Shown: one piece after another, positions 1 through 48,268 of the stretch
Position numbering within the stretch: the first letter of the stretch is position 1
Layout of the letters: each line of letters opens with the position of its first letter
Virus record (IMG/VR): IMGVR_UViG_3300035698_008378
Span: 1 to 48,268 of that record
From: a virus
Direction: 5' to 3' (one strand)
Length of the DNA: 48,268 nt
Notes under the pieces: model-generated
The model's database searches: none
Seen by the model: the letters and a program-made list of their open reading frames with translations, nothing else
Told to the model about the DNA's origin: nothing
Made by a program: the position numbers and the translations under genes

Positions 1-11
1 AAGGAGGAAAC

Positions 12-371
12 ATGAGTAGAAGTCTTTTTATAGGGCGCTACGCCCCCTTCCACAAAGGCCACCTCACTCTAATTAACAAGGTGTTAATTGAGGAAAAGGG
101 CAAAGTTGTTATTGGTCTACGCGATACGCCAATCCAAGAGACAGATCCATACTCTGTGGCAGAGCGAGTCGAGATGATTAAGGAGTTTTACCCAGAAGCT
201 TCCGTTTATCCTGAGGAAGGATATGAAAAAGCCGATGTAATCATTGTGGCCATCCCAGACATTAAAGAAGTTGTGCATGGTCGTAAGGTAGGTTGGGGAG
301 TACGTGAAATAAAGTTAGACGCTGAAACAGAATCTATATCGGCGACCAAAATCCGGGCATCAATGAAATAA
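12..371 (+). CDS. Minimal NMN adenylyltransferase-like nucleotidyltransferase
   Basis: This 119-residue protein looks like a member of the HxGH nucleotidyltransferase superfamily, which joins a nucleotide to a phosphorylated substrate, for example NMN plus ATP giving NAD. The N-terminus has GRYAPFHKGHL, with the HKGH signature at residues 14-17, and the C-terminus has ISATKIR at residues 109-115, matching the ISxTxxR motif that binds the triphosphate. The order and the GRxxPFHxGH form resemble NadM/NadR-type NMN adenylyltransferases more than glycerol-phosphate cytidylyltransferases. It is shorter than the usual 160-180 residues, so the middle is pared down. A perfect AAGGAGG lies at the window edge just before the ATG, so an upstream operon partner may lie outside the window. 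The fold is fairly sure; the substrate is inferred. Confidence 0.75.
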   Translation: MSRSLFIGRYAPFHKGHLTLINKVLIEEKGKVVIGLRDTPIQETDPYSVAERVEMIKEFYPEASVYPEEGYEKADVIIVAIPDIKEVVHGRKVGWGVREIKLDAETESISATKIRASMK

Positions 372-382
372 TTTTAAACATA

Positions 383-412
383 TTGACAACCCATTATTGT
401 TTGATGTAAAAT
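383..412 (+). promoter_or_regulatory. Sigma70-type promoter for the outer-membrane protein gene
   Basis: A perfect TTGACA (383-388) is followed after 18 bases by TAAAAT (407-412). It sits in the gap after the nucleotidyltransferase gene and about 45 bases upstream of the next ATG (457), so it should drive that gene alone up to the terminator near 1257-1293. Confidence 0.7.
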
Positions 413-456
413 CTACACAATTAAATGTTGGATAATTCTCATTGAAAGGAGAATCT

Positions 457-1221
457 ATGAAGAAGGCAATTGCAATGGCAGTAGGTGTAATAGTTTTGCT
501 TGTAGCAGTAAAGGCGATGGCAGTCCGTCCCCTCATTACGGATGACGCTTCTATCGTTCCAATCATGTCTTTGAAAGTTGAACCGTCATTTCGTTATGAC
601 AAGAATGTGATGTTGCAGGACAATCTCTTTAAATTTGGCGTAGCTGATTGGCTTGAAGCAGCAGCTGGTTTTTCATGGGGTCGTACAACGGGCACTGGCA
701 TGGCTAATGCTTGGGGTGTTCGTGGCCCACTTCTACAGGTTAAGGCACAGATTTTAGACGGTAACGCTGTTGGTGACGTTCCTGCCTCTAATTTTGGTCT
801 GTCTCTTGTTGCTGGTGGTATTCTTCCTTATGGGTCGGACAATTTTGCCTCGACCATTTGGACTCAGTATGTATATTTTGCCATGACTGAAACGCTTCTT
901 AAAGATAAGCTTGCCATTTATGGTGATGTTGGTGCGCTCATCAAGGAGCCCAAGGTTGGTAAAGCCAGTGTCCACGCAGTTGAAACGTGGGGCGTCGGTC
1001 TAGAATATAAAGTTGTTGGTGATCTTTCTGCATTTGGTGAAATCTTCTCTGGTAACCGGTTTACGGGCAGTGAAGGTGGATCTTGGCAGACTGGTCTTCG
1101 ATACACCCTTAATGATAAAGTCGCGGTTGACGCGTCTGTTGGTAAGGGTATCTGGGGACGAAATGGCACGGCCAAAGAACCTCTTTGGGTCGGCGTTGGT
1201 CTGCAAGTTGCAGGATTCTAA
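457..1221 (+). CDS. Outer-membrane beta-barrel protein with signal peptide
   Basis: This 254-residue protein begins with a textbook Sec signal peptide (MKKAIAMAVGVIVLLVAVKAMA), after which the mature chain starts with RPLITDD. Proteins starting RPL(T/I)TDD after the signal are typical of the bacterial MetA-pathway/phenol-degradation-like outer-membrane barrels. The rest alternates polar and hydrophobic residues with many Gly and aromatic residues, and the chain ends in Phe, the usual terminal signal for BAM-mediated insertion. I chose ATG 457 because AAAGGAGA precedes it; a TTG at 442 would put the Shine-Dalgarno inside the gene. It has its own promoter and terminator. Role is unknown; receptor masking or a changed envelope permeability are possible. 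Confidence 0.75.
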   Translation: MKKAIAMAVGVIVLLVAVKAMAVRPLITDDASIVPIMSLKVEPSFRYDKNVMLQDNLFKFGVADWLEAAAGFSWGRTTGTGMANAWGVRGPLLQVKAQILDGNAVGDVPASNFGLSLVAGGILPYGSDNFASTIWTQYVYFAMTETLLKDKLAIYGDVGALIKEPKVGKASVHAVETWGVGLEYKVVGDLSAFGEIFSGNRFTGSEGGSWQTGLRYTLNDKVAVDASVGKGIWGRNGTAKEPLWVGVGLQVAGF

Positions 1222-1256
1222 ATGATGATAAGAAGAGTATAATAATTATTACTTTC

Positions 1257-1297
1257 GAGGGCATCTTGGCTTAGGCTAGGATGCCCTCAGTTTTATT
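1257..1297 (+). terminator. Rho-independent terminator after the outer-membrane protein gene
   Basis: A perfect 9-bp stem GAGGGCATC (1257-1265) / GATGCCCTC (1280-1288) with a 14-base loop is followed by AGTTTTATT. It closes the outer-membrane protein transcription unit. Confidence 0.8.
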
Positions 1298-1308
1298 AGG
1301 AGGTGTCC

Positions 1309-1587
1309 ATGACCACAATTGGATTTGATGTAGATGGAACTCTCATAGATTATGAGGGTAAACAAAGATATGACATCATTAATTTACTTATGTCACTTTC
1401 TGCATTGAACCATACCAAGATTATAGTGGCGTCTGGTGGTGGTTATGATTATGCCAACCAGATTGTTAATAAACTTGGATTATGTGGATATGTAGATATT
1501 ATAACTAATAAAACTGATTTATTAGACATAGACATATGGTTTGATGATCAAGAGACAACCATAGGAAAGGTGGATGTACAAATATGA
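1309..1587 (+). CDS. Small HAD-like hydrolase
   Basis: This 92-residue protein opens with IGFDVDGTLID, giving the HAD nucleophile/acid-base pair D7 and D9 in DxDGT. VASGGG in the middle fits the motif II Ser/Thr region and IWFDDQE near the end fits the acidic metal-binding motif. There is no room for a cap domain, so it is a minimal core such as small phage phosphatases or kinase/phosphatase fragments. ATG 1309 is chosen over GTG 1303 because AGGAGG (1298-1303) overlaps the GTG. Its 3' end overlaps the RlpA-like gene by an ATGA, implying translational coupling. The substrate cannot be told. Confidence 0.65.
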   Translation: MTTIGFDVDGTLIDYEGKQRYDIINLLMSLSALNHTKIIVASGGGYDYANQIVNKLGLCGYVDIITNKTDLLDIDIWFDDQETTIGKVDVQI

Positions 1588-2105
1588 AGAAACGTTATTA
1601 TATTATTGCTTGTTGTTTGTTTGTTGTGGTCGGTTTATTGGCTTGCATAAAAGCTCAGCCCAAAATACTAACAGATTTCTATATATTAGAAGAAGAGGAA
1701 TCGTGGGATTATGGTAATTCCAGTTGGTATGCTTATGAAGCTCCCAACAACACTACTGCCAATGGGGAGAGATGGATTGCTGATAATATCTCTACAGCCC
1801 ATAAAACCATGGAATTTAGTACTATTCTAGAGATTGAGAATCCAGAAACTGGTCAAATGCTTGACGTACGTGTTATAGATCGTGGGCCATTTTGTGGGGA
1901 CCGCGTGCTTGATCTTTCCCGTGGGGCGGCCAAAAGGCTTGGAATATATAAACATGGGTCTGGCATGCTTAAATATAGGATAGTAGGTAACTTATCACGC
2001 AAAGAATGGATCATATATAATAAACAAATCAACGATATAACTAAAACCAAGGAGGAACGCAATGCCATTAGGAACAAACGATTCGGGGACAGCATCGACC
2101 AGTAG
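1584..2105 (+). CDS. RlpA-like lipoprotein (double-psi beta-barrel, putative lytic transglycosylase)
   Basis: This 173-residue protein has a lipoprotein signal peptide with lipobox LLAC (residues 18-21; C21 would be lipidated). With Ile at +2 it would be expected at the outer membrane by the E. coli sorting rule. Residues 47-121 match the RlpA core: SSWYA, TTANGERW, TAHKTMEFST (H73), VRVIDRGPF (D99) and DLSRGAAKRLG. RlpA proteins cut denuded peptidoglycan glycan strands at the septum. There is no SPOR domain, so septal targeting through denuded glycan is not evident. It overlaps the HAD gene by 4 bases, and its 3' end overlaps the next gene by 44 bases in another frame. It could act in lysis or envelope remodelling. 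Confidence 0.75.
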   Translation: MKKRYYIIACCLFVVVGLLACIKAQPKILTDFYILEEEESWDYGNSSWYAYEAPNNTTANGERWIADNISTAHKTMEFSTILEIENPETGQMLDVRVIDRGPFCGDRVLDLSRGAAKRLGIYKHGSGMLKYRIVGNLSRKEWIIYNKQINDITKTKEERNAIRNKRFGDSIDQ

Positions 2106-2838
2106 TACATATTTGTCGGCTAACACTCATCAGTATGTAACTATTACCAATGCAATGGATTATACAGGTGATGGTATATCTATTGGTGCTACAGAGACCG
2201 AAGATAAACACGGCATTCATCCGATGTTGTACTTTAAGTATATAAAGAAGAATTTTGGAAAGATTGAACGGTTTAAACTTGATAGGCGCTTAAAGATACT
2301 AGAGAATGCCTGTAACAAGGCGATGGAATCGGGGCAGGTGCGCTTAAGTGAAAAGATCTTTAAGGAAATGGTGCGGTCTGCTCGTGAAAGCGCCATGTAC
2401 GCCAAGGGCGTTAAACATTTTATAGAGCACGACATTTTAAATAAGTATAAATATAAAATACGTGGTGGCCACATCTCTGATACAATGTTTAAAGAATTTA
2501 CACGCGTCATCCCAGAGAAGGTACTAAAACGTAAAAAAGAAGTTGAATGCGTGTTTGATGATTTTGTGATTTATCATTATTATAATCCAAATGCTGAAAG
2601 CACCAAAAAGATGAGCAGAGCAGAAAAATATAAAATGAGGGACCCAGTTCTCTTTGGTATTATCGCTGAAACTGATAGGCTGTATTATATAGCAGACTGG
2701 GACGACGAATTTTGTGATCTGTCCTTCGACGAAATGGTTAGTAAGATCGGTAAGAAAAGAGTACAAAAATTTAATGGCAGAACAATAGATATTAATCTCA
2801 AAGGAGAATCAGATGGCGGACACAAGGAAGATAAATAG
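2062..2838 (+). CDS. Unknown phage protein, 258 residues
   Basis: I do not recognise a family. The first 50 residues are Ser/Thr/Gly-rich and look disordered. From about residue 55 the protein is highly charged and probably helical (KFGxIERFKLDRRLKILENAC-like stretches), and the C-terminal third is mixed with FGIIAETDRLYYIADWDDE, suggesting a small beta-containing domain. The start is supported by AAGGAGGA (2049-2056) ahead of ATG 2062, inside the end of the RlpA-like gene. It overlaps the next gene by 26 bases. Residues 195-235 (a predicted strand pair with DRLYYIADWDDEFCDL) would be the best search seed. Confidence 0.7.
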   Translation: MPLGTNDSGTASTSSTYLSANTHQYVTITNAMDYTGDGISIGATETEDKHGIHPMLYFKYIKKNFGKIERFKLDRRLKILENACNKAMESGQVRLSEKIFKEMVRSARESAMYAKGVKHFIEHDILNKYKYKIRGGHISDTMFKEFTRVIPEKVLKRKKEVECVFDDFVIYHYYNPNAESTKKMSRAEKYKMRDPVLFGIIAETDRLYYIADWDDEFCDLSFDEMVSKIGKKRVQKFNGRTIDINLKGESDGGHKEDK

Positions 2839-3049
2839 TAATCTTTATCAGATTACAAATAAGAATGGTAAAGATTGCGTGATTAATACAGACAATCTTA
2901 ATATGATAACTCCAGATATAACTAGAGATGGTTCGTACAATATCTTCCAGAAAGGTCTAGCAGGTGAGCCTGTGAATGTTACTGAAGAAACGTATCGTGA
3001 ATTTATTAAAGACATGCACAATAAGGAAGATGAGAAATTACAAAAATGA
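2813..3049 (+). CDS. Small unknown phage protein, 78 residues
   Basis: It has a good Shine-Dalgarno (AAAGGAGA) and starts inside the 3' end of the previous gene. The protein is polar, with no signal peptide or membrane segment, and has no motif that I recognise. It is likely co-translated with its upstream neighbour. Its stop TGA overlaps a possible nine-codon reading frame starting ATG 3046. Confidence 0.6.
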   Translation: MADTRKINSNLYQITNKNGKDCVINTDNLNMITPDITRDGSYNIFQKGLAGEPVNVTEETYREFIKDMHNKEDEKLQK

Positions 3050-3146
3050 CTTTTGAAGAACTTGGGCGTGGTTAAAGAGCATTGAAATGCCAAAATCATC
3101 TAATACAAGAACAACACCCTGGAATTGGGAAAAACCAATGCCATAA
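3046..3146 (+). other. Two possible mini-ORFs between genes
   Basis: Two very short reading frames fill the gap: 3046-3075 (MTFEELGRG, overlapping the previous stop as ATGA) and 3087-3146 (19 codons, MPKSSNTRTTPWNWEKPMP), whose stop overlaps the Shine-Dalgarno of the next gene. The second could couple translation to the next gene. Neither has a strong ribosome-binding site, so they may be only leader sequence. Confidence 0.3.
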
Positions 3147-3156
3147 GGAGGAAGAC

Positions 3157-3402
3157 ATGCAAGAAGATTCTATGCAAAAAGAAGAATTTATACAAGAAGA
3201 TAGGTGGGCACGCAGAAATAAACACATGCGTTGTAAGACGTGTATGTATTGGGTACCCAAAACGCCACTAGAGAAATTATCTAATGATGAATGGCCACCA
3301 TTAGGTCGCTGCCGTCGCAACGCCCCTACAATGAGGGGCTGGCCCGCACTATATCAGGATGATTGGTGTGGAGAACACAAAATTGATGAGAACAAAATCT
3401 AA
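3157..3402 (+). CDS. Small four-cysteine zinc-binding-like protein
   Basis: This 81-residue protein has CKTC (C26, C29), then GRCRRNAP (C52) and WCGEHK (C71), a spacing and context often seen in small phage zinc-binding proteins of unknown role. The N-terminal 25 residues are acidic and Gln/Glu-rich. ATG 3157 is chosen because a full AAGGAGGA (3145-3152) lies just upstream. Function is unknown; DNA, RNA or protein binding are all possible. Confidence 0.65.
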   Translation: MQEDSMQKEEFIQEDRWARRNKHMRCKTCMYWVPKTPLEKLSNDEWPPLGRCRRNAPTMRGWPALYQDDWCGEHKIDENKI

Positions 3403-3414
3403 GGATTATCTATT

Positions 3415-3846
3415 ATGGATACTTTAATGAAGCATGGCACTATTAATGAAAAGCGTAAGGTCATGTATATAGACATAGATGGCGTTCTAGTTTCTTTATC
3501 AAAACCACGTGGAAATGAAAGATATCCCATACTCGTACCTGATGCTATAAAATTTTTAGAATGGGTCATTAAAACAGGCTTTAAATGTAAATATTTAACA
3601 TGTTGGAGAGAACAGGAATTAATTAAAGAGTTCCCTCAATTACCGAAATTTGAACACATAAAATGGCGCAATCTAAAGACTGAAGGCATCAATTTTAGAG
3701 AATCTTTTTATTGGTTGGAAGATGGATGTATTAGTGACGAATATGATGTTCTTAAAGAAAAGAAAGCGTTAGATAGTTATATTTATATTGATCCAGACGA
3801 CGATAATTTCCTCACCAAAATAATGGAGACCTATGAAAACAAATAA
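3415..3846 (+). CDS. HAD-like phosphatase-family protein
   Basis: This 143-residue protein has VMYIDIDGVLVS near residue 20, giving the DxDGV catalytic motif (D20, D22). A Thr in KYLTCW fits motif II, and the acidic IDPDDDNF near the C-terminus fits the metal-binding motif. It lacks a large cap domain. It is the second HAD-like gene in the region and is followed by a tyrosine-phosphatase-like gene that overlaps it by 14 bases, so a small phosphate-metabolism or signalling group is suggested. The substrate cannot be read from the sequence. Confidence 0.65.
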   Translation: MDTLMKHGTINEKRKVMYIDIDGVLVSLSKPRGNERYPILVPDAIKFLEWVIKTGFKCKYLTCWREQELIKEFPQLPKFEHIKWRNLKTEGINFRESFYWLEDGCISDEYDVLKEKKALDSYIYIDPDDDNFLTKIMETYENK

Positions 3847-4264
3847 TGTATTAAACCGGAGATTCAATTGTAGTAATCCACATCAAGGTGACTATAAAAA
3901 GATATTGTGTGTGTGTTCTGCTGGTCTTTTAAGATCGCCCACTCTTGCCGTCATATTAAGTAAAGAACCATATAATTTTAATACTAGGGCAGTTGGGTTA
4001 GATTGTGGCCACGCTTTAGTGCCCATAGACGAAGTTCTTATTGAATGGGCCGATGACATTATTTGTATGACTAGTGAACAAGAAGAGCGTCTTAAAATAA
4101 TGACCGACAAACACATTATAAATCTAAAAATTGATGATTGTTATGGTTATAGAGACAAAATGTTAATAAAAGTCATGGAAGAAAAGGCGCATAAAATTTA
4201 CATTTTTAAGGAGGACAACAACAATGCCCCCAATGACAATAACAGCTGCAATAGGCGATCATGA
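3833..4264 (+). CDS. Low-molecular-weight protein-tyrosine-phosphatase-like protein
   Basis: The 143-residue protein contains LCVCSAGLLRSPTLA, a CX5R phosphatase loop with C28 as nucleophile and R34, followed by the SPT seen in LMW tyrosine phosphatases and their COG4551-like relatives. The later segment WADDIICMTSEQEERL is where the LMW family keeps its DD/DP acid region. The C-terminal tail (NNNAPNDNNSCN) is low-complexity and lies where the next gene begins. It overlaps both neighbours, implying one polycistronic message. It may dephosphorylate host proteins or small molecules; the family call is firmer than the role. Confidence 0.7.
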   Translation: MKTNNVLNRRFNCSNPHQGDYKKILCVCSAGLLRSPTLAVILSKEPYNFNTRAVGLDCGHALVPIDEVLIEWADDIICMTSEQEERLKIMTDKHIINLKIDDCYGYRDKMLIKVMEEKAHKIYIFKEDNNNAPNDNNSCNRRS

Positions 4265-4667
4265 GATAGGTTCATTTGATGTAGGTTATTATAGTTATAA
4301 CAAAGAAACCAATACCTATATCTATAGATGGTGTGTTGGAGATGAATGTGGTGATATAGAACATAATAGGCCAGATGGTTGGATGGTACTTGCTAAAAAA
4401 ATAATTGATGATTATATTAATACTAGAGATGGACGGCAATATAAAATGCCTAAATGGGCTGTGATGCAAGTTCTAAGAGATGATAAGGCTTTTTTGGTAG
4501 AAGATGTTTGTACACATGGATGTGGACACCCTAATGCGGAATGGATAAAACAACATGCAGCAGATGATTCAAGTCTATCGATACATGGTTGTGATGGGTG
4601 TTGTGGCGTGTCTTTACCAAAAAAGGACAGCATATTAAAACGCATTGTTAAAAAAATAAGGGGGTAG
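4224..4667 (+). CDS. Cys/His-rich phage protein of unknown function
   Basis: This 147-residue protein has a beta-rich N-terminal half (SFDVGYYSYNKETNTYIYRWC) and a C-terminal half with metal-binding-type clusters CTHGCGHP (around residues 96-103) and HGCDGCC (around 121-127). The paired clusters, with His and Cys on both sides of a short helix, suggest one zinc site. AAGGAGGA precedes ATG 4224, which lies inside the tail of the phosphatase gene. A basic C-terminus (KRIVKKIRG) could contact nucleic acid. No function assigned. Confidence 0.6.
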   Translation: MPPMTITAAIGDHEIGSFDVGYYSYNKETNTYIYRWCVGDECGDIEHNRPDGWMVLAKKIIDDYINTRDGRQYKMPKWAVMQVLRDDKAFLVEDVCTHGCGHPNAEWIKQHAADDSSLSIHGCDGCCGVSLPKKDSILKRIVKKIRG

Positions 4668-4668
4668 T

Positions 4669-4992
4669 ATGTCATATGAGGGATATGTACAATTGTTGTG
4701 TGGATCTGGTCATCATTGGTCTGTTGATTGTAATGAATATATGGAGATGGCTTCGGAAAAATGCCCCATTTGTGGCAAACAAGCGACATGGATTAATCAT
4801 GTTGACCAAACCAATGGTGACATTGACGATGAAGGATATAATATTAGTGGTCACGTAAATTTAAAATTAAAACATGAACTTCGCTGTCCAACGTGTGACT
4901 CCGTATTAGAAGAAATATATAAACATCCAGCAGATGATTCTCCCGATCCGCAATTACCCATATTTACTGCCATAGATAAAGACGACTATTAA
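4669..4992 (+). CDS. Small zinc-ribbon protein
   Basis: The 107-residue protein carries CPIC (C32, C35) and CPTC (C73, C76), a classic zinc-ribbon pair, with an additional Cys/His-containing segment LCGSGHHW at the N-terminus. ATG 4669 follows the previous stop by one base, with AAGGGGG upstream. It ends 5 bases before the tRNA. It belongs to the run of small Cys-rich proteins in this region; partner and role are unknown. Confidence 0.6.
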   Translation: MSYEGYVQLLCGSGHHWSVDCNEYMEMASEKCPICGKQATWINHVDQTNGDIDDEGYNISGHVNLKLKHELRCPTCDSVLEEIYKHPADDSPDPQLPIFTAIDKDDY

Positions 4993-4997
4993 GATAT

Positions 4998-5071
4998 GGA
5001 CCGGTAGCTCAATTGGTTAGAGCCCGCATCTTATAAGTGCGAGGTAGGCGGTTCAAATCCACCCCGGTCCA
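4998..5071 (+). tRNA. tRNA-Ile (anticodon UAU, reads AUA)
   Basis: A full cloverleaf can be drawn. The acceptor GGACCGG (4998-5004) pairs perfectly with CCGGTCC (5064-5070), with discriminator A5071. The D-stem GCTC/GAGC is 5007-5010/5020-5023. The anticodon stem CGCAT/GTGCG (5025-5029/5037-5041, one G-U pair) holds loop CTTATAA, so the anticodon is UAU at 5032-5034. The T-arm has loop TTCAAAT with one C-A mismatch in its stem. CCA is not encoded. AUA codons are common in the neighbouring AT-rich genes, so it probably relieves a host shortage of AUA decoding. Confidence 0.85.
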
Positions 5072-5072
5072 C

Positions 5073-5441
5073 ATGACATCTTCTCAGCGAATGGCTTACT
5101 TGGCAGCATTGAATTCTAATTCTAGGATGCGTGTTGGATGTGTTATTTCTACTGGAGGGAGAATTCTTGCTTCTGGATGTAATAATATGTCTAAATCTAA
5201 TGCTTTCGTTAGAAAATATTCTTCACTTAAAAAAACACACGCTGAAGTAAGAGCCCTCATGAACCTAAGATTTAATGTAGACAAGAGGTGTATACCCCAT
5301 ATATGTAGGGTCTTGCGTAATGGTAAGGTAGCTATGGCACGTCCTTGTCCCATATGTATGGATATTATGAAATTTTCTGGTATTAAAAAAATCTGCTATA
5401 CTATCGATAGTTTTCCCTATTGGAAAGAGGAGGTAATTTAA
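5073..5441 (+). CDS. CDA/dCMP-deaminase-like zinc deaminase
   Basis: This 122-residue protein has the zinc deaminase signature: THAEVRAL (HAE, the zinc ligand His and proton-shuttling Glu) and ARPCPICMD (PCxxC, the two Cys ligands). The N-terminal RVGCVISTGGRILASGCNN fits the first strands of the cytidine-deaminase fold. It probably deaminates a cytosine nucleotide, in keeping with the ribonucleotide reductase further on; RNA or guanine substrates are not excluded. ATG 5073 is two bases past the tRNA discriminator, so there is no Shine-Dalgarno outside the tRNA. A later ATG (about 5090) also lacks one. It ends in a TAATG overlap with the next gene. Confidence 0.7.
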   Translation: MTSSQRMAYLAALNSNSRMRVGCVISTGGRILASGCNNMSKSNAFVRKYSSLKKTHAEVRALMNLRFNVDKRCIPHICRVLRNGKVAMARPCPICMDIMKFSGIKKICYTIDSFPYWKEEVI

Positions 5442-5626
5442 TGGCTTGTAAAATAGTACCATTACTTAATGATCCTAGAAAATGGTCTTTAGTATGTAAG
5501 AATGATAAACTTAAACTTGAAATTCCACCGCCAGACAAAAAGAAGAGTGGACCTACTCCTCCACCAATAAAAATTCCACCAGCCAGGGGGCCACTTATAC
5601 CATGGTGGTTGAAAGTGAGTTTCTAA
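5441..5626 (+). CDS. Small proline-rich protein, 61 residues
   Basis: The start is set by AGAGGAGG just upstream and a TAATG overlap with the deaminase gene; an earlier in-frame ATG at 5420 would place the ribosome site inside the gene. The C-terminal half is dominated by Pro and Lys (EIPPPDKKKSGPTPPPIK), probably disordered, and it ends PWWLKVSF. No known family. It ends in another TAATG overlap with the following gene. Confidence 0.5.
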   Translation: MACKIVPLLNDPRKWSLVCKNDKLKLEIPPPDKKKSGPTPPPIKIPPARGPLIPWWLKVSF

Positions 5627-6162
5627 TGAACAAAAAAACATGGCGACAAGATCTTTATAAAAAATATCCAATGCTTTTTGCACAAAAAAATCTGGATATG
5701 AAACAAACTTGTATGTGTTGGGGTATTGAATGTAATTATGGATGGTCTTCAATTTTAGATACTACATGTACCAATATTATGGGATATTGGGAGCATCATA
5801 AAACGACTGACGAATATAAAGAAGATTTAAAAAATCATGATGAAGACTATGGACCGTATGAACCACAATTTGTACAAATTAAAGAAAAATATGGGGGTTT
5901 GCGTTTATATATAAATAATGGTAGCGATCGGATTTATAAGATAATAGCACGTGCTGAAAATGCTTCATATCTTATTTGCGAACAATGCGGTACATCAATA
6001 AACGTAACTTCAGAAGGTTCTTGGATATTAACACTATGTAATAAGTGTAGAAGGGACATGCACAAATGGACATTAAAAAAATGGATAAATCAAATGCCGT
6101 CACGGATAAAATGGTGGTTAAAAAGAAAGAAAAGAAAGTGGTTATCACCAAAGAAGAACTAA
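5626..6162 (+). CDS. Conserved phage protein with C-terminal zinc ribbon
   Basis: The 178-residue protein has three recognisable parts: an N-terminal segment with QTCMCWGIECNYGW, a central FVQIKEKYGGLRLYIN motif, and a C-terminal CEQC...CNKC ribbon. This arrangement (KYGGLR followed by CxxC-x(n)-CxxC) recurs in phage and bacterial proteins of unknown function. The tail is very basic (RIKWWLKRKKRKW), suggesting nucleic-acid contact. I prefer ATG 5626 (TAATG overlap) over ATG 5602. Confidence 0.6.
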   Translation: MNKKTWRQDLYKKYPMLFAQKNLDMKQTCMCWGIECNYGWSSILDTTCTNIMGYWEHHKTTDEYKEDLKNHDEDYGPYEPQFVQIKEKYGGLRLYINNGSDRIYKIIARAENASYLICEQCGTSINVTSEGSWILTLCNKCRRDMHKWTLKKWINQMPSRIKWWLKRKKRKWLSPKKN

Positions 6163-6266
6163 ATAAAAAACATATTGTTCACTCTAGACCAAAACAGATT
6201 ATAACTAGCGAAGAACCAATTGAGATTGCCAAGCCAAGCAGATTCAGATTTGGAGGCAGAAAATAG
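6066..6266 (+). CDS. Small lysine-rich protein overlapping the preceding gene
   Basis: A 66-codon frame starting inside the end of the previous gene and the only one spanning the gap to 6266. It is very Lys-rich (KMVVKKKEKKVVITKEEL) and ends in RFRFGGRK. The overlap is long (97 bases) and the ribosome site (AAGGGA about 12 bases upstream) is only moderate, so the start is uncertain; ATG 6081 is an alternative. It may be a real nucleic-acid-binding small protein. Confidence 0.45.
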   Translation: MDIKKMDKSNAVTDKMVVKKKEKKVVITKEELNKKHIVHSRPKQIITSEEPIEIAKPSRFRFGGRK

Positions 6267-6295
6267 TACAGAAAAGAACAATTACTTTAAAGAAA

Positions 6296-6967
6296 ATGAT
6301 AGAAACGATGATCGGTTATGCCGGTAAAATTGTGTCGTCTTCTAAGTCATGTGGCCCCCCTATGGCGATTTTTAATGCTAATGTGGTTGTTGGTGAAGAA
6401 GTAATATGGTATGGTGATATAGACATAGATAAAAGTTTTTCTGCCTTATGTGGCATAGCAGAAATATACGACGAAGAAATTAAAATTTTTGCAGAATCAC
6501 CCATTAGAATATTTGCCATTCACCCCAAAGACAAAGAACGTTTGCTTAAACAACAAAAAATAAACATTAAGGAAGGTAACGGCCTTGTGTGGACGACCAC
6601 TGATCCGCTTAAATGGGCAGGTCAGGACATTGGCATTGCTAGAGAAGAAAGAACAAAACGTTGCGAGAAAAACATTAAAAATAGACATAGTTATTTAGGT
6701 ATTTTAACTCCACGTGGTACTGAATGGCATTGGTACAACGCATGGTTTTATAAAACGATTTATAAAATTTATGTTTTTTTTAAAACGATTTTTAATGTTT
6801 TTGTTGAATTTCCATATTATGTTGCAAAACATCAGAAAGATCGAAGAATAGCAAGATTCTTGCACTCTTTAAAAACCGAAATTGGATACCACAGACGTAT
6901 AGAAGGCATGCTTTATTTCTGGCCCTTTAAATGTAAAAATCCGTACGATCCAAAACCATTTAAGTAG
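6296..6967 (+). CDS. Unknown phage protein, 223 residues
   Basis: I do not recognise a family. The N-terminal two-thirds is mixed alpha/beta (IFNANVVVGEEVIWYGDIDID). Around residues 150-180 there is an aromatic, hydrophobic stretch (YKIYVFFKTIFNVFVEF) that could be an amphipathic or membrane-associated helix, followed by a basic C-terminus. No strong Shine-Dalgarno is visible before ATG 6296; ATG 6308 is an alternative. It is the last gene before the ribonucleotide reductase promoter. Confidence 0.6.
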   Translation: MIETMIGYAGKIVSSSKSCGPPMAIFNANVVVGEEVIWYGDIDIDKSFSALCGIAEIYDEEIKIFAESPIRIFAIHPKDKERLLKQQKINIKEGNGLVWTTTDPLKWAGQDIGIAREERTKRCEKNIKNRHSYLGILTPRGTEWHWYNAWFYKTIYKIYVFFKTIFNVFVEFPYYVAKHQKDRRIARFLHSLKTEIGYHRRIEGMLYFWPFKCKNPYDPKPFK

Positions 6968-6991
6968 TTGGTTTCTAGCATTTAACACTTG

Positions 6992-7000
6992 TGTTATAAT
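6992..7000 (+). promoter_or_regulatory. Extended -10 promoter for the ribonucleotide reductase gene
   Basis: TGTTATAAT (TGn plus perfect TATAAT) lies 37 bases upstream of ATG 7037, in the only gap of this stretch. No good -35 is seen at the right distance, as is usual for extended -10 promoters. Confidence 0.55.
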
Positions 7001-7036
7001 TCATGGTCTACAATAAACCATTAGGAGAAAAAAACA

Positions 7037-8764
7037 ATGCATGTGATGAATGAATTTGCCAATACTATCTTTTCTGAACGTTATGCATTATTTCCTGGTG
7101 AAAGTTGGGAAGACGCTTGTAATAGAGTTGCTACTCATGTAGCAATGGCCGAAAAACCACAAGATATAAAAGAGACTAAAGATGCTTTTTATGATTTAAT
7201 TATTGATAATCATTTTATGCCTGCTGGTCGTATTTGGGCTGGAGCTGGCCGCCCTAAGGCGAATCTTCTTAATTGTTTTGTTCTTCCCAATCTTAAAGAC
7301 AGCAGAGAAGAATGGGGTCAGGCCATTAAAGATGTGATTATAATAGCTGGTATGGGCGGTGGTGTTGGAATAAACTGTTCTGGAGCTAGACCACACGGGG
7401 ACCTAATCCGTGGTACTGGTGGAAAAGCCGGTGGCCCATTGGCTTTTATGGAAATTCTCAATTCTATGGGTCAAGTTATTAGAGCTTCTGGTGGTCGACG
7501 CATGGCCCTATTGTTGGGGATGGAACTAAACCATCCTGATATCGAGGCTTTCATTAGAGCAAAGAACGACGAGAATAGGCTTAATAATGCCAATGTGTCA
7601 GTAATGATACCACCTAATGGTGACGGTGCCGCTTTTTTTAAGGCCCTCAAAAAAGATACAGATTATGACCTAACCTGGGGTGATAAAACCAGAAAGACCA
7701 TAAAGGCAAGAGATTTGTGGGACACCATAGTTCATAATGCCATTACTACTGCCGAACCAGGAATTTTAAATCTTCATTTAATGAATAAGATGAACAACAT
7801 CTGGTATCATAAACCAATTGTTTGTACCAACCCTTGTGGTGAAGTTAGTGCAGAATCATATGGAGCGTGTGATCTTGGGGCATTGGTTTTACCTAAATTT
7901 GTGATTAACAACAAGATGGATTGGGCATTGTTGGCACAATCTATTAAAATTGCTGTGCGTTTCTTGGACAATGTTCTAGATACCACAAATTATCCCATTA
8001 AAGAGATTGAAGACAATGCCAAGCAAGTGCGGCGCATTGGTCTTGGTATTTCTGGATTACATGACGCTTTAATCCTCATGGGTCTAGAATATGATGACAA
8101 GGGAATTGAATTCGTAGATGAACTTATGCAATTTATTAGAGATGAAGCTTATAAAGCATCTTGCGACTTGGCAGCCTTAAAGGGTGTATTCCCTATGTAT
8201 AATCATAATAAGTTCATGGAATCTGGTTTCATTAAAGATCTGCCTCCCCACATCAAGGGATTTATTACCCAAAAGGGCATTAGAAACTGTGCCCTATTGA
8301 CTATTGCCCCTTCTGGCACCACTAGTATAATCTGTGGAACTTCTTCGGGCATAGAACCAATTTTCGCCCTTGGTTTTAAAAGAATGGTGCGAGGAGACGA
8401 AAGTGATACGGAACACATAATCACTCATCCTTTGGTTCAGCAGCTTATTAATGAAGGCAGGGCTAAGGATGCTCGTAAAATTAAAACTACCCACGATATA
8501 GACATTAGAACACATCTTGAAATGCAAAAGGTCTGTCAAAAATATACAGATAATAGTATTGCTAAGACTATTAATATGCCAAGCAAAGTTTTAAAAGATA
8601 AAAAAATGCAGAAAAAAGTGTCTGAGGTACTACTTGAATATATACCCCACCTTAAAGGAGTTACTTTATATGCAGATGGATGCAGGGGTAACGCACCTAT
8701 TCAGGGTATGTCTGCAGATGACATCATTAGAATGAATTGTCCAAAAGGCATGTGTCAAATCTAG
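7037..8764 (+). CDS. nrdJ: Class II (adenosylcobalamin-dependent) ribonucleoside-diphosphate/triphosphate reductase
   Basis: It converts ribonucleotides to deoxyribonucleotides for phage DNA synthesis, using B12 as radical source. Visible motifs are LLNCFVLP (C80, first redox Cys), TNPCGE (N265, radical Cys C267, E269), YGACDLGAL (C278, the partner redox Cys) and APSGTTS in the phosphate-binding barrel. The C-terminus ends NCPKGMCQI, giving the shuttle pair C568/C573. There is no NrdB-like radical partner gene nearby and no ATP-cone at the N-terminus, which fits a compact class II enzyme; at 575 residues it is shorter than most bacterial NrdJ. TTAGGAGA precedes the ATG, and an extended -10 promoter lies upstream. 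The family call is firm, the class well supported. Confidence 0.9.
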   Translation: MHVMNEFANTIFSERYALFPGESWEDACNRVATHVAMAEKPQDIKETKDAFYDLIIDNHFMPAGRIWAGAGRPKANLLNCFVLPNLKDSREEWGQAIKDVIIIAGMGGGVGINCSGARPHGDLIRGTGGKAGGPLAFMEILNSMGQVIRASGGRRMALLLGMELNHPDIEAFIRAKNDENRLNNANVSVMIPPNGDGAAFFKALKKDTDYDLTWGDKTRKTIKARDLWDTIVHNAITTAEPGILNLHLMNKMNNIWYHKPIVCTNPCGEVSAESYGACDLGALVLPKFVINNKMDWALLAQSIKIAVRFLDNVLDTTNYPIKEIEDNAKQVRRIGLGISGLHDALILMGLEYDDKGIEFVDELMQFIRDEAYKASCDLAALKGVFPMYNHNKFMESGFIKDLPPHIKGFITQKGIRNCALLTIAPSGTTSIICGTSSGIEPIFALGFKRMVRGDESDTEHIITHPLVQQLINEGRAKDARKIKTTHDIDIRTHLEMQKVCQKYTDNSIAKTINMPSKVLKDKKMQKKVSEVLLEYIPHLKGVTLYADGCRGNAPIQGMSADDIIRMNCPKGMCQI

Positions 8765-8788
8765 CGGGAGTGGGGGCATGTGTTCTAT

Positions 8789-8819
8789 TTGAGTAAACCA
8801 TATAGTGGTATATACTCAA
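8789..8819 (+). promoter_or_regulatory. Promoter within an inverted repeat, upstream of the basic protein gene
   Basis: TTGAGT (8789-8794) and TATACT (8811-8816) with a 16-base spacer resemble a sigma70 promoter. The same bases form an inverted repeat TTGAGTA (8789-8795) / TACTCAA (8813-8819) around an inner ACCA/TGGT pair, so the promoter could also be an operator or form a hairpin. Confidence 0.45.
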
Positions 8820-8840
8820 TTAAAGGGAGCATATTCACAT

Positions 8841-9680
8841 ATGAATACCAAAACATTATTAAAAGTGATGGAATACTATGACCGGCAGTTAGAAAAAGCC
8901 AAGAAATGTCCTGGTGGAAAAATCCGTTCTAAGGGTAAAGGAAGGGGTCTTGGTACAGGAAAAGGTAAAGGACCCATTGGTAGGCAAGGTGGGACTGACC
9001 GGGGGGGGGAAGGACCAGTAGGTCGTGGTAGAGTCCGGTTTGCCAACGAAGACACTAAGAAATCAAGGTACGAGGAATTAATAGCGCATCTTACTAAGGG
9101 TGATGGTTTCGTATCTGCCGCCGATGGTAAGGTCAATCCCAAATTAATGCAACTAAAACCCGACGAAGAAGCAGTAGTAGCTCCTAAAGATAAAAAAGAA
9201 TCATTGCCAGGGGTTGATACCAGTTCGTTTCATAGAGATGACATGAAAAAGTTAATGAGTAAATTTAAATCGCCTTTTGCTAATACACGGGAAGAAGCAG
9301 AAGAAGCAACTCAGTCTTCTGGACTAACAACAGCCAGGAGAAAAAGGCGGCCAATGGCCAGACCCAATAGGGAAAAGACCCCACCTGTTGAAACCAAAAA
9401 GTCCCGATGGGATGAATATATGGATTACCTAACAAAGGGTCCATATATTGAAGCTCCGCAGAAGTCGTTTGGTATAACAGGTAAATTAAAGGGTGGAAAA
9501 CAGGATGACCAACAGGGCCCAAGTGTTTCTGGAAAATATAAAGCCCCCACACAAGCCGATAAAATGACAGACCATAATGCATCAGTTGCTGAATATAAAA
9601 GGAATTTAGATTTAGATGTTAGTGTTCATCCAAAATTGCAATCAAGACCTTTGAAATGGTCTGATCACAACGAGGAATAA
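8841..9680 (+). CDS. Basic Gly/Lys-rich protein with internal duplicate
   Basis: This 279-residue protein begins with a short helix (LLKVMEYYDRQLEKAKK), then a Gly/Lys/Arg-rich stretch (residues 24-64), and contains two copies of one motif: KKSRYEELIAHLTKG (about 73-87) and KKSRWDEYMDYLTKG (about 186-200). Between them are acidic and basic low-complexity segments. It is not a family I know; the composition and its place just before the head genes suggest a nucleic-acid-associated or internal head protein. ATG 8841 is preceded by AAAGGGAG at a rather long spacing. Nine G bases in a row (9001-9009) lie in the Gly-rich region. Confidence 0.6.
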   Translation: MNTKTLLKVMEYYDRQLEKAKKCPGGKIRSKGKGRGLGTGKGKGPIGRQGGTDRGGEGPVGRGRVRFANEDTKKSRYEELIAHLTKGDGFVSAADGKVNPKLMQLKPDEEAVVAPKDKKESLPGVDTSSFHRDDMKKLMSKFKSPFANTREEAEEATQSSGLTTARRKRRPMARPNREKTPPVETKKSRWDEYMDYLTKGPYIEAPQKSFGITGKLKGGKQDDQQGPSVSGKYKAPTQADKMTDHNASVAEYKRNLDLDVSVHPKLQSRPLKWSDHNEE

Positions 9681-9685
9681 TTATA

Positions 9686-9711
9686 TTGGCATTAATGTAT
9701 TAATATATAAT
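9686..9711 (+). promoter_or_regulatory. Possible promoter for the HTH gene, next to its start codon
   Basis: A perfect TATAAT (9706-9711) ends 5 bases before ATG 9717. TTGGCA (9686-9691) lies upstream at a short 14-base spacing. If used, transcription would start at about the start codon, giving a leaderless message. Confidence 0.35.
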
Positions 9712-9716
9712 GTTTT

Positions 9717-9995
9717 ATGAAATTTAAGATGTCTAGTCGGTGTCCTCGCAAACTCAAAGTAGCCCCTCTAAAATCATGCCCATTAGCTCTTAAGCGATTA
9801 ACACGTCAAGGTGGTGGATGCGAATGGTTTATTAAAGACGAAGACAGTAATTATTGTTTTTGGTATTATCTATATAAACATCACAAAGAACATACTGTTA
9901 CTGAAGTTGCCAATAGCTGGGGTACTAGTGTTAATAATGTTAGTATCGCCGAACGAGCAGCAGTAGCCAAATTATTAAAAATATTAAATACATAA
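9717..9995 (+). CDS. Small sigma-70 region 4-like helix-turn-helix protein
   Basis: The C-terminal half of this 92-residue protein (HTVTEVANSWGTSVNNVSI followed by ERAAVAKLLKIL) matches the pattern of sigma-factor region 4 HTH, with TxxEVAxxxGxSxxxV and then an Ala/Leu/Lys recognition-helix end. The N-terminal half has four Cys (C9, C21, C35, C47) and a basic start. It might be a phage transcription regulator or a truncated sigma-like factor; it is too short to hold sigma regions 2 and 4 together. No Shine-Dalgarno is visible before ATG 9717 or ATG 9729. It lies between nucleotide metabolism and the head genes, where a middle/late switch would fit. Confidence 0.55.
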   Translation: MKFKMSSRCPRKLKVAPLKSCPLALKRLTRQGGGCEWFIKDEDSNYCFWYYLYKHHKEHTVTEVANSWGTSVNNVSIAERAAVAKLLKILNT

Positions 9996-10067
9996 TAGCA
10001 TTTATTATTTATTGTGTGTCAAGACTGGGATACAATAACTATGTATACTATCTGAAAGGTCAATATT

Positions 10068-10877
10068 ATGAGCCACCCCAGTGATCTGTGGAGTAGATTT
10101 TCCTTCGACGTTCCAGTAGAATTAATTAAAGCAGAAGAAGACGAAAACGGATGGAAAATCCGTGGTCTTGCTTCTACTGGTGACAAAGACTTACAGGGAG
10201 AGGTTGTTAGACAAAAAGGTCTTGACATCTCACCCATTAAGAAAGGAAACGGCTGGATCAATTATAATCACAGTAATTCTCCAGAAGACATTGTTGGTAA
10301 GCTTGATAATGCAGACTTAACGACCAAAGGTCTGATGGTTGAAGGTTATCTATTTAAAAAGCATAAAAGAAGTCAGGCTATTTATCAAATTCTTAAATCA
10401 CTCGAAGACAAAGATCGCCAGTCAGTAAAATTATCCATTGAAGGAAAAATTCTTAAAAGAGTTGGAGATGAAAACAAAACAATTGCCTCTGCCAAAGTGG
10501 ATAAAGTTGCTATAACAATGGACCCAATTAACGTCAACACTTACGTGGAGCTTTGTAAAGCTATGACAGACAAAACAAGAGAATGGGGCGGAGAGGACAT
10601 CATGTCCGATGGTGACGTTAAACAAGAAAATCATGCAGCCAATTCAGCTGGTGATGCAGTTAGTACCATAGTGCCAGACAATGGTCTACCTCCATCTGAA
10701 CCAAATCTCGGCAACGCAAAAGAGATTACTCCTAATGTTCATGATTTGCTTGTTGATATTTCTAGATCTTTGACAATTTTGGTAGAACATATGGTTAACA
10801 AACCTGCTCAAGAAGAAGCCATAAAAAGTTTACAAGTTTCGTTAACCGACATGTTAAAGAAACAATTATCAAAGTAA
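10068..10877 (+). CDS. Prohead protease (phage serine protease of the HK97/T4-type superfamily)
   Basis: This 269-residue protein matches caudovirus prohead proteases, which mature the capsid by cutting scaffold and head proteins. Diagnostic parts are GLASTGDKDLQGEVV (about 33-47), GWINYNHS with catalytic-type H68, IVGKLDNADLT, and SVKLSIEGKIL with the likely nucleophile S123, followed by VDKVAITMDPIN. Beyond about residue 165 is a low-complexity linker and a helical C-terminus (residues 215-269), perhaps a scaffold-like tail. ATG is preceded by AAAGG. It is separated from capsid and scaffold genes by the fibre and sugar modules, about 21 kb away, which is unusual. Confidence 0.8.
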   Translation: MSHPSDLWSRFSFDVPVELIKAEEDENGWKIRGLASTGDKDLQGEVVRQKGLDISPIKKGNGWINYNHSNSPEDIVGKLDNADLTTKGLMVEGYLFKKHKRSQAIYQILKSLEDKDRQSVKLSIEGKILKRVGDENKTIASAKVDKVAITMDPINVNTYVELCKAMTDKTREWGGEDIMSDGDVKQENHAANSAGDAVSTIVPDNGLPPSEPNLGNAKEITPNVHDLLVDISRSLTILVEHMVNKPAQEEAIKSLQVSLTDMLKKQLSK

Positions 10878-10894
10878 AAGAGGAGCCATAAGCT

Positions 10895-13747
10895 ATGAAT
10901 GCACTCGCGGCTAAGAACGAAGTGAAGGCTATGATAGAAGAGATGATGTATCAACCACTGTCATTGTCTTTAATAAAAGGGTACGCGGATGCTTATCCTA
11001 ATATGACACAAACAGACCGCAAGGCTGCGAGGCAAGCAATAGTCAATGTGCTATTAAAAGCAGTTACTTGGACTAGACCTGCAAACATAGATAAGCCAGA
11101 AAAAAGATCTGATGCTGGTCCTACTGGGAAAACCACTTCTACTGCTGGTCAAATTAAATCAAGAGGTTTGCAGCCATTTGAAGGTGGTGTTAGTAACGTA
11201 ATTACAGATAAAAAGACTGGTAAAGAGTCGGTAGCTGATACTCATGAGGCGGCGTATAATGCTGCCATAGCGGCCCCCTGGGGTAGCGACAATAAGAGCA
11301 TTGTTGAAACTAAATATGCACCAAAATCTCTCAAAACCACACAGACTACACAGGAAAGAGTTAGTGGTACAGGTACTAATACAACAACATCTAGGAGTCT
11401 GGAACAAAAAGATCAATATAAGGAATATGTAGGCGAAAAGGGTAGGGGTGGTTATGAAGTAGCTAACACCAAATCAGTACGACCCATTGCTGAAGTTGGC
11501 AATAGGGGACACACTGTTAATATTCTAACTCATCATAAGAATCGACTGGGTGAAGAGGGTGAACATACCGGTGTAAAGCATGATGTTGGTTTTATGGATA
11601 CTGATGCCATTAAAGATGCACATAAACATTTGTCATCAGATGAATTATTAGAGGGCATGGGAGCAATGTACGTTGCTCTGCAAGGTCAACATAGTGGTAG
11701 GCAGGGTGATATTTGGGCAAAGCACGAAAAGGCGTCAAAAAAACTTGGAGTTGAACAGAAGAAAGCTGCCAAGAACGCTCCAGTTATTAATGAAGAGGGT
11801 GAGAATGTAAATAGGGGAATGCGGAAAGAGCAAGCCAAATATGAAGCAATGCACCCTGACAATAGATCTGAAGGTGCTACTGCAAGATATGAAGGTAATG
11901 CAGCTAAATTAAAAACCGCAGCTGATAGTCTAAAAGGCGATCATGCAAAGCAGCAGAATACTTTAACTGAAAATACTCTCCGCGAATATGAAAATCATAA
12001 ATCGAATGCTAATAATTTAGTAAGTCATATGGGTGCTTTTCGTGAAATGTTTAGGGATAAGGCCCCCATGGCTGGCAGTGCTATGGAAGACGAAGCAAAG
12101 CATTCACGTGCCATGAAATTTACGACTGGCTTGGTTAATGCAGCTAAACAATCATCACGCACTGAAACTTCTGGTCATGCAGAATTAACTGCTTTATCTC
12201 AGAGACATGTTGGAGCCCGCAGTAAAAGGACGACAACACCTCTTACACCCGATGAAACCAAAACTGAAGTAACAGGTAATCGTAAAGCCATTGATTCGTC
12301 ACTTGGAGATAAGATTAGTCCAGATAGCCCAGTTTTAATATCAACAAATGATAAGAGTCCTTCAATACCAGGAAAGACATTTGGTAGCAAAAGAGATTCA
12401 AAGGGAGATTTGATTCCTACTGGTGACATACCAAGTGGTACACAGCATAAAACTGACATCTCGCAAAGCTCTGGTACTGGCTATGCTGTCAATAGGCTTA
12501 CGGAAATGACAGGTGGTATGCGCCAGGGTAAAGGTAGTCGGACTGGTTTGCCTCAATTTAACATGTATGAATCTCATTCTGCGGGAGCTACAGCATCTGA
12601 CCTAGAACAAAGCAAAGCAGAGAGACGAGAGAAAAAAGAGAGAAAAATCGAAGAACCAAGTTCTTCCGCCGGAGGTGTTGGGGATACTGGTGACAACACC
12701 AGAGCTAAAACTGATGCTGCAGCTGGTTTGGGTGCTTCAACAGACCCAGAGGCAAATTTTAAACCAGGAGCAACGAAAAAACCACAGTCTGGATCGGTTG
12801 ATTATAACACTCTTGCAGACACTAGTACTCTAGCCAATAGACCATTCCCTGGTGGCGGGGAAATTCGACAAGAGGGTGAGACACGTCCTCCTAAGTCAGG
12901 AGCCACAGGATTTCAAGGCCCCATGGAAGAATATTTGACTACGCCAGGTGCAGGCATAGACGATGACGACAGAACTATACCCAAAACCTATACTAATCCT
13001 CCTGGTAAGAGTACACAAGGGAAACCATTACCGACTCAAGCAGAACAAATTAAGTCATCACTTAAGAAATTAAGTGGAGGAGTAAAATTTGAAATGTCAC
13101 AGAAGGCATTTAAAGCCATTTTGAAAGAAGTCCTTAAAAAGGCTATGACAGCTGGGCATGGTTATGCAGGTGCTCCTGGTGATATGTCCGGTGGTTCTGT
13201 TATGATGACTGAATCATTGGATAAAAAGATGTGTGCAGCTTGCGCCACAGAAACATACCACAAAGGCGAAATGTGCTTAAAATGCGCCCTTGATAAAGAA
13301 TGGGCTCCAGAAGAGTTAGCGGAATTGCGCAAAGAATTGGCCAAATTGGCAATGAAGTCATTTCTTAGGGAGAACATTACTAAGAGTTTTTCTGATGGTG
13401 GGATGATTTTACATGTATTTGCTGATAGCATATGGACAAAAATTGAAAAAGGTATATCACCAGCACACGTTGGTCATACTTCCAGTGGTAAACGCATTTT
13501 TATGAGTATGTGTCAGTTAGATCCTAATGACTATCACACATCGTTTAAAAAATCAGACCACATTGATGCCATTAAATACCATATGGCTGAAGCGTCTACA
13601 TCTAATAAAGACAATAAATATATTATGAGGGATACACACGTGTGGCATGCCATAGAGCATCTACATAAATGTTTTTATTATGCAAAAGCTTATGGTGTAG
13701 ATAAACAAGTCTTTGATTCTTTTGATGAATGGTGCTTAGAAAAATGA
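10895..13747 (+). CDS. Large head-associated protein with a capsid-arm-like segment
   Basis: The 950-residue protein is mostly hydrophilic and low-complexity (Lys/Gln/Thr/Gly), probably extended or disordered for the first 720 residues. At residues 749-775 it has KAMTAGHGYAGAP followed by GDMSGGSVMMTESL, very close to residues 26-53 of the major capsid protein (15 of 20 identical over the core). A zinc-binding-like CAAC...CLKC follows at about 783-799. The C-terminal 100 residues include AHVGHTSSGKRIFM and a DHIDAIKYH motif seen in other phage virion proteins. AGAGGAG precedes ATG 10895 and the gene directly follows the prohead protease. An internal or minor head protein processed by that protease is my best inference. 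Confidence 0.65.
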   Translation: MNALAAKNEVKAMIEEMMYQPLSLSLIKGYADAYPNMTQTDRKAARQAIVNVLLKAVTWTRPANIDKPEKRSDAGPTGKTTSTAGQIKSRGLQPFEGGVSNVITDKKTGKESVADTHEAAYNAAIAAPWGSDNKSIVETKYAPKSLKTTQTTQERVSGTGTNTTTSRSLEQKDQYKEYVGEKGRGGYEVANTKSVRPIAEVGNRGHTVNILTHHKNRLGEEGEHTGVKHDVGFMDTDAIKDAHKHLSSDELLEGMGAMYVALQGQHSGRQGDIWAKHEKASKKLGVEQKKAAKNAPVINEEGENVNRGMRKEQAKYEAMHPDNRSEGATARYEGNAAKLKTAADSLKGDHAKQQNTLTENTLREYENHKSNANNLVSHMGAFREMFRDKAPMAGSAMEDEAKHSRAMKFTTGLVNAAKQSSRTETSGHAELTALSQRHVGARSKRTTTPLTPDETKTEVTGNRKAIDSSLGDKISPDSPVLISTNDKSPSIPGKTFGSKRDSKGDLIPTGDIPSGTQHKTDISQSSGTGYAVNRLTEMTGGMRQGKGSRTGLPQFNMYESHSAGATASDLEQSKAERREKKERKIEEPSSSAGGVGDTGDNTRAKTDAAAGLGASTDPEANFKPGATKKPQSGSVDYNTLADTSTLANRPFPGGGEIRQEGETRPPKSGATGFQGPMEEYLTTPGAGIDDDDRTIPKTYTNPPGKSTQGKPLPTQAEQIKSSLKKLSGGVKFEMSQKAFKAILKEVLKKAMTAGHGYAGAPGDMSGGSVMMTESLDKKMCAACATETYHKGEMCLKCALDKEWAPEELAELRKELAKLAMKSFLRENITKSFSDGGMILHVFADSIWTKIEKGISPAHVGHTSSGKRIFMSMCQLDPNDYHTSFKKSDHIDAIKYHMAEASTSNKDNKYIMRDTHVWHAIEHLHKCFYYAKAYGVDKQVFDSFDEWCLEK

Positions 13748-13962
13748 TTCTTACTGGTGCAAACGTAACAGCTGCTAATGTTGTAATGACCAATACGGTA
13801 CCTGTGCCTACATATTATTTTAAGCCACCATCCATTACCACTATACATAGAAATACCATGATAGGTGGATGGGGATATCCAGAAGAGGGTCGTTTTTGGT
13901 TTAATACTACTTCAACTCAGTGGGAAATGTGGGCTGGACGAGAGGTTGTTCTCTTAGGTTAA
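13744..13962 (+). CDS. Small fibre-associated protein, tandem copy 1
   Basis: A 72-residue protein overlapping the previous stop by ATGA. Its C-terminal half (IGGWGYPEEGRFWFN then QWEMWAGREVVLLG) closely matches that of the next gene, so the two are a tandem duplication. GRxWFN...QWExW is a pattern common near the tips and joints of phage fibres, where it forms a small beta unit. It probably belongs to the adhesin module; direct function unknown. Confidence 0.6.
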   Translation: MILTGANVTAANVVMTNTVPVPTYYFKPPSITTIHRNTMIGGWGYPEEGRFWFNTTSTQWEMWAGREVVLLG

Positions 13963-13963
13963 T

Positions 13964-14173
13964 ATGATTATTAATGATACTTTAGAAATCAATGGTAGTC
14001 TTGCGATGTCAGGTGGAGCTAATCACTATTTTGGGTTAACGCCTAAGACCACTGCAGATAGAAATATTCTCATAGGTGGATGGGGACCGTTACAGAAGGG
14101 CCGTAGTTGGTTTAATAGCGATTTAAAACAGTGGGAAGGTTGGGATGGTACTGCTGTTGTTATTATCGGATAA
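13964..14173 (+). CDS. Small fibre-associated protein, tandem copy 2
   Basis: A 69-residue paralogue of the preceding gene, starting one base after its stop. The shared part is DRNILIGGWGPLQKGRSWFN then QWEGWDGTAVVIIG. The N-terminus (IINDTLEINGSLAMSGGANHYFGL) is a beta-strand type sequence like that of fibre shafts. No strong ribosome site, so it is likely translated by coupling with copy 1. Confidence 0.6.
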   Translation: MIINDTLEINGSLAMSGGANHYFGLTPKTTADRNILIGGWGPLQKGRSWFNSDLKQWEGWDGTAVVIIG

Positions 14174-14183
14174 GAGGACCTAA

Positions 14184-15929
14184 ATGGGCAACATTTGGAC
14201 AGTAGATACTTCTGGTAATTTGACAACCGATGGCGGTGTGTCAGCTCTTGGTACTATGTTTGCCGCAGCTTTTGATACAAATGTTGCTGCCGCCGGAGTG
14301 GTGTTGGGCGGTACTTCTCTAGTTGCATTGGGTACTGATGTCAACATTGACATTACCATAACACCAAAGGGTTCTGGATCATTAATAATGTCCAAAGTGG
14401 ACATTGGTGCTGGTGCAATAGACGCCACTACCGTTGGATCTGTTACCCCAGCGGCTGGTGCTTTTACTACATTGGCCGCCACGTCGTTATCTTTGAGTGG
14501 TGCGCTCACAGTAACTCTTTTAAATCTTTATGATACAGATGCATCAAATACATTAGGTATTGCTTGGAATGAAAACGACACTGTTAATAGAGTTTTGAAT
14601 CTTTATGTTAGTGGTGCTAATCGCGCTTTAACCATAACTGGTGATTCCACCATAAACCAGAATGTGTCTACGGGTGGAAGCCCTACCTTTACTGGTTTAA
14701 CTGTTAGCGGTTTAGGTGTTGATGGTTTAGTTATTACAGCTGGCGGCGTTATAAGTTCAGTTGCAAATAATCTAGACAACATAGGTGATGGCGCTACTTA
14801 CGGTAGGGTAACACTCACATCATTAGATGGCGCAAACAATGTAGATACCTTAGTAGATGCTGCTGTTGATAATTTTACAGTTTCTTTGGGTGGGGCCAAT
14901 CGATTATTAACTCTTGGCGCTGATGTTTCTCTTGACCAAAATTTATTGATTGCGAGTTCCCCAGAGTTTGCTGGACTAACCTTAACGGCGCTTTCTGGAA
15001 TCCTTATCGCTACTGCAGGAGTTGTTTCTGGTGGTGGAGACATGGATGACATCGCAGACGGTGCTTCGTATGGCAGAGTTCTTTTAACGTCACTAACAAC
15101 TAATGAAGTAACAAAATTAACAGAGGCCGCTACTGGCGATGATTTCACTGTTGTTCTTGGCGGAACCAACCGTGCATTAACTATAAATTCAAGTTGTTCT
15201 ATCGGTCAAGATCTACTACCTACCAATAGTCCATCTTTTGCTGGTTTAACGATTACACAGGCCGTTTCAGCTTCTGGGACACCTCCTACAGCCGTAACAG
15301 TTACTGGCGCTGCACACACTGCCATTACTGCTGCTACCGAATCTCTCGGTATGGATTTTGATTTCTCTGCTAGTAAGACTTGGGCGGCTGGAGCCGGTCC
15401 GTTAGCAACACAGAGAGAGATAAACATCCAAGCCCCCACCTATGTGGGTGACGCAGGAACACCTCTTACCATAACTGATGCGTATACAGTTTATATAGAT
15501 GGAGCGCCCACGGCTGGCGCTAACATGACGATAACCAACCCTTATGCTTTACATGTGGCAGCTGGGGCTGTGAAATTTGGTGGGGCATTAGAAATTGGTG
15601 GTTACATTACCCCCTCTTCAAGGATTCTTGGTAAGCAGGGCGGAGACGTTGCTTCTGCTAACGACATTACTTTGGGCGATGGCAATTATTTTGACGTTAC
15701 TGGGGCGGTAGAAGTACAAAGGATTTTAGGAACAAACTGGACGGCTGGTTCTGTCATTACCTTACAGACGGATGGTGCCCCTAGCATTAAACACGGCACA
15801 GCCGCTGGAGCTGGTTACTATGGATTTCAGCTCGCCGGTAGCGGGGATTTCTTAGCAAGTGCTGGCGCAACTTTAGTTTTGGCTTTTGACGGAGCATGGT
15901 TCCGTGAGATTTCAAGGACTGTGGTCTAA
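14184..15929 (+). CDS. Repeat-built tail fibre protein
   Basis: This 581-residue protein is rich in Gly, Thr, Ala and Val with few Cys or charged residues, as in trimeric beta-structured fibres. Three imperfect repeats are spaced by about 91 residues (near 142, 234 and 324): SGANRALTI, GGANRLLTL and GGTNRALTI, each followed by (S/T)INQ/LDQ/IGQ and SPxFxGLT. Intervening VSxxxNLDNIGDG and MDDIADGASYGRV segments also repeat. The last 130 residues lack the repeat and may be the tip (ending DGAWFREISRTVV). AGAGGACC precedes ATG. It probably contacts the host or the baseplate. Confidence 0.65.
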   Translation: MGNIWTVDTSGNLTTDGGVSALGTMFAAAFDTNVAAAGVVLGGTSLVALGTDVNIDITITPKGSGSLIMSKVDIGAGAIDATTVGSVTPAAGAFTTLAATSLSLSGALTVTLLNLYDTDASNTLGIAWNENDTVNRVLNLYVSGANRALTITGDSTINQNVSTGGSPTFTGLTVSGLGVDGLVITAGGVISSVANNLDNIGDGATYGRVTLTSLDGANNVDTLVDAAVDNFTVSLGGANRLLTLGADVSLDQNLLIASSPEFAGLTLTALSGILIATAGVVSGGGDMDDIADGASYGRVLLTSLTTNEVTKLTEAATGDDFTVVLGGTNRALTINSSCSIGQDLLPTNSPSFAGLTITQAVSASGTPPTAVTVTGAAHTAITAATESLGMDFDFSASKTWAAGAGPLATQREINIQAPTYVGDAGTPLTITDAYTVYIDGAPTAGANMTITNPYALHVAAGAVKFGGALEIGGYITPSSRILGKQGGDVASANDITLGDGNYFDVTGAVEVQRILGTNWTAGSVITLQTDGAPSIKHGTAAGAGYYGFQLAGSGDFLASAGATLVLAFDGAWFREISRTVV

Positions 15930-15939
15930 GGGGAAATAA

Positions 15940-17010
15940 ATGGTTTATAAAGGTTATGCATTATTGGATGCGCTAACGGGACAGGTGGCAGGAGAATTCT
16001 TGCCCACTGGACAAGTAACAACTATCACCAGCACACCGTATAACGTGCTGGTAACTGATAATTTTATTATTTGTGGTGCGGGATCTGCAAGCGTTGTTCT
16101 ACCAAGCGCGGTAACATCTGGTGCTGGTAAGCGATTTATCGTTAAGAACAACATCACAACGAAGATCACTATTACGTCTCTTGGTGGAAACATGGACGAT
16201 GAGACAACCCTCTACCTAGCGGTTGAGCATCAATCTCTGGTGTTTGAAAGTGACGGCACTAATTGGCTCGTTCCTTACGCCTATAAAACGCCTCCTGTTT
16301 CTATTGCTGGATATTCCGATAGCACAACTCAGGCTCACGGTCATGTAGGTGGGGCGGCAGACGCTTACCCAGTCCAGTTTGATACGACGGACGATGAGCA
16401 TGGAATAACGAGAGACAATGGCGGCGCAGGAACGACGGTCACAATCTCAAACGCCACTCCTGCGGTCGTAACGTGGGCGGCGCATGATATGCAGATTGGC
16501 GATACGGTTTACTTTGAAACCACAGACACGCTTCCTACAGGCATCACAGCAAACACAAAATATTATATTAACACGGCTGGATTTGCTGCTGGAGAATTTC
16601 AAATAGCAGCGTTTCCAGAAGATACATCAATCAACACTTCTTGTGCTGGTGCGGGAACGCATACAGGACATGACTCAGGAAACATAAGATTCACTTCAAC
16701 TGGACATTACATCGTCATGGTTTCAGCGATTGCCGATGCAGATGCTAACCAAAAGTCTATGGATTTATGGCTTTATGTTGACGGTGTGAACGTAGCCAAT
16801 ACGAATACAATCGTCCAATTACCTACCGCAAATACAGAAGTAGTTCTAGCAGTACCGTTCATAGTTGTAGCGGTTGATGGTACGACAATGCAGTTAAGAA
16901 CAGCGGCGGATGACACAGGCGTTCAGATGAAGGCCACGGCAGCACAGGCTAACCCAGCAAGACCAGCGTGTCCGAGCATAATAGTGGGGATCTTCAAGGT
17001 TTCTAAATAG
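15940..17010 (+). CDS. Fibre/adhesin protein with TNF-like C-terminal domain
   Basis: The 356-residue protein has an N-terminal beta-domain with a core (VLVTDNFIICGAG through GKRFIVKNN) typical of fibre connectors, a central HGHVGG segment and a C-terminal jelly-roll-like domain (GNIRFTSTGHYIVMVSA, LYVDGVNVANTNTI, VPFIVVAVDGTTMQL) that resembles C1q/TNF-type receptor-binding tips. AAGGGGAA precedes ATG. Its base composition is visibly richer in G+C than flanking genes: 30 of 60 in 16861-16920 against 21 of 60 in 17101-17160. That suggests recent acquisition or exchange of the host-range tip. Confidence 0.6.
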   Translation: MVYKGYALLDALTGQVAGEFLPTGQVTTITSTPYNVLVTDNFIICGAGSASVVLPSAVTSGAGKRFIVKNNITTKITITSLGGNMDDETTLYLAVEHQSLVFESDGTNWLVPYAYKTPPVSIAGYSDSTTQAHGHVGGAADAYPVQFDTTDDEHGITRDNGGAGTTVTISNATPAVVTWAAHDMQIGDTVYFETTDTLPTGITANTKYYINTAGFAAGEFQIAAFPEDTSINTSCAGAGTHTGHDSGNIRFTSTGHYIVMVSAIADADANQKSMDLWLYVDGVNVANTNTIVQLPTANTEVVLAVPFIVVAVDGTTMQLRTAADDTGVQMKATAAQANPARPACPSIIVGIFKVSK

Positions 17011-17011
17011 A

Positions 17012-17040
17012 TTGGACGTTGGTATACATTATACTATAAT
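17012..17040 (+). promoter_or_regulatory. Sigma70-type promoter for the second fibre block
   Basis: TTGGAC (17012-17017), a 17-base spacer and a perfect TATAAT (17035-17040) lie immediately upstream of a Shine-Dalgarno (AAAGGAG, 17046-17052) and ATG 17060. It should start transcription of 17060 onwards. Confidence 0.7.
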
Positions 17041-17059
17041 TATTTAAAGGAGTTAACAC

Positions 17060-17617
17060 ATGTCTGACCTAAAACAAGGGGCAATGCCCGGTAGCTCTGC
17101 TGAATGGAGTCTTAATCTACTTCAGATGGCCATGAATATTAGTAATTTACCCTATCATGCCAGAGCAGAGAGATCAACTAGCCTATTGCAAGATATTAGG
17201 ACGGATCCACGTTTTATGGCTATTGGTGGTGTGTATTATGCTGTGGCACCAACGTTTGCCGATGGTGATGCAGTAGTTGCGTCTTTTACTGTTGATGGCA
17301 AACTTATGGCTGATGTTACTGGGTCTTCAGTAAGTCCTCCTGCATTTACAGATAAATATTATATTGAAGTAATAGCTACCAATGTAGATCAAACATTTGT
17401 GATTCCATTTGAAGCTGAAATGATCATCATAGCCAACAGAGACACAATAAATGAGTGTCATTTTAATTACGACGCTCCTGCCACCAATTTAACAGATCGT
17501 GTTGATTCTTACGAAACATTCTCAGATAATTTTAAAACTAATAATGTTCATTTGGTTTGTGACACAACTGCCCCTGCCAAAACGGCAGTGGTAAGAATTT
17601 ATGCTAGAGGTGTATAA
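17060..17617 (+). CDS. Virion structural protein of the fibre module, unknown
   Basis: This 185-residue protein has an N-terminal helical region (SAEWSLNLLQMAMNISNLP) followed by a beta-rich body (YYIEVIATNVDQTFVIPFEAEMIIIANRD). It is led by its own promoter and Shine-Dalgarno and its stop TAA directly abuts the ATG of the next gene. It resembles the small adaptor or chaperone-type proteins that sit at the head of fibre operons, but I cannot name a family. Confidence 0.55.
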   Translation: MSDLKQGAMPGSSAEWSLNLLQMAMNISNLPYHARAERSTSLLQDIRTDPRFMAIGGVYYAVAPTFADGDAVVASFTVDGKLMADVTGSSVSPPAFTDKYYIEVIATNVDQTFVIPFEAEMIIIANRDTINECHFNYDAPATNLTDRVDSYETFSDNFKTNNVHLVCDTTAPAKTAVVRIYARGV

Positions 17618-19303
17618 ATGCCCCCTTCATTAACTACAAGTCACGCAAGAGGTATCGCTTTTAATGATGAAGATACTAAAGTGGCTGAAAATTTAGATGG
17701 GTTATCAAAAACCAACATTCAAGATTGCAATACTGCTTTAGACACTCGTATTGATTATTTAGAAGGTACTGATGCCGACCCCCTAACCGCACTTGTTTTA
17801 GATCAGAGTGTGGCCGGGGTTAGTGGTTACATGTCTGATGGAAATGTTTTCATAACCTTATCTGCTGGCGATTTATATGGCAATTGCATGAATACGTTGG
17901 CTTTCACTCTATCGATTCCTACTGGAGATGCTGCGAATCAAGGACAGTTAGGTACTCTAGTTTGTCTTGTGAATGGTGCTGTTTTTGGTGACTCCTTTGA
18001 TTTAGGTGCTGCCTTTAATGCTGCGGAACAGCAAGGTACTCAAAGTTATCCCCCTCAGAATTCACCATTGAATACGATTACTGTTACGTCTGTTGAAAAA
18101 TTTGCAACGACCCCTGTCTTCCAGATTTGGAAGGGTAGAATAAATGTTGCAGGCATAAATGCCATTACTCCTTTAAGTCACGGAGAGAATTCGATTGCAC
18201 TAAGGCATGCGGTTGGTGCTACCAATAGTGATTCTGCTGCCACGATTATCTTTTATGATAGTGTTGCAACAAGACCTACGGTTGGGGCCGCTCCAAATGT
18301 TGCTGAAGATACCTATAGTTCTCTAAAACAAATTTCTGGTGTTTACAAATACTCTACTGGAGACACGTTTTTAATAGGTACTACTTTAGTGGGTGCTTTT
18401 GATAATACATATGTACTTAGACCCCTTAATTTCGATAGTTCTCCTATTGCTATTACAGATTTTGATATTGCATGGAATTCAGCAGATGTTACCGGTCCTA
18501 GTACCCCTCCGGCAATTAGCGATGCTTTTGTTTATGTTCCAGCTAGCGCGGTTGCAATAGATATTGCAAGCGTGTTGACAGAAAATGGTAGGATTGGGGC
18601 TTTTGGAGAAGATCCATTTGGTGCGGGCGCAACAGTACAATCAATTTCTGCCAACAGAATGATAAATACTTACGGTAATGTGTCAACTGATTTGATTGAA
18701 GAATTTCGCGATGAAAATAGAAGGATTCCATATTACATCACTCAAGCTCAGTCATGGACTGGCATAAGAACTTTTAATGCTGTACAAACTTATCCTGGAG
18801 ATGTGATTGGCGAATGGGATACTACAGAAGACTTAGTAAACAATGACGGGGCGTTACAATTCAACGATGGTCTTATCTACCCTGACGTTGATTTCAGTAC
18901 TGGATATTTACCAAGTGTTCCTGCACAACCTGATTATAGTGCATTGGCTGGTAATCAATTTTACGTAAGAGCAATGTATGACACAGACCCTCATACGAAT
19001 GGAATGATAGAATTAGAGGGGTGGGTATTAGCCACATTTGATACCACTGGATCTCCAACTGCCAAGGTAGAAATTAAACTTCCTTCACAGACTGGGTGGC
19101 TTGATTTAGGGACGGCATTTAATGTAGCTACATTCACAGGCATCGATGGTGACGGTTGCAGAACAAGTGCTGCTGGTGCTAGATTTGAATGGTCTTCCGC
19201 TGCGTTTTCGACCGCCAGTGCTGGAAATATGTATATCATAAGAATCACGCTGTTAAATACTTCTGTTCCGATCTTAACAGCTCTTAGAGAAATAGGGTGG
19301 TAA
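17618..19303 (+). CDS. Large fibre/baseplate-associated structural protein
   Basis: This 561-residue protein starts right after the previous stop. It is beta-rich, with Ala/Thr/Asp-rich surface segments and no transmembrane region. The N-terminus contains TKVAENLDGLSKTNIQDCNTALDTRIDYLE, which could be a coiled-coil-like attachment segment. Later parts (YPGDVIGEWDTTEDLVNNDGAL, GWLDLGTAFNVATFTGIDGDGC) look like globular beta-sandwich domains. No known family; fibre or fibre-connector inferred from composition and position. Confidence 0.55.
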   Translation: MPPSLTTSHARGIAFNDEDTKVAENLDGLSKTNIQDCNTALDTRIDYLEGTDADPLTALVLDQSVAGVSGYMSDGNVFITLSAGDLYGNCMNTLAFTLSIPTGDAANQGQLGTLVCLVNGAVFGDSFDLGAAFNAAEQQGTQSYPPQNSPLNTITVTSVEKFATTPVFQIWKGRINVAGINAITPLSHGENSIALRHAVGATNSDSAATIIFYDSVATRPTVGAAPNVAEDTYSSLKQISGVYKYSTGDTFLIGTTLVGAFDNTYVLRPLNFDSSPIAITDFDIAWNSADVTGPSTPPAISDAFVYVPASAVAIDIASVLTENGRIGAFGEDPFGAGATVQSISANRMINTYGNVSTDLIEEFRDENRRIPYYITQAQSWTGIRTFNAVQTYPGDVIGEWDTTEDLVNNDGALQFNDGLIYPDVDFSTGYLPSVPAQPDYSALAGNQFYVRAMYDTDPHTNGMIELEGWVLATFDTTGSPTAKVEIKLPSQTGWLDLGTAFNVATFTGIDGDGCRTSAAGARFEWSSAAFSTASAGNMYIIRITLLNTSVPILTALREIGW

Positions 19304-19306
19304 AAA

Positions 19307-22300
19307 ATGGCACTATCTGATCTTACAAAGATAGATTTGCTTTTTAAAAAGTCCCAAAATAAATCTATTACAGATACTGGGAAAGCTTTTTATGAGGAAT
19401 CTATAGCTTCTGCATGGTTAGTAGATGGTACTGATGTTTGGACAGATGCTATTGCCCATAATGACCCTGCCACTGCAGTTGCGGGTGGTGTAGCCCAAGC
19501 TTATGTTGACCAAACGTTAATCGAAGATCTTACCGCTTCAAATCATAAAGCATGGAAAAGTAACTTGGAAGACTGGATTCCTTCACGTTACGGCATAAAT
19601 TACACAGTAAGAGTATATGAGGACGATGGGGCCGGTGGTTTGGGAGATGAAATTCCAAGTTCAAGCTCTTCAGATTGGATTTTTGATTATAAATCTGGTA
19701 TATTGTTCTTCCAAGACAGCATTTCTGCGTTTACAACTCCAATTCATATTGTAGGCTACAGATATATTGGTGGGACAGCAAGTACTCCCGGAGCTGCAGC
19801 ATATCTTTTTACCAATGGTCTTACCGAAACACTTGGTAATGTTGTTTTGGGTGGGACTCTTACTGCTGATACGGATATTGAATTAGATCAGAATGTATTT
19901 TCATTAACCGAATCGTATGTTTATGCTGGAACAGATGAGAATCAAAGAAATTTCAGACTTCTATTCCCCAGTATTGATGAAGAGAATTCTGGTGGACTCT
20001 TTATAGGTCATGCTTATCCTGACGATGGTATCGCCATCGATTATTATTATAATAGAGCTTATGTCGGAGCTGGTGTTCCACAAAATACAGATATTTATAT
20101 CTTAAAGATAGGAGTGACCGACAATACTGCAACCGATTTTACTGGCGGTCTAAATATTGGTTTTGGCAGACTTGTTTCAAGTGGAGCTTCTTCTGGGGTC
20201 GCGAAGGTTGCTATTAACGCAGCCCCAGACATGGCTGGAGCCGCGCTTCAGGTAAATGGTAGTCTTGAGATTACAGGTGATTTCGCAGCTGGCACTTTAC
20301 AGGCTGAGCATAAATTGAATTTGACCCGTTTTGACGATTGGCCGAATGATGACGTAGATGTTGGCGCTTCTGGTCTTTTGGGTCACCAAGGCGGAACGCT
20401 CTATATTAAGAGGACTTCCGGTGCCTTCGGTGGCGGGGAGCAGAATTTATTTTACCGTGACTACCAGGGGAACATAACCCAACTCTCATATGGTGGTACT
20501 CCGTTGGCTGGGTATACATTCCAAAACGGTCTTACAGAATTTGCTGGACCAAATGTGGAATTGGGTGGAACCTTAGACCACGATACTGAGATCGACCCAG
20601 ATGGTAACGAATTGTGGATTCAACCGGGATTAAAACTTGGCTTAACGAATGCCGCTGGATCGGTATGGGGCGACCAAACCTTTATTCTTTTCGGAACTGG
20701 CAGTCCTTTTGCTCCCGACATTACTTTTGGTTATGTCGAAAATTATCTAGGTTCATATGGCCCCACTTTTAAGTGGTCAGTTACCCGGGTAGACCAAGTT
20801 TTTGCCAGTGAAAGTAATGGAGATTTAGATTTTAAACTACTCGGATTAGGAACATACGACCATAGCCTATGGATCGGTCATCTAGATGCAACACCAGCAG
20901 ATAATAGGTATTGGAGAATCAAAAAAAATAAAGAAGCAAACGGTAATCATCTTGATTTTCTATATGGTATTGCAACTGAAACTAATGTGGCAAGATTAAA
21001 TCCAGACGGCCAAATGGATTTATTTACTGGTCCGTTAGCAATGACAGAAATTTCAACGCCGACTAACGAAGCAAACATCGGTAAGATTTATACAAGAGAT
21101 CATCTTGGAGTTACTCATCTTGTTTATCTAGCTAGTGACAATACTGAATATGCACTGAGTCCTACTACTACCGCCCAAAATGGTTTAACTCTTGCATTTT
21201 TAAATATAGTTGAACTTGGTGGAACACTTATTCAAGCCACCACCATTGATCCTGATGGTAATAAATTCTGGTGTCAAGACACTCTCACCCTTGGTGATGG
21301 TGCTGCAGCAGACCAAACGTTTATCAGGTTTGAAGGGGACACGACAGTCACAGAAGGTAATCGCCCGACAATTGGATGGAGTGACTCTTATAAGACTAAT
21401 TATCCAGCGATGGTTTTTTATCCAGGAGATGAAAGTAGTTTCATTTTTAGAAACACAAATTTAACTTCGTCTTATTTTATTATAGACGGACCTGCGACTA
21501 CTAACCAATATTTATACATAGGTGATATTGGCGCTACTGGTACCACAGCCGCAGATACCCACATTTGGGCTATCCGCAAGGGTAGGGCAGCTGAGGATAA
21601 TGATTTTAGGATTTCTTATTTAAACAATGGTACGTACCACCCAGCCATTATTATAACTGAAGATCAGGAAATTAAGTTTTATGAGGGACTCCTTTCCATA
21701 AAAAGATCTCTTGTAGACCCAACACTTACTTCAACTTATGGGAAAATATATACGAAAATTGTAAGTGGGTTGCTACAATTGCACTATTTGGATGATGCTG
21801 GGACTTCATATCAAATTACCCCAGCCAATGCGAGTGCTACTGCTCAAAATGGTTTAAATCTTGTACTTCCTAATATAGTTGAATTGGGCGGTGCCCTTAT
21901 TAAAGATACTACCATTACTGCTACTGGTTATGACCTTCAGGTTGTTAGTGCTTCTGCTGCTAAGAATGCTTTCTATGCAAGCAGTTCTTCAGCTACTGGT
22001 GTTGGCATTTATGCAGAGAATACTTTAGCATGGGATCAATATGGCAATGATGATGTATTTGCACTTGTTGCCAGAGGCACTGGTTCAGTTGCTCATTTTG
22101 TCAATCAAGAATCTATAGATACGGGTGTGTGGTACGGCGGTTCATTAGTTAAAATTGGAGGCCGCGTACAAAGGGTATGGGATGGTCTTTTAAAATTGTA
22201 TCCTGGTTCTGAGGACCAATCATCTGAGTTGGGTACCAATGGCCTAATTGCTCATAGTTATTCACGCTCTGGTGCCTATATTCCAATAGCAGCCATAAAT

Positions 22301-23980
22301 TATTCTAATGCTATGCCCGTTATTGACGCGACCCACAAATCCGATACGGTTAGTGCAAGTCGTTTGGCAACGGCCATTAGTGCTAAGGCTACCGCTTATT
22401 GTAGATCGGCTATAGCTGGAGGTTGGGGTGAAGTTAGTGGTACCACTGCCATCTTTGGTGCTCTCAGTGTTGCATATAATGGCCGTACTGGGGTTGGACA
22501 TCCTGGCTCTAGGGAGCTTTATTTAAATGGTTCGTACACTGGAACCTACACTAAAAAATATTTGGTCGTCATTGACAATGATACTTCAACCCCAAATAAA
22601 TTTAAATGGTCAAACAACAATGGGTTAAGCTGGACTTCAGGCGTGTCAATTACTGGCTTTGCACAAGCATTAAGTGATGGAATCACAGTTTCCTTCGGTC
22701 ACACCACTGGTTATGACACTAGAAATAACTGGTCATGGTACTCCAATATTATAAGAGCTAGTGGTGGTGTAGTTGGCATCGCTCAAAACGACACCATGTA
22801 TGTTTATGAGGACTTCACTGCTGGCGTTACTGGGGTGGCCATGGAATCATCCCTCACTAGTGCTGCAACACATGGAGTATTAGCCTATACTGGCATCTCT
22901 ACTCCATCTGTTTTTCCCTCTTATGCTGTTAAGGCCCAAACAAACACCACCGGTGGTGTTGGTGGTGCTGCTATTTTTGCTGAAGTTCTCAACGATATTA
23001 CCCCAGGATATTATGTTTATGGTATTCATGTTAAGGGTGGGACGCAGAGTGTTCGTATCGAACAAACTACGGGTAGTCAGGGCCTAGGAGTTTATAAGAG
23101 TGGTGGATATGGCTCTTCGGCAGCATATATTCATAATTCTACCGATGGACCAGATGCCCATGGAGTATCCGTCTCTTGTTTGTCTTCTGACACAGATGCC
23201 GCTGCCCTATATGCCGATGCTTCAATGGGAGCCAGGGGTATCTATGTTTATGGAGGAAGTGCAGGAGTAAGTAAAACTGGGATTGAATTTGTGGGTTACG
23301 AGAATACTGGAACACTTGCGTATACCATTCTAGCAGAATGCCCCACAAAACAAGTAATGCACATTGTTAATACTTCAACGTCATATGCCCATTATCCTAT
23401 AGCTGCTTATTTTGAAGGTGGTCAATATGCAGTGTCTGCAAATACGGGAACACAAGGCTGGGCCAGAACAGCCATTACAGGAGTAAAAGATAATGCTTCA
23501 ATGGGTGGATGGTCTGCCATTTCTGGATATAATACTAAGACTGGAGTTAACGCTGGAAGTGGCATTTATGGGAGCACATATAGTACTAGTTTGACTGATG
23601 CCGGTGTTAAGGGCTATTCTACTACTACTCATGGTATAATTGGACAGACCGCTGAAACTGGTAGCTATGCTATAGGTCATTATGCTGGAGTATATTGTAA
23701 AAGTTCCTATGTAGGATCGAACACTTCATATTCACACGCTCTTTATGTCGAGGGTAATTCCGATTGTCACTATTCTTCTTATTTTGAGAATAGTGTCACT
23801 GGCGCAATGTTTGTTGATGACAAGATTATGCTGGATAGTGGTGGTCATTATGGATGCGGCGGTAATTGGGGATATGGATCAGCTGGTGGATCTACACTCT
23901 CCTTTCACACGTCATCTGGGAATATTCACACATTAACCTTTGAAGGTGGTATCCTAATAAGTTATTCCATAACCGCATAA
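19307..23980 (+). CDS. Giant modular tail fibre protein (1557 residues)
   Basis: By far the largest protein here, and built of repeats. Four copies of NGLT...NxVxLGGxLxxxTxI start near residues 169, 406, 623 and 846, about 220 residues apart. Each unit also carries a GKIYT/LYIKR ... L(H/V)YL type segment and a WxIxKxxxAxxxDFxxxY type segment. The last 600 residues switch to a Gly/Ser/Thr/His-rich beta-helix-like region with many short turns (GVGIYAEN, GVYCKSSYVGSN). The end (GNIHTLTFEGGILISY) carries no visible S74 chaperone domain. It begins 3 bases after the previous stop and is a long side-tail-fibre type protein, likely trimeric. Confidence 0.65.
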   Translation: MALSDLTKIDLLFKKSQNKSITDTGKAFYEESIASAWLVDGTDVWTDAIAHNDPATAVAGGVAQAYVDQTLIEDLTASNHKAWKSNLEDWIPSRYGINYTVRVYEDDGAGGLGDEIPSSSSSDWIFDYKSGILFFQDSISAFTTPIHIVGYRYIGGTASTPGAAAYLFTNGLTETLGNVVLGGTLTADTDIELDQNVFSLTESYVYAGTDENQRNFRLLFPSIDEENSGGLFIGHAYPDDGIAIDYYYNRAYVGAGVPQNTDIYILKIGVTDNTATDFTGGLNIGFGRLVSSGASSGVAKVAINAAPDMAGAALQVNGSLEITGDFAAGTLQAEHKLNLTRFDDWPNDDVDVGASGLLGHQGGTLYIKRTSGAFGGGEQNLFYRDYQGNITQLSYGGTPLAGYTFQNGLTEFAGPNVELGGTLDHDTEIDPDGNELWIQPGLKLGLTNAAGSVWGDQTFILFGTGSPFAPDITFGYVENYLGSYGPTFKWSVTRVDQVFASESNGDLDFKLLGLGTYDHSLWIGHLDATPADNRYWRIKKNKEANGNHLDFLYGIATETNVARLNPDGQMDLFTGPLAMTEISTPTNEANIGKIYTRDHLGVTHLVYLASDNTEYALSPTTTAQNGLTLAFLNIVELGGTLIQATTIDPDGNKFWCQDTLTLGDGAAADQTFIRFEGDTTVTEGNRPTIGWSDSYKTNYPAMVFYPGDESSFIFRNTNLTSSYFIIDGPATTNQYLYIGDIGATGTTAADTHIWAIRKGRAAEDNDFRISYLNNGTYHPAIIITEDQEIKFYEGLLSIKRSLVDPTLTSTYGKIYTKIVSGLLQLHYLDDAGTSYQITPANASATAQNGLNLVLPNIVELGGALIKDTTITATGYDLQVVSASAAKNAFYASSSSATGVGIYAENTLAWDQYGNDDVFALVARGTGSVAHFVNQESIDTGVWYGGSLVKIGGRVQRVWDGLLKLYPGSEDQSSELGTNGLIAHSYSRSGAYIPIAAINYSNAMPVIDATHKSDTVSASRLATAISAKATAYCRSAIAGGWGEVSGTTAIFGALSVAYNGRTGVGHPGSRELYLNGSYTGTYTKKYLVVIDNDTSTPNKFKWSNNNGLSWTSGVSITGFAQALSDGITVSFGHTTGYDTRNNWSWYSNIIRASGGVVGIAQNDTMYVYEDFTAGVTGVAMESSLTSAATHGVLAYTGISTPSVFPSYAVKAQTNTTGGVGGAAIFAEVLNDITPGYYVYGIHVKGGTQSVRIEQTTGSQGLGVYKSGGYGSSAAYIHNSTDGPDAHGVSVSCLSSDTDAAALYADASMGARGIYVYGGSAGVSKTGIEFVGYENTGTLAYTILAECPTKQVMHIVNTSTSYAHYPIAAYFEGGQYAVSANTGTQGWARTAITGVKDNASMGGWSAISGYNTKTGVNAGSGIYGSTYSTSLTDAGVKGYSTTTHGIIGQTAETGSYAIGHYAGVYCKSSYVGSNTSYSHALYVEGNSDCHYSSYFENSVTGAMFVDDKIMLDSGGHYGCGGNWGYGSAGGSTLSFHTSSGNIHTLTFEGGILISYSITA

Positions 23981-24004
23981 TTTATCTTGTACCACTAGGT
24001 AACA

Positions 24005-24028
24005 TATAATTATTGGGTTAATAACCCA
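24005..24028 (+). promoter_or_regulatory. TATAAT element and inverted repeat ahead of 24051
   Basis: TATAAT (24005-24010), with only a weak -35, is followed by a perfect inverted repeat TGGGTT (24014-24019) / AACCCA (24023-24028). The repeat would lie at the start of the message, just before GAGGAG and ATG 24051. Confidence 0.4.
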
Positions 24029-24050
24029 CAATCCACAGAGGAGAAAAAAA

Positions 24051-24401
24051 ATGAAAAAGATTGACACAAAAAAAGTTTTAGTTGATTTAGATGGAAAACC
24101 GATTAGTTTAGACGGTACTGCTGGGTCAGAAGCAACTGTTGGAATGGTTTTGGCTCACATTTTTCAAGTCTATAAAGGCAAAGTGTTTGGTGGAGATCCT
24201 TTAAAAGCTTTAGAATTGGCTCGTTCTTTTTATAAGAAGGATTCAACGAGTGTTGACAAGGCTGATTTTATTAAAATCAAAGAAGCCATTAAAGAAGATG
24301 AACGTTTTACTCCAATTGTACTAGGTCAAGTAATGGAAGCACTGGATGAAGCGAAAGATTCTGAAGAAGAGAAAATAAGTGCAGTAAGCGAAGTGAAATA
24401 G
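24051..24401 (+). CDS. Small conserved phage structural/assembly protein
   Basis: This 116-residue protein has a short beta start (VLVDLDGKPISLDGT) followed by helices, including DPLKALELARSFYK, and a C-terminus FTPIVLGQVMEALDEA. The order (a DGxP start, a LARxxY helix, then VLGQVxxxLE) resembles small phage tail-region proteins found in several siphophages and myophages. Its role is unknown. GAGGAG lies ahead of ATG and a possible promoter lies upstream. Confidence 0.55.
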   Translation: MKKIDTKKVLVDLDGKPISLDGTAGSEATVGMVLAHIFQVYKGKVFGGDPLKALELARSFYKKDSTSVDKADFIKIKEAIKEDERFTPIVLGQVMEALDEAKDSEEEKISAVSEVK

Positions 24402-24475
24402 GGACAGTTTAAAATTATTCAGTAGGTAGTATAAAATTTACGTATGGAAATACTCATCAGACAGGAGACATAATT

Positions 24476-25786
24476 ATGAGTAAAGTTTTAGATCAAATAT
24501 GGCCTGGAGCGATGGCAGATTATGAAGAATTACTTAACAATTTAGATAATAATACTTTTGGACCCAATGACACTACCATCGATTTCAGACAAATAGTGCG
24601 TTATATAGACAAATACAGCCCAAATGATAACAAAATCCCAATGTCATTTTTTACTCTCATGGCCATTTTTGGTAACATGGGGAATGACGCAGGTCGCAAT
24701 GCCATATGGGTCGATTATAATTATGATCCAGATGACAGCGCCGAATCTGATATGTTTGGTGATGGCGAACCGGACGGTAGTTTGTCAACTCCATATACCA
24801 ACATACAAGATGCTTCCAACGACTCAAATGTCGGGGATACTATTATTGTATTGCCAGCTCGTGATACAACTGCATATGGATCAGTTAATGGTAGCATAAG
24901 CGATGATGACGTAGATTGTGAATTTAAGATGGGCGTTAACTATATTATCTACCCTGGTCTCAGCATCGTAGGTCCAGTCCGTATGTATTATGATGGTCCA
25001 GGAGGCGGAGATCCACTTAATAGTGATTTTACCTTCATGGGTAATTCATTTACGGCAGATGGAGCCACTGCTGAAACTGCTTTCTTTACAGCGACAGATG
25101 GCAACATTATAACAATGAATATTAAAGACAGCTCAATGAATATTGCTGTCGATTCTCTGTCAATGTTTGCGGTGGCAGCTGCCCATACTAGCTTATGTAC
25201 ATTGTCATTTAGAAATAGTACAGCAGTCATAACCTCTGCCTCCCGTCTGGTTCTTTCTGGCACTGGTGCGAATTTCGTTTGTGCGGTATTCGGAGGCTGT
25301 AACCTCGTTGGTACGACAGTACCAGTATTTGAGTCTACAGGTGGTGGATATTCTTTCTCTTCGGAAAGCATAATCGCCAATGCATCTAATGCTTTGCCAA
25401 CATTACGTTTTACCAATACCACTTTTGTGAATGCATCTCAAATCAGAAATACTGGTACTGCCGTAGCATTATCAGCCACTGCGGGTTCAGTCACAATGTA
25501 TGCTGGTTCATGGTTTCTATCTGGTGGGGCCTCTTCTATTCTTCTGAATGGAGCGGTTATCGCAGCGGTTCTTCCTTGTTCACAACAAACCATTACCTAT
25601 GCCGGAGCCTATGCTGGTACCATAACGGCAGGTCTAGGTGCCAATACTGGTTATGTATCTGGTGATCCAGGAGGGCTTGGACTTTCTGGACTAGCTGGTC
25701 AGATTGTTTATGATACGACTGCTGGCCCTCCGGCTACATTACATATGTTGTCGGCCCCTGGTGTTCCAACATGGGATGCCATTTAA
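24476..25786 (+). CDS. Tail fibre/spike protein with beta-helix-like core
   Basis: The 436-residue protein has a helical N-terminal part (residues 1-60, with VLDQIWPGAMADYEELL) followed by a Gly/Thr/Ser/Ala-rich region with repeating short hydrophobic runs (CTLSFRNSTAVITSASRLVL, NALPTLRFTNTTFVNASQI), typical of right-handed beta-helix spikes. A segment YDTTAGPPATLHMLSAPGVPTW near the end looks like a tip. CAGGAGA precedes ATG. It is probably an additional receptor-binding protein. Confidence 0.6.
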   Translation: MSKVLDQIWPGAMADYEELLNNLDNNTFGPNDTTIDFRQIVRYIDKYSPNDNKIPMSFFTLMAIFGNMGNDAGRNAIWVDYNYDPDDSAESDMFGDGEPDGSLSTPYTNIQDASNDSNVGDTIIVLPARDTTAYGSVNGSISDDDVDCEFKMGVNYIIYPGLSIVGPVRMYYDGPGGGDPLNSDFTFMGNSFTADGATAETAFFTATDGNIITMNIKDSSMNIAVDSLSMFAVAAAHTSLCTLSFRNSTAVITSASRLVLSGTGANFVCAVFGGCNLVGTTVPVFESTGGGYSFSSESIIANASNALPTLRFTNTTFVNASQIRNTGTAVALSATAGSVTMYAGSWFLSGGASSILLNGAVIAAVLPCSQQTITYAGAYAGTITAGLGANTGYVSGDPGGLGLSGLAGQIVYDTTAGPPATLHMLSAPGVPTWDAI

Positions 25787-25815
25787 TAAGTAAGATAACT
25801 TTTTAAGGAGAACTA

Positions 25816-26262
25816 ATGCCATTTACCGTTTTAACTGACGAACAAGCAAGGTTGCTGAACAAATATACACCATGGGCAGACAAAGTTAATCTAGCATCAT
25901 TAATGGATGAAGTGTTAGCCAGTACACGACTGGGCATTTTTGACAGCGTTACTACTACACTTGATATCATATCTGGTAGAGATTTATTTGTTACTCGTGA
26001 TGCATGGATCGGTCGTAACCTCAATATTGGCGGCGGTTATGGTTATGGTGTAAATGGATGGACTTGTGACACCAATGGTAATACTTGGCAGGATGGAGTA
26101 TGTGACGCCAGCGACTCTGGTATCCGTACATATGAGCACGTTCCATCGGCTCCTGGAGCTACCGGTGTTAAAGGAACAATTAGTTTTGGTGACATTGCAG
26201 GTACTAAGTATCTATTCGTCTGCGTTGACACAGATACTTGGGAGAGTGTTGCCTTGTCATAA
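25816..26262 (+). CDS. Short fibre or fibre-tip protein
   Basis: This 148-residue protein starts with a helical segment (LTDEQARLLNKYTPWADKVNLA) that may attach to another fibre subunit, continues with beta strands (IIS-GRDLFVTRDAWIGRNLNIGG), and ends in a small domain (GTISFGDIAGTKYLFVCVDTDTW) like those ending many fibres. TTAAGGAG precedes ATG. It closes the fibre module; the following gene starts the sugar cassette. Confidence 0.55.
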   Translation: MPFTVLTDEQARLLNKYTPWADKVNLASLMDEVLASTRLGIFDSVTTTLDIISGRDLFVTRDAWIGRNLNIGGGYGYGVNGWTCDTNGNTWQDGVCDASDSGIRTYEHVPSAPGATGVKGTISFGDIAGTKYLFVCVDTDTWESVALS

Positions 26263-26285
26263 TGAAATAAGAGTTTTAATATAAT

Positions 26286-27506
26286 ATGAAAAATAAAAAG
26301 AAAAAACTACCAAGAAATCATTGGAGTAAGATTTTAAAAAGAGAGATAGCGGCCAGAGAAAAAGCCCTTAAGGTAGCAGTTCACGGTTTATTCTTTTTAC
26401 AATCTGGCTTTGGAGAAGCTTTGCGCAACATGACTTTGGGATTGGACGCGCACGGTTGTCTTATTAAAGCAGTTTCCGCCTCCCCACATGACATCGATAA
26501 TGTGGGTGTACATTCTGACGTAAAAATCAACAGAATGATAAAACTACATAATGCCAGCATGTCTGTGTCAGAATGTCCAATCTGTATTACAATGATAGAT
26601 CCCGAAAGCGTTAAAACACACCCCAATCATTATTCCATTGCATATGTTATGTTTGAAACTGAAAAATTTCCTAAAGCTTTTGTAGATCATTTAAGGTCAC
26701 AAGACGAAATATGGACACCATCCATGTTTTGTAAGAAAACTATGACAAAAGCCGGATTAAAAAATGTCCATGTCATGCCTCTCGGTGTTGATGTAGAAAG
26801 ATTTAATCCAGACACAGTGGTTCCAATGGAACCGCCGGAGGACTTTGAAGATAGGTTTAAATTTTTAATCATATGTGGTTGGAGTGAGCGCAAAGGTATT
26901 GACGTTTTAATGAGGGCATTTGCAGAGGAATTTGATAAGGATGAAAAAGTAGGATTATACATGAAGGGCGGCTGGTATTCACTAGAAAAAGCCTATGAAA
27001 ACATGCAAAAGTACATAGGTGATATTATCCACACGTCTCCTCCGATTAAATTAGATTTTAATATCTATTCGTGTGAAGAATTACCACAACTTTATAAAAT
27101 GTGTGACTGTTATGTAATGCCAACACGTGGCGAGGGGTGGGGATTGGAGTTCAGCGAAGCGATGGCCATGGGAATGCCCACCATTGGAACCAATTGGAGT
27201 GGAAACACAGAATTTATGAATGATGATAATAGTTATCTTCTGAACAGTGACGCATTAAAACCATGCCCAGCATGTGATTGGATACATCCTCATTATATTG
27301 ATGCCAATTTTGCCAATCCGAGTAAAGATCATTTAAGAAAATTAATGAGAGAAGTGTTCGAGAACCAGAAAGAGGCAAGAGCTAAAGGTGAGTACGCCCG
27401 TAAATTCATGTCTAATAAATATACGTGGCACAAATCGGCCAAAAAAGCGTTTAATAGATTAAAAAAGATTGATAAAATGTTAAAAGATAAGAAAGGGTCA
27501 AAATGA
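26286..27506 (+). CDS. GT4-family glycosyltransferase (first)
   Basis: The 406-residue protein looks like a two-domain GT-B, retaining GT4 enzyme that transfers a sugar from a nucleotide-sugar donor. The N-terminal domain opens with a basic 30-residue tail, then AVHGLFFLQSGFGEALRNM. The C-terminal domain starts near FLIICGWSERKGIDVLMRAF (donor-binding ERKG), and the catalytic E-x7-E appears in RGEGWGLEFSEAMAMGMP (about 281-297). It is the first of seven genes in the sugar cassette and is followed by GDP-mannose dehydratase with a 4-base overlap. There is no good Shine-Dalgarno; TATAAT abuts the start but I do not count it as a promoter. Confidence 0.85.
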   Translation: MKNKKKKLPRNHWSKILKREIAAREKALKVAVHGLFFLQSGFGEALRNMTLGLDAHGCLIKAVSASPHDIDNVGVHSDVKINRMIKLHNASMSVSECPICITMIDPESVKTHPNHYSIAYVMFETEKFPKAFVDHLRSQDEIWTPSMFCKKTMTKAGLKNVHVMPLGVDVERFNPDTVVPMEPPEDFEDRFKFLIICGWSERKGIDVLMRAFAEEFDKDEKVGLYMKGGWYSLEKAYENMQKYIGDIIHTSPPIKLDFNIYSCEELPQLYKMCDCYVMPTRGEGWGLEFSEAMAMGMPTIGTNWSGNTEFMNDDNSYLLNSDALKPCPACDWIHPHYIDANFANPSKDHLRKLMREVFENQKEARAKGEYARKFMSNKYTWHKSAKKAFNRLKKIDKMLKDKKGSK

Positions 27507-28477
27507 AGAAAAAAGCGTTTATTACAGGCATTACTGGCCAAGATGGAGCCTATCTTGCAGAACTTCTTTTAAACAAAGACTACGAGGTTTATGGACTTGT
27601 GCGTCGTATCGTCAATCGCAGCATGAGCAATCTGGATTATCTTGGTATTACCAAAAAAATACATTTTGTTGATGGTGATTTGACTGACGAATGTTCTCTT
27701 ATTAATGCCATTAAAACGATCCAGCCAGACGAAGTCTATAATCTAGCAGCTCAATCATTCGTTAAAACTTCTTGGGATTGTCCAGTATCTACTACAGACA
27801 TTAATGCTAATGGCCCAATGCGTTTATTGAATGCCATTAGATTGTGGCACCCAGAAGCAAAATTTTATCAAGCCTCTACTAGTGAGATGTTTGGTAACAA
27901 TAGCGACAATGGAGTACAGACAGAAGAGACCGCATTTAAGCCTTGTAGCCCATATGCCATTGCTAAGTTATTCGCACACTGGATGACCATCAATTTTAGA
28001 GAGAGCTACGGCATGTTTACATGTTGTGGTATCCTGTTTAATCACGAATCCCCCCTTAGAGGATTAGAATTCGTCACCCGCAAAATTACGGACGGCGTGG
28101 CCCAGATCAAGATGGGGTTAGCAGATTCAATATCTTTGGGTAATTTAGACTCTACACGTGATTGGGGATTCGCTGGTGACTACGTAAAGGCGATGTGGAT
28201 GATGATGCAGCATGACGATCCGGATACGTTTATTATCTCTACCAATGAGAATCACAGCATTAGAGATTTGCTGTCGGCTGCGTTTAAACACGTTGGTATC
28301 GAAGAATGGGAACAATATGTTAAAGTTGATCCCCGATTTATGAGACCCAAAGACTTGGTAGATTTACACGGTCGCAATTGTAAGGCCAAGAATACGCTTG
28401 GCTGGACACCTGATTGTGACTTTGATAAGTTGGTGCAGATCATGATGGACGCAGATTTAAAGAGATATAACTCATGA
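27503..28477 (+). CDS. gmd: GDP-mannose 4,6-dehydratase
   Basis: This 324-residue SDR-family enzyme converts GDP-D-mannose to GDP-4-keto-6-deoxy-mannose, the precursor of fucose, rhamnose and other deoxyhexoses. Visible are the NADP-binding GITGQDG at residues 9-15, LAAQSF, the STSEMFG active-site loop (about 125-131), the SPYAIAK motif with Y151 and K155, and NHESPLRG plus FVTRKI, which are typical of GMD. It overlaps the GT4 gene (ATGA) and the next gene, so the cassette is translated in a coupled way. No downstream epimerase/reductase (such as WcaG) is seen in the window, so the final sugar is uncertain; the host may supply the last step. Confidence 0.9.
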   Translation: MKKKAFITGITGQDGAYLAELLLNKDYEVYGLVRRIVNRSMSNLDYLGITKKIHFVDGDLTDECSLINAIKTIQPDEVYNLAAQSFVKTSWDCPVSTTDINANGPMRLLNAIRLWHPEAKFYQASTSEMFGNNSDNGVQTEETAFKPCSPYAIAKLFAHWMTINFRESYGMFTCCGILFNHESPLRGLEFVTRKITDGVAQIKMGLADSISLGNLDSTRDWGFAGDYVKAMWMMMQHDDPDTFIISTNENHSIRDLLSAAFKHVGIEEWEQYVKVDPRFMRPKDLVDLHGRNCKAKNTLGWTPDCDFDKLVQIMMDADLKRYNS

Positions 28478-29121
28478 CTGGAGTATATAACAAAATGATC
28501 GGGGTTTATCTTAAACCTTGGGTATTAAAACACATTGATCCGTTGTCGGTTAATACTATCTTTGAACTTGGAAGCGGAAACGCACAAGACGCGATAGCCC
28601 TTAATGACTATTATGAAGATAGTAAGGTGCACGCATTTGAGTGTAATCCAGTCTCAATCGTGCGCTGTAAAGAAAATTTAATTGGTCATGACGACATTAA
28701 TTTTGTGGAGCAAGCAGTTAGTGACATAAATGGAAAAGTGACATTTTATCCTGTCACTAATGGGAATTTTTTGGCTTCCTCTTTATATAAAATTAAAGAC
28801 GTGAATCAATATCCGTACGACCAGTCAAAAATTTCTGTTAATGCAACTAGGCTTGATACATGGATGCAGCAAAATAACGTACCCTCTGTTGATTTAATAT
28901 GTGCTGATTTACAGGGGGCCTTGCTGCCAGCGATGAGAGGTCTTGGTTCCCATCTGCATTCTGTGAAATACATAGTCACCGAACTAGAAGTTAAAAGAAT
29001 TTATGACGGTGAATATTTATATGATGAAGTATTACACTATCTAGATTATAATGGTTTTAAACTAGTGGCTTCTAATCTAGTAACTCAGTATTTTGGTGAT
29101 TACGTATTCGTTAGAAAATAA
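28474..29121 (+). CDS. FkbM-family methyltransferase
   Basis: The 215-residue protein has a SAM-binding motif FELGSGNAQDA (about 30-40), an acidic residue after strand 2 (AFECNP), and the FkbM-typical segment SVDLICADLQGALLPAMRGL (D145; the family usually has DxEG where this has DLQG). FkbM methylates sugar hydroxyls or small molecules; here a sugar O-methyl group on the cassette's glycan is the simplest idea. It overlaps gmd by 4 bases (ATGA). Confidence 0.8.
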   Translation: MTGVYNKMIGVYLKPWVLKHIDPLSVNTIFELGSGNAQDAIALNDYYEDSKVHAFECNPVSIVRCKENLIGHDDINFVEQAVSDINGKVTFYPVTNGNFLASSLYKIKDVNQYPYDQSKISVNATRLDTWMQQNNVPSVDLICADLQGALLPAMRGLGSHLHSVKYIVTELEVKRIYDGEYLYDEVLHYLDYNGFKLVASNLVTQYFGDYVFVRK

Positions 29122-29139
29122 TTATCGGGAGATGCAAAC

Positions 29140-29814
29140 ATGAAAAATATGCCAAAAGAAACTTTAGCTATGTTATTAAAAGGGTGGGAATGGAGCGAGC
29201 GCCAGCACGAGATCCCATTCTTATTTAATCATTTGCCAGAACCGCCATCTAAAATATTAGACGTCGGATGCTGTTATAGTGCCGTCTTAACTGTATTAGA
29301 TGAACTGGGCTATGACGCATGGGGCATTGATATGCAGAAATATCATAAGCCATACGACAAATTTAAAGTGGCTGACGCTCGAAAAACACCATTTAATGAT
29401 AATGAATTTGATGTAACATGTTCCATTAGTGTTATAGAGCATGCTGGATTGGTGCCGACCCCGTACCATACTGACACAGTAGAAGATTCAGACGCAGATA
29501 TAAAAATCTTTAATGAAATGGTTAGAATTACAAAACCAGACGGAAAGATTATTATCACCATACCGTACGGGCTTGGTAATACAAATCTATATCACTGGGT
29601 TAGATTTTATGATAAACAGCGCGTCAATCGTTTCCTTAGCAATAAACAATTTGTATTAGATGAAATTGAGTATGCATATTGTACGGACAAAACAGACGGC
29701 GGCGGTGATGCGACTGCGTGGCACATATGCGACGAACAGATTGCTAGCATACAAAAGTCTTTACCCTCTAAGGTTATGGCTAATGTATGTTTTGTCGGAC
29801 ATAAAAAATTATGA
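29140..29814 (+). CDS. Class I SAM-dependent methyltransferase
   Basis: The 224-residue protein has SAM motif ILDVGCCYS (39-47), an acidic strand-2 end GIDMQ (D64), and a motif-IV region FDVTCSISVIEHAG (90-103), as in Methyltransf_11-type enzymes. It lies between the FkbM gene and two sulfotransferase-like genes and overlaps the first of them by 4 bases. It is most likely a sugar methyltransferase, but the acceptor is unknown. Confidence 0.8.
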   Translation: MKNMPKETLAMLLKGWEWSERQHEIPFLFNHLPEPPSKILDVGCCYSAVLTVLDELGYDAWGIDMQKYHKPYDKFKVADARKTPFNDNEFDVTCSISVIEHAGLVPTPYHTDTVEDSDADIKIFNEMVRITKPDGKIIITIPYGLGNTNLYHWVRFYDKQRVNRFLSNKQFVLDEIEYAYCTDKTDGGGDATAWHICDEQIASIQKSLPSKVMANVCFVGHKKL

Positions 29815-30479
29815 TAGATACAGAAAATTATAAATTAACGCAACCAAATTATACGTTTAATTATTATTATCCAAAATTAAACGCGGTGTTCTGTCACATA
29901 CCAGCTACTGGTGGTATTTTTCTTTCTAGATTATTATACATGAGAGAGCACAATTTATCTGAAGAAGATGTGCCAAGATCGTGGCAATTCTTTTCTGTTA
30001 ATGAAAAACAGCAAAAAGTACGCATTACAGATCTACATAAATATGAAGATGCATACATATTTAGTTTTGTTAGAGATCCAATAGATCGAATGTTATCATT
30101 ATTTAAACGCTTTAGATTGCAGGTTCCGAAAGAAGAAATGCACTGGCAGCACATGATTCCGAACGAAGGCCCAGAAACTTTTGATAAATTTATTAATAAC
30201 ATATGTAAATGGACAGACATTGTTAATGACGTACATCTAGTATCTCAACATAACCTACTAACGTATAATGGTGTCATGCGCCAAGATTACGTTGGTAGGA
30301 CTGAAAATTTTCACGATAATGTTTTAGAGGTTTGTGACAAGATTAACATTAAACCTCCGTCTTTTCAGAAGGTTAATCATTCTAAAGATATAGACATAGA
30401 AGTGTCTTCCTTATCGTCAGAAAAAATCTTCTGTAGATATTATAAAGATTATGAATTGTTATCACTCTTGGGTCACTAA
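29811..30479 (+). CDS. Sulfotransferase-like protein (first of tandem pair)
   Basis: The 222-residue protein resembles carbohydrate sulfotransferases of the Sulfotransfer_2 type, which move sulfate from PAPS to a sugar hydroxyl. The 5'-phosphosulfate loop is FCHIPATGGIF (about 27-37) and the 3'-phosphate motif is SFVRDPIDRMLSLF (85-98). The C-terminal YVGRTENF and VCDKINI also fit. The oddity is Ala32 where the family has the catalytic Lys (HIPKTGG). It may be inactive, use another base, or pair with the next gene. It overlaps both neighbours. Confidence 0.7.
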   Translation: MIDTENYKLTQPNYTFNYYYPKLNAVFCHIPATGGIFLSRLLYMREHNLSEEDVPRSWQFFSVNEKQQKVRITDLHKYEDAYIFSFVRDPIDRMLSLFKRFRLQVPKEEMHWQHMIPNEGPETFDKFINNICKWTDIVNDVHLVSQHNLLTYNGVMRQDYVGRTENFHDNVLEVCDKINIKPPSFQKVNHSKDIDIEVSSLSSEKIFCRYYKDYELLSLLGH

Positions 30480-31159
30480 TGTTGGTATCGCATCAATACA
30501 AATTTATCTTTTTTAAAACCATGAAGGTGGCTGGGACATCCGTAGAAGCAGTCATGGATAAATATTGTTTACCACCAGATGGAAAACATCGAGTACAAAT
30601 GCGTCGTAGGGAGTCCATTACTGAACATGGAATTAGTACTGTGCGTGGATACCTACACCCAGGCATTAAATGGGCCGACCACCTAGGAGTTGGTTTAGCT
30701 AAAAAATATTTAGACGACATAGACCCCGATATTTTTAAAACATATACTAAATTTTCTATAGTAAGAAACCCGTGGGATAAAACAGTATCTTATTATCATT
30801 GGGTGCATCCAGACCTTGCTATGTCGTTTGAAGAATTTGTGACGGACGGATGCAACATTCCAATAGATAGGTTTGTCTATTGTATTAACGACGAGATGAC
30901 TTGTGACGTTCACATTAGATATGAACACTTGCTTGATGATCTAAAAGCATTATATAATAAATTAGGTATTCCTGACGGTGATAAATTAAAAGACATCATG
31001 CCCACTTATTTAAGAAGCATTCGTATTGCCGCTGGTAGAAGGCCACTAAAACATTATTCTACATATTATACAGATCAGTCGATGATTGACAAAATATCTA
31101 AGGTTTATGACAAAGAAATAGAGTGGTTTGGCTATGAATTTGAAAATAAAAAAGGATAA
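30479..31159 (+). CDS. Sulfotransferase (second of tandem pair)
   Basis: The 226-residue protein has FFKTMKVAGTSVE with K16 at the PAPS loop position (KxAGTS) and FSIVRNPWDKTVSYYHW (92-108), the 3'-phosphate motif, so both PAPS-binding motifs are intact. The C-terminal HYSTYYTDQSMIDKISKVY and EIEWFGYEF match the ends of related bacterial and phage sulfotransferases. Start ATG shares a base with the previous TAA (TAATG). It most likely sulfates a sugar made by the cassette. A PAPS supply would come from the host. Confidence 0.8.
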   Translation: MLVSHQYKFIFFKTMKVAGTSVEAVMDKYCLPPDGKHRVQMRRRESITEHGISTVRGYLHPGIKWADHLGVGLAKKYLDDIDPDIFKTYTKFSIVRNPWDKTVSYYHWVHPDLAMSFEEFVTDGCNIPIDRFVYCINDEMTCDVHIRYEHLLDDLKALYNKLGIPDGDKLKDIMPTYLRSIRIAAGRRPLKHYSTYYTDQSMIDKISKVYDKEIEWFGYEFENKKG

Positions 31160-31164
31160 ATACT

Positions 31165-32091
31165 ATGAACATACAGTTTTTTAAAAGGGACGACAAATCA
31201 TCTTTAGATCGCGTCGGTCAATCTACCTACGATTTGTTACATGGTAGAGACAAATATGTTATGAATTTAAAAAGTATTACTAATTATGTTAAAGGCCAGA
31301 ATATTGTTAGAGCAGATGTTGGAATAGTAAGCGGATTAATTAGGGATATTTTTTGGTTGCAGAATTATAAAAAGAGGTTCGCTTATTTAGTCTGTGAAGA
31401 TTCTTTAAAACCCAGAGACATAGAAGTTCTTGATGAAGCAGAAATTAGTTCTATATGGCTACCAAGTGAATTCTGCATAGAAAAATTTCAAGAGGCTGGT
31501 TTTACAAATCTTGCACACATGCCATATGGTATAGACCCCCTACCCCCTGCTATTACCCCTGATACTGACGCATGGCGATTCGGGATGGTATTTAATTCAT
31601 ATAATAATCCCAATTTTCATGTGCGTAGAAAGGGTATTTTTGAAGTTTTACAAGCCTTCGCCAAATTAGGAGGGGATTTAGAATTGTGGCTCAGAACTGA
31701 TGACCAAAAATATTATGATGTATTTAAAGATTGTGTAAACATAAAATTCATACCATATCAAGAAAATTTAGATGAATTTTATAATTCAGTACATTGTATA
31801 CTGGCTCCCTCCTTTGTTGAAGGATTTGGTTTAATAGGAATGGAAGCAATAGCTAGAGGAAAGCCACTCATATCTACCAAAACTGGCAATGATTATCTTA
31901 CTGAAGAAGTATCCCATATAAATCTAGATACGGTAAATAAAGATACTATATCTGATGCGGTCGTGGACATGATTGCTAATTATGACACATATTTAGGTAA
32001 AGCAACCAGTCAGATGGCCAGATTTCAAAAACTTCATAGTTGGGAGTTTAAATACGATATAGTGTCTTCATTAATAGATAACAGTTATTAA
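31165..32091 (+). CDS. GT4-family glycosyltransferase (second)
   Basis: This 308-residue protein lacks a full N-terminal GT-B domain but has the GT4 catalytic end: LAPSFVEGFGLIGMEAIARGKPLIST, with E219 and E227 in the E-x7-E pattern. The VRRKGIFEVLQAFAKL segment matches the donor-binding end of domain 2. It could transfer the modified sugar or extend the chain. It closes the cassette; a 78-base AT-rich gap follows before the scaffold gene. Confidence 0.8.
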   Translation: MNIQFFKRDDKSSLDRVGQSTYDLLHGRDKYVMNLKSITNYVKGQNIVRADVGIVSGLIRDIFWLQNYKKRFAYLVCEDSLKPRDIEVLDEAEISSIWLPSEFCIEKFQEAGFTNLAHMPYGIDPLPPAITPDTDAWRFGMVFNSYNNPNFHVRRKGIFEVLQAFAKLGGDLELWLRTDDQKYYDVFKDCVNIKFIPYQENLDEFYNSVHCILAPSFVEGFGLIGMEAIARGKPLISTKTGNDYLTEEVSHINLDTVNKDTISDAVVDMIANYDTYLGKATSQMARFQKLHSWEFKYDIVSSLIDNSY

Positions 32092-32169
32092 TATTTAGGT
32101 AATTTATTTTTAATTATAAAATAATATTAGGTGTTGTATTAATAATATAAGTATGAAAGGAGTTTCACC
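32092..32169. other. AT-rich gap before the capsid genes
   Basis: A 78-base gap, almost wholly A and T. It holds a weak AT-only hairpin, TTATTTT (32104-32110) / AAAATAA (32118-32124), and a TATAAAATA string (32115-32123) resembling a -10 or T4-like late promoter, with no convincing -35. The Shine-Dalgarno GAAAGGAG for the next gene follows. A promoter for the capsid genes is expected somewhere here, but I cannot place it. Confidence 0.4.
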
Positions 32170-32802
32170 ATGGATCTCAAAGATCTCAACCTCGACAAAG
32201 CCTCCATTGAGAAGTTGCTTGAGGGAGTTGTAGAAGTAGCAGTAGATGAATTGTACAAGGCAGAACCGAACAATGCAGAACCTGGTCTTGCCAACGATTT
32301 TGCGGAGTCTGATGCAGTAGCCGCTGCCGAAGGTGTTGCAACCAAGGCAGAGGATAGTGACGACGACGATGATGAAGACGAAGACGAAGATGGAAAGAAA
32401 AAGAAACAGGCATCGAGTTATCTAGATTCTAGAAAATCTGATACCAGTTCACCTGATCTCAACAAATCTATTATGAAGAGTGTTGTTGGGATGCAAAAGG
32501 CCATTACTGGTCTTAGTGAGCAAGTTGCATCATTGTCTAAGGGAGCAGCTCGTGGGCCCAAGGCAGTAATAAAGGAGAACGAAGTGGAAATTATCGAAAA
32601 AGGTGCCGTAAATGAAGATGAAGGTAACCTAGACAACATGATTAAAGCCCAACCTCGTCTAGTTGGTGCCGCGTTGGCTAAGATGCATTCTGAAGGCAAA
32701 ATCACTGGTCAGTATCTTACAGAGTTTGAGCTTTTTGGAGTAAATAAACTAACACCAACCATTAAGAAGGCTGCACTAGCAGAAGCCAATCTTATTAAGT
32801 AA
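32170..32802 (+). CDS. Scaffold/prohead core protein
   Basis: This 210-residue protein is placed directly before the major capsid gene and has a scaffold-like composition. It has an acidic central run (about residues 60-76, mainly Asp and Glu), then KKKKQ, a helical middle (MKSVVGMQKAITGLSEQVASL), and a charged C-terminus. It would fill the prohead and be cut by the protease. GAAAGGAG precedes ATG. The call is from position and composition, not from sequence similarity. Confidence 0.65.
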   Translation: MDLKDLNLDKASIEKLLEGVVEVAVDELYKAEPNNAEPGLANDFAESDAVAAAEGVATKAEDSDDDDDEDEDEDGKKKKQASSYLDSRKSDTSSPDLNKSIMKSVVGMQKAITGLSEQVASLSKGAARGPKAVIKENEVEIIEKGAVNEDEGNLDNMIKAQPRLVGAALAKMHSEGKITGQYLTEFELFGVNKLTPTIKKAALAEANLIK

Positions 32803-32831
32803 ATCATTTTTGACTTGAAAGGAGTCATACA

Positions 32832-34355
32832 ATGTTTGATCAAATTCAAAACGGCTTCGGTGCAAACGGTGTAGCACTTGGTGCACGCGAAGTTGAAGAA
32901 ATGGCGAAAGCCTTAACAACTGGTGATTACGGTTATGCCGGAGTTCCAGGAAGTATGTCAAGTGGTTCAGTCCTCATGGTTGAATCTCTTGAATATACGT
33001 TGCATTCAGTAACGTGGGACGAGAAACATCTTCGCATTTGGCCGATTTTTCCTAAGGCTGAAGTGTGGAATACAGTCCACGAGTACAATCGCTATACGGG
33101 ACACGGCGAACAGTATGAGTCCGGTGGTTTCTTTGATGCCGATGCTCAGGTCCTGCCTCTTGAAAATAACGCTCAATTCAACCGCCAGTTCGTCAAAGTG
33201 CGGTACGTTGGTTGCACGAAGGCCGTAACGCATCCAATGACTCTAGTTCGTACGTCAGTTGAATCTGCAGTGGCAATCGAAGCACGTGCAGGTACGAAGT
33301 GGATTCTTGAACAGATGGAACGCCAGATTTTTATGGCCAATGATGATTTCGTCGTTGCCGCCACTGGTGTTTTCACTGGTGCAGGCGTTCCAGAAACATC
33401 GCTTAAGTTTGACGGTCTTGGCCGCCAGATTCTCTTCGGAGATACGGATGCCACGGCGCAGTACCTTGGATTCGCCGGTTACGGTGGCAATCCTTCAGTT
33501 GTTTACAACATGCAGGGTTCAGTGCCAGACGAGGAAGATTACGAAGCAGCACCTCGCATCATGGCAGAGAATTTCGGTATGCCAACTCATTTCTTCATGG
33601 ATTTTAAGACGCATGCAGATATGAACCGTCAGTTCCAGCCAAAAGAACGCATCACCCCAATGGGCGTGGTTAACGGTCAGGCCGGTTTCGTCCTTACCCA
33701 GTTCTATTCTTCAGCTGGTGTTTTCAATATCGTTCCTAGTAAGTTCCTTTCTCCGAAAGATACGCCACTTGGAACGGCTCAGTCAGTGCCTGGTGCAACG
33801 ACTCCTACGCCATATACGAATCCGGCCACATATGCTGCACCGGCCACCCCAGTTCTTACCGGCTTGGCGGTCGAAGCAGATACCACGTCAGAGTTGGCAG
33901 CTGGTACGTACAGCTATCGTATCTCTGCATTGAATAACGTCGGAGAATCAGTTGGTTCTGTACAGCAGACGCAAGTCGTTGCAGCAAACCAGAGGGTTAT
34001 CCTCACCATCGCTGCTGATACCGCTGGTGCAACGTATTACGCCATGTATCGTGCGCCTCGTAACACGATTGTGGGCCATAAATTCGTCGGTTTCGTTGCA
34101 GATTCTACCCCCACTCCTGGTGGCGGCGGAGTAGTAGCCTGTGAAGCAGGCCATAAGTATCCTGGTCTGGCCAAGGCTTTCTTGCTGCAGCTCATGCCGC
34201 AGGAAATGCAGTGGATGCAGTTAGCACCTCTCATGAAGATGAATCTGGCAGTCCTTGCGCCAGCCATTCGTTTCATGGTCCTAATTTACGGTATGCCTAT
34301 CCTTTATACGCCACGGCATCAATTGCTTGTGACGAATATCGGAAAGTCTGCGTAA
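32832..34355 (+). CDS. Major capsid protein with Ig/FnIII-like inserted domain
   Basis: The 507-residue protein is a HK97-fold type major capsid candidate. It follows the scaffold gene, has a strong Shine-Dalgarno (GAAAGGAG) and ends at a strong terminator. The N-terminal arm has residues 34-53 starting GYAGVPGSMSSGS. The body (EYNRYTGHGEQYESGGFF, VGCTKAVTHPMTLVRTS) fits capsid subunits. Residues about 330-435 (PATPVLTGLAVEAD, AAGTYSYRISALNNVGESVGS) are an Ig/FnIII-like insertion, followed by a last capsid segment (LLQLMPQEMQWMQLAPLMKMNLAVLAPAIRF). Codon use is richer in G+C than its neighbours, as in a highly expressed gene. Confidence 0.85.
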   Translation: MFDQIQNGFGANGVALGAREVEEMAKALTTGDYGYAGVPGSMSSGSVLMVESLEYTLHSVTWDEKHLRIWPIFPKAEVWNTVHEYNRYTGHGEQYESGGFFDADAQVLPLENNAQFNRQFVKVRYVGCTKAVTHPMTLVRTSVESAVAIEARAGTKWILEQMERQIFMANDDFVVAATGVFTGAGVPETSLKFDGLGRQILFGDTDATAQYLGFAGYGGNPSVVYNMQGSVPDEEDYEAAPRIMAENFGMPTHFFMDFKTHADMNRQFQPKERITPMGVVNGQAGFVLTQFYSSAGVFNIVPSKFLSPKDTPLGTAQSVPGATTPTPYTNPATYAAPATPVLTGLAVEADTTSELAAGTYSYRISALNNVGESVGSVQQTQVVAANQRVILTIAADTAGATYYAMYRAPRNTIVGHKFVGFVADSTPTPGGGGVVACEAGHKYPGLAKAFLLQLMPQEMQWMQLAPLMKMNLAVLAPAIRFMVLIYGMPILYTPRHQLLVTNIGKSA

Positions 34356-34379
34356 GTGTAGCTACAGATAATATAAAGG

Positions 34380-34415
34380 GGGGGCCAGTTGTTTAACTTC
34401 TGGCCCCCTTTTTTG
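34380..34415 (+). terminator. Strong rho-independent terminator after the major capsid gene
   Basis: A perfect 9-bp GC-rich stem GGGGGCCAG (34380-34388) / CTGGCCCCC (34400-34408), with an 11-base loop, is followed by TTTTTT. It limits read-through from capsid genes into the neck genes. Confidence 0.9.
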
Positions 34416-34463
34416 TATTTCAGATGAGGCCGTTATATTATATACTTGAGTAAGGAGTATCAC

Positions 34464-34709
34464 GTGTCAAAAACATATTCCACATCTAATCTAAATCTCA
34501 TGGCCTTTGTAAGAGTAAAGGGTCTTAAGTATATAAAATCTATTGCTGAGACCAACCATGGTAAAACTAAAGTATTAGCTATGTTTGAAGACCCCGATGA
34601 GATTGGATCAGATTTAGAGTTAGAATGGTATGAGTCTGAGAATAAAACATTCCAAGATTGGCGGTTATTTTTCCGCAATGAAATAGATAAAATAATGAGG
34701 GAGAAATAA
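34464..34709 (+). CDS. DUF5659-like small phage protein
   Basis: An 81-residue protein starting at GTG 34464, chosen because TAAGGAG lies just upstream (a TTG at 34446 would put this inside the gene). The layout YSTSNLNLMAFVRVKGLKYI, then TKVLAMFEDPDE, resembles DUF5659 proteins, which are small phage proteins of unknown role. It is the first gene after the capsid terminator; no clear promoter is seen, only TATATT and TATACT around 34434-34446. Confidence 0.55.
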   Translation: MSKTYSTSNLNLMAFVRVKGLKYIKSIAETNHGKTKVLAMFEDPDEIGSDLELEWYESENKTFQDWRLFFRNEIDKIMREK

Positions 34710-34712
34710 ATA

Positions 34713-35099
34713 ATGCCATCCAATTTATCCTTGAAAGTAATGGGTGAGTGTACCCAAGGGAACATAGACGAATTTACGTTTTATAGTGGTGAAGATAGGA
34801 CCATAAAGTTACAAATCTATGATACCATAGATGACCAAAAATATTGGCTACCAGAGGTCGTAGAATTAACACTATATTTCCCATCAACTGGTGATGACGA
34901 TTTGTCCATAGCCGACGCCAGCATAACGATTGATAGTAATGATCGCTCTATTATCACAGCACCATTAACAGCAGCCAACACCGCCGTTATGATGACAGGG
35001 TGGGTGAAATTACTTATTAATACCGGAGTTTCACCAGCCACCAGTAATAGATGGGTAGTACGAGAATTGGCGATTAAAAAGCTTACCAAACACGATTAG
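34713..35099 (+). CDS. Unknown virion-type beta protein, 128 residues
   Basis: A beta-rich protein (FTFYSGEDRTIKLQIYD, VELTLYFPSTGDDDLS, TGWVKLLINTGV) with an N-terminal short extension. Composition and place between the capsid and neck genes suggest a decoration or structural role, similar in style to Ig-like baseplate or capsid-decoration proteins. No sequence family recognised. GGGAG lies ahead of ATG. Confidence 0.5.
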   Translation: MPSNLSLKVMGECTQGNIDEFTFYSGEDRTIKLQIYDTIDDQKYWLPEVVELTLYFPSTGDDDLSIADASITIDSNDRSIITAPLTAANTAVMMTGWVKLLINTGVSPATSNRWVVRELAIKKLTKHD

Positions 35100-35107
35100 G
35101 AGAACAT

Positions 35108-35380
35108 ATGGATTACCGAAGTATCCTCCTCGATCCAAATATAGACGAAAAATCGTGGCGAATGGCTGCAGGCATGGTATTAACCGACATGTATGACGAC
35201 CAACAGAAAGTTAATATTGTTTTGTGGGGTAATGGTAATCCTGAAAAAGGATTGTGCACACGGTTAGCCGCACTTGGTCGGGAAGTAAAAGTAAAGGGTA
35301 GTTTCTGGGGTATTATTGGTGGTGGTGGTATGGCTGCCATGCTGGCTCTAGCATGGATTCTATTGAAAGGCCATGTATAA
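35108..35380 (+). CDS. Small single-membrane-segment protein
   Basis: The 90-residue protein ends with one hydrophobic segment (GIIGGGGMAAMLALAWILLKG, about residues 68-88) after a polar N-terminal part containing NPEKGLCTRLAALGREVKVKG. The layout, helical body then a C-terminal glycine-rich membrane segment, resembles small phage membrane proteins placed near structural or lysis genes (XhlA-like), but I see no lysis cassette around it. It overlaps the next gene by TAATG. Confidence 0.55.
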   Translation: MDYRSILLDPNIDEKSWRMAAGMVLTDMYDDQQKVNIVLWGNGNPEKGLCTRLAALGREVKVKGSFWGIIGGGGMAAMLALAWILLKGHV

Positions 35381-36177
35381 TGTCAGAACATACACAGTTT
35401 TTCCCACAAAACGCCGATTCCTCTCCTGGTTTTGCTCGTAGCGGTACACTTGTAACACCCCAAGAGTTAAGGCGTCGGTATTTATGGGGCATTCCATTAA
35501 AGGCACCAAATGGGGATGAAATGGGCGATGACCAATTAGCCTTTTATATTGAAGCGGCAGTATCAATTCTAGAACATTTAACCAACACTACCATTACGCC
35601 AACAGAGTATAAGAAAGAAGCTCACGATTACAGGGCTGAAGATTACGATTCTTGGTTTTGGCTACAGCTACGACATAAACCAATGGTAGCTGATCCAACC
35701 ACAGTAAGCGTAGAAATACAATATATTAATGAGTCTACCCTAATTACATTGCCTCAGGCATGGTACCGAATTTATGCTGAATCAGCCCAAATGCAGATGA
35801 CCCCAACTGCAGGAAGTATGGGACAATTTTACATGTCTCAAGCAGGGGTTATTTTACCTGGAGTCTTCGGTTCTAAAAAAGATTACCCACAGCTAATTAA
35901 AATTAATTATACGGCTGGTTTTGAGCAAGATAAAATCCCCCACATTCTTAATCATTTAATTGGTTATAGGGCTGCCGTTGATGTTTTAGAAGTCATGAGA
36001 GACTTAATCTTTGGAATGCCTGGTGTCGGTAGTTTTGGCATTGGATTAGATGGACTTAGCCAGTCTATTTCTAAAGATGGGTTTACAGACAGAATTAATT
36101 CCTATAATTTGAAGGTTGAAGAATTATCTAGTGCCGTAAAAAGTTATTACAATAGTTTTTCGTTTAGCACCACTTAA
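35380..36177 (+). CDS. Head-completion/head-tail adaptor protein
   Basis: The 265-residue protein is inferred to be a head-tail connector. It has a helical N-terminal region (TPQELRRRYLWGIP; DDQLAFYIEAAVSILEHLTN) like gp6/gp15-type adaptors, a beta region (TTVSVEIQYINESTLITLP, AWYRIYAE), then a C-terminal helical region (ILNHLIGYRAAVDVLEVMRD). ATG 35380 is chosen as TAATG overlap over an earlier frame start. Genes following it fit neck and tail completion, supporting the call. Confidence 0.6.
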   Translation: MSEHTQFFPQNADSSPGFARSGTLVTPQELRRRYLWGIPLKAPNGDEMGDDQLAFYIEAAVSILEHLTNTTITPTEYKKEAHDYRAEDYDSWFWLQLRHKPMVADPTTVSVEIQYINESTLITLPQAWYRIYAESAQMQMTPTAGSMGQFYMSQAGVILPGVFGSKKDYPQLIKINYTAGFEQDKIPHILNHLIGYRAAVDVLEVMRDLIFGMPGVGSFGIGLDGLSQSISKDGFTDRINSYNLKVEELSSAVKSYYNSFSFSTT

Positions 36178-36187
36178 GGAGAATGAC

Positions 36188-36982
36188 ATGCAGGTTGATA
36201 GAAAAATAGCAAAGTTTACACTAATGAGCGTTTTGATTAAAGGCCTTGATCGTGTTTTTTCCCCTAAATGGCGAGAGCCAAAAGCAGAAAAACAGGCGCA
36301 GAAACCACAAGCACAACAGCCAGCAGAAAGACCAACAGCAAGAGATAATTATGAAAGAAATTTTAATGCTGCCTCAGACCATATTGGTAAATTTTTAAAT
36401 CATGAAGCACATGGTGCACCCACTGCTATTAGTGTATTTCAACATACTGAATCTGGTGGTAAAGTTGGTGGCGGGGAGACTCTATCTAGTGCTAAACCAA
36501 CAAAAAGCCGGGGGGCACGTGGTGAGGTCTCTACGCGTTCTAATAAAATGACATCCGAAGGTAGAGATACGACTAAAAATGGAACTTTACATGTTAGAGC
36601 AACATATGCCAACCCACAAAAGGGCGGCGACCCCATTATCGTAGATGGCCAAATCGGCCTAACTGGTGGTGCCATTTCTCCACCACACACCATAAATCAA
36701 AATGACACTATGGATGATAGGAAGCGGGTCTTGGGACAACGAAGTCCAGGTGGACATTTTAGAAATTCCCATATAGAGTCCATGAAGAATGCATTAAAGG
36801 AATCTGGAGCAGATTTTAAAACAAATATGGGTTCTCAGGCCGATAAGAAAACAAGTTTAACCATTGTTCCACCAGGGACAGCTAGAGGTGACCATAAGAC
36901 GGGTAAACGATCTAAAGAAGAGGCACTAAATGAAGATGGTGATGTTAATCAGAATGAAGAAAGCTTGGCATCAAAATACTAG
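36188..36982 (+). CDS. Unknown hydrophilic phage protein, 264 residues
   Basis: Rich in Gly, Lys, Asn and Gln, with an N-terminal helix (IAKFTLMSVLIKGLDRVFS), a Lys/Gln/Ala/Pro-rich segment (KQAQKPQAQQPAERP) and long probably disordered segments. Similar in style to the 950-residue protein near the protease gene, so an internal head or structural role is possible. No motif recognised. AAGGAG precedes ATG. Confidence 0.5.
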   Translation: MQVDRKIAKFTLMSVLIKGLDRVFSPKWREPKAEKQAQKPQAQQPAERPTARDNYERNFNAASDHIGKFLNHEAHGAPTAISVFQHTESGGKVGGGETLSSAKPTKSRGARGEVSTRSNKMTSEGRDTTKNGTLHVRATYANPQKGGDPIIVDGQIGLTGGAISPPHTINQNDTMDDRKRVLGQRSPGGHFRNSHIESMKNALKESGADFKTNMGSQADKKTSLTIVPPGTARGDHKTGKRSKEEALNEDGDVNQNEESLASKY

Positions 36983-36991
36983 GAAATGGAC

Positions 36992-37336
36992 ATGCCGTTT
37001 AAAAGTGAAGCCCAAAGGCGTTTTATGTATGCCAATCATCCTAAGTTAGCTAGGGAGTTTGAATCTAAAACTTCTAAAGATTCAAAGTTACCAGAAAAAG
37101 TTGGTAAGTCTATACGAGAGTCTATTGATGATGTTGTAAAAGCTAATATAGCCAACATTCTTAGATCGGCAGTAGACATTGAGATTGAAAAGGCTAAAAA
37201 GCGCTCCAAAACAGACCGGGGTTATTTAAATAATTGGGAGAACCAAAAAGAAGATGCGGAAGATGAACACCCCAAAACAATGCCCAAACCAGATACTCCG
37301 ACCGCTGAGACAAAACCTAAGGAAAACGATAAGTGA
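36992..37336 (+). CDS. Small phage protein of the MPFKSEAQRRFM type
   Basis: The 114-residue protein starts MPFKSEAQRRFMYANHPKLAR, a sequence very common at the start of small phage head-region proteins of unknown function. ATG 36992 is chosen over 36986 because it gives this standard N-terminus and better spacing from AGGA. The rest is charged and probably disordered, ending Pro/Lys/Glu-rich. It overlaps the next gene by 4 bases (GTGA). Confidence 0.65.
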   Translation: MPFKSEAQRRFMYANHPKLAREFESKTSKDSKLPEKVGKSIRESIDDVVKANIANILRSAVDIEIEKAKKRSKTDRGYLNNWENQKEDAEDEHPKTMPKPDTPTAETKPKENDK

Positions 37337-37821
37337 AGAAGACTTTTACAAATAAAGAAGCAAGGGCCATTGGTGACAAACTTAAAATCAATTGGAAGAA
37401 AATACTTTTAAGGGAGTTTAAGGCTGGATTGATTGTAGAATTAGAACATGGTTTGGTAGATAAACATACTAATGTGACTAATGATAATCCAATTAAAACC
37501 GGAAAAATTGCTCTGGCACATTTAAATGAAAGTTCAACATACTATACTGCATTACACGAAATGGAGAATAGGATGAGTGTACCAACAAAGGAACAAATTA
37601 AGAAGGCTCTATTAAAGCTATTAATGGAAAAGGCAGTTAGGGTTAAACCCGGCCTTAAACAACGTCCAGCTAAACAAAGTGCAAAAAAGCAGAAACCAAC
37701 ACATGGTCGAGTGGTTTCTTATACCACCAAAACCCCAGGTGGGGGGCCAGCGTCCAAAATTAAAGAAAAGAAGAAAAAAGCTAAAAAAGTAAAAGCCAAA
37801 CAATTAAAAAATAAGGGATAA
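37333..37821 (+). CDS. DUF5661-like phage protein
   Basis: The 162-residue protein starts at GTG 37333, overlapping the previous stop. The first 75 residues match DUF5661: TNKEARAIGDKLKINWKKI, FKAGLIVELEHGLVD, then IALAHLNESSTYYTALHEME. That domain occurs in phage and bacterial small proteins without a known role. The last 60 residues are a strongly basic Lys-rich tail (KIKEKKKKAKKVKAK), which may bind DNA. Confidence 0.7.
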   Translation: MKKTFTNKEARAIGDKLKINWKKILLREFKAGLIVELEHGLVDKHTNVTNDNPIKTGKIALAHLNESSTYYTALHEMENRMSVPTKEQIKKALLKLLMEKAVRVKPGLKQRPAKQSAKKQKPTHGRVVSYTTKTPGGGPASKIKEKKKKAKKVKAKQLKNKG

Positions 37822-37823
37822 TA

Positions 37824-38324
37824 ATGAGTTTAAAGAATAAAACACCGACGTTTTCTGGTTTTAAATTAGAAAATAAATATCCATTTCAAGGCATGCAGAT
37901 ATCTATTGAAAATGAACAAGGGTCCGTTCGTAAATGGAAAGACCGAAACGGTAGAAGCGGTAGAAGCGGCAATACCAAAATGCAGTACGATTATGGTTAT
38001 ATTCGCAATACTTTAGGTAAAGACAAAGACCATATTGATTGTTATGTCGGACCACATAAAAAATCTAATAATGCATATGTTATACATCAACATGTAGATG
38101 GAAAATTCGACGAAGATAAAGTTATGTTAGGATTTAATTCTGCAAAAGATGCTAAACGTGCTTATCTAGCTCACTATGATAATCCAGACTTTTTTGGAAG
38201 CATGGACATAATGAGCGTCGAAAAACTTAAGGATAAAGTAATTGGCAAGAAAATTGACAAAATAAAAAAAGCATTAATAACATTTTTATCGGGTAAGATA
38301 AAGGTTAACAATGGCAGCCGGTAA
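37824..38324 (+). CDS. Phage inorganic-pyrophosphatase-like (InPase) domain protein
   Basis: The 166-residue protein carries a motif set typical of the InPase domain often fused to phage head morphogenesis proteins: GMQISIENEQGSVR, YGYIRNTLGKDKDHIDCYVGP (about 53-75), DKVMLGFNSAKDAKRAY, and FFGSMDIM. Here it stands as its own gene among neck genes. Three near-identical codon triplets give NGRSGRSG (37949-37972). The domain's acidic residues (D66, D69) would bind metal; enzymatic activity is not shown. It overlaps the next gene by 14 bases. Confidence 0.7.
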   Translation: MSLKNKTPTFSGFKLENKYPFQGMQISIENEQGSVRKWKDRNGRSGRSGNTKMQYDYGYIRNTLGKDKDHIDCYVGPHKKSNNAYVIHQHVDGKFDEDKVMLGFNSAKDAKRAYLAHYDNPDFFGSMDIMSVEKLKDKVIGKKIDKIKKALITFLSGKIKVNNGSR

Positions 38325-39141
38325 TAAATACAATCCAAATAATCCTTATGGTTTAGATGCTAATATACATCTAGACCCCAATGATTTTAATAAATTGATC
38401 GCGCAGCATGGCATAAGGGTGCTCATTGAAAAGGCTAATATCTGCCCGAATTGGATTGGTAAAGCCAATAAAATGCAGCATGATGTGCAGTGTACATTAT
38501 GTGACAATGGTTTTATACACTATGGTGGTATGGAGTGTTGGGCTTTTTTCCAACAGAATCAGTTAGTAAAAATGTTTTTACGAGAGGGGATCTTTGATCC
38601 TGGCCAAGCTACCTTGACTATCCCAACGCATAATGATGATGGGAAAAGAATTCTACTCAATTATTTTGATCAGATAACTCTGCTTGACCAAGATGAACGA
38701 TTCTATGAATTATTAAACAAATCTCGTGGCAACATGGATTTATTGAGATATCAAGCCTTAGAGGTTGAAGACGTTACCGACAGCACTGGTGCCAAGTATA
38801 TAGAGAATGCCAATTTCATATTAGACAAAAATGGCAATATGGAGTGGCTACCAGACCAAAAAAGGCCCATATGGGACACATCTAAAGGAGTCGGTCAAAC
38901 TTTTTCTGTAACATATAGATTTAGACCGGTTTATCGCGTAACTCAACTTTTACATGAGGGTCGTTATTCGAATCGTTTAATGGCTGATCACAAAATGACC
39001 GTCAAGTTTCCACAATTAGTTTTAATGAAGAAAGATTATTATATTAAAAAAATTGATGTTGAGAATGGATTAAAAATGCAGCAACCTGTTATACAAGAAT
39101 TTTGGGATTATGATGTAGAGATAGAACCAGGTGATATTTAA
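38311..39141 (+). CDS. Neck/tail-completion-region protein
   Basis: The 276-residue protein lies where neck proteins are expected. It has a possible metal-binding set near residues 45-76 (CPNW...CTLCDNGFIHYGGMEC), then an alpha/beta body and a C-terminal beta region (VTYRFRPVYRVTQLLHEGRYSNR; TVKFPQLVLMKKDYY). I do not recognise a family by name. The next gene begins directly after its stop. Confidence 0.55.
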   Translation: MAAGNKYNPNNPYGLDANIHLDPNDFNKLIAQHGIRVLIEKANICPNWIGKANKMQHDVQCTLCDNGFIHYGGMECWAFFQQNQLVKMFLREGIFDPGQATLTIPTHNDDGKRILLNYFDQITLLDQDERFYELLNKSRGNMDLLRYQALEVEDVTDSTGAKYIENANFILDKNGNMEWLPDQKRPIWDTSKGVGQTFSVTYRFRPVYRVTQLLHEGRYSNRLMADHKMTVKFPQLVLMKKDYYIKKIDVENGLKMQQPVIQEFWDYDVEIEPGDI

Positions 39142-40089
39142 ATGGCAATTGTCATACCAGAGTATATATTAGAGTCTGTTTTTCGTGATGCATTTACTCT
39201 AATCCGCAAACATCCAGAAAAGTTGGATGATTTGATGGCAATGTATAAGTATGATTTTATGAATAAACAGTACGGACAGCAATCCATTAACAAAATGAAA
39301 GAATATGTTAAAGAAAATCACATTAGTATATTGTTTAGCTGGAGTGATATACCCAGTAAAATACCGTGCATAACTATTACGTCATTAATTAATAACGAAG
39401 CTCAAGACAATGCCTATTTGGGTGACTATGGTAGAACAGAAGATGTTGCTTCTGACCCAGAGATTATTACAGCATCTATATTACCAAGTAGCTATAGTGA
39501 CACTACAGGGTGGGTAGATTTCGATCCAGTTACCATTAATATTGATTCAATAAATACTATTAGTCATGTTTATAAAGACGCTTCAGATGCCACCCACTCC
39601 ATTACAGCCATTATTAACACTGATACCAGAAAAGCCATTAATGTTGGTCGAAGCGCCGGGGTAGATGTCTCATCCGCTGGCTCTGTGGTAGGAGTAGTCA
39701 CCTTTACTAGAAGTAGATATCTAGAGGTTCCAGTAGATCATCAGATTACAGTTAGCATACACACAGAGGATGCGTTTTTAACCAAAAATTTATATTATAT
39801 AGTAGCATATACATTATTGTCTGAAAAAAAGAGGTTAACCGACCGTGGTTTAGTTTTAAGTACCTTTAATGCTAGAGAGTTTGCCAGAGATTTAGAGAAA
39901 TTACCAGAACATATTTATACGCAGTCTATTGACGTATATGGTAAAACATTCTTCGATTGGTTAGAAACCACAGACAAAATTGCTAGTGGTCTTGGTGATA
40001 AAATTAGAGTCCCCAAAGATATTTATCCTAGAGATGGGGGTGATATACTTAATGTAACTACTAGTGATGAATCGCAGTCAGATGAATAA
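39142..40089 (+). CDS. Neck/tail-terminator-type protein
   Basis: This 315-residue protein starts immediately after the previous stop. It has an N-terminal helical part (IPEYILESVFRDAFTLIRK) and a beta-rich body (YLEVPVDHQITVSIHTEDAFLTKNLYYIVAYTLLSEKKRL) that resembles proteins placed between connector and tail sheath. Its location, one gene upstream of the sheath, suits a tail completion or neck component. No named family. Confidence 0.55.
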   Translation: MAIVIPEYILESVFRDAFTLIRKHPEKLDDLMAMYKYDFMNKQYGQQSINKMKEYVKENHISILFSWSDIPSKIPCITITSLINNEAQDNAYLGDYGRTEDVASDPEIITASILPSSYSDTTGWVDFDPVTINIDSINTISHVYKDASDATHSITAIINTDTRKAINVGRSAGVDVSSAGSVVGVVTFTRSRYLEVPVDHQITVSIHTEDAFLTKNLYYIVAYTLLSEKKRLTDRGLVLSTFNAREFARDLEKLPEHIYTQSIDVYGKTFFDWLETTDKIASGLGDKIRVPKDIYPRDGGDILNVTTSDESQSDE

Positions 40090-40106
40090 TTAAAAGAGGT
40101 CTATAT

Positions 40107-40418
40107 ATGGTGACCAAAAATGATTCAAACGAGAAGACCATTAAGAAGTCGAGTAAGTCTAACAAGGACCAAAAATCCAAGACAGCCTCGGATTCCCCCA
40201 CAAAGATCACCCTCCCGCCCAGGCCAGCCGTTATTAAAACGGTTGTGGAATTGGATAAAGAGAAGGTGGGAGTAACTCTGTCTCCATATGAGATTTGGTT
40301 TAGCATTCGTAAAAAGAAACCCACTGCGTTTAGAGCAATGCGGGTTTTCGCACAAAAGAGACTACCTACCATGATGGCTACTTTAGAAGATTGGGATAAG
40401 CTATTCGAACGTTTTTAA
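40107..40418 (+). CDS. Small unknown protein before the tail sheath
   Basis: The 103-residue protein has a Lys/Ser-rich disordered N-terminus (KKSSKSNKDQKSK) and a helical C-terminus (LSPYEIWFSIRKKKPTAFRAMRVFAQ, LPTMMATLEDWDKLFERF). The AGAGG Shine-Dalgarno is at 40095-40099. It precedes the sheath gene by 17 bases. Possibly a small neck or sheath-associated factor; function not known. Confidence 0.55.
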   Translation: MVTKNDSNEKTIKKSSKSNKDQKSKTASDSPTKITLPPRPAVIKTVVELDKEKVGVTLSPYEIWFSIRKKKPTAFRAMRVFAQKRLPTMMATLEDWDKLFERF

Positions 40419-40435
40419 TGAAGGGGTAAATTCAT

Positions 40436-42724
40436 ATGTCAATCAAATTTAACTTTAATGGCAAGAGCATCTGGCAGCCGGGTGCCTATAGCAAAACATC
40501 TGTAAATGTTATAGGTGGGCAGGCATTGTCAGCTTCTGGCATTGTCGGTATTGTTGGTGAGGCCATTTCAGGCCCCCCAGGAGATGGAACCGGCATTGGA
40601 GTACAGAGTTACACCAGTGAGCAGATGGATGACCTAGTTAGTGTATATGGGTCTGGTCCAATTGTTGACGCCGCTCGTGCTCTTGTACAACCCGCCAGAG
40701 ACGCCAATGTTGATAGTGGTGCTCAGATCATAAGAATCTGGAAAACCAACTCTTCAGTGGCTGCCGCCTCTACCATCAAAAATATGGACACAGCAGTTGC
40801 TGATACCTTATTTGATGTGGACGCAGCTAACTATGGAGTAGCTGGTAATCTTACCAATTTTTATATTAGTAATGGTAGTGTCTCCGACGCTCAGGCGGTT
40901 GTGGTTTCTGATGGTGCCGTTGCTTTCCCTGTTGCAGTAGCTTCTGCTGATACTCTTATTGTTGTTGTCAATGGAGTTACTTATACCCTTACAGTTACTA
41001 CCGCTCCTGGCGGCTCAGTTTCTATGTCGCAGGCACAGTGGGTTACTCTTTTGAATGGTGCCGCAGTAACTGTTGGTGCAGACACGGCCACTCCAGTTTG
41101 GGCTCCTTCAAAACCAGTAATCGCTGCCGCATCTAGCACAGACAAGATTACTCTTACTCTTGACCCAGCGGTTCTTACTGCATATAGTGTACTTAATGAA
41201 TATGCAGAAATGACCCTTACGACTTCCAATATTCGTACCACATTAGACATGACCACAGCTTCTAGTGTTGCTGCTGCAACGTTGGTTGTTACGGCTGGTG
41301 GAGCAGGTCCAGTTCGTGGTTCTCGCGGAACTCGTATTGTCACAACCAATCAGAATGATCTAACTGAAGTGTTAGACGAGAATTCTGGATTAGAGCTTTT
41401 TAAAATTAGATACATTGGTTCTGGTACTGTGGCTACAATGTCCATAGTAGATTCGCCAACAACGAAACATTTAACGACAAGTTGTACTGGCGCAGCTTCA
41501 GACGATTTGGATCTAGACCTTTCGCTCTACACAATTAAACAATTAGTGGATTACATTAATAATTTTAATGGTAGTGCCTCTTATACATGCGTAACCAGCT
41601 ATTATAATGCCACAGTGTCGCCAGCTACAAACATCGATTATTATAAAGACATTGAATTTTTGGCTCTACCTCTTGGAGTTAAGGGCGATTTCATTGAGAT
41701 TGAAAACAACGTTAACGATCAGTCTCAGTTGGTTACTCTTGATCCAAAGAGCAACGTTTATGGGCAAGTCGAAATTGTCGCCTCAACCGCAAAACGTTAT
41801 TTAACTGCTGGAGCACTTGGTGCCACTCTCAATCAAGATTTCCTTGATGGGTTTGATGCCCTTCTCGGCACCAGAGTTAACATTGTTCTACCTTGTATTT
41901 CACAAGATGCCACAGCAGACATTTTATTGGGTCTTACTGATGCCTCATCTACTTATGATATTGATAGTGTCATAGTAGGACTTGATTCACATTGTCGTAC
42001 AGCCTCTGATACGAAAAATAGATCAGAACGTAACGGCTATGTTGGATATAAAGATACGTTTGCTAACTCCATTGTGGCTTCGAAATCATTGAATTCAGAA
42101 ATGACTTCAATGTGCATCCAGGACGTTGATTTTATTGATGCCGATGGATCGTTGGCCACCAAGCAGCCCCATATAACGGCTGCCATGTGCGCAGGAATTC
42201 AGGCTGGTACGCCAGTAGGGACCGATCTTACATATAAATACATTAACGCTTTTGGTGTTTCTCATGCCACTTATGATGTTGGTACCGACATTGATGAAGC
42301 CATTGATGCTGGTCTCATGGTCATTAAGACACCAGATTCTGGCGGATATCGCATCGTGGCAGGTAATACCACTTACGGCAAAGACAATAACTTCGTTTTT
42401 AACCGAGTTTCTGTCCTTGAAGCAGCCAATTACGTTGCCTATGACATTAGAAATCAGCTAGAAGCCATTTTTATTGGTACTTCTCGTTCAGTTGCATCGG
42501 CAAGTGCTTTATCTATTAAGAACATGGCGCAAACTATTCTTAATAGTTATAGGGATCAGGGACTGTTAGTTCCGGACGCAAACAACGGATATGTTGGGTA
42601 TAAGGATCTATTTGTTACGTTGTCTGGAAATGCAGTATATATCGACGTGAAGATTACGCCAGTTCAGGCCCTAAACTTCATCTTTTTGAGATTAACATTG
42701 GATAATATTCGCGACTCAGCATAA
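40436..42724 (+). CDS. Contractile tail sheath protein
   Basis: The 762-residue protein is the sheath subunit that contracts to drive the tube through the envelope. Typical features are the N-terminal WQPGAYSKTSVNV, ASGIVGIVGEAISGPPG, then YTSEQMDDLVSVYGSGPIVDAA, and the C-terminal core LEAIFIGTSRSVASASALSIK, with ILNSYRDQGLLVP and YIDVKITPVQALNFIFLRL. The central part (about 160-350) is a large Val/Thr/Ala-rich beta insertion likely exposed on the outside. AAGGGG precedes ATG, and the tube gene follows directly. Confidence 0.88.
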   Translation: MSIKFNFNGKSIWQPGAYSKTSVNVIGGQALSASGIVGIVGEAISGPPGDGTGIGVQSYTSEQMDDLVSVYGSGPIVDAARALVQPARDANVDSGAQIIRIWKTNSSVAAASTIKNMDTAVADTLFDVDAANYGVAGNLTNFYISNGSVSDAQAVVVSDGAVAFPVAVASADTLIVVVNGVTYTLTVTTAPGGSVSMSQAQWVTLLNGAAVTVGADTATPVWAPSKPVIAAASSTDKITLTLDPAVLTAYSVLNEYAEMTLTTSNIRTTLDMTTASSVAAATLVVTAGGAGPVRGSRGTRIVTTNQNDLTEVLDENSGLELFKIRYIGSGTVATMSIVDSPTTKHLTTSCTGAASDDLDLDLSLYTIKQLVDYINNFNGSASYTCVTSYYNATVSPATNIDYYKDIEFLALPLGVKGDFIEIENNVNDQSQLVTLDPKSNVYGQVEIVASTAKRYLTAGALGATLNQDFLDGFDALLGTRVNIVLPCISQDATADILLGLTDASSTYDIDSVIVGLDSHCRTASDTKNRSERNGYVGYKDTFANSIVASKSLNSEMTSMCIQDVDFIDADGSLATKQPHITAAMCAGIQAGTPVGTDLTYKYINAFGVSHATYDVGTDIDEAIDAGLMVIKTPDSGGYRIVAGNTTYGKDNNFVFNRVSVLEAANYVAYDIRNQLEAIFIGTSRSVASASALSIKNMAQTILNSYRDQGLLVPDANNGYVGYKDLFVTLSGNAVYIDVKITPVQALNFIFLRLTLDNIRDSA

Positions 42725-42745
42725 TCGTGAATAAAGGAGATTATA

Positions 42746-43207
42746 ATGGCTTCTAACACAATCACAGGCGCAAGGGCCGTTTTTAAAATTAATGGCAATA
42801 AGGTCGCCTACGCCACAAATTGTAGTTATACGGTAGATCATGAACATCTTCCCGTTAACGTACTAGATCAACTTGAAGTTGTTGAATATTCAGAGTCTGC
42901 GTACTTTGTGACATTCAGTGCTGCACGTTTTCGTATTGCTGGCCATTCCGTCTTGACAGATGGTATTATGCCTAAGCTTCAAGACATTTTAACACAGCCC
43001 TTGCTCACGGCTGAGCTTATTGATCGAACCAGTAATGTTACCCTTATGAAGATTGAGGGTGTCAAACCAGTACGTCGTTCGGGTTCCATCGCTTCACGTG
43101 CCCTTGGCACAGAAGGTATAGATTTTGTTGGTATTAGGGCTACAGATGAGAGCAATGTTCTTGGTTCAAGTACGGTTGAAGCAACAGTCAATCTCGACCA
43201 GGCATAA
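42746..43207 (+). CDS. Tail tube protein
   Basis: The 153-residue protein directly follows the sheath and has the tube-type layout: ARAVFKINGNKVAYATNCSYTVDHE, DQLEVVEYSESAYFVTFSAARFRIAGHS, then LLTAELIDRTSNVTLMKIEGVKP and GIDFVGIRATDES. This beta-sandwich order is standard for myophage tube proteins. AAAGGAGA precedes ATG. It is followed by a strong hairpin and a separate promoter, so its expression level may be set apart from downstream tail genes. Confidence 0.85.
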   Translation: MASNTITGARAVFKINGNKVAYATNCSYTVDHEHLPVNVLDQLEVVEYSESAYFVTFSAARFRIAGHSVLTDGIMPKLQDILTQPLLTAELIDRTSNVTLMKIEGVKPVRRSGSIASRALGTEGIDFVGIRATDESNVLGSSTVEATVNLDQA

Positions 43208-43223
43208 TTTTGGTGGTGTTAAA

Positions 43224-43269
43224 AGTTTTCGACCTCATTGGTAAAATATCTCCAGTGGGGTCGAAGATT
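43224..43269 (+). terminator. Long stem-loop after the tube gene
   Basis: An 18-bp stem (43224-43241 with 43252-43269), including four G-U pairs and a 10-base loop. It lacks a clear run of T after it, so it may act as a processing or partial termination hairpin that also protects the 3' end of the sheath-tube message. Confidence 0.7.
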
Positions 43270-43270
43270 A

Positions 43271-43298
43271 TTCAGATATATAACTAATGTGCTATAAT
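43271..43298 (+). promoter_or_regulatory. Extended -10 promoter for tail chaperone and tape measure genes
   Basis: TGCTATAAT (43290-43298) is an extended -10 with perfect TATAAT; TTCAGA (43271-43276) at 16 bases is a weak -35. It lies directly after the hairpin and 33 bases before ATG 43332. Confidence 0.6.
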
Positions 43299-43331
43299 AA
43301 CAATGAGAATATAACCATAAGGAGAATAATT

Positions 43332-43730
43332 ATGTCTGAACTACCAGAAATGACTCACGGTTTTAAAATCGCCGTAGTGGGTACAGATTCTAAACGTTCT
43401 TTTGAAGGTCTCTTTAAATATAGACGTCTTCGCATTAAAGATCGGCTAGAATCACAACGATGGTATGGTAAGAAGGTTGGAGACCAGAAAGACAATGAAG
43501 AATTAACTTCCCTATATAATGTTCTAGCCATGCTTCGTTTTGGTATAACAGATGGTCCGGATTGGTGGGAAGGTACTGATAAGGGATTAGAATTATATGA
43601 TTTGAATGTCATTTGGGCGATATTTGAAGAGGTAGCTAAATTTGAAAATAAATGGGCTGAAGATTTACAAAAACAGGCCGACGAAGTAAAAATAGCGACC
43701 CCCCAAGACGATGACGAATCTAGAAAGTAA
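43332..43730 (+). CDS. Tail assembly chaperone (upstream frame)
   Basis: The 132-residue protein takes the position of the gpG-type tail chaperone between tube and tape measure. Features: SFEGLFKYRRLRIKDRLESQRWYG (about 25-45), LTSLYNVLAMLRFGITDGPDWW (about 57-80), and a helical C-terminus. ATG 43332 is preceded by AAGGAGA. The gene overlaps the next one by 20 bases, which is in the +1 frame; a C-run at 43699-43704 (codons ACC CCC CAA) near the end is a likely frameshift site. Confidence 0.7.
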   Translation: MSELPEMTHGFKIAVVGTDSKRSFEGLFKYRRLRIKDRLESQRWYGKKVGDQKDNEELTSLYNVLAMLRFGITDGPDWWEGTDKGLELYDLNVIWAIFEEVAKFENKWAEDLQKQADEVKIATPQDDDESRK

Positions 43731-44091
43731 CATAAGAAAAATAGCATATGACATGACTTTTAATGATACTACGTCATCTTTAAGGGTATGGTGGTCTCAT
43801 AAATATAATAAACCACTTATGTATGTAAGCAAGGATGATTATGTTTTAGAAGAATTATTGTTAGAATGGAATATTATGCGCCTCATAGAAGATGACAAAT
43901 ATAAGAAAGCCACAGAGGACATGTTAATTGGTAATACGGATGAAGAATGGCTTAAAACAGAAATGGGAATTGATTACTTTAAAAGTGTTGGTGCAGAGCT
44001 ATCAGATAAAGATCTGGAAAAATTAAAAAAACAGATTGAATCTGATAATGGAGAGATTCGCAGCGATTTTGCGATGGGATCGGGAGCGTAA
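43711..44091 (+). CDS. Tail assembly chaperone extension (downstream frame)
   Basis: The 126-residue frame in the +1 register, beginning inside the end of the previous gene. It has no Shine-Dalgarno before its first ATG (43711). It is probably expressed mostly as a fusion made by slipping at the C-run 43699-43704, giving residues 1-124 of the upstream protein joined to 128 residues of this frame (252 in total). The protein is helical (LLEWNIMRLIEDDKYKKATEDML, ELSDKDLEKLKKQIE) like gpGT-type extensions that bind the tape measure. Confidence 0.7.
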   Translation: MTNLESNIRKIAYDMTFNDTTSSLRVWWSHKYNKPLMYVSKDDYVLEELLLEWNIMRLIEDDKYKKATEDMLIGNTDEEWLKTEMGIDYFKSVGAELSDKDLEKLKKQIESDNGEIRSDFAMGSGA

Positions 44092-44094
44092 CAC

Positions 44095-46269
44095 ATGACC
44101 AAAGGTGGAAGTACATTCGTAGACACAATAAAAGATAAAGGGGCTTCTGTAAGCGATCTAACCGAAGACGCTAAAAAACTAATGAAATTGGCAGACGAAG
44201 CAGGTATGTCTGCCGAGCAATTAGAACTTGTTAATACAGCCTTAACCGTATTGCAAACTAGAATTCAATCTTTAGTTGGCACAATGACTGACGCCGTTAA
44301 AGGACTAAATAAAAGTGATATCACTCCAACCCATCAAGAGGTTCATTCTGATTTAACTAGAGGCATGGTTCAGTTAGGTAATGCTAACGCAACTTTAAAG
44401 CGCATGACAGGTAGAGTCGATGGTGGTGGTGGTGAAGGTCCTGGCGGCATTGGCGGTTCTCAAACCATGCTTTCTGCTCGATATAATATGCCGTACAAAT
44501 ACGGCTATCTAGCAGGTGGGGCCATTGGTAGAGGTGTTGGTGGAGCTATTTCTGGTGGTTTTGCCAAAATGTTCCCTAAGGCCGCTGCCGGTGATGGTAT
44601 GCTTGCTATGGCTGCGATGGGTGCGGGTGGCACTTTGGGTAGTATTTTGGCACCAGCGCTTGGTGCGGGTGCAGTTGTGGCGACCGCTGGCTATGCAGCA
44701 GGTCGTGGTGAATTTAAAAAACAAGTACCCAATAGAATGATACTCGCGGCCCGCAGCGGTATGAGCAGCGATGATATTGATTATGCCACTGGCCTTGGTG
44801 CTGATCTTGGATATTCTGGTACTGAAACTACTGGAGTAATGGCAGGGTTGGCTGGCCTGGGTAAGGGTTCTGTAAGTAAAAGTATGACCCAATCAATACT
44901 ATATGCTAGCCGTAGATCTGGATTGAGTCCAGAAGTTGCAATGGGTATGGCTGGTAGCATACGTGAATCCGGTACTACCGGCAAGGATTTAGAAAAAGTT
45001 TGGAAACAGATTTTTACTGAAAATACTATTAAAGTTGACGATCCAAATTTAGCCTCAATTATGCAAAACATATCTAGACTAATGGCTAGTGGTGTAGGCC
45101 AACCTGGTTCTGCAATAGGAGCAGCTAATCTCTTTAAGAGTGCTTATGATAGTAGTGGGTATGGAAGTGCTCCATCTAGAGCAGCAGGTGCAGCTAGCAC
45201 TATGAAAGCAATGGGTGATCAACCATTTATGCATCCTGTTGGTATAGCATTGGCATCTAGAATTTCTGATGCTTCTGGTGCCAATTTAACAAGTCAAGAA
45301 AGAATCGAACTTGGAGAAGTAGTGGGCAGTTTGACGGCTGGTGGTGATGCGGCGATAGCGCAGTATGAGGGGCGTCCAGGAATGCAGAAGGCAGTTGGAT
45401 GGATAGCTAATGAAAATAGGGGACGACAGCGCGTAGGTGGAATGCTTGGAGAGATAACCGGTGGTAGTGCATTTGCCACAAAAATTATGCTGGGTAATAT
45501 GGGCGGGTCTAAGTTAACACAAATACATCATGCAATTAAATCAATGAATGAACTGAACAATGAAGATAAACCTGGATGGTTTGATGAAAAAATAGGAGGT
45601 GGGACTGCTTTAAAGCTTGCCTCAGCTAATGCAAGATTAATGTCTAACCTTGGAGCAGCTGCCCGACCTGGCGTGGAAATGGAAGCAAATGCCATGAATG
45701 CAGTTTCTTGGGCTCTGTCAGTTTCCACTGGATTGGACGACTCAAAAACAGGACAAGCTTTAATGTCTATGGCAAATAATAAATGGGGCAATGCGACATC
45801 AGGGGCCGCAGCAAAATGGATAAGAGATTTATCGATGTATGGGGGGGCAGATAGTCTTGATGACACATCAGGTGATTATGGTATTGATGGTATAATGGGA
45901 AAATTTAAAATAGAACAAAATTTCGTGACACGGGGGAATGCATCAGGAGTATATGATCATCGGCGTGAAGGAACCAACCTGCCGAAGGATTATGCATCAA
46001 TATACCCAAAAGGCATGTCAAAGAAAGATATAAATGATTTCGATGCCATGATGGGAGTATGTAAGGACCCCAAAACCAATGGCTATGCCCCTTCAATAAA
46101 TGAAGAATGTAAGAAACAAGAAGAGAAATTAAGAGAAAATGGTAATCCATTAATGATTGATGAAGACGCTGTAAGAAAAAACATGAATAATACCTCTTAT
46201 TTGATGCACCAAAGAGACGAAATGATTGTTGGACTTAATGAAGCTACAGGCTATATTGCAATTGGTTAA
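44095..46269 (+). CDS. Tape measure protein
   Basis: The 724-residue protein comes right after the chaperone pair, where the tape measure is always found. It begins with helical, coiled-coil-like stretches (LTEDAKKLMKLADEAGMSAEQLELVNTAL), then has a hydrophobic, Gly/Ala-rich domain (about 140-205, GGAIGRGVGGAISGG, MLAMAAMGAGGTLGSILAP, AGAVVATAGYAAGRG) that may cross the inner membrane during DNA entry. The rest is Ala/Gly/Ser/Met-rich helical sequence. At 724 residues a tail of roughly 110 nm would follow from the usual 1.5 angstrom per residue. No lysozyme motif seen. Confidence 0.75.
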   Translation: MTKGGSTFVDTIKDKGASVSDLTEDAKKLMKLADEAGMSAEQLELVNTALTVLQTRIQSLVGTMTDAVKGLNKSDITPTHQEVHSDLTRGMVQLGNANATLKRMTGRVDGGGGEGPGGIGGSQTMLSARYNMPYKYGYLAGGAIGRGVGGAISGGFAKMFPKAAAGDGMLAMAAMGAGGTLGSILAPALGAGAVVATAGYAAGRGEFKKQVPNRMILAARSGMSSDDIDYATGLGADLGYSGTETTGVMAGLAGLGKGSVSKSMTQSILYASRRSGLSPEVAMGMAGSIRESGTTGKDLEKVWKQIFTENTIKVDDPNLASIMQNISRLMASGVGQPGSAIGAANLFKSAYDSSGYGSAPSRAAGAASTMKAMGDQPFMHPVGIALASRISDASGANLTSQERIELGEVVGSLTAGGDAAIAQYEGRPGMQKAVGWIANENRGRQRVGGMLGEITGGSAFATKIMLGNMGGSKLTQIHHAIKSMNELNNEDKPGWFDEKIGGGTALKLASANARLMSNLGAAARPGVEMEANAMNAVSWALSVSTGLDDSKTGQALMSMANNKWGNATSGAAAKWIRDLSMYGGADSLDDTSGDYGIDGIMGKFKIEQNFVTRGNASGVYDHRREGTNLPKDYASIYPKGMSKKDINDFDAMMGVCKDPKTNGYAPSINEECKKQEEKLRENGNPLMIDEDAVRKNMNNTSYLMHQRDEMIVGLNEATGYIAIG

Positions 46270-46272
46270 ATT

Positions 46273-48207
46273 ATGATTACTAATAGACCAATCCATAATG
46301 TACAGAGCAGATGTAAAGCTACCATTTGGCATTATACTAATCAGATGTTGGTAGAAGACATAAAATCTAGTACTGTGTTTACTGAACCAGTAATTAATCA
46401 ATCTACAGAAGAAGACAATGCAATTACACATGTTACTATAACTAATGAGCGTCCATATGATCCAATGGCAGTTACTGAATATACATTAGATAATAATGGC
46501 GAAAACAGCGACAACCCAATTTTATCATTTAAATATAATAAATACATAGAAAAGGGGACTGGCGAGTTTGTAATGCAGTTGGCTCCTACACAAAATATTG
46601 CCAAAATGGCTTCTCCAGGTGACTGGATTGCAATTTTTCTTTCTCAGGGGCCTACTTTAGCACAAGCGCAAGAGGCAGGCTTTTCAACCGATCAGACTAC
46701 TCAGGCATATGTAATAGCAAGTACCACCACCAGTGGGGACAACGAAGGCAATATGCCGGGTACAGCCGGTGGAGGTACACAAAAAACTTATTATTGGACT
46801 CCAGCACAACATGAACAATTTGTACAAGAAACGGCTGGCACTCTCTGGTCTGGTAATGCCATAGCACTCGCTGACGCATTTGATGCTAGAGTACAAGCTG
46901 GATTAATCGTAACAGACCCAGCTAGTAATCAATCTAATGTGTCGTCTGAAGGTTGGTCTTTACGTTGTCTGGGCAATATCACTAGAGTTGAACGCAATGA
47001 ATCTATTGACCCAAAAACTGGCGCATTAACATTGTCATATACTATTTATGGTTATGATTTTGGTAGAGTTTTCCACCAATGTTCGGTCTACATTAATAAA
47101 TATGTAGATAATCAATTGGTAGAAAGTATTAACACCCTCGGTAAATCATTTAATTGGGAAGTAACACAAGTAAAACCAGATGATTGGGCTAGGGTGTGGC
47201 TATCTATCTTAATAGGGCCAGATGCAGCGACAGACGCAAGATTTCAGGCAGCTGGTTTAGATCATTTATCACAATGGAAAGTACCAACCAAAGTTGCACA
47301 ACGTTTTGGTCTAAATCCAGAAACTGAAAATGATGGCACGGATGGGGTGTTTTTTAATGATATTTTAGTCAAACAGTTTGAGAAAACACCAGAAGCATAC
47401 AAAATTGTAACTTTAGATATGCCAGAGATGACCAATCTTTGGCAGCTTCTGCGCCAGGGTGCCAACAATCACATTAACGAAGTGTTTAGTGAATTATATG
47501 GTAGACAGGGTGAGGAAAAGCCCACTCTAGTTATGAGAATGTACCCATACACTTTTGGGTCTTATGTTGATAAATATCATCGACTTGATAATTTCATAAA
47601 ACATTTTCTTGGTGACGACATAGAACATGTTAGCATTGATTATAGTCATATTATTAATACAAAATTGGGCCTTTCAGATAGTAAGCGCAAAAATTATTTC
47701 GCTTTTTATAGCCTTGCTTCATCAAACAAAGATTATAGTCCATGGGTTTTAGCTTTAGCTAGAGCTGGCATCCCAAGGGGCAATAACAATTCTATTGATA
47801 GATATGGTTTGTTTTCTAATGTCGTAAACACTGATTATGGTATAACCGGTGGTGGTACACACGACGAATTAATGGAAGATTTGTTTGCTTGGAATGACAT
47901 TATAATACATTGGCATAGATTTAACCATCTGTTTGTGGATGGTGCCATAACAATTATTGGCAATCCAGATGTTAGAATAGGTAAACGACTTGACATTAGT
48001 AGCATCAACAGCAACCATCCCTACCCACAGGCTTATTATATAACTGGCTACACAGACAATTGGTCTTATCCAAATTTGTGGACACAAAATTTGCAATTAA
48101 TCAGAGGGGTTTATGTTAAGGATGGGGTAGAGACATTTTTTAATGAAGTCGATACATTAGATAACGTTAAGATTGGAAGTACAGTATTGAAAGGACTACA
48201 AAGATGA
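46273..48207 (+). CDS. Baseplate hub-like protein (gp27/gpD-type)
   Basis: This 644-residue protein directly follows the tape measure, as hub proteins do. It has beta-rich sections (YIEKGTGEFVMQLAPTQNI, SPGDWIAIFLSQGP), then SIDPKTGALTLSYTIYGYDFGRVF, a typical hub sentence where the ring's second domain starts. The C-terminal half (DDIEHVSIDYSHIINTKLGLSDS; WNDIIIHWHRFNHLFVDGAITIIGNPDVRIGKRLDI) matches hub proteins ending in an affinity for the spike. Call based on these parts and position. Confidence 0.7.
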   Translation: MITNRPIHNVQSRCKATIWHYTNQMLVEDIKSSTVFTEPVINQSTEEDNAITHVTITNERPYDPMAVTEYTLDNNGENSDNPILSFKYNKYIEKGTGEFVMQLAPTQNIAKMASPGDWIAIFLSQGPTLAQAQEAGFSTDQTTQAYVIASTTTSGDNEGNMPGTAGGGTQKTYYWTPAQHEQFVQETAGTLWSGNAIALADAFDARVQAGLIVTDPASNQSNVSSEGWSLRCLGNITRVERNESIDPKTGALTLSYTIYGYDFGRVFHQCSVYINKYVDNQLVESINTLGKSFNWEVTQVKPDDWARVWLSILIGPDAATDARFQAAGLDHLSQWKVPTKVAQRFGLNPETENDGTDGVFFNDILVKQFEKTPEAYKIVTLDMPEMTNLWQLLRQGANNHINEVFSELYGRQGEEKPTLVMRMYPYTFGSYVDKYHRLDNFIKHFLGDDIEHVSIDYSHIINTKLGLSDSKRKNYFAFYSLASSNKDYSPWVLALARAGIPRGNNNSIDRYGLFSNVVNTDYGITGGGTHDELMEDLFAWNDIIIHWHRFNHLFVDGAITIIGNPDVRIGKRLDISSINSNHPYPQAYYITGYTDNWSYPNLWTQNLQLIRGVYVKDGVETFFNEVDTLDNVKIGSTVLKGLQR

Positions 48208-48268
48208 TGAGACCAGATGGGTCACAAACTGATCCTAGTCTAGAGTATGGTTCTTTTTCCAGGATTAA
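48204..48268 (+). CDS. Start of probable baseplate spike gene (cut by window end)
   Basis: The first 21 codons of a gene overlapping the hub stop by ATGA. Its start (MMRPDGSQTDPSLEYGSFSRI) resembles the N-terminal OB-fold start of gp5/gpV-type spike proteins, where a YG-x-F/Y-R-(A/I) turn enters the fold. The remainder lies outside the window, so the call is tentative. Confidence 0.45.
   Translation, partial: MMRPDGSQTDPSLEYGSFSRI

Follow-up and report, generated by a model that had tools for sequence, protein, structure and literature searches.

A second copy of the capsid protein N-arm behind a predicted maturation site: a candidate procapsid docking module in SPO1-like phages

The N-terminal arm of the major capsid protein (MCP) of an SPO1-type myophage is encoded twice in its genome: once in the MCP itself, and once within a 950-aa protein whose gene follows that of the prohead protease. 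From its position behind a predicted K/A cleavage site and its likeness to arms found in the protease tails of related phages, we read the second copy with its site as the counterpart of the relatives' protease-tail arm and as a cleavable module that would dock its carrier in the procapsid (estimated probability about 0.6). Sequence comparison and the structure of a homologue provide the two-copy architecture, the protease-type ancestry of the second arm, the lysine at P1 and the start of the mature MCP.

RESULTS

The MCP arm occurs twice in the window phage

The stretch of DNA analysed here, called the window, is a viral record of 48,268 bases. In a PHROG scan its MCP matched phrog_752, annotated 'major head protein' (E=1.5e-62), and 532 GenBank phage records, most of them from Herelleviridae hosts, align over most of it at ~20–30% identity. 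The window protease matched phrog_1028 in the same kind of scan (8.9e-30) with residues 15–160 only, and K-A is kept directly after its catalytic domain (ELCKAMT). The features used below are the following.

10068..10877, + strand: prohead (head maturation) protease, phrog_1028; catalytic domain only, tail without arm
10895..13747, + strand: gene of the 950-aa protein; basic Cys-free N-part (residues 1–749) and C-part (750–950) made up of arm, CxxC..CxxC and a helical region
13130..13222, + strand: MCP-arm-like module, residues 746–776 of the 950-aa protein (VLKKAMTAGHGYAGAPGDMSGGSVMMTESLD)
13139..13144, + strand: predicted prohead-protease scissile bond K749/A750 of the 950-aa protein; aligns with MCP K26/A27
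13232..13285, + strand: CxxC-x10-CxxC zinc-ribbon-like motif of the 950-aa protein (C780, C783, C794, C797)
32170..32802, + strand: acidic 210-aa protein, probable scaffold; lies immediately before the MCP gene, as in SPO1
32832..34355, + strand: major capsid protein, SPO1-type, 507 aa, phrog_752; predicted propeptide 1–26, arm ~27–57
32907..32912, + strand: predicted MCP cleavage K26/A27; the 9row chain starts at the homologous P1'

The 950-aa gene starts 17 bases after the protease gene. The same order of protease and 950-aa-type genes, with gaps of 3 and 10 bases, recurs in G001 and G002, two relatives found in the same sample, whose MCPs are 71% and 61% identical to that of the window over the best segment. 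Between the tail-fibre-like genes and the scaffold/MCP genes of the window lies a block (26286–32091) of genes that resemble, by eye, glycosyltransferase, sugar-nucleotide dehydratase, methyltransferase and sulfotransferase genes; the block is also present in G001.

Residues 756–775 of the 950-aa protein (GYAGAPGDMSGGSVMMTESL) and residues 34–53 of the MCP (GYAGVPGSMSSGSVLMVESL) are identical at 15 of 20 positions, a recount that agrees with the original prediction. The K-A-(L/M)-T-x-G reported upstream of both segments is also there, as KAMTAGH in the 950-aa protein and KALTTGDY in the MCP. Over 60 bases the DNA is 70% identical, with the same codon at 6 of the 15 shared residues; this excludes a recent copy, as had been proposed. 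Local alignment of the MCP N-terminus with the whole 950-aa protein gave p~6e-8 against shuffles, and the same test in the two relatives gave 7e-14 and 2e-11. The window copy matches a profile of arm copies that includes it at E=1.7e-17. Searching with an arm profile, as the original prediction had suggested, returned two places only, and no third, in the full ORF set of every one of the three phages, and six-frame scans of the three records found exactly two copies in each. With two copies per phage we rejected an arm common to many head proteins, and the segment does not behave as a compositional element recurring in unrelated phage proteins, a possibility that the original prediction had itself raised.

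No PHROG or Pfam family match was found for the 950-aa protein. Compared as a whole with viral contigs and GenBank phages it has no match, and only the conserved C-part finds relatives. The CxxC region reached E=0.047 against Pfam DZR_2, below the cut-off, and Foldseek returned no significant match. AlphaFold models had a mean pLDDT of 28.8 for the MCP and 50.7 for the C-part, both too poor to test docking. The N-part as a degradable scaffold is unsupported, K-S and K-A being not clearly enriched there.

The segment corresponds to the mature N-arm behind a predicted protease site

Aligned with its homologues, the segment is the N-arm of the mature MCP, placed directly behind a predicted prohead-protease site K/A. 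In the solved MCP of the phage K type (PDB 9row, 9rox, 9roz) the first residue is exactly the serine after precursor K24, and this position aligns with both K26/A27 of the window MCP and K749/A750. K26 is invariant in 8 aligned MCPs, and the homologous lysine followed by S or A is found in the 950-aa protein as K749-A750. The HK97 MCP is cut at K103/S104, a site that precedes its N-arm (PMC10275583). What the 950-aa protein has in common with the MCP is the arm alone: the capsid domain (HK97 fold) is absent behind it, where ~175 residues with CxxC..CxxC follow.

Most SPO1-like phages carry a second arm in the protease tail

Judged from their protein sequences, a second arm copy is a general, though not universal, feature of SPO1-like phages. 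Twelve of 13 sampled GenBank phages with an SPO1-type MCP have it in the C-terminal tail of the prohead protease; in SPO1 the protease reads DKSLEAGYEVDPEKMEGGDVFRKESL and the MCP NKALEAGHTVNPLDLEGGGAFRVESL. Independently, a PHROG scan matched the MCP family phrog_752 to residues 163–206 of the SPO1 protease (4.4e-5) and 153–208 of the phage K protease (4.4e-6). Six-frame scans found exactly two copies in 15 of 16 whole records; the exception, Bacteroides phage DAC19, has one, and a second was not found even with its own arm as query.

A broad MCP search added 78 viral contigs and yielded 61 distinct environmental protease/MCP pairs. The arm was detected in the protease tail at p<0.01 in 47 of the 61; the controls gave 2 (reversed tails), 2 (catalytic part) and 1 (MCP body). 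Both samples, GenBank and viral contigs, are phylogenetically dependent, and the figures count records or distinct proteins rather than independent events. Wherever the position was aligned (43 of 43 pairs), K stood opposite K, with A, S or T next. A significant copy was missing in ~14 of the 61 environmental proteases, some of which look degenerate by eye (e.g. EKALAVSGGSPVVPQSLEG in L099) and others of which show none. Four contigs (L058, L060, L061, L063) encode proteases of 241–248 aa and clear MCP arms, with a second arm not found in the whole contig. Nor was a convincing arm copy found in the proteases of T4, HK97 or Felix O1. A description of an arm copy in a prohead protease was not found in the literature searched, which included few subscription journals. 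The 547-aa prohead protease of L074 and L076 (ORF 7281–8921) contains an apparent intein (CFPGDTAVSG...VVHN/C), inserted at ...NVAITN/CPVNTDCTW.

The second arm of the window lineage is of protease type

The arm was not found in the proteases of the window phage and its two relatives (p 0.4–0.8), although all three retain K-A immediately after the catalytic domain. In the window it does not share a polypeptide with the protease catalytic domain, which is a separate ORF (10068–10877); the carrier in this lineage is the 950-aa protein, the product of the next gene. We compared the arms of the three 950-aa-type proteins with profiles of the protease arms and the MCP arms of near relatives. On the protease-arm profile they reached 54.8, 55.1 and 57.2 bits and on the MCP-arm profile 37.1, 46.3 and 38.9 bits, an advantage of +17.7, +8.8 and +18.3 bits (8.8–18.3) for the former, both profiles having been built without the window copy (54.8/37.1). 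The three MCP arms of the lineage have the reverse preference, scoring higher on the MCP-arm profile, and leave-one-out controls separate the two types cleanly. Since it scores as protease-type and not as MCP-type, the 950-aa arm would be a displaced protease-tail arm, and the module was probably detached from the protease and joined to a basic protein that is likely to be disordered. The original prediction had missed both this type and the protease-tail arm of most relatives.

The short tail domain of the relatives' proteases was not detected behind the 950-aa arm (hhalign probability 0.5%), and its retention in the C-part is unsupported. As profile comparison detects no relation between the C-part behind the arm and the protease tails, the arm alone can be traced.

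Several phages have bridging forms. The protease of L039 (512 aa) has its arm at 434–472 and an insertion resembling inorganic pyrophosphatase, and that of Myxococcus phage Mx1 (1239 aa) has its arm near residue 242. In G004 no arm was seen in the 606-aa protease, and a separate 264-aa protein starting MEKALTVGHSG has a weak arm-like segment (E=1.9e-4) at its very start (MEK/ALTVG). A cut there would release three residues only, which counts against the docking reading. A long sequence may have been inserted between catalytic domain and arm in the history of the window lineage, the gene then splitting into two.

A separate window gene (37824–38324) encodes an inorganic-pyrophosphatase-like domain (PF18823), and a stretch that looks similar by eye lies between catalytic domain and arm in the 512-aa L039 protease (1750–3285). 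DUF5661 (PF18905) is likewise a separate window gene (37333–37821), and a similar stretch can be seen by eye after the arm-like segment of the 264-aa G004 protein (L143 5767–6561). The 291-aa protein encoded in front of the window protease (8805–9680) contains the stretch KKCPGxKIRSKGKGRGxGxGxxKGPIGR, also present in the tail of the 731-aa G009 protease (L144 725–2920), right behind a degenerate arm. Head modules thus seem to be mobile between genes.

The two copies are coupled within genomes

The two arm copies of one genome share on average 63% identity; comparison between clades gives 34% for MCP arms and 35% for second copies. When representatives were paired at random, the observed value was reached in 0 of 20,000 trials (permutation p 5e-5). 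Identity that is higher within genomes than between clades is the opposite of what two ancient independent segments would give. Continuing coevolution is more likely here than recent gene conversion, since MCP-type and protease-type arms stay apart in close relatives and codons differ in the window; repeated conversion may also have played a part.

Docking and other roles of the second arm

Conservation past the K/A bond, on its primed side, reaches ~25–35 residues. Scaffold candidates of relatives are enriched in K-S (12 against 3.1 expected in SPO1). In the window group it is K-A that is enriched in the probable scaffold (7–8 against ~3 expected; window, 7 against 3.1), which fits the P1' residue of window-group MCPs. 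Record scans found no arm in the scaffold candidates despite their many K-S/K-A sites. The original prediction had offered capsid binding, a shared cleavage context or a capsid-derived anchor. The cleavage context holds in part, but a cleavage site alone is insufficient, given the conserved primed-side residues and the scaffolds without an arm. By the same two observations we argue for docking over enzyme recognition. The latter, the main rival and one to which we give a minor but appreciable chance, would make the arm a substrate-recognition or pseudosubstrate element that binds the primed side of the prohead protease, with the same enzyme reading both copies; the tail copy, which here lies in the following gene, would act as an autocleavage site or as a timer holding the enzyme back up to the end of assembly. 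Such a role would agree with the lysine kept before nearly all copies, and copies coevolving with their own protease would explain the similarity within genomes. However, the conserved stretch is long for a protease subsite, the arm should be unneeded for cutting if scaffolds rich in sites do without it, and the small G004 protein keeps its arm-like segment with almost nothing before the site.

The two parts of the 950-aa protein differ sharply at the predicted cut. The N-part has a pI of 9.3 (9.3–9.7 in three homologues), no Cys and 20% hydrophobic residues, whereas the C-parts of three homologues hold 4–7 Cys. Among these homologues (whole-protein identity 23%) the N-terminal 685–760 residues are hardly alignable, while the arm is almost unchanged and all four cysteines of the zinc-binding-like CxxC pair that the original prediction had placed behind it are invariant. 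A C-terminal region conserved in this way, in a fragment that would begin like mature MCP, is what would be expected of a permanent structural part: the fragment would be retained in the shell in a minor capsid or cement role. Its arm would take the place of an MCP arm in the lattice and its zinc-ribbon part would be exposed, the N-part being just a propeptide. Most relatives, however, have a short Cys-less protease tail behind the arm, so that a shell role would be new to this lineage, and we find it quite improbable.

Still harder to credit is a relic of an ancestral protease–MCP polyprotein with the arm directly after the protease, the leftover copy being functionless. The order protease, K/S, arm is that expected of a fused precursor, and the catalytic part of the SPO1 protease also matches phrog_617 (626 positions, annotated major head protein), but without a function the copy would not have kept, across clades, 63% identity to the MCP arm encoded in the same genome, nor have outlived a move to another gene. 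Chance or compositional similarity, which a short Gly/Ser-rich segment might invite, can be dismissed given the shuffle p values, the two-copy scans and the 47 of 61 pairs against controls at 1–2 of 61.

DISCUSSION

The N-arm of HK97-type heads starts out flexible, in the immature shell, and at a later stage forms contacts between capsomers (PMC12749128), so an arm-bearing protein could enter at the same contacts or through a partner that holds the arm prior to maturation. According to the docking reading, the arm copy would dock its carrier at the procapsid site that receives the MCP N-arm or its scaffold partner, and the carrier would be built into the immature head. The protease would then cut at the predicted K749/A750. 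This would free a basic N-part of ~80 kDa, probably disordered, inside the head and leave a 22 kDa fragment with a mature-MCP-like start and the zinc-ribbon-like motif. In relatives, a cut at K/S or K/A would free the protease itself inside the head. The steps that we infer are docking, the cut in the 950-aa protein and what becomes of its two fragments.

In a broader and more tentative form, which we hold to be possible, the MCP N-arm mimic would be a detachable address tag. Through the MCP-arm site it would carry the protease, and here also a large basic protein, into the procapsid; coevolution would keep it matched to the MCP, and the shell-maturing enzyme would cut it off. For the window lineage it would be a transferable module delivering a separate internal protein. 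Recruitment of maturation proteases and internal proteins into procapsids is understood in few phages, and a coevolving MCP-arm mimic in two copies would be a concrete, testable answer for SPO1-like phages, among them the well-studied groups of SPO1, K/812 and A511. Such a mimic predicts where scaffold, protease and MCP are cleaved, and might serve as a natural tag for loading proteins into SPO1-like heads.

The closest known proteins are the SPO1-like proteases (SPO1 gp3.2, phage K ORF42 and the A511 type; phrog_1028), of the same catalytic family as the window protease. In these relatives K/S or K/A and then a copy of the MCP arm stand in the C-terminal tail of the protease, whereas in the window the arm is absent from the protease and present in the 950-aa protein encoded downstream, together with a large basic N-part and a zinc-ribbon-like C-part.

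A cleavable protease tail has a precedent in SPN3US, whose prohead protease gp245 removes its own 64-residue C-terminal propeptide during head maturation (PMC10052503). It differs in its motif, AXE; the passages of the source that were consulted mention no MCP-arm copy (PMC10052503), and the window segment lies in another gene. For docking through a protease tail, herpesviruses offer a precedent: the C-termini of protease and scaffold bind the MCP, and their perturbation impairs closing of the shell (PMC8539031). That source does not present the herpesvirus tail as a copy of an MCP arm (PMC8539031), and the likeness is one of working only. In T4, no convincing copy of the gp23 arm was found in the protease gp21. 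The targeting propeptides of T4 head proteins are N-terminal, cleavable and unrelated to the arm. They target proteins into the prohead core (PMC10052503). Like the arm as we read it, they are cleavable elements that bring a protein into the immature head.
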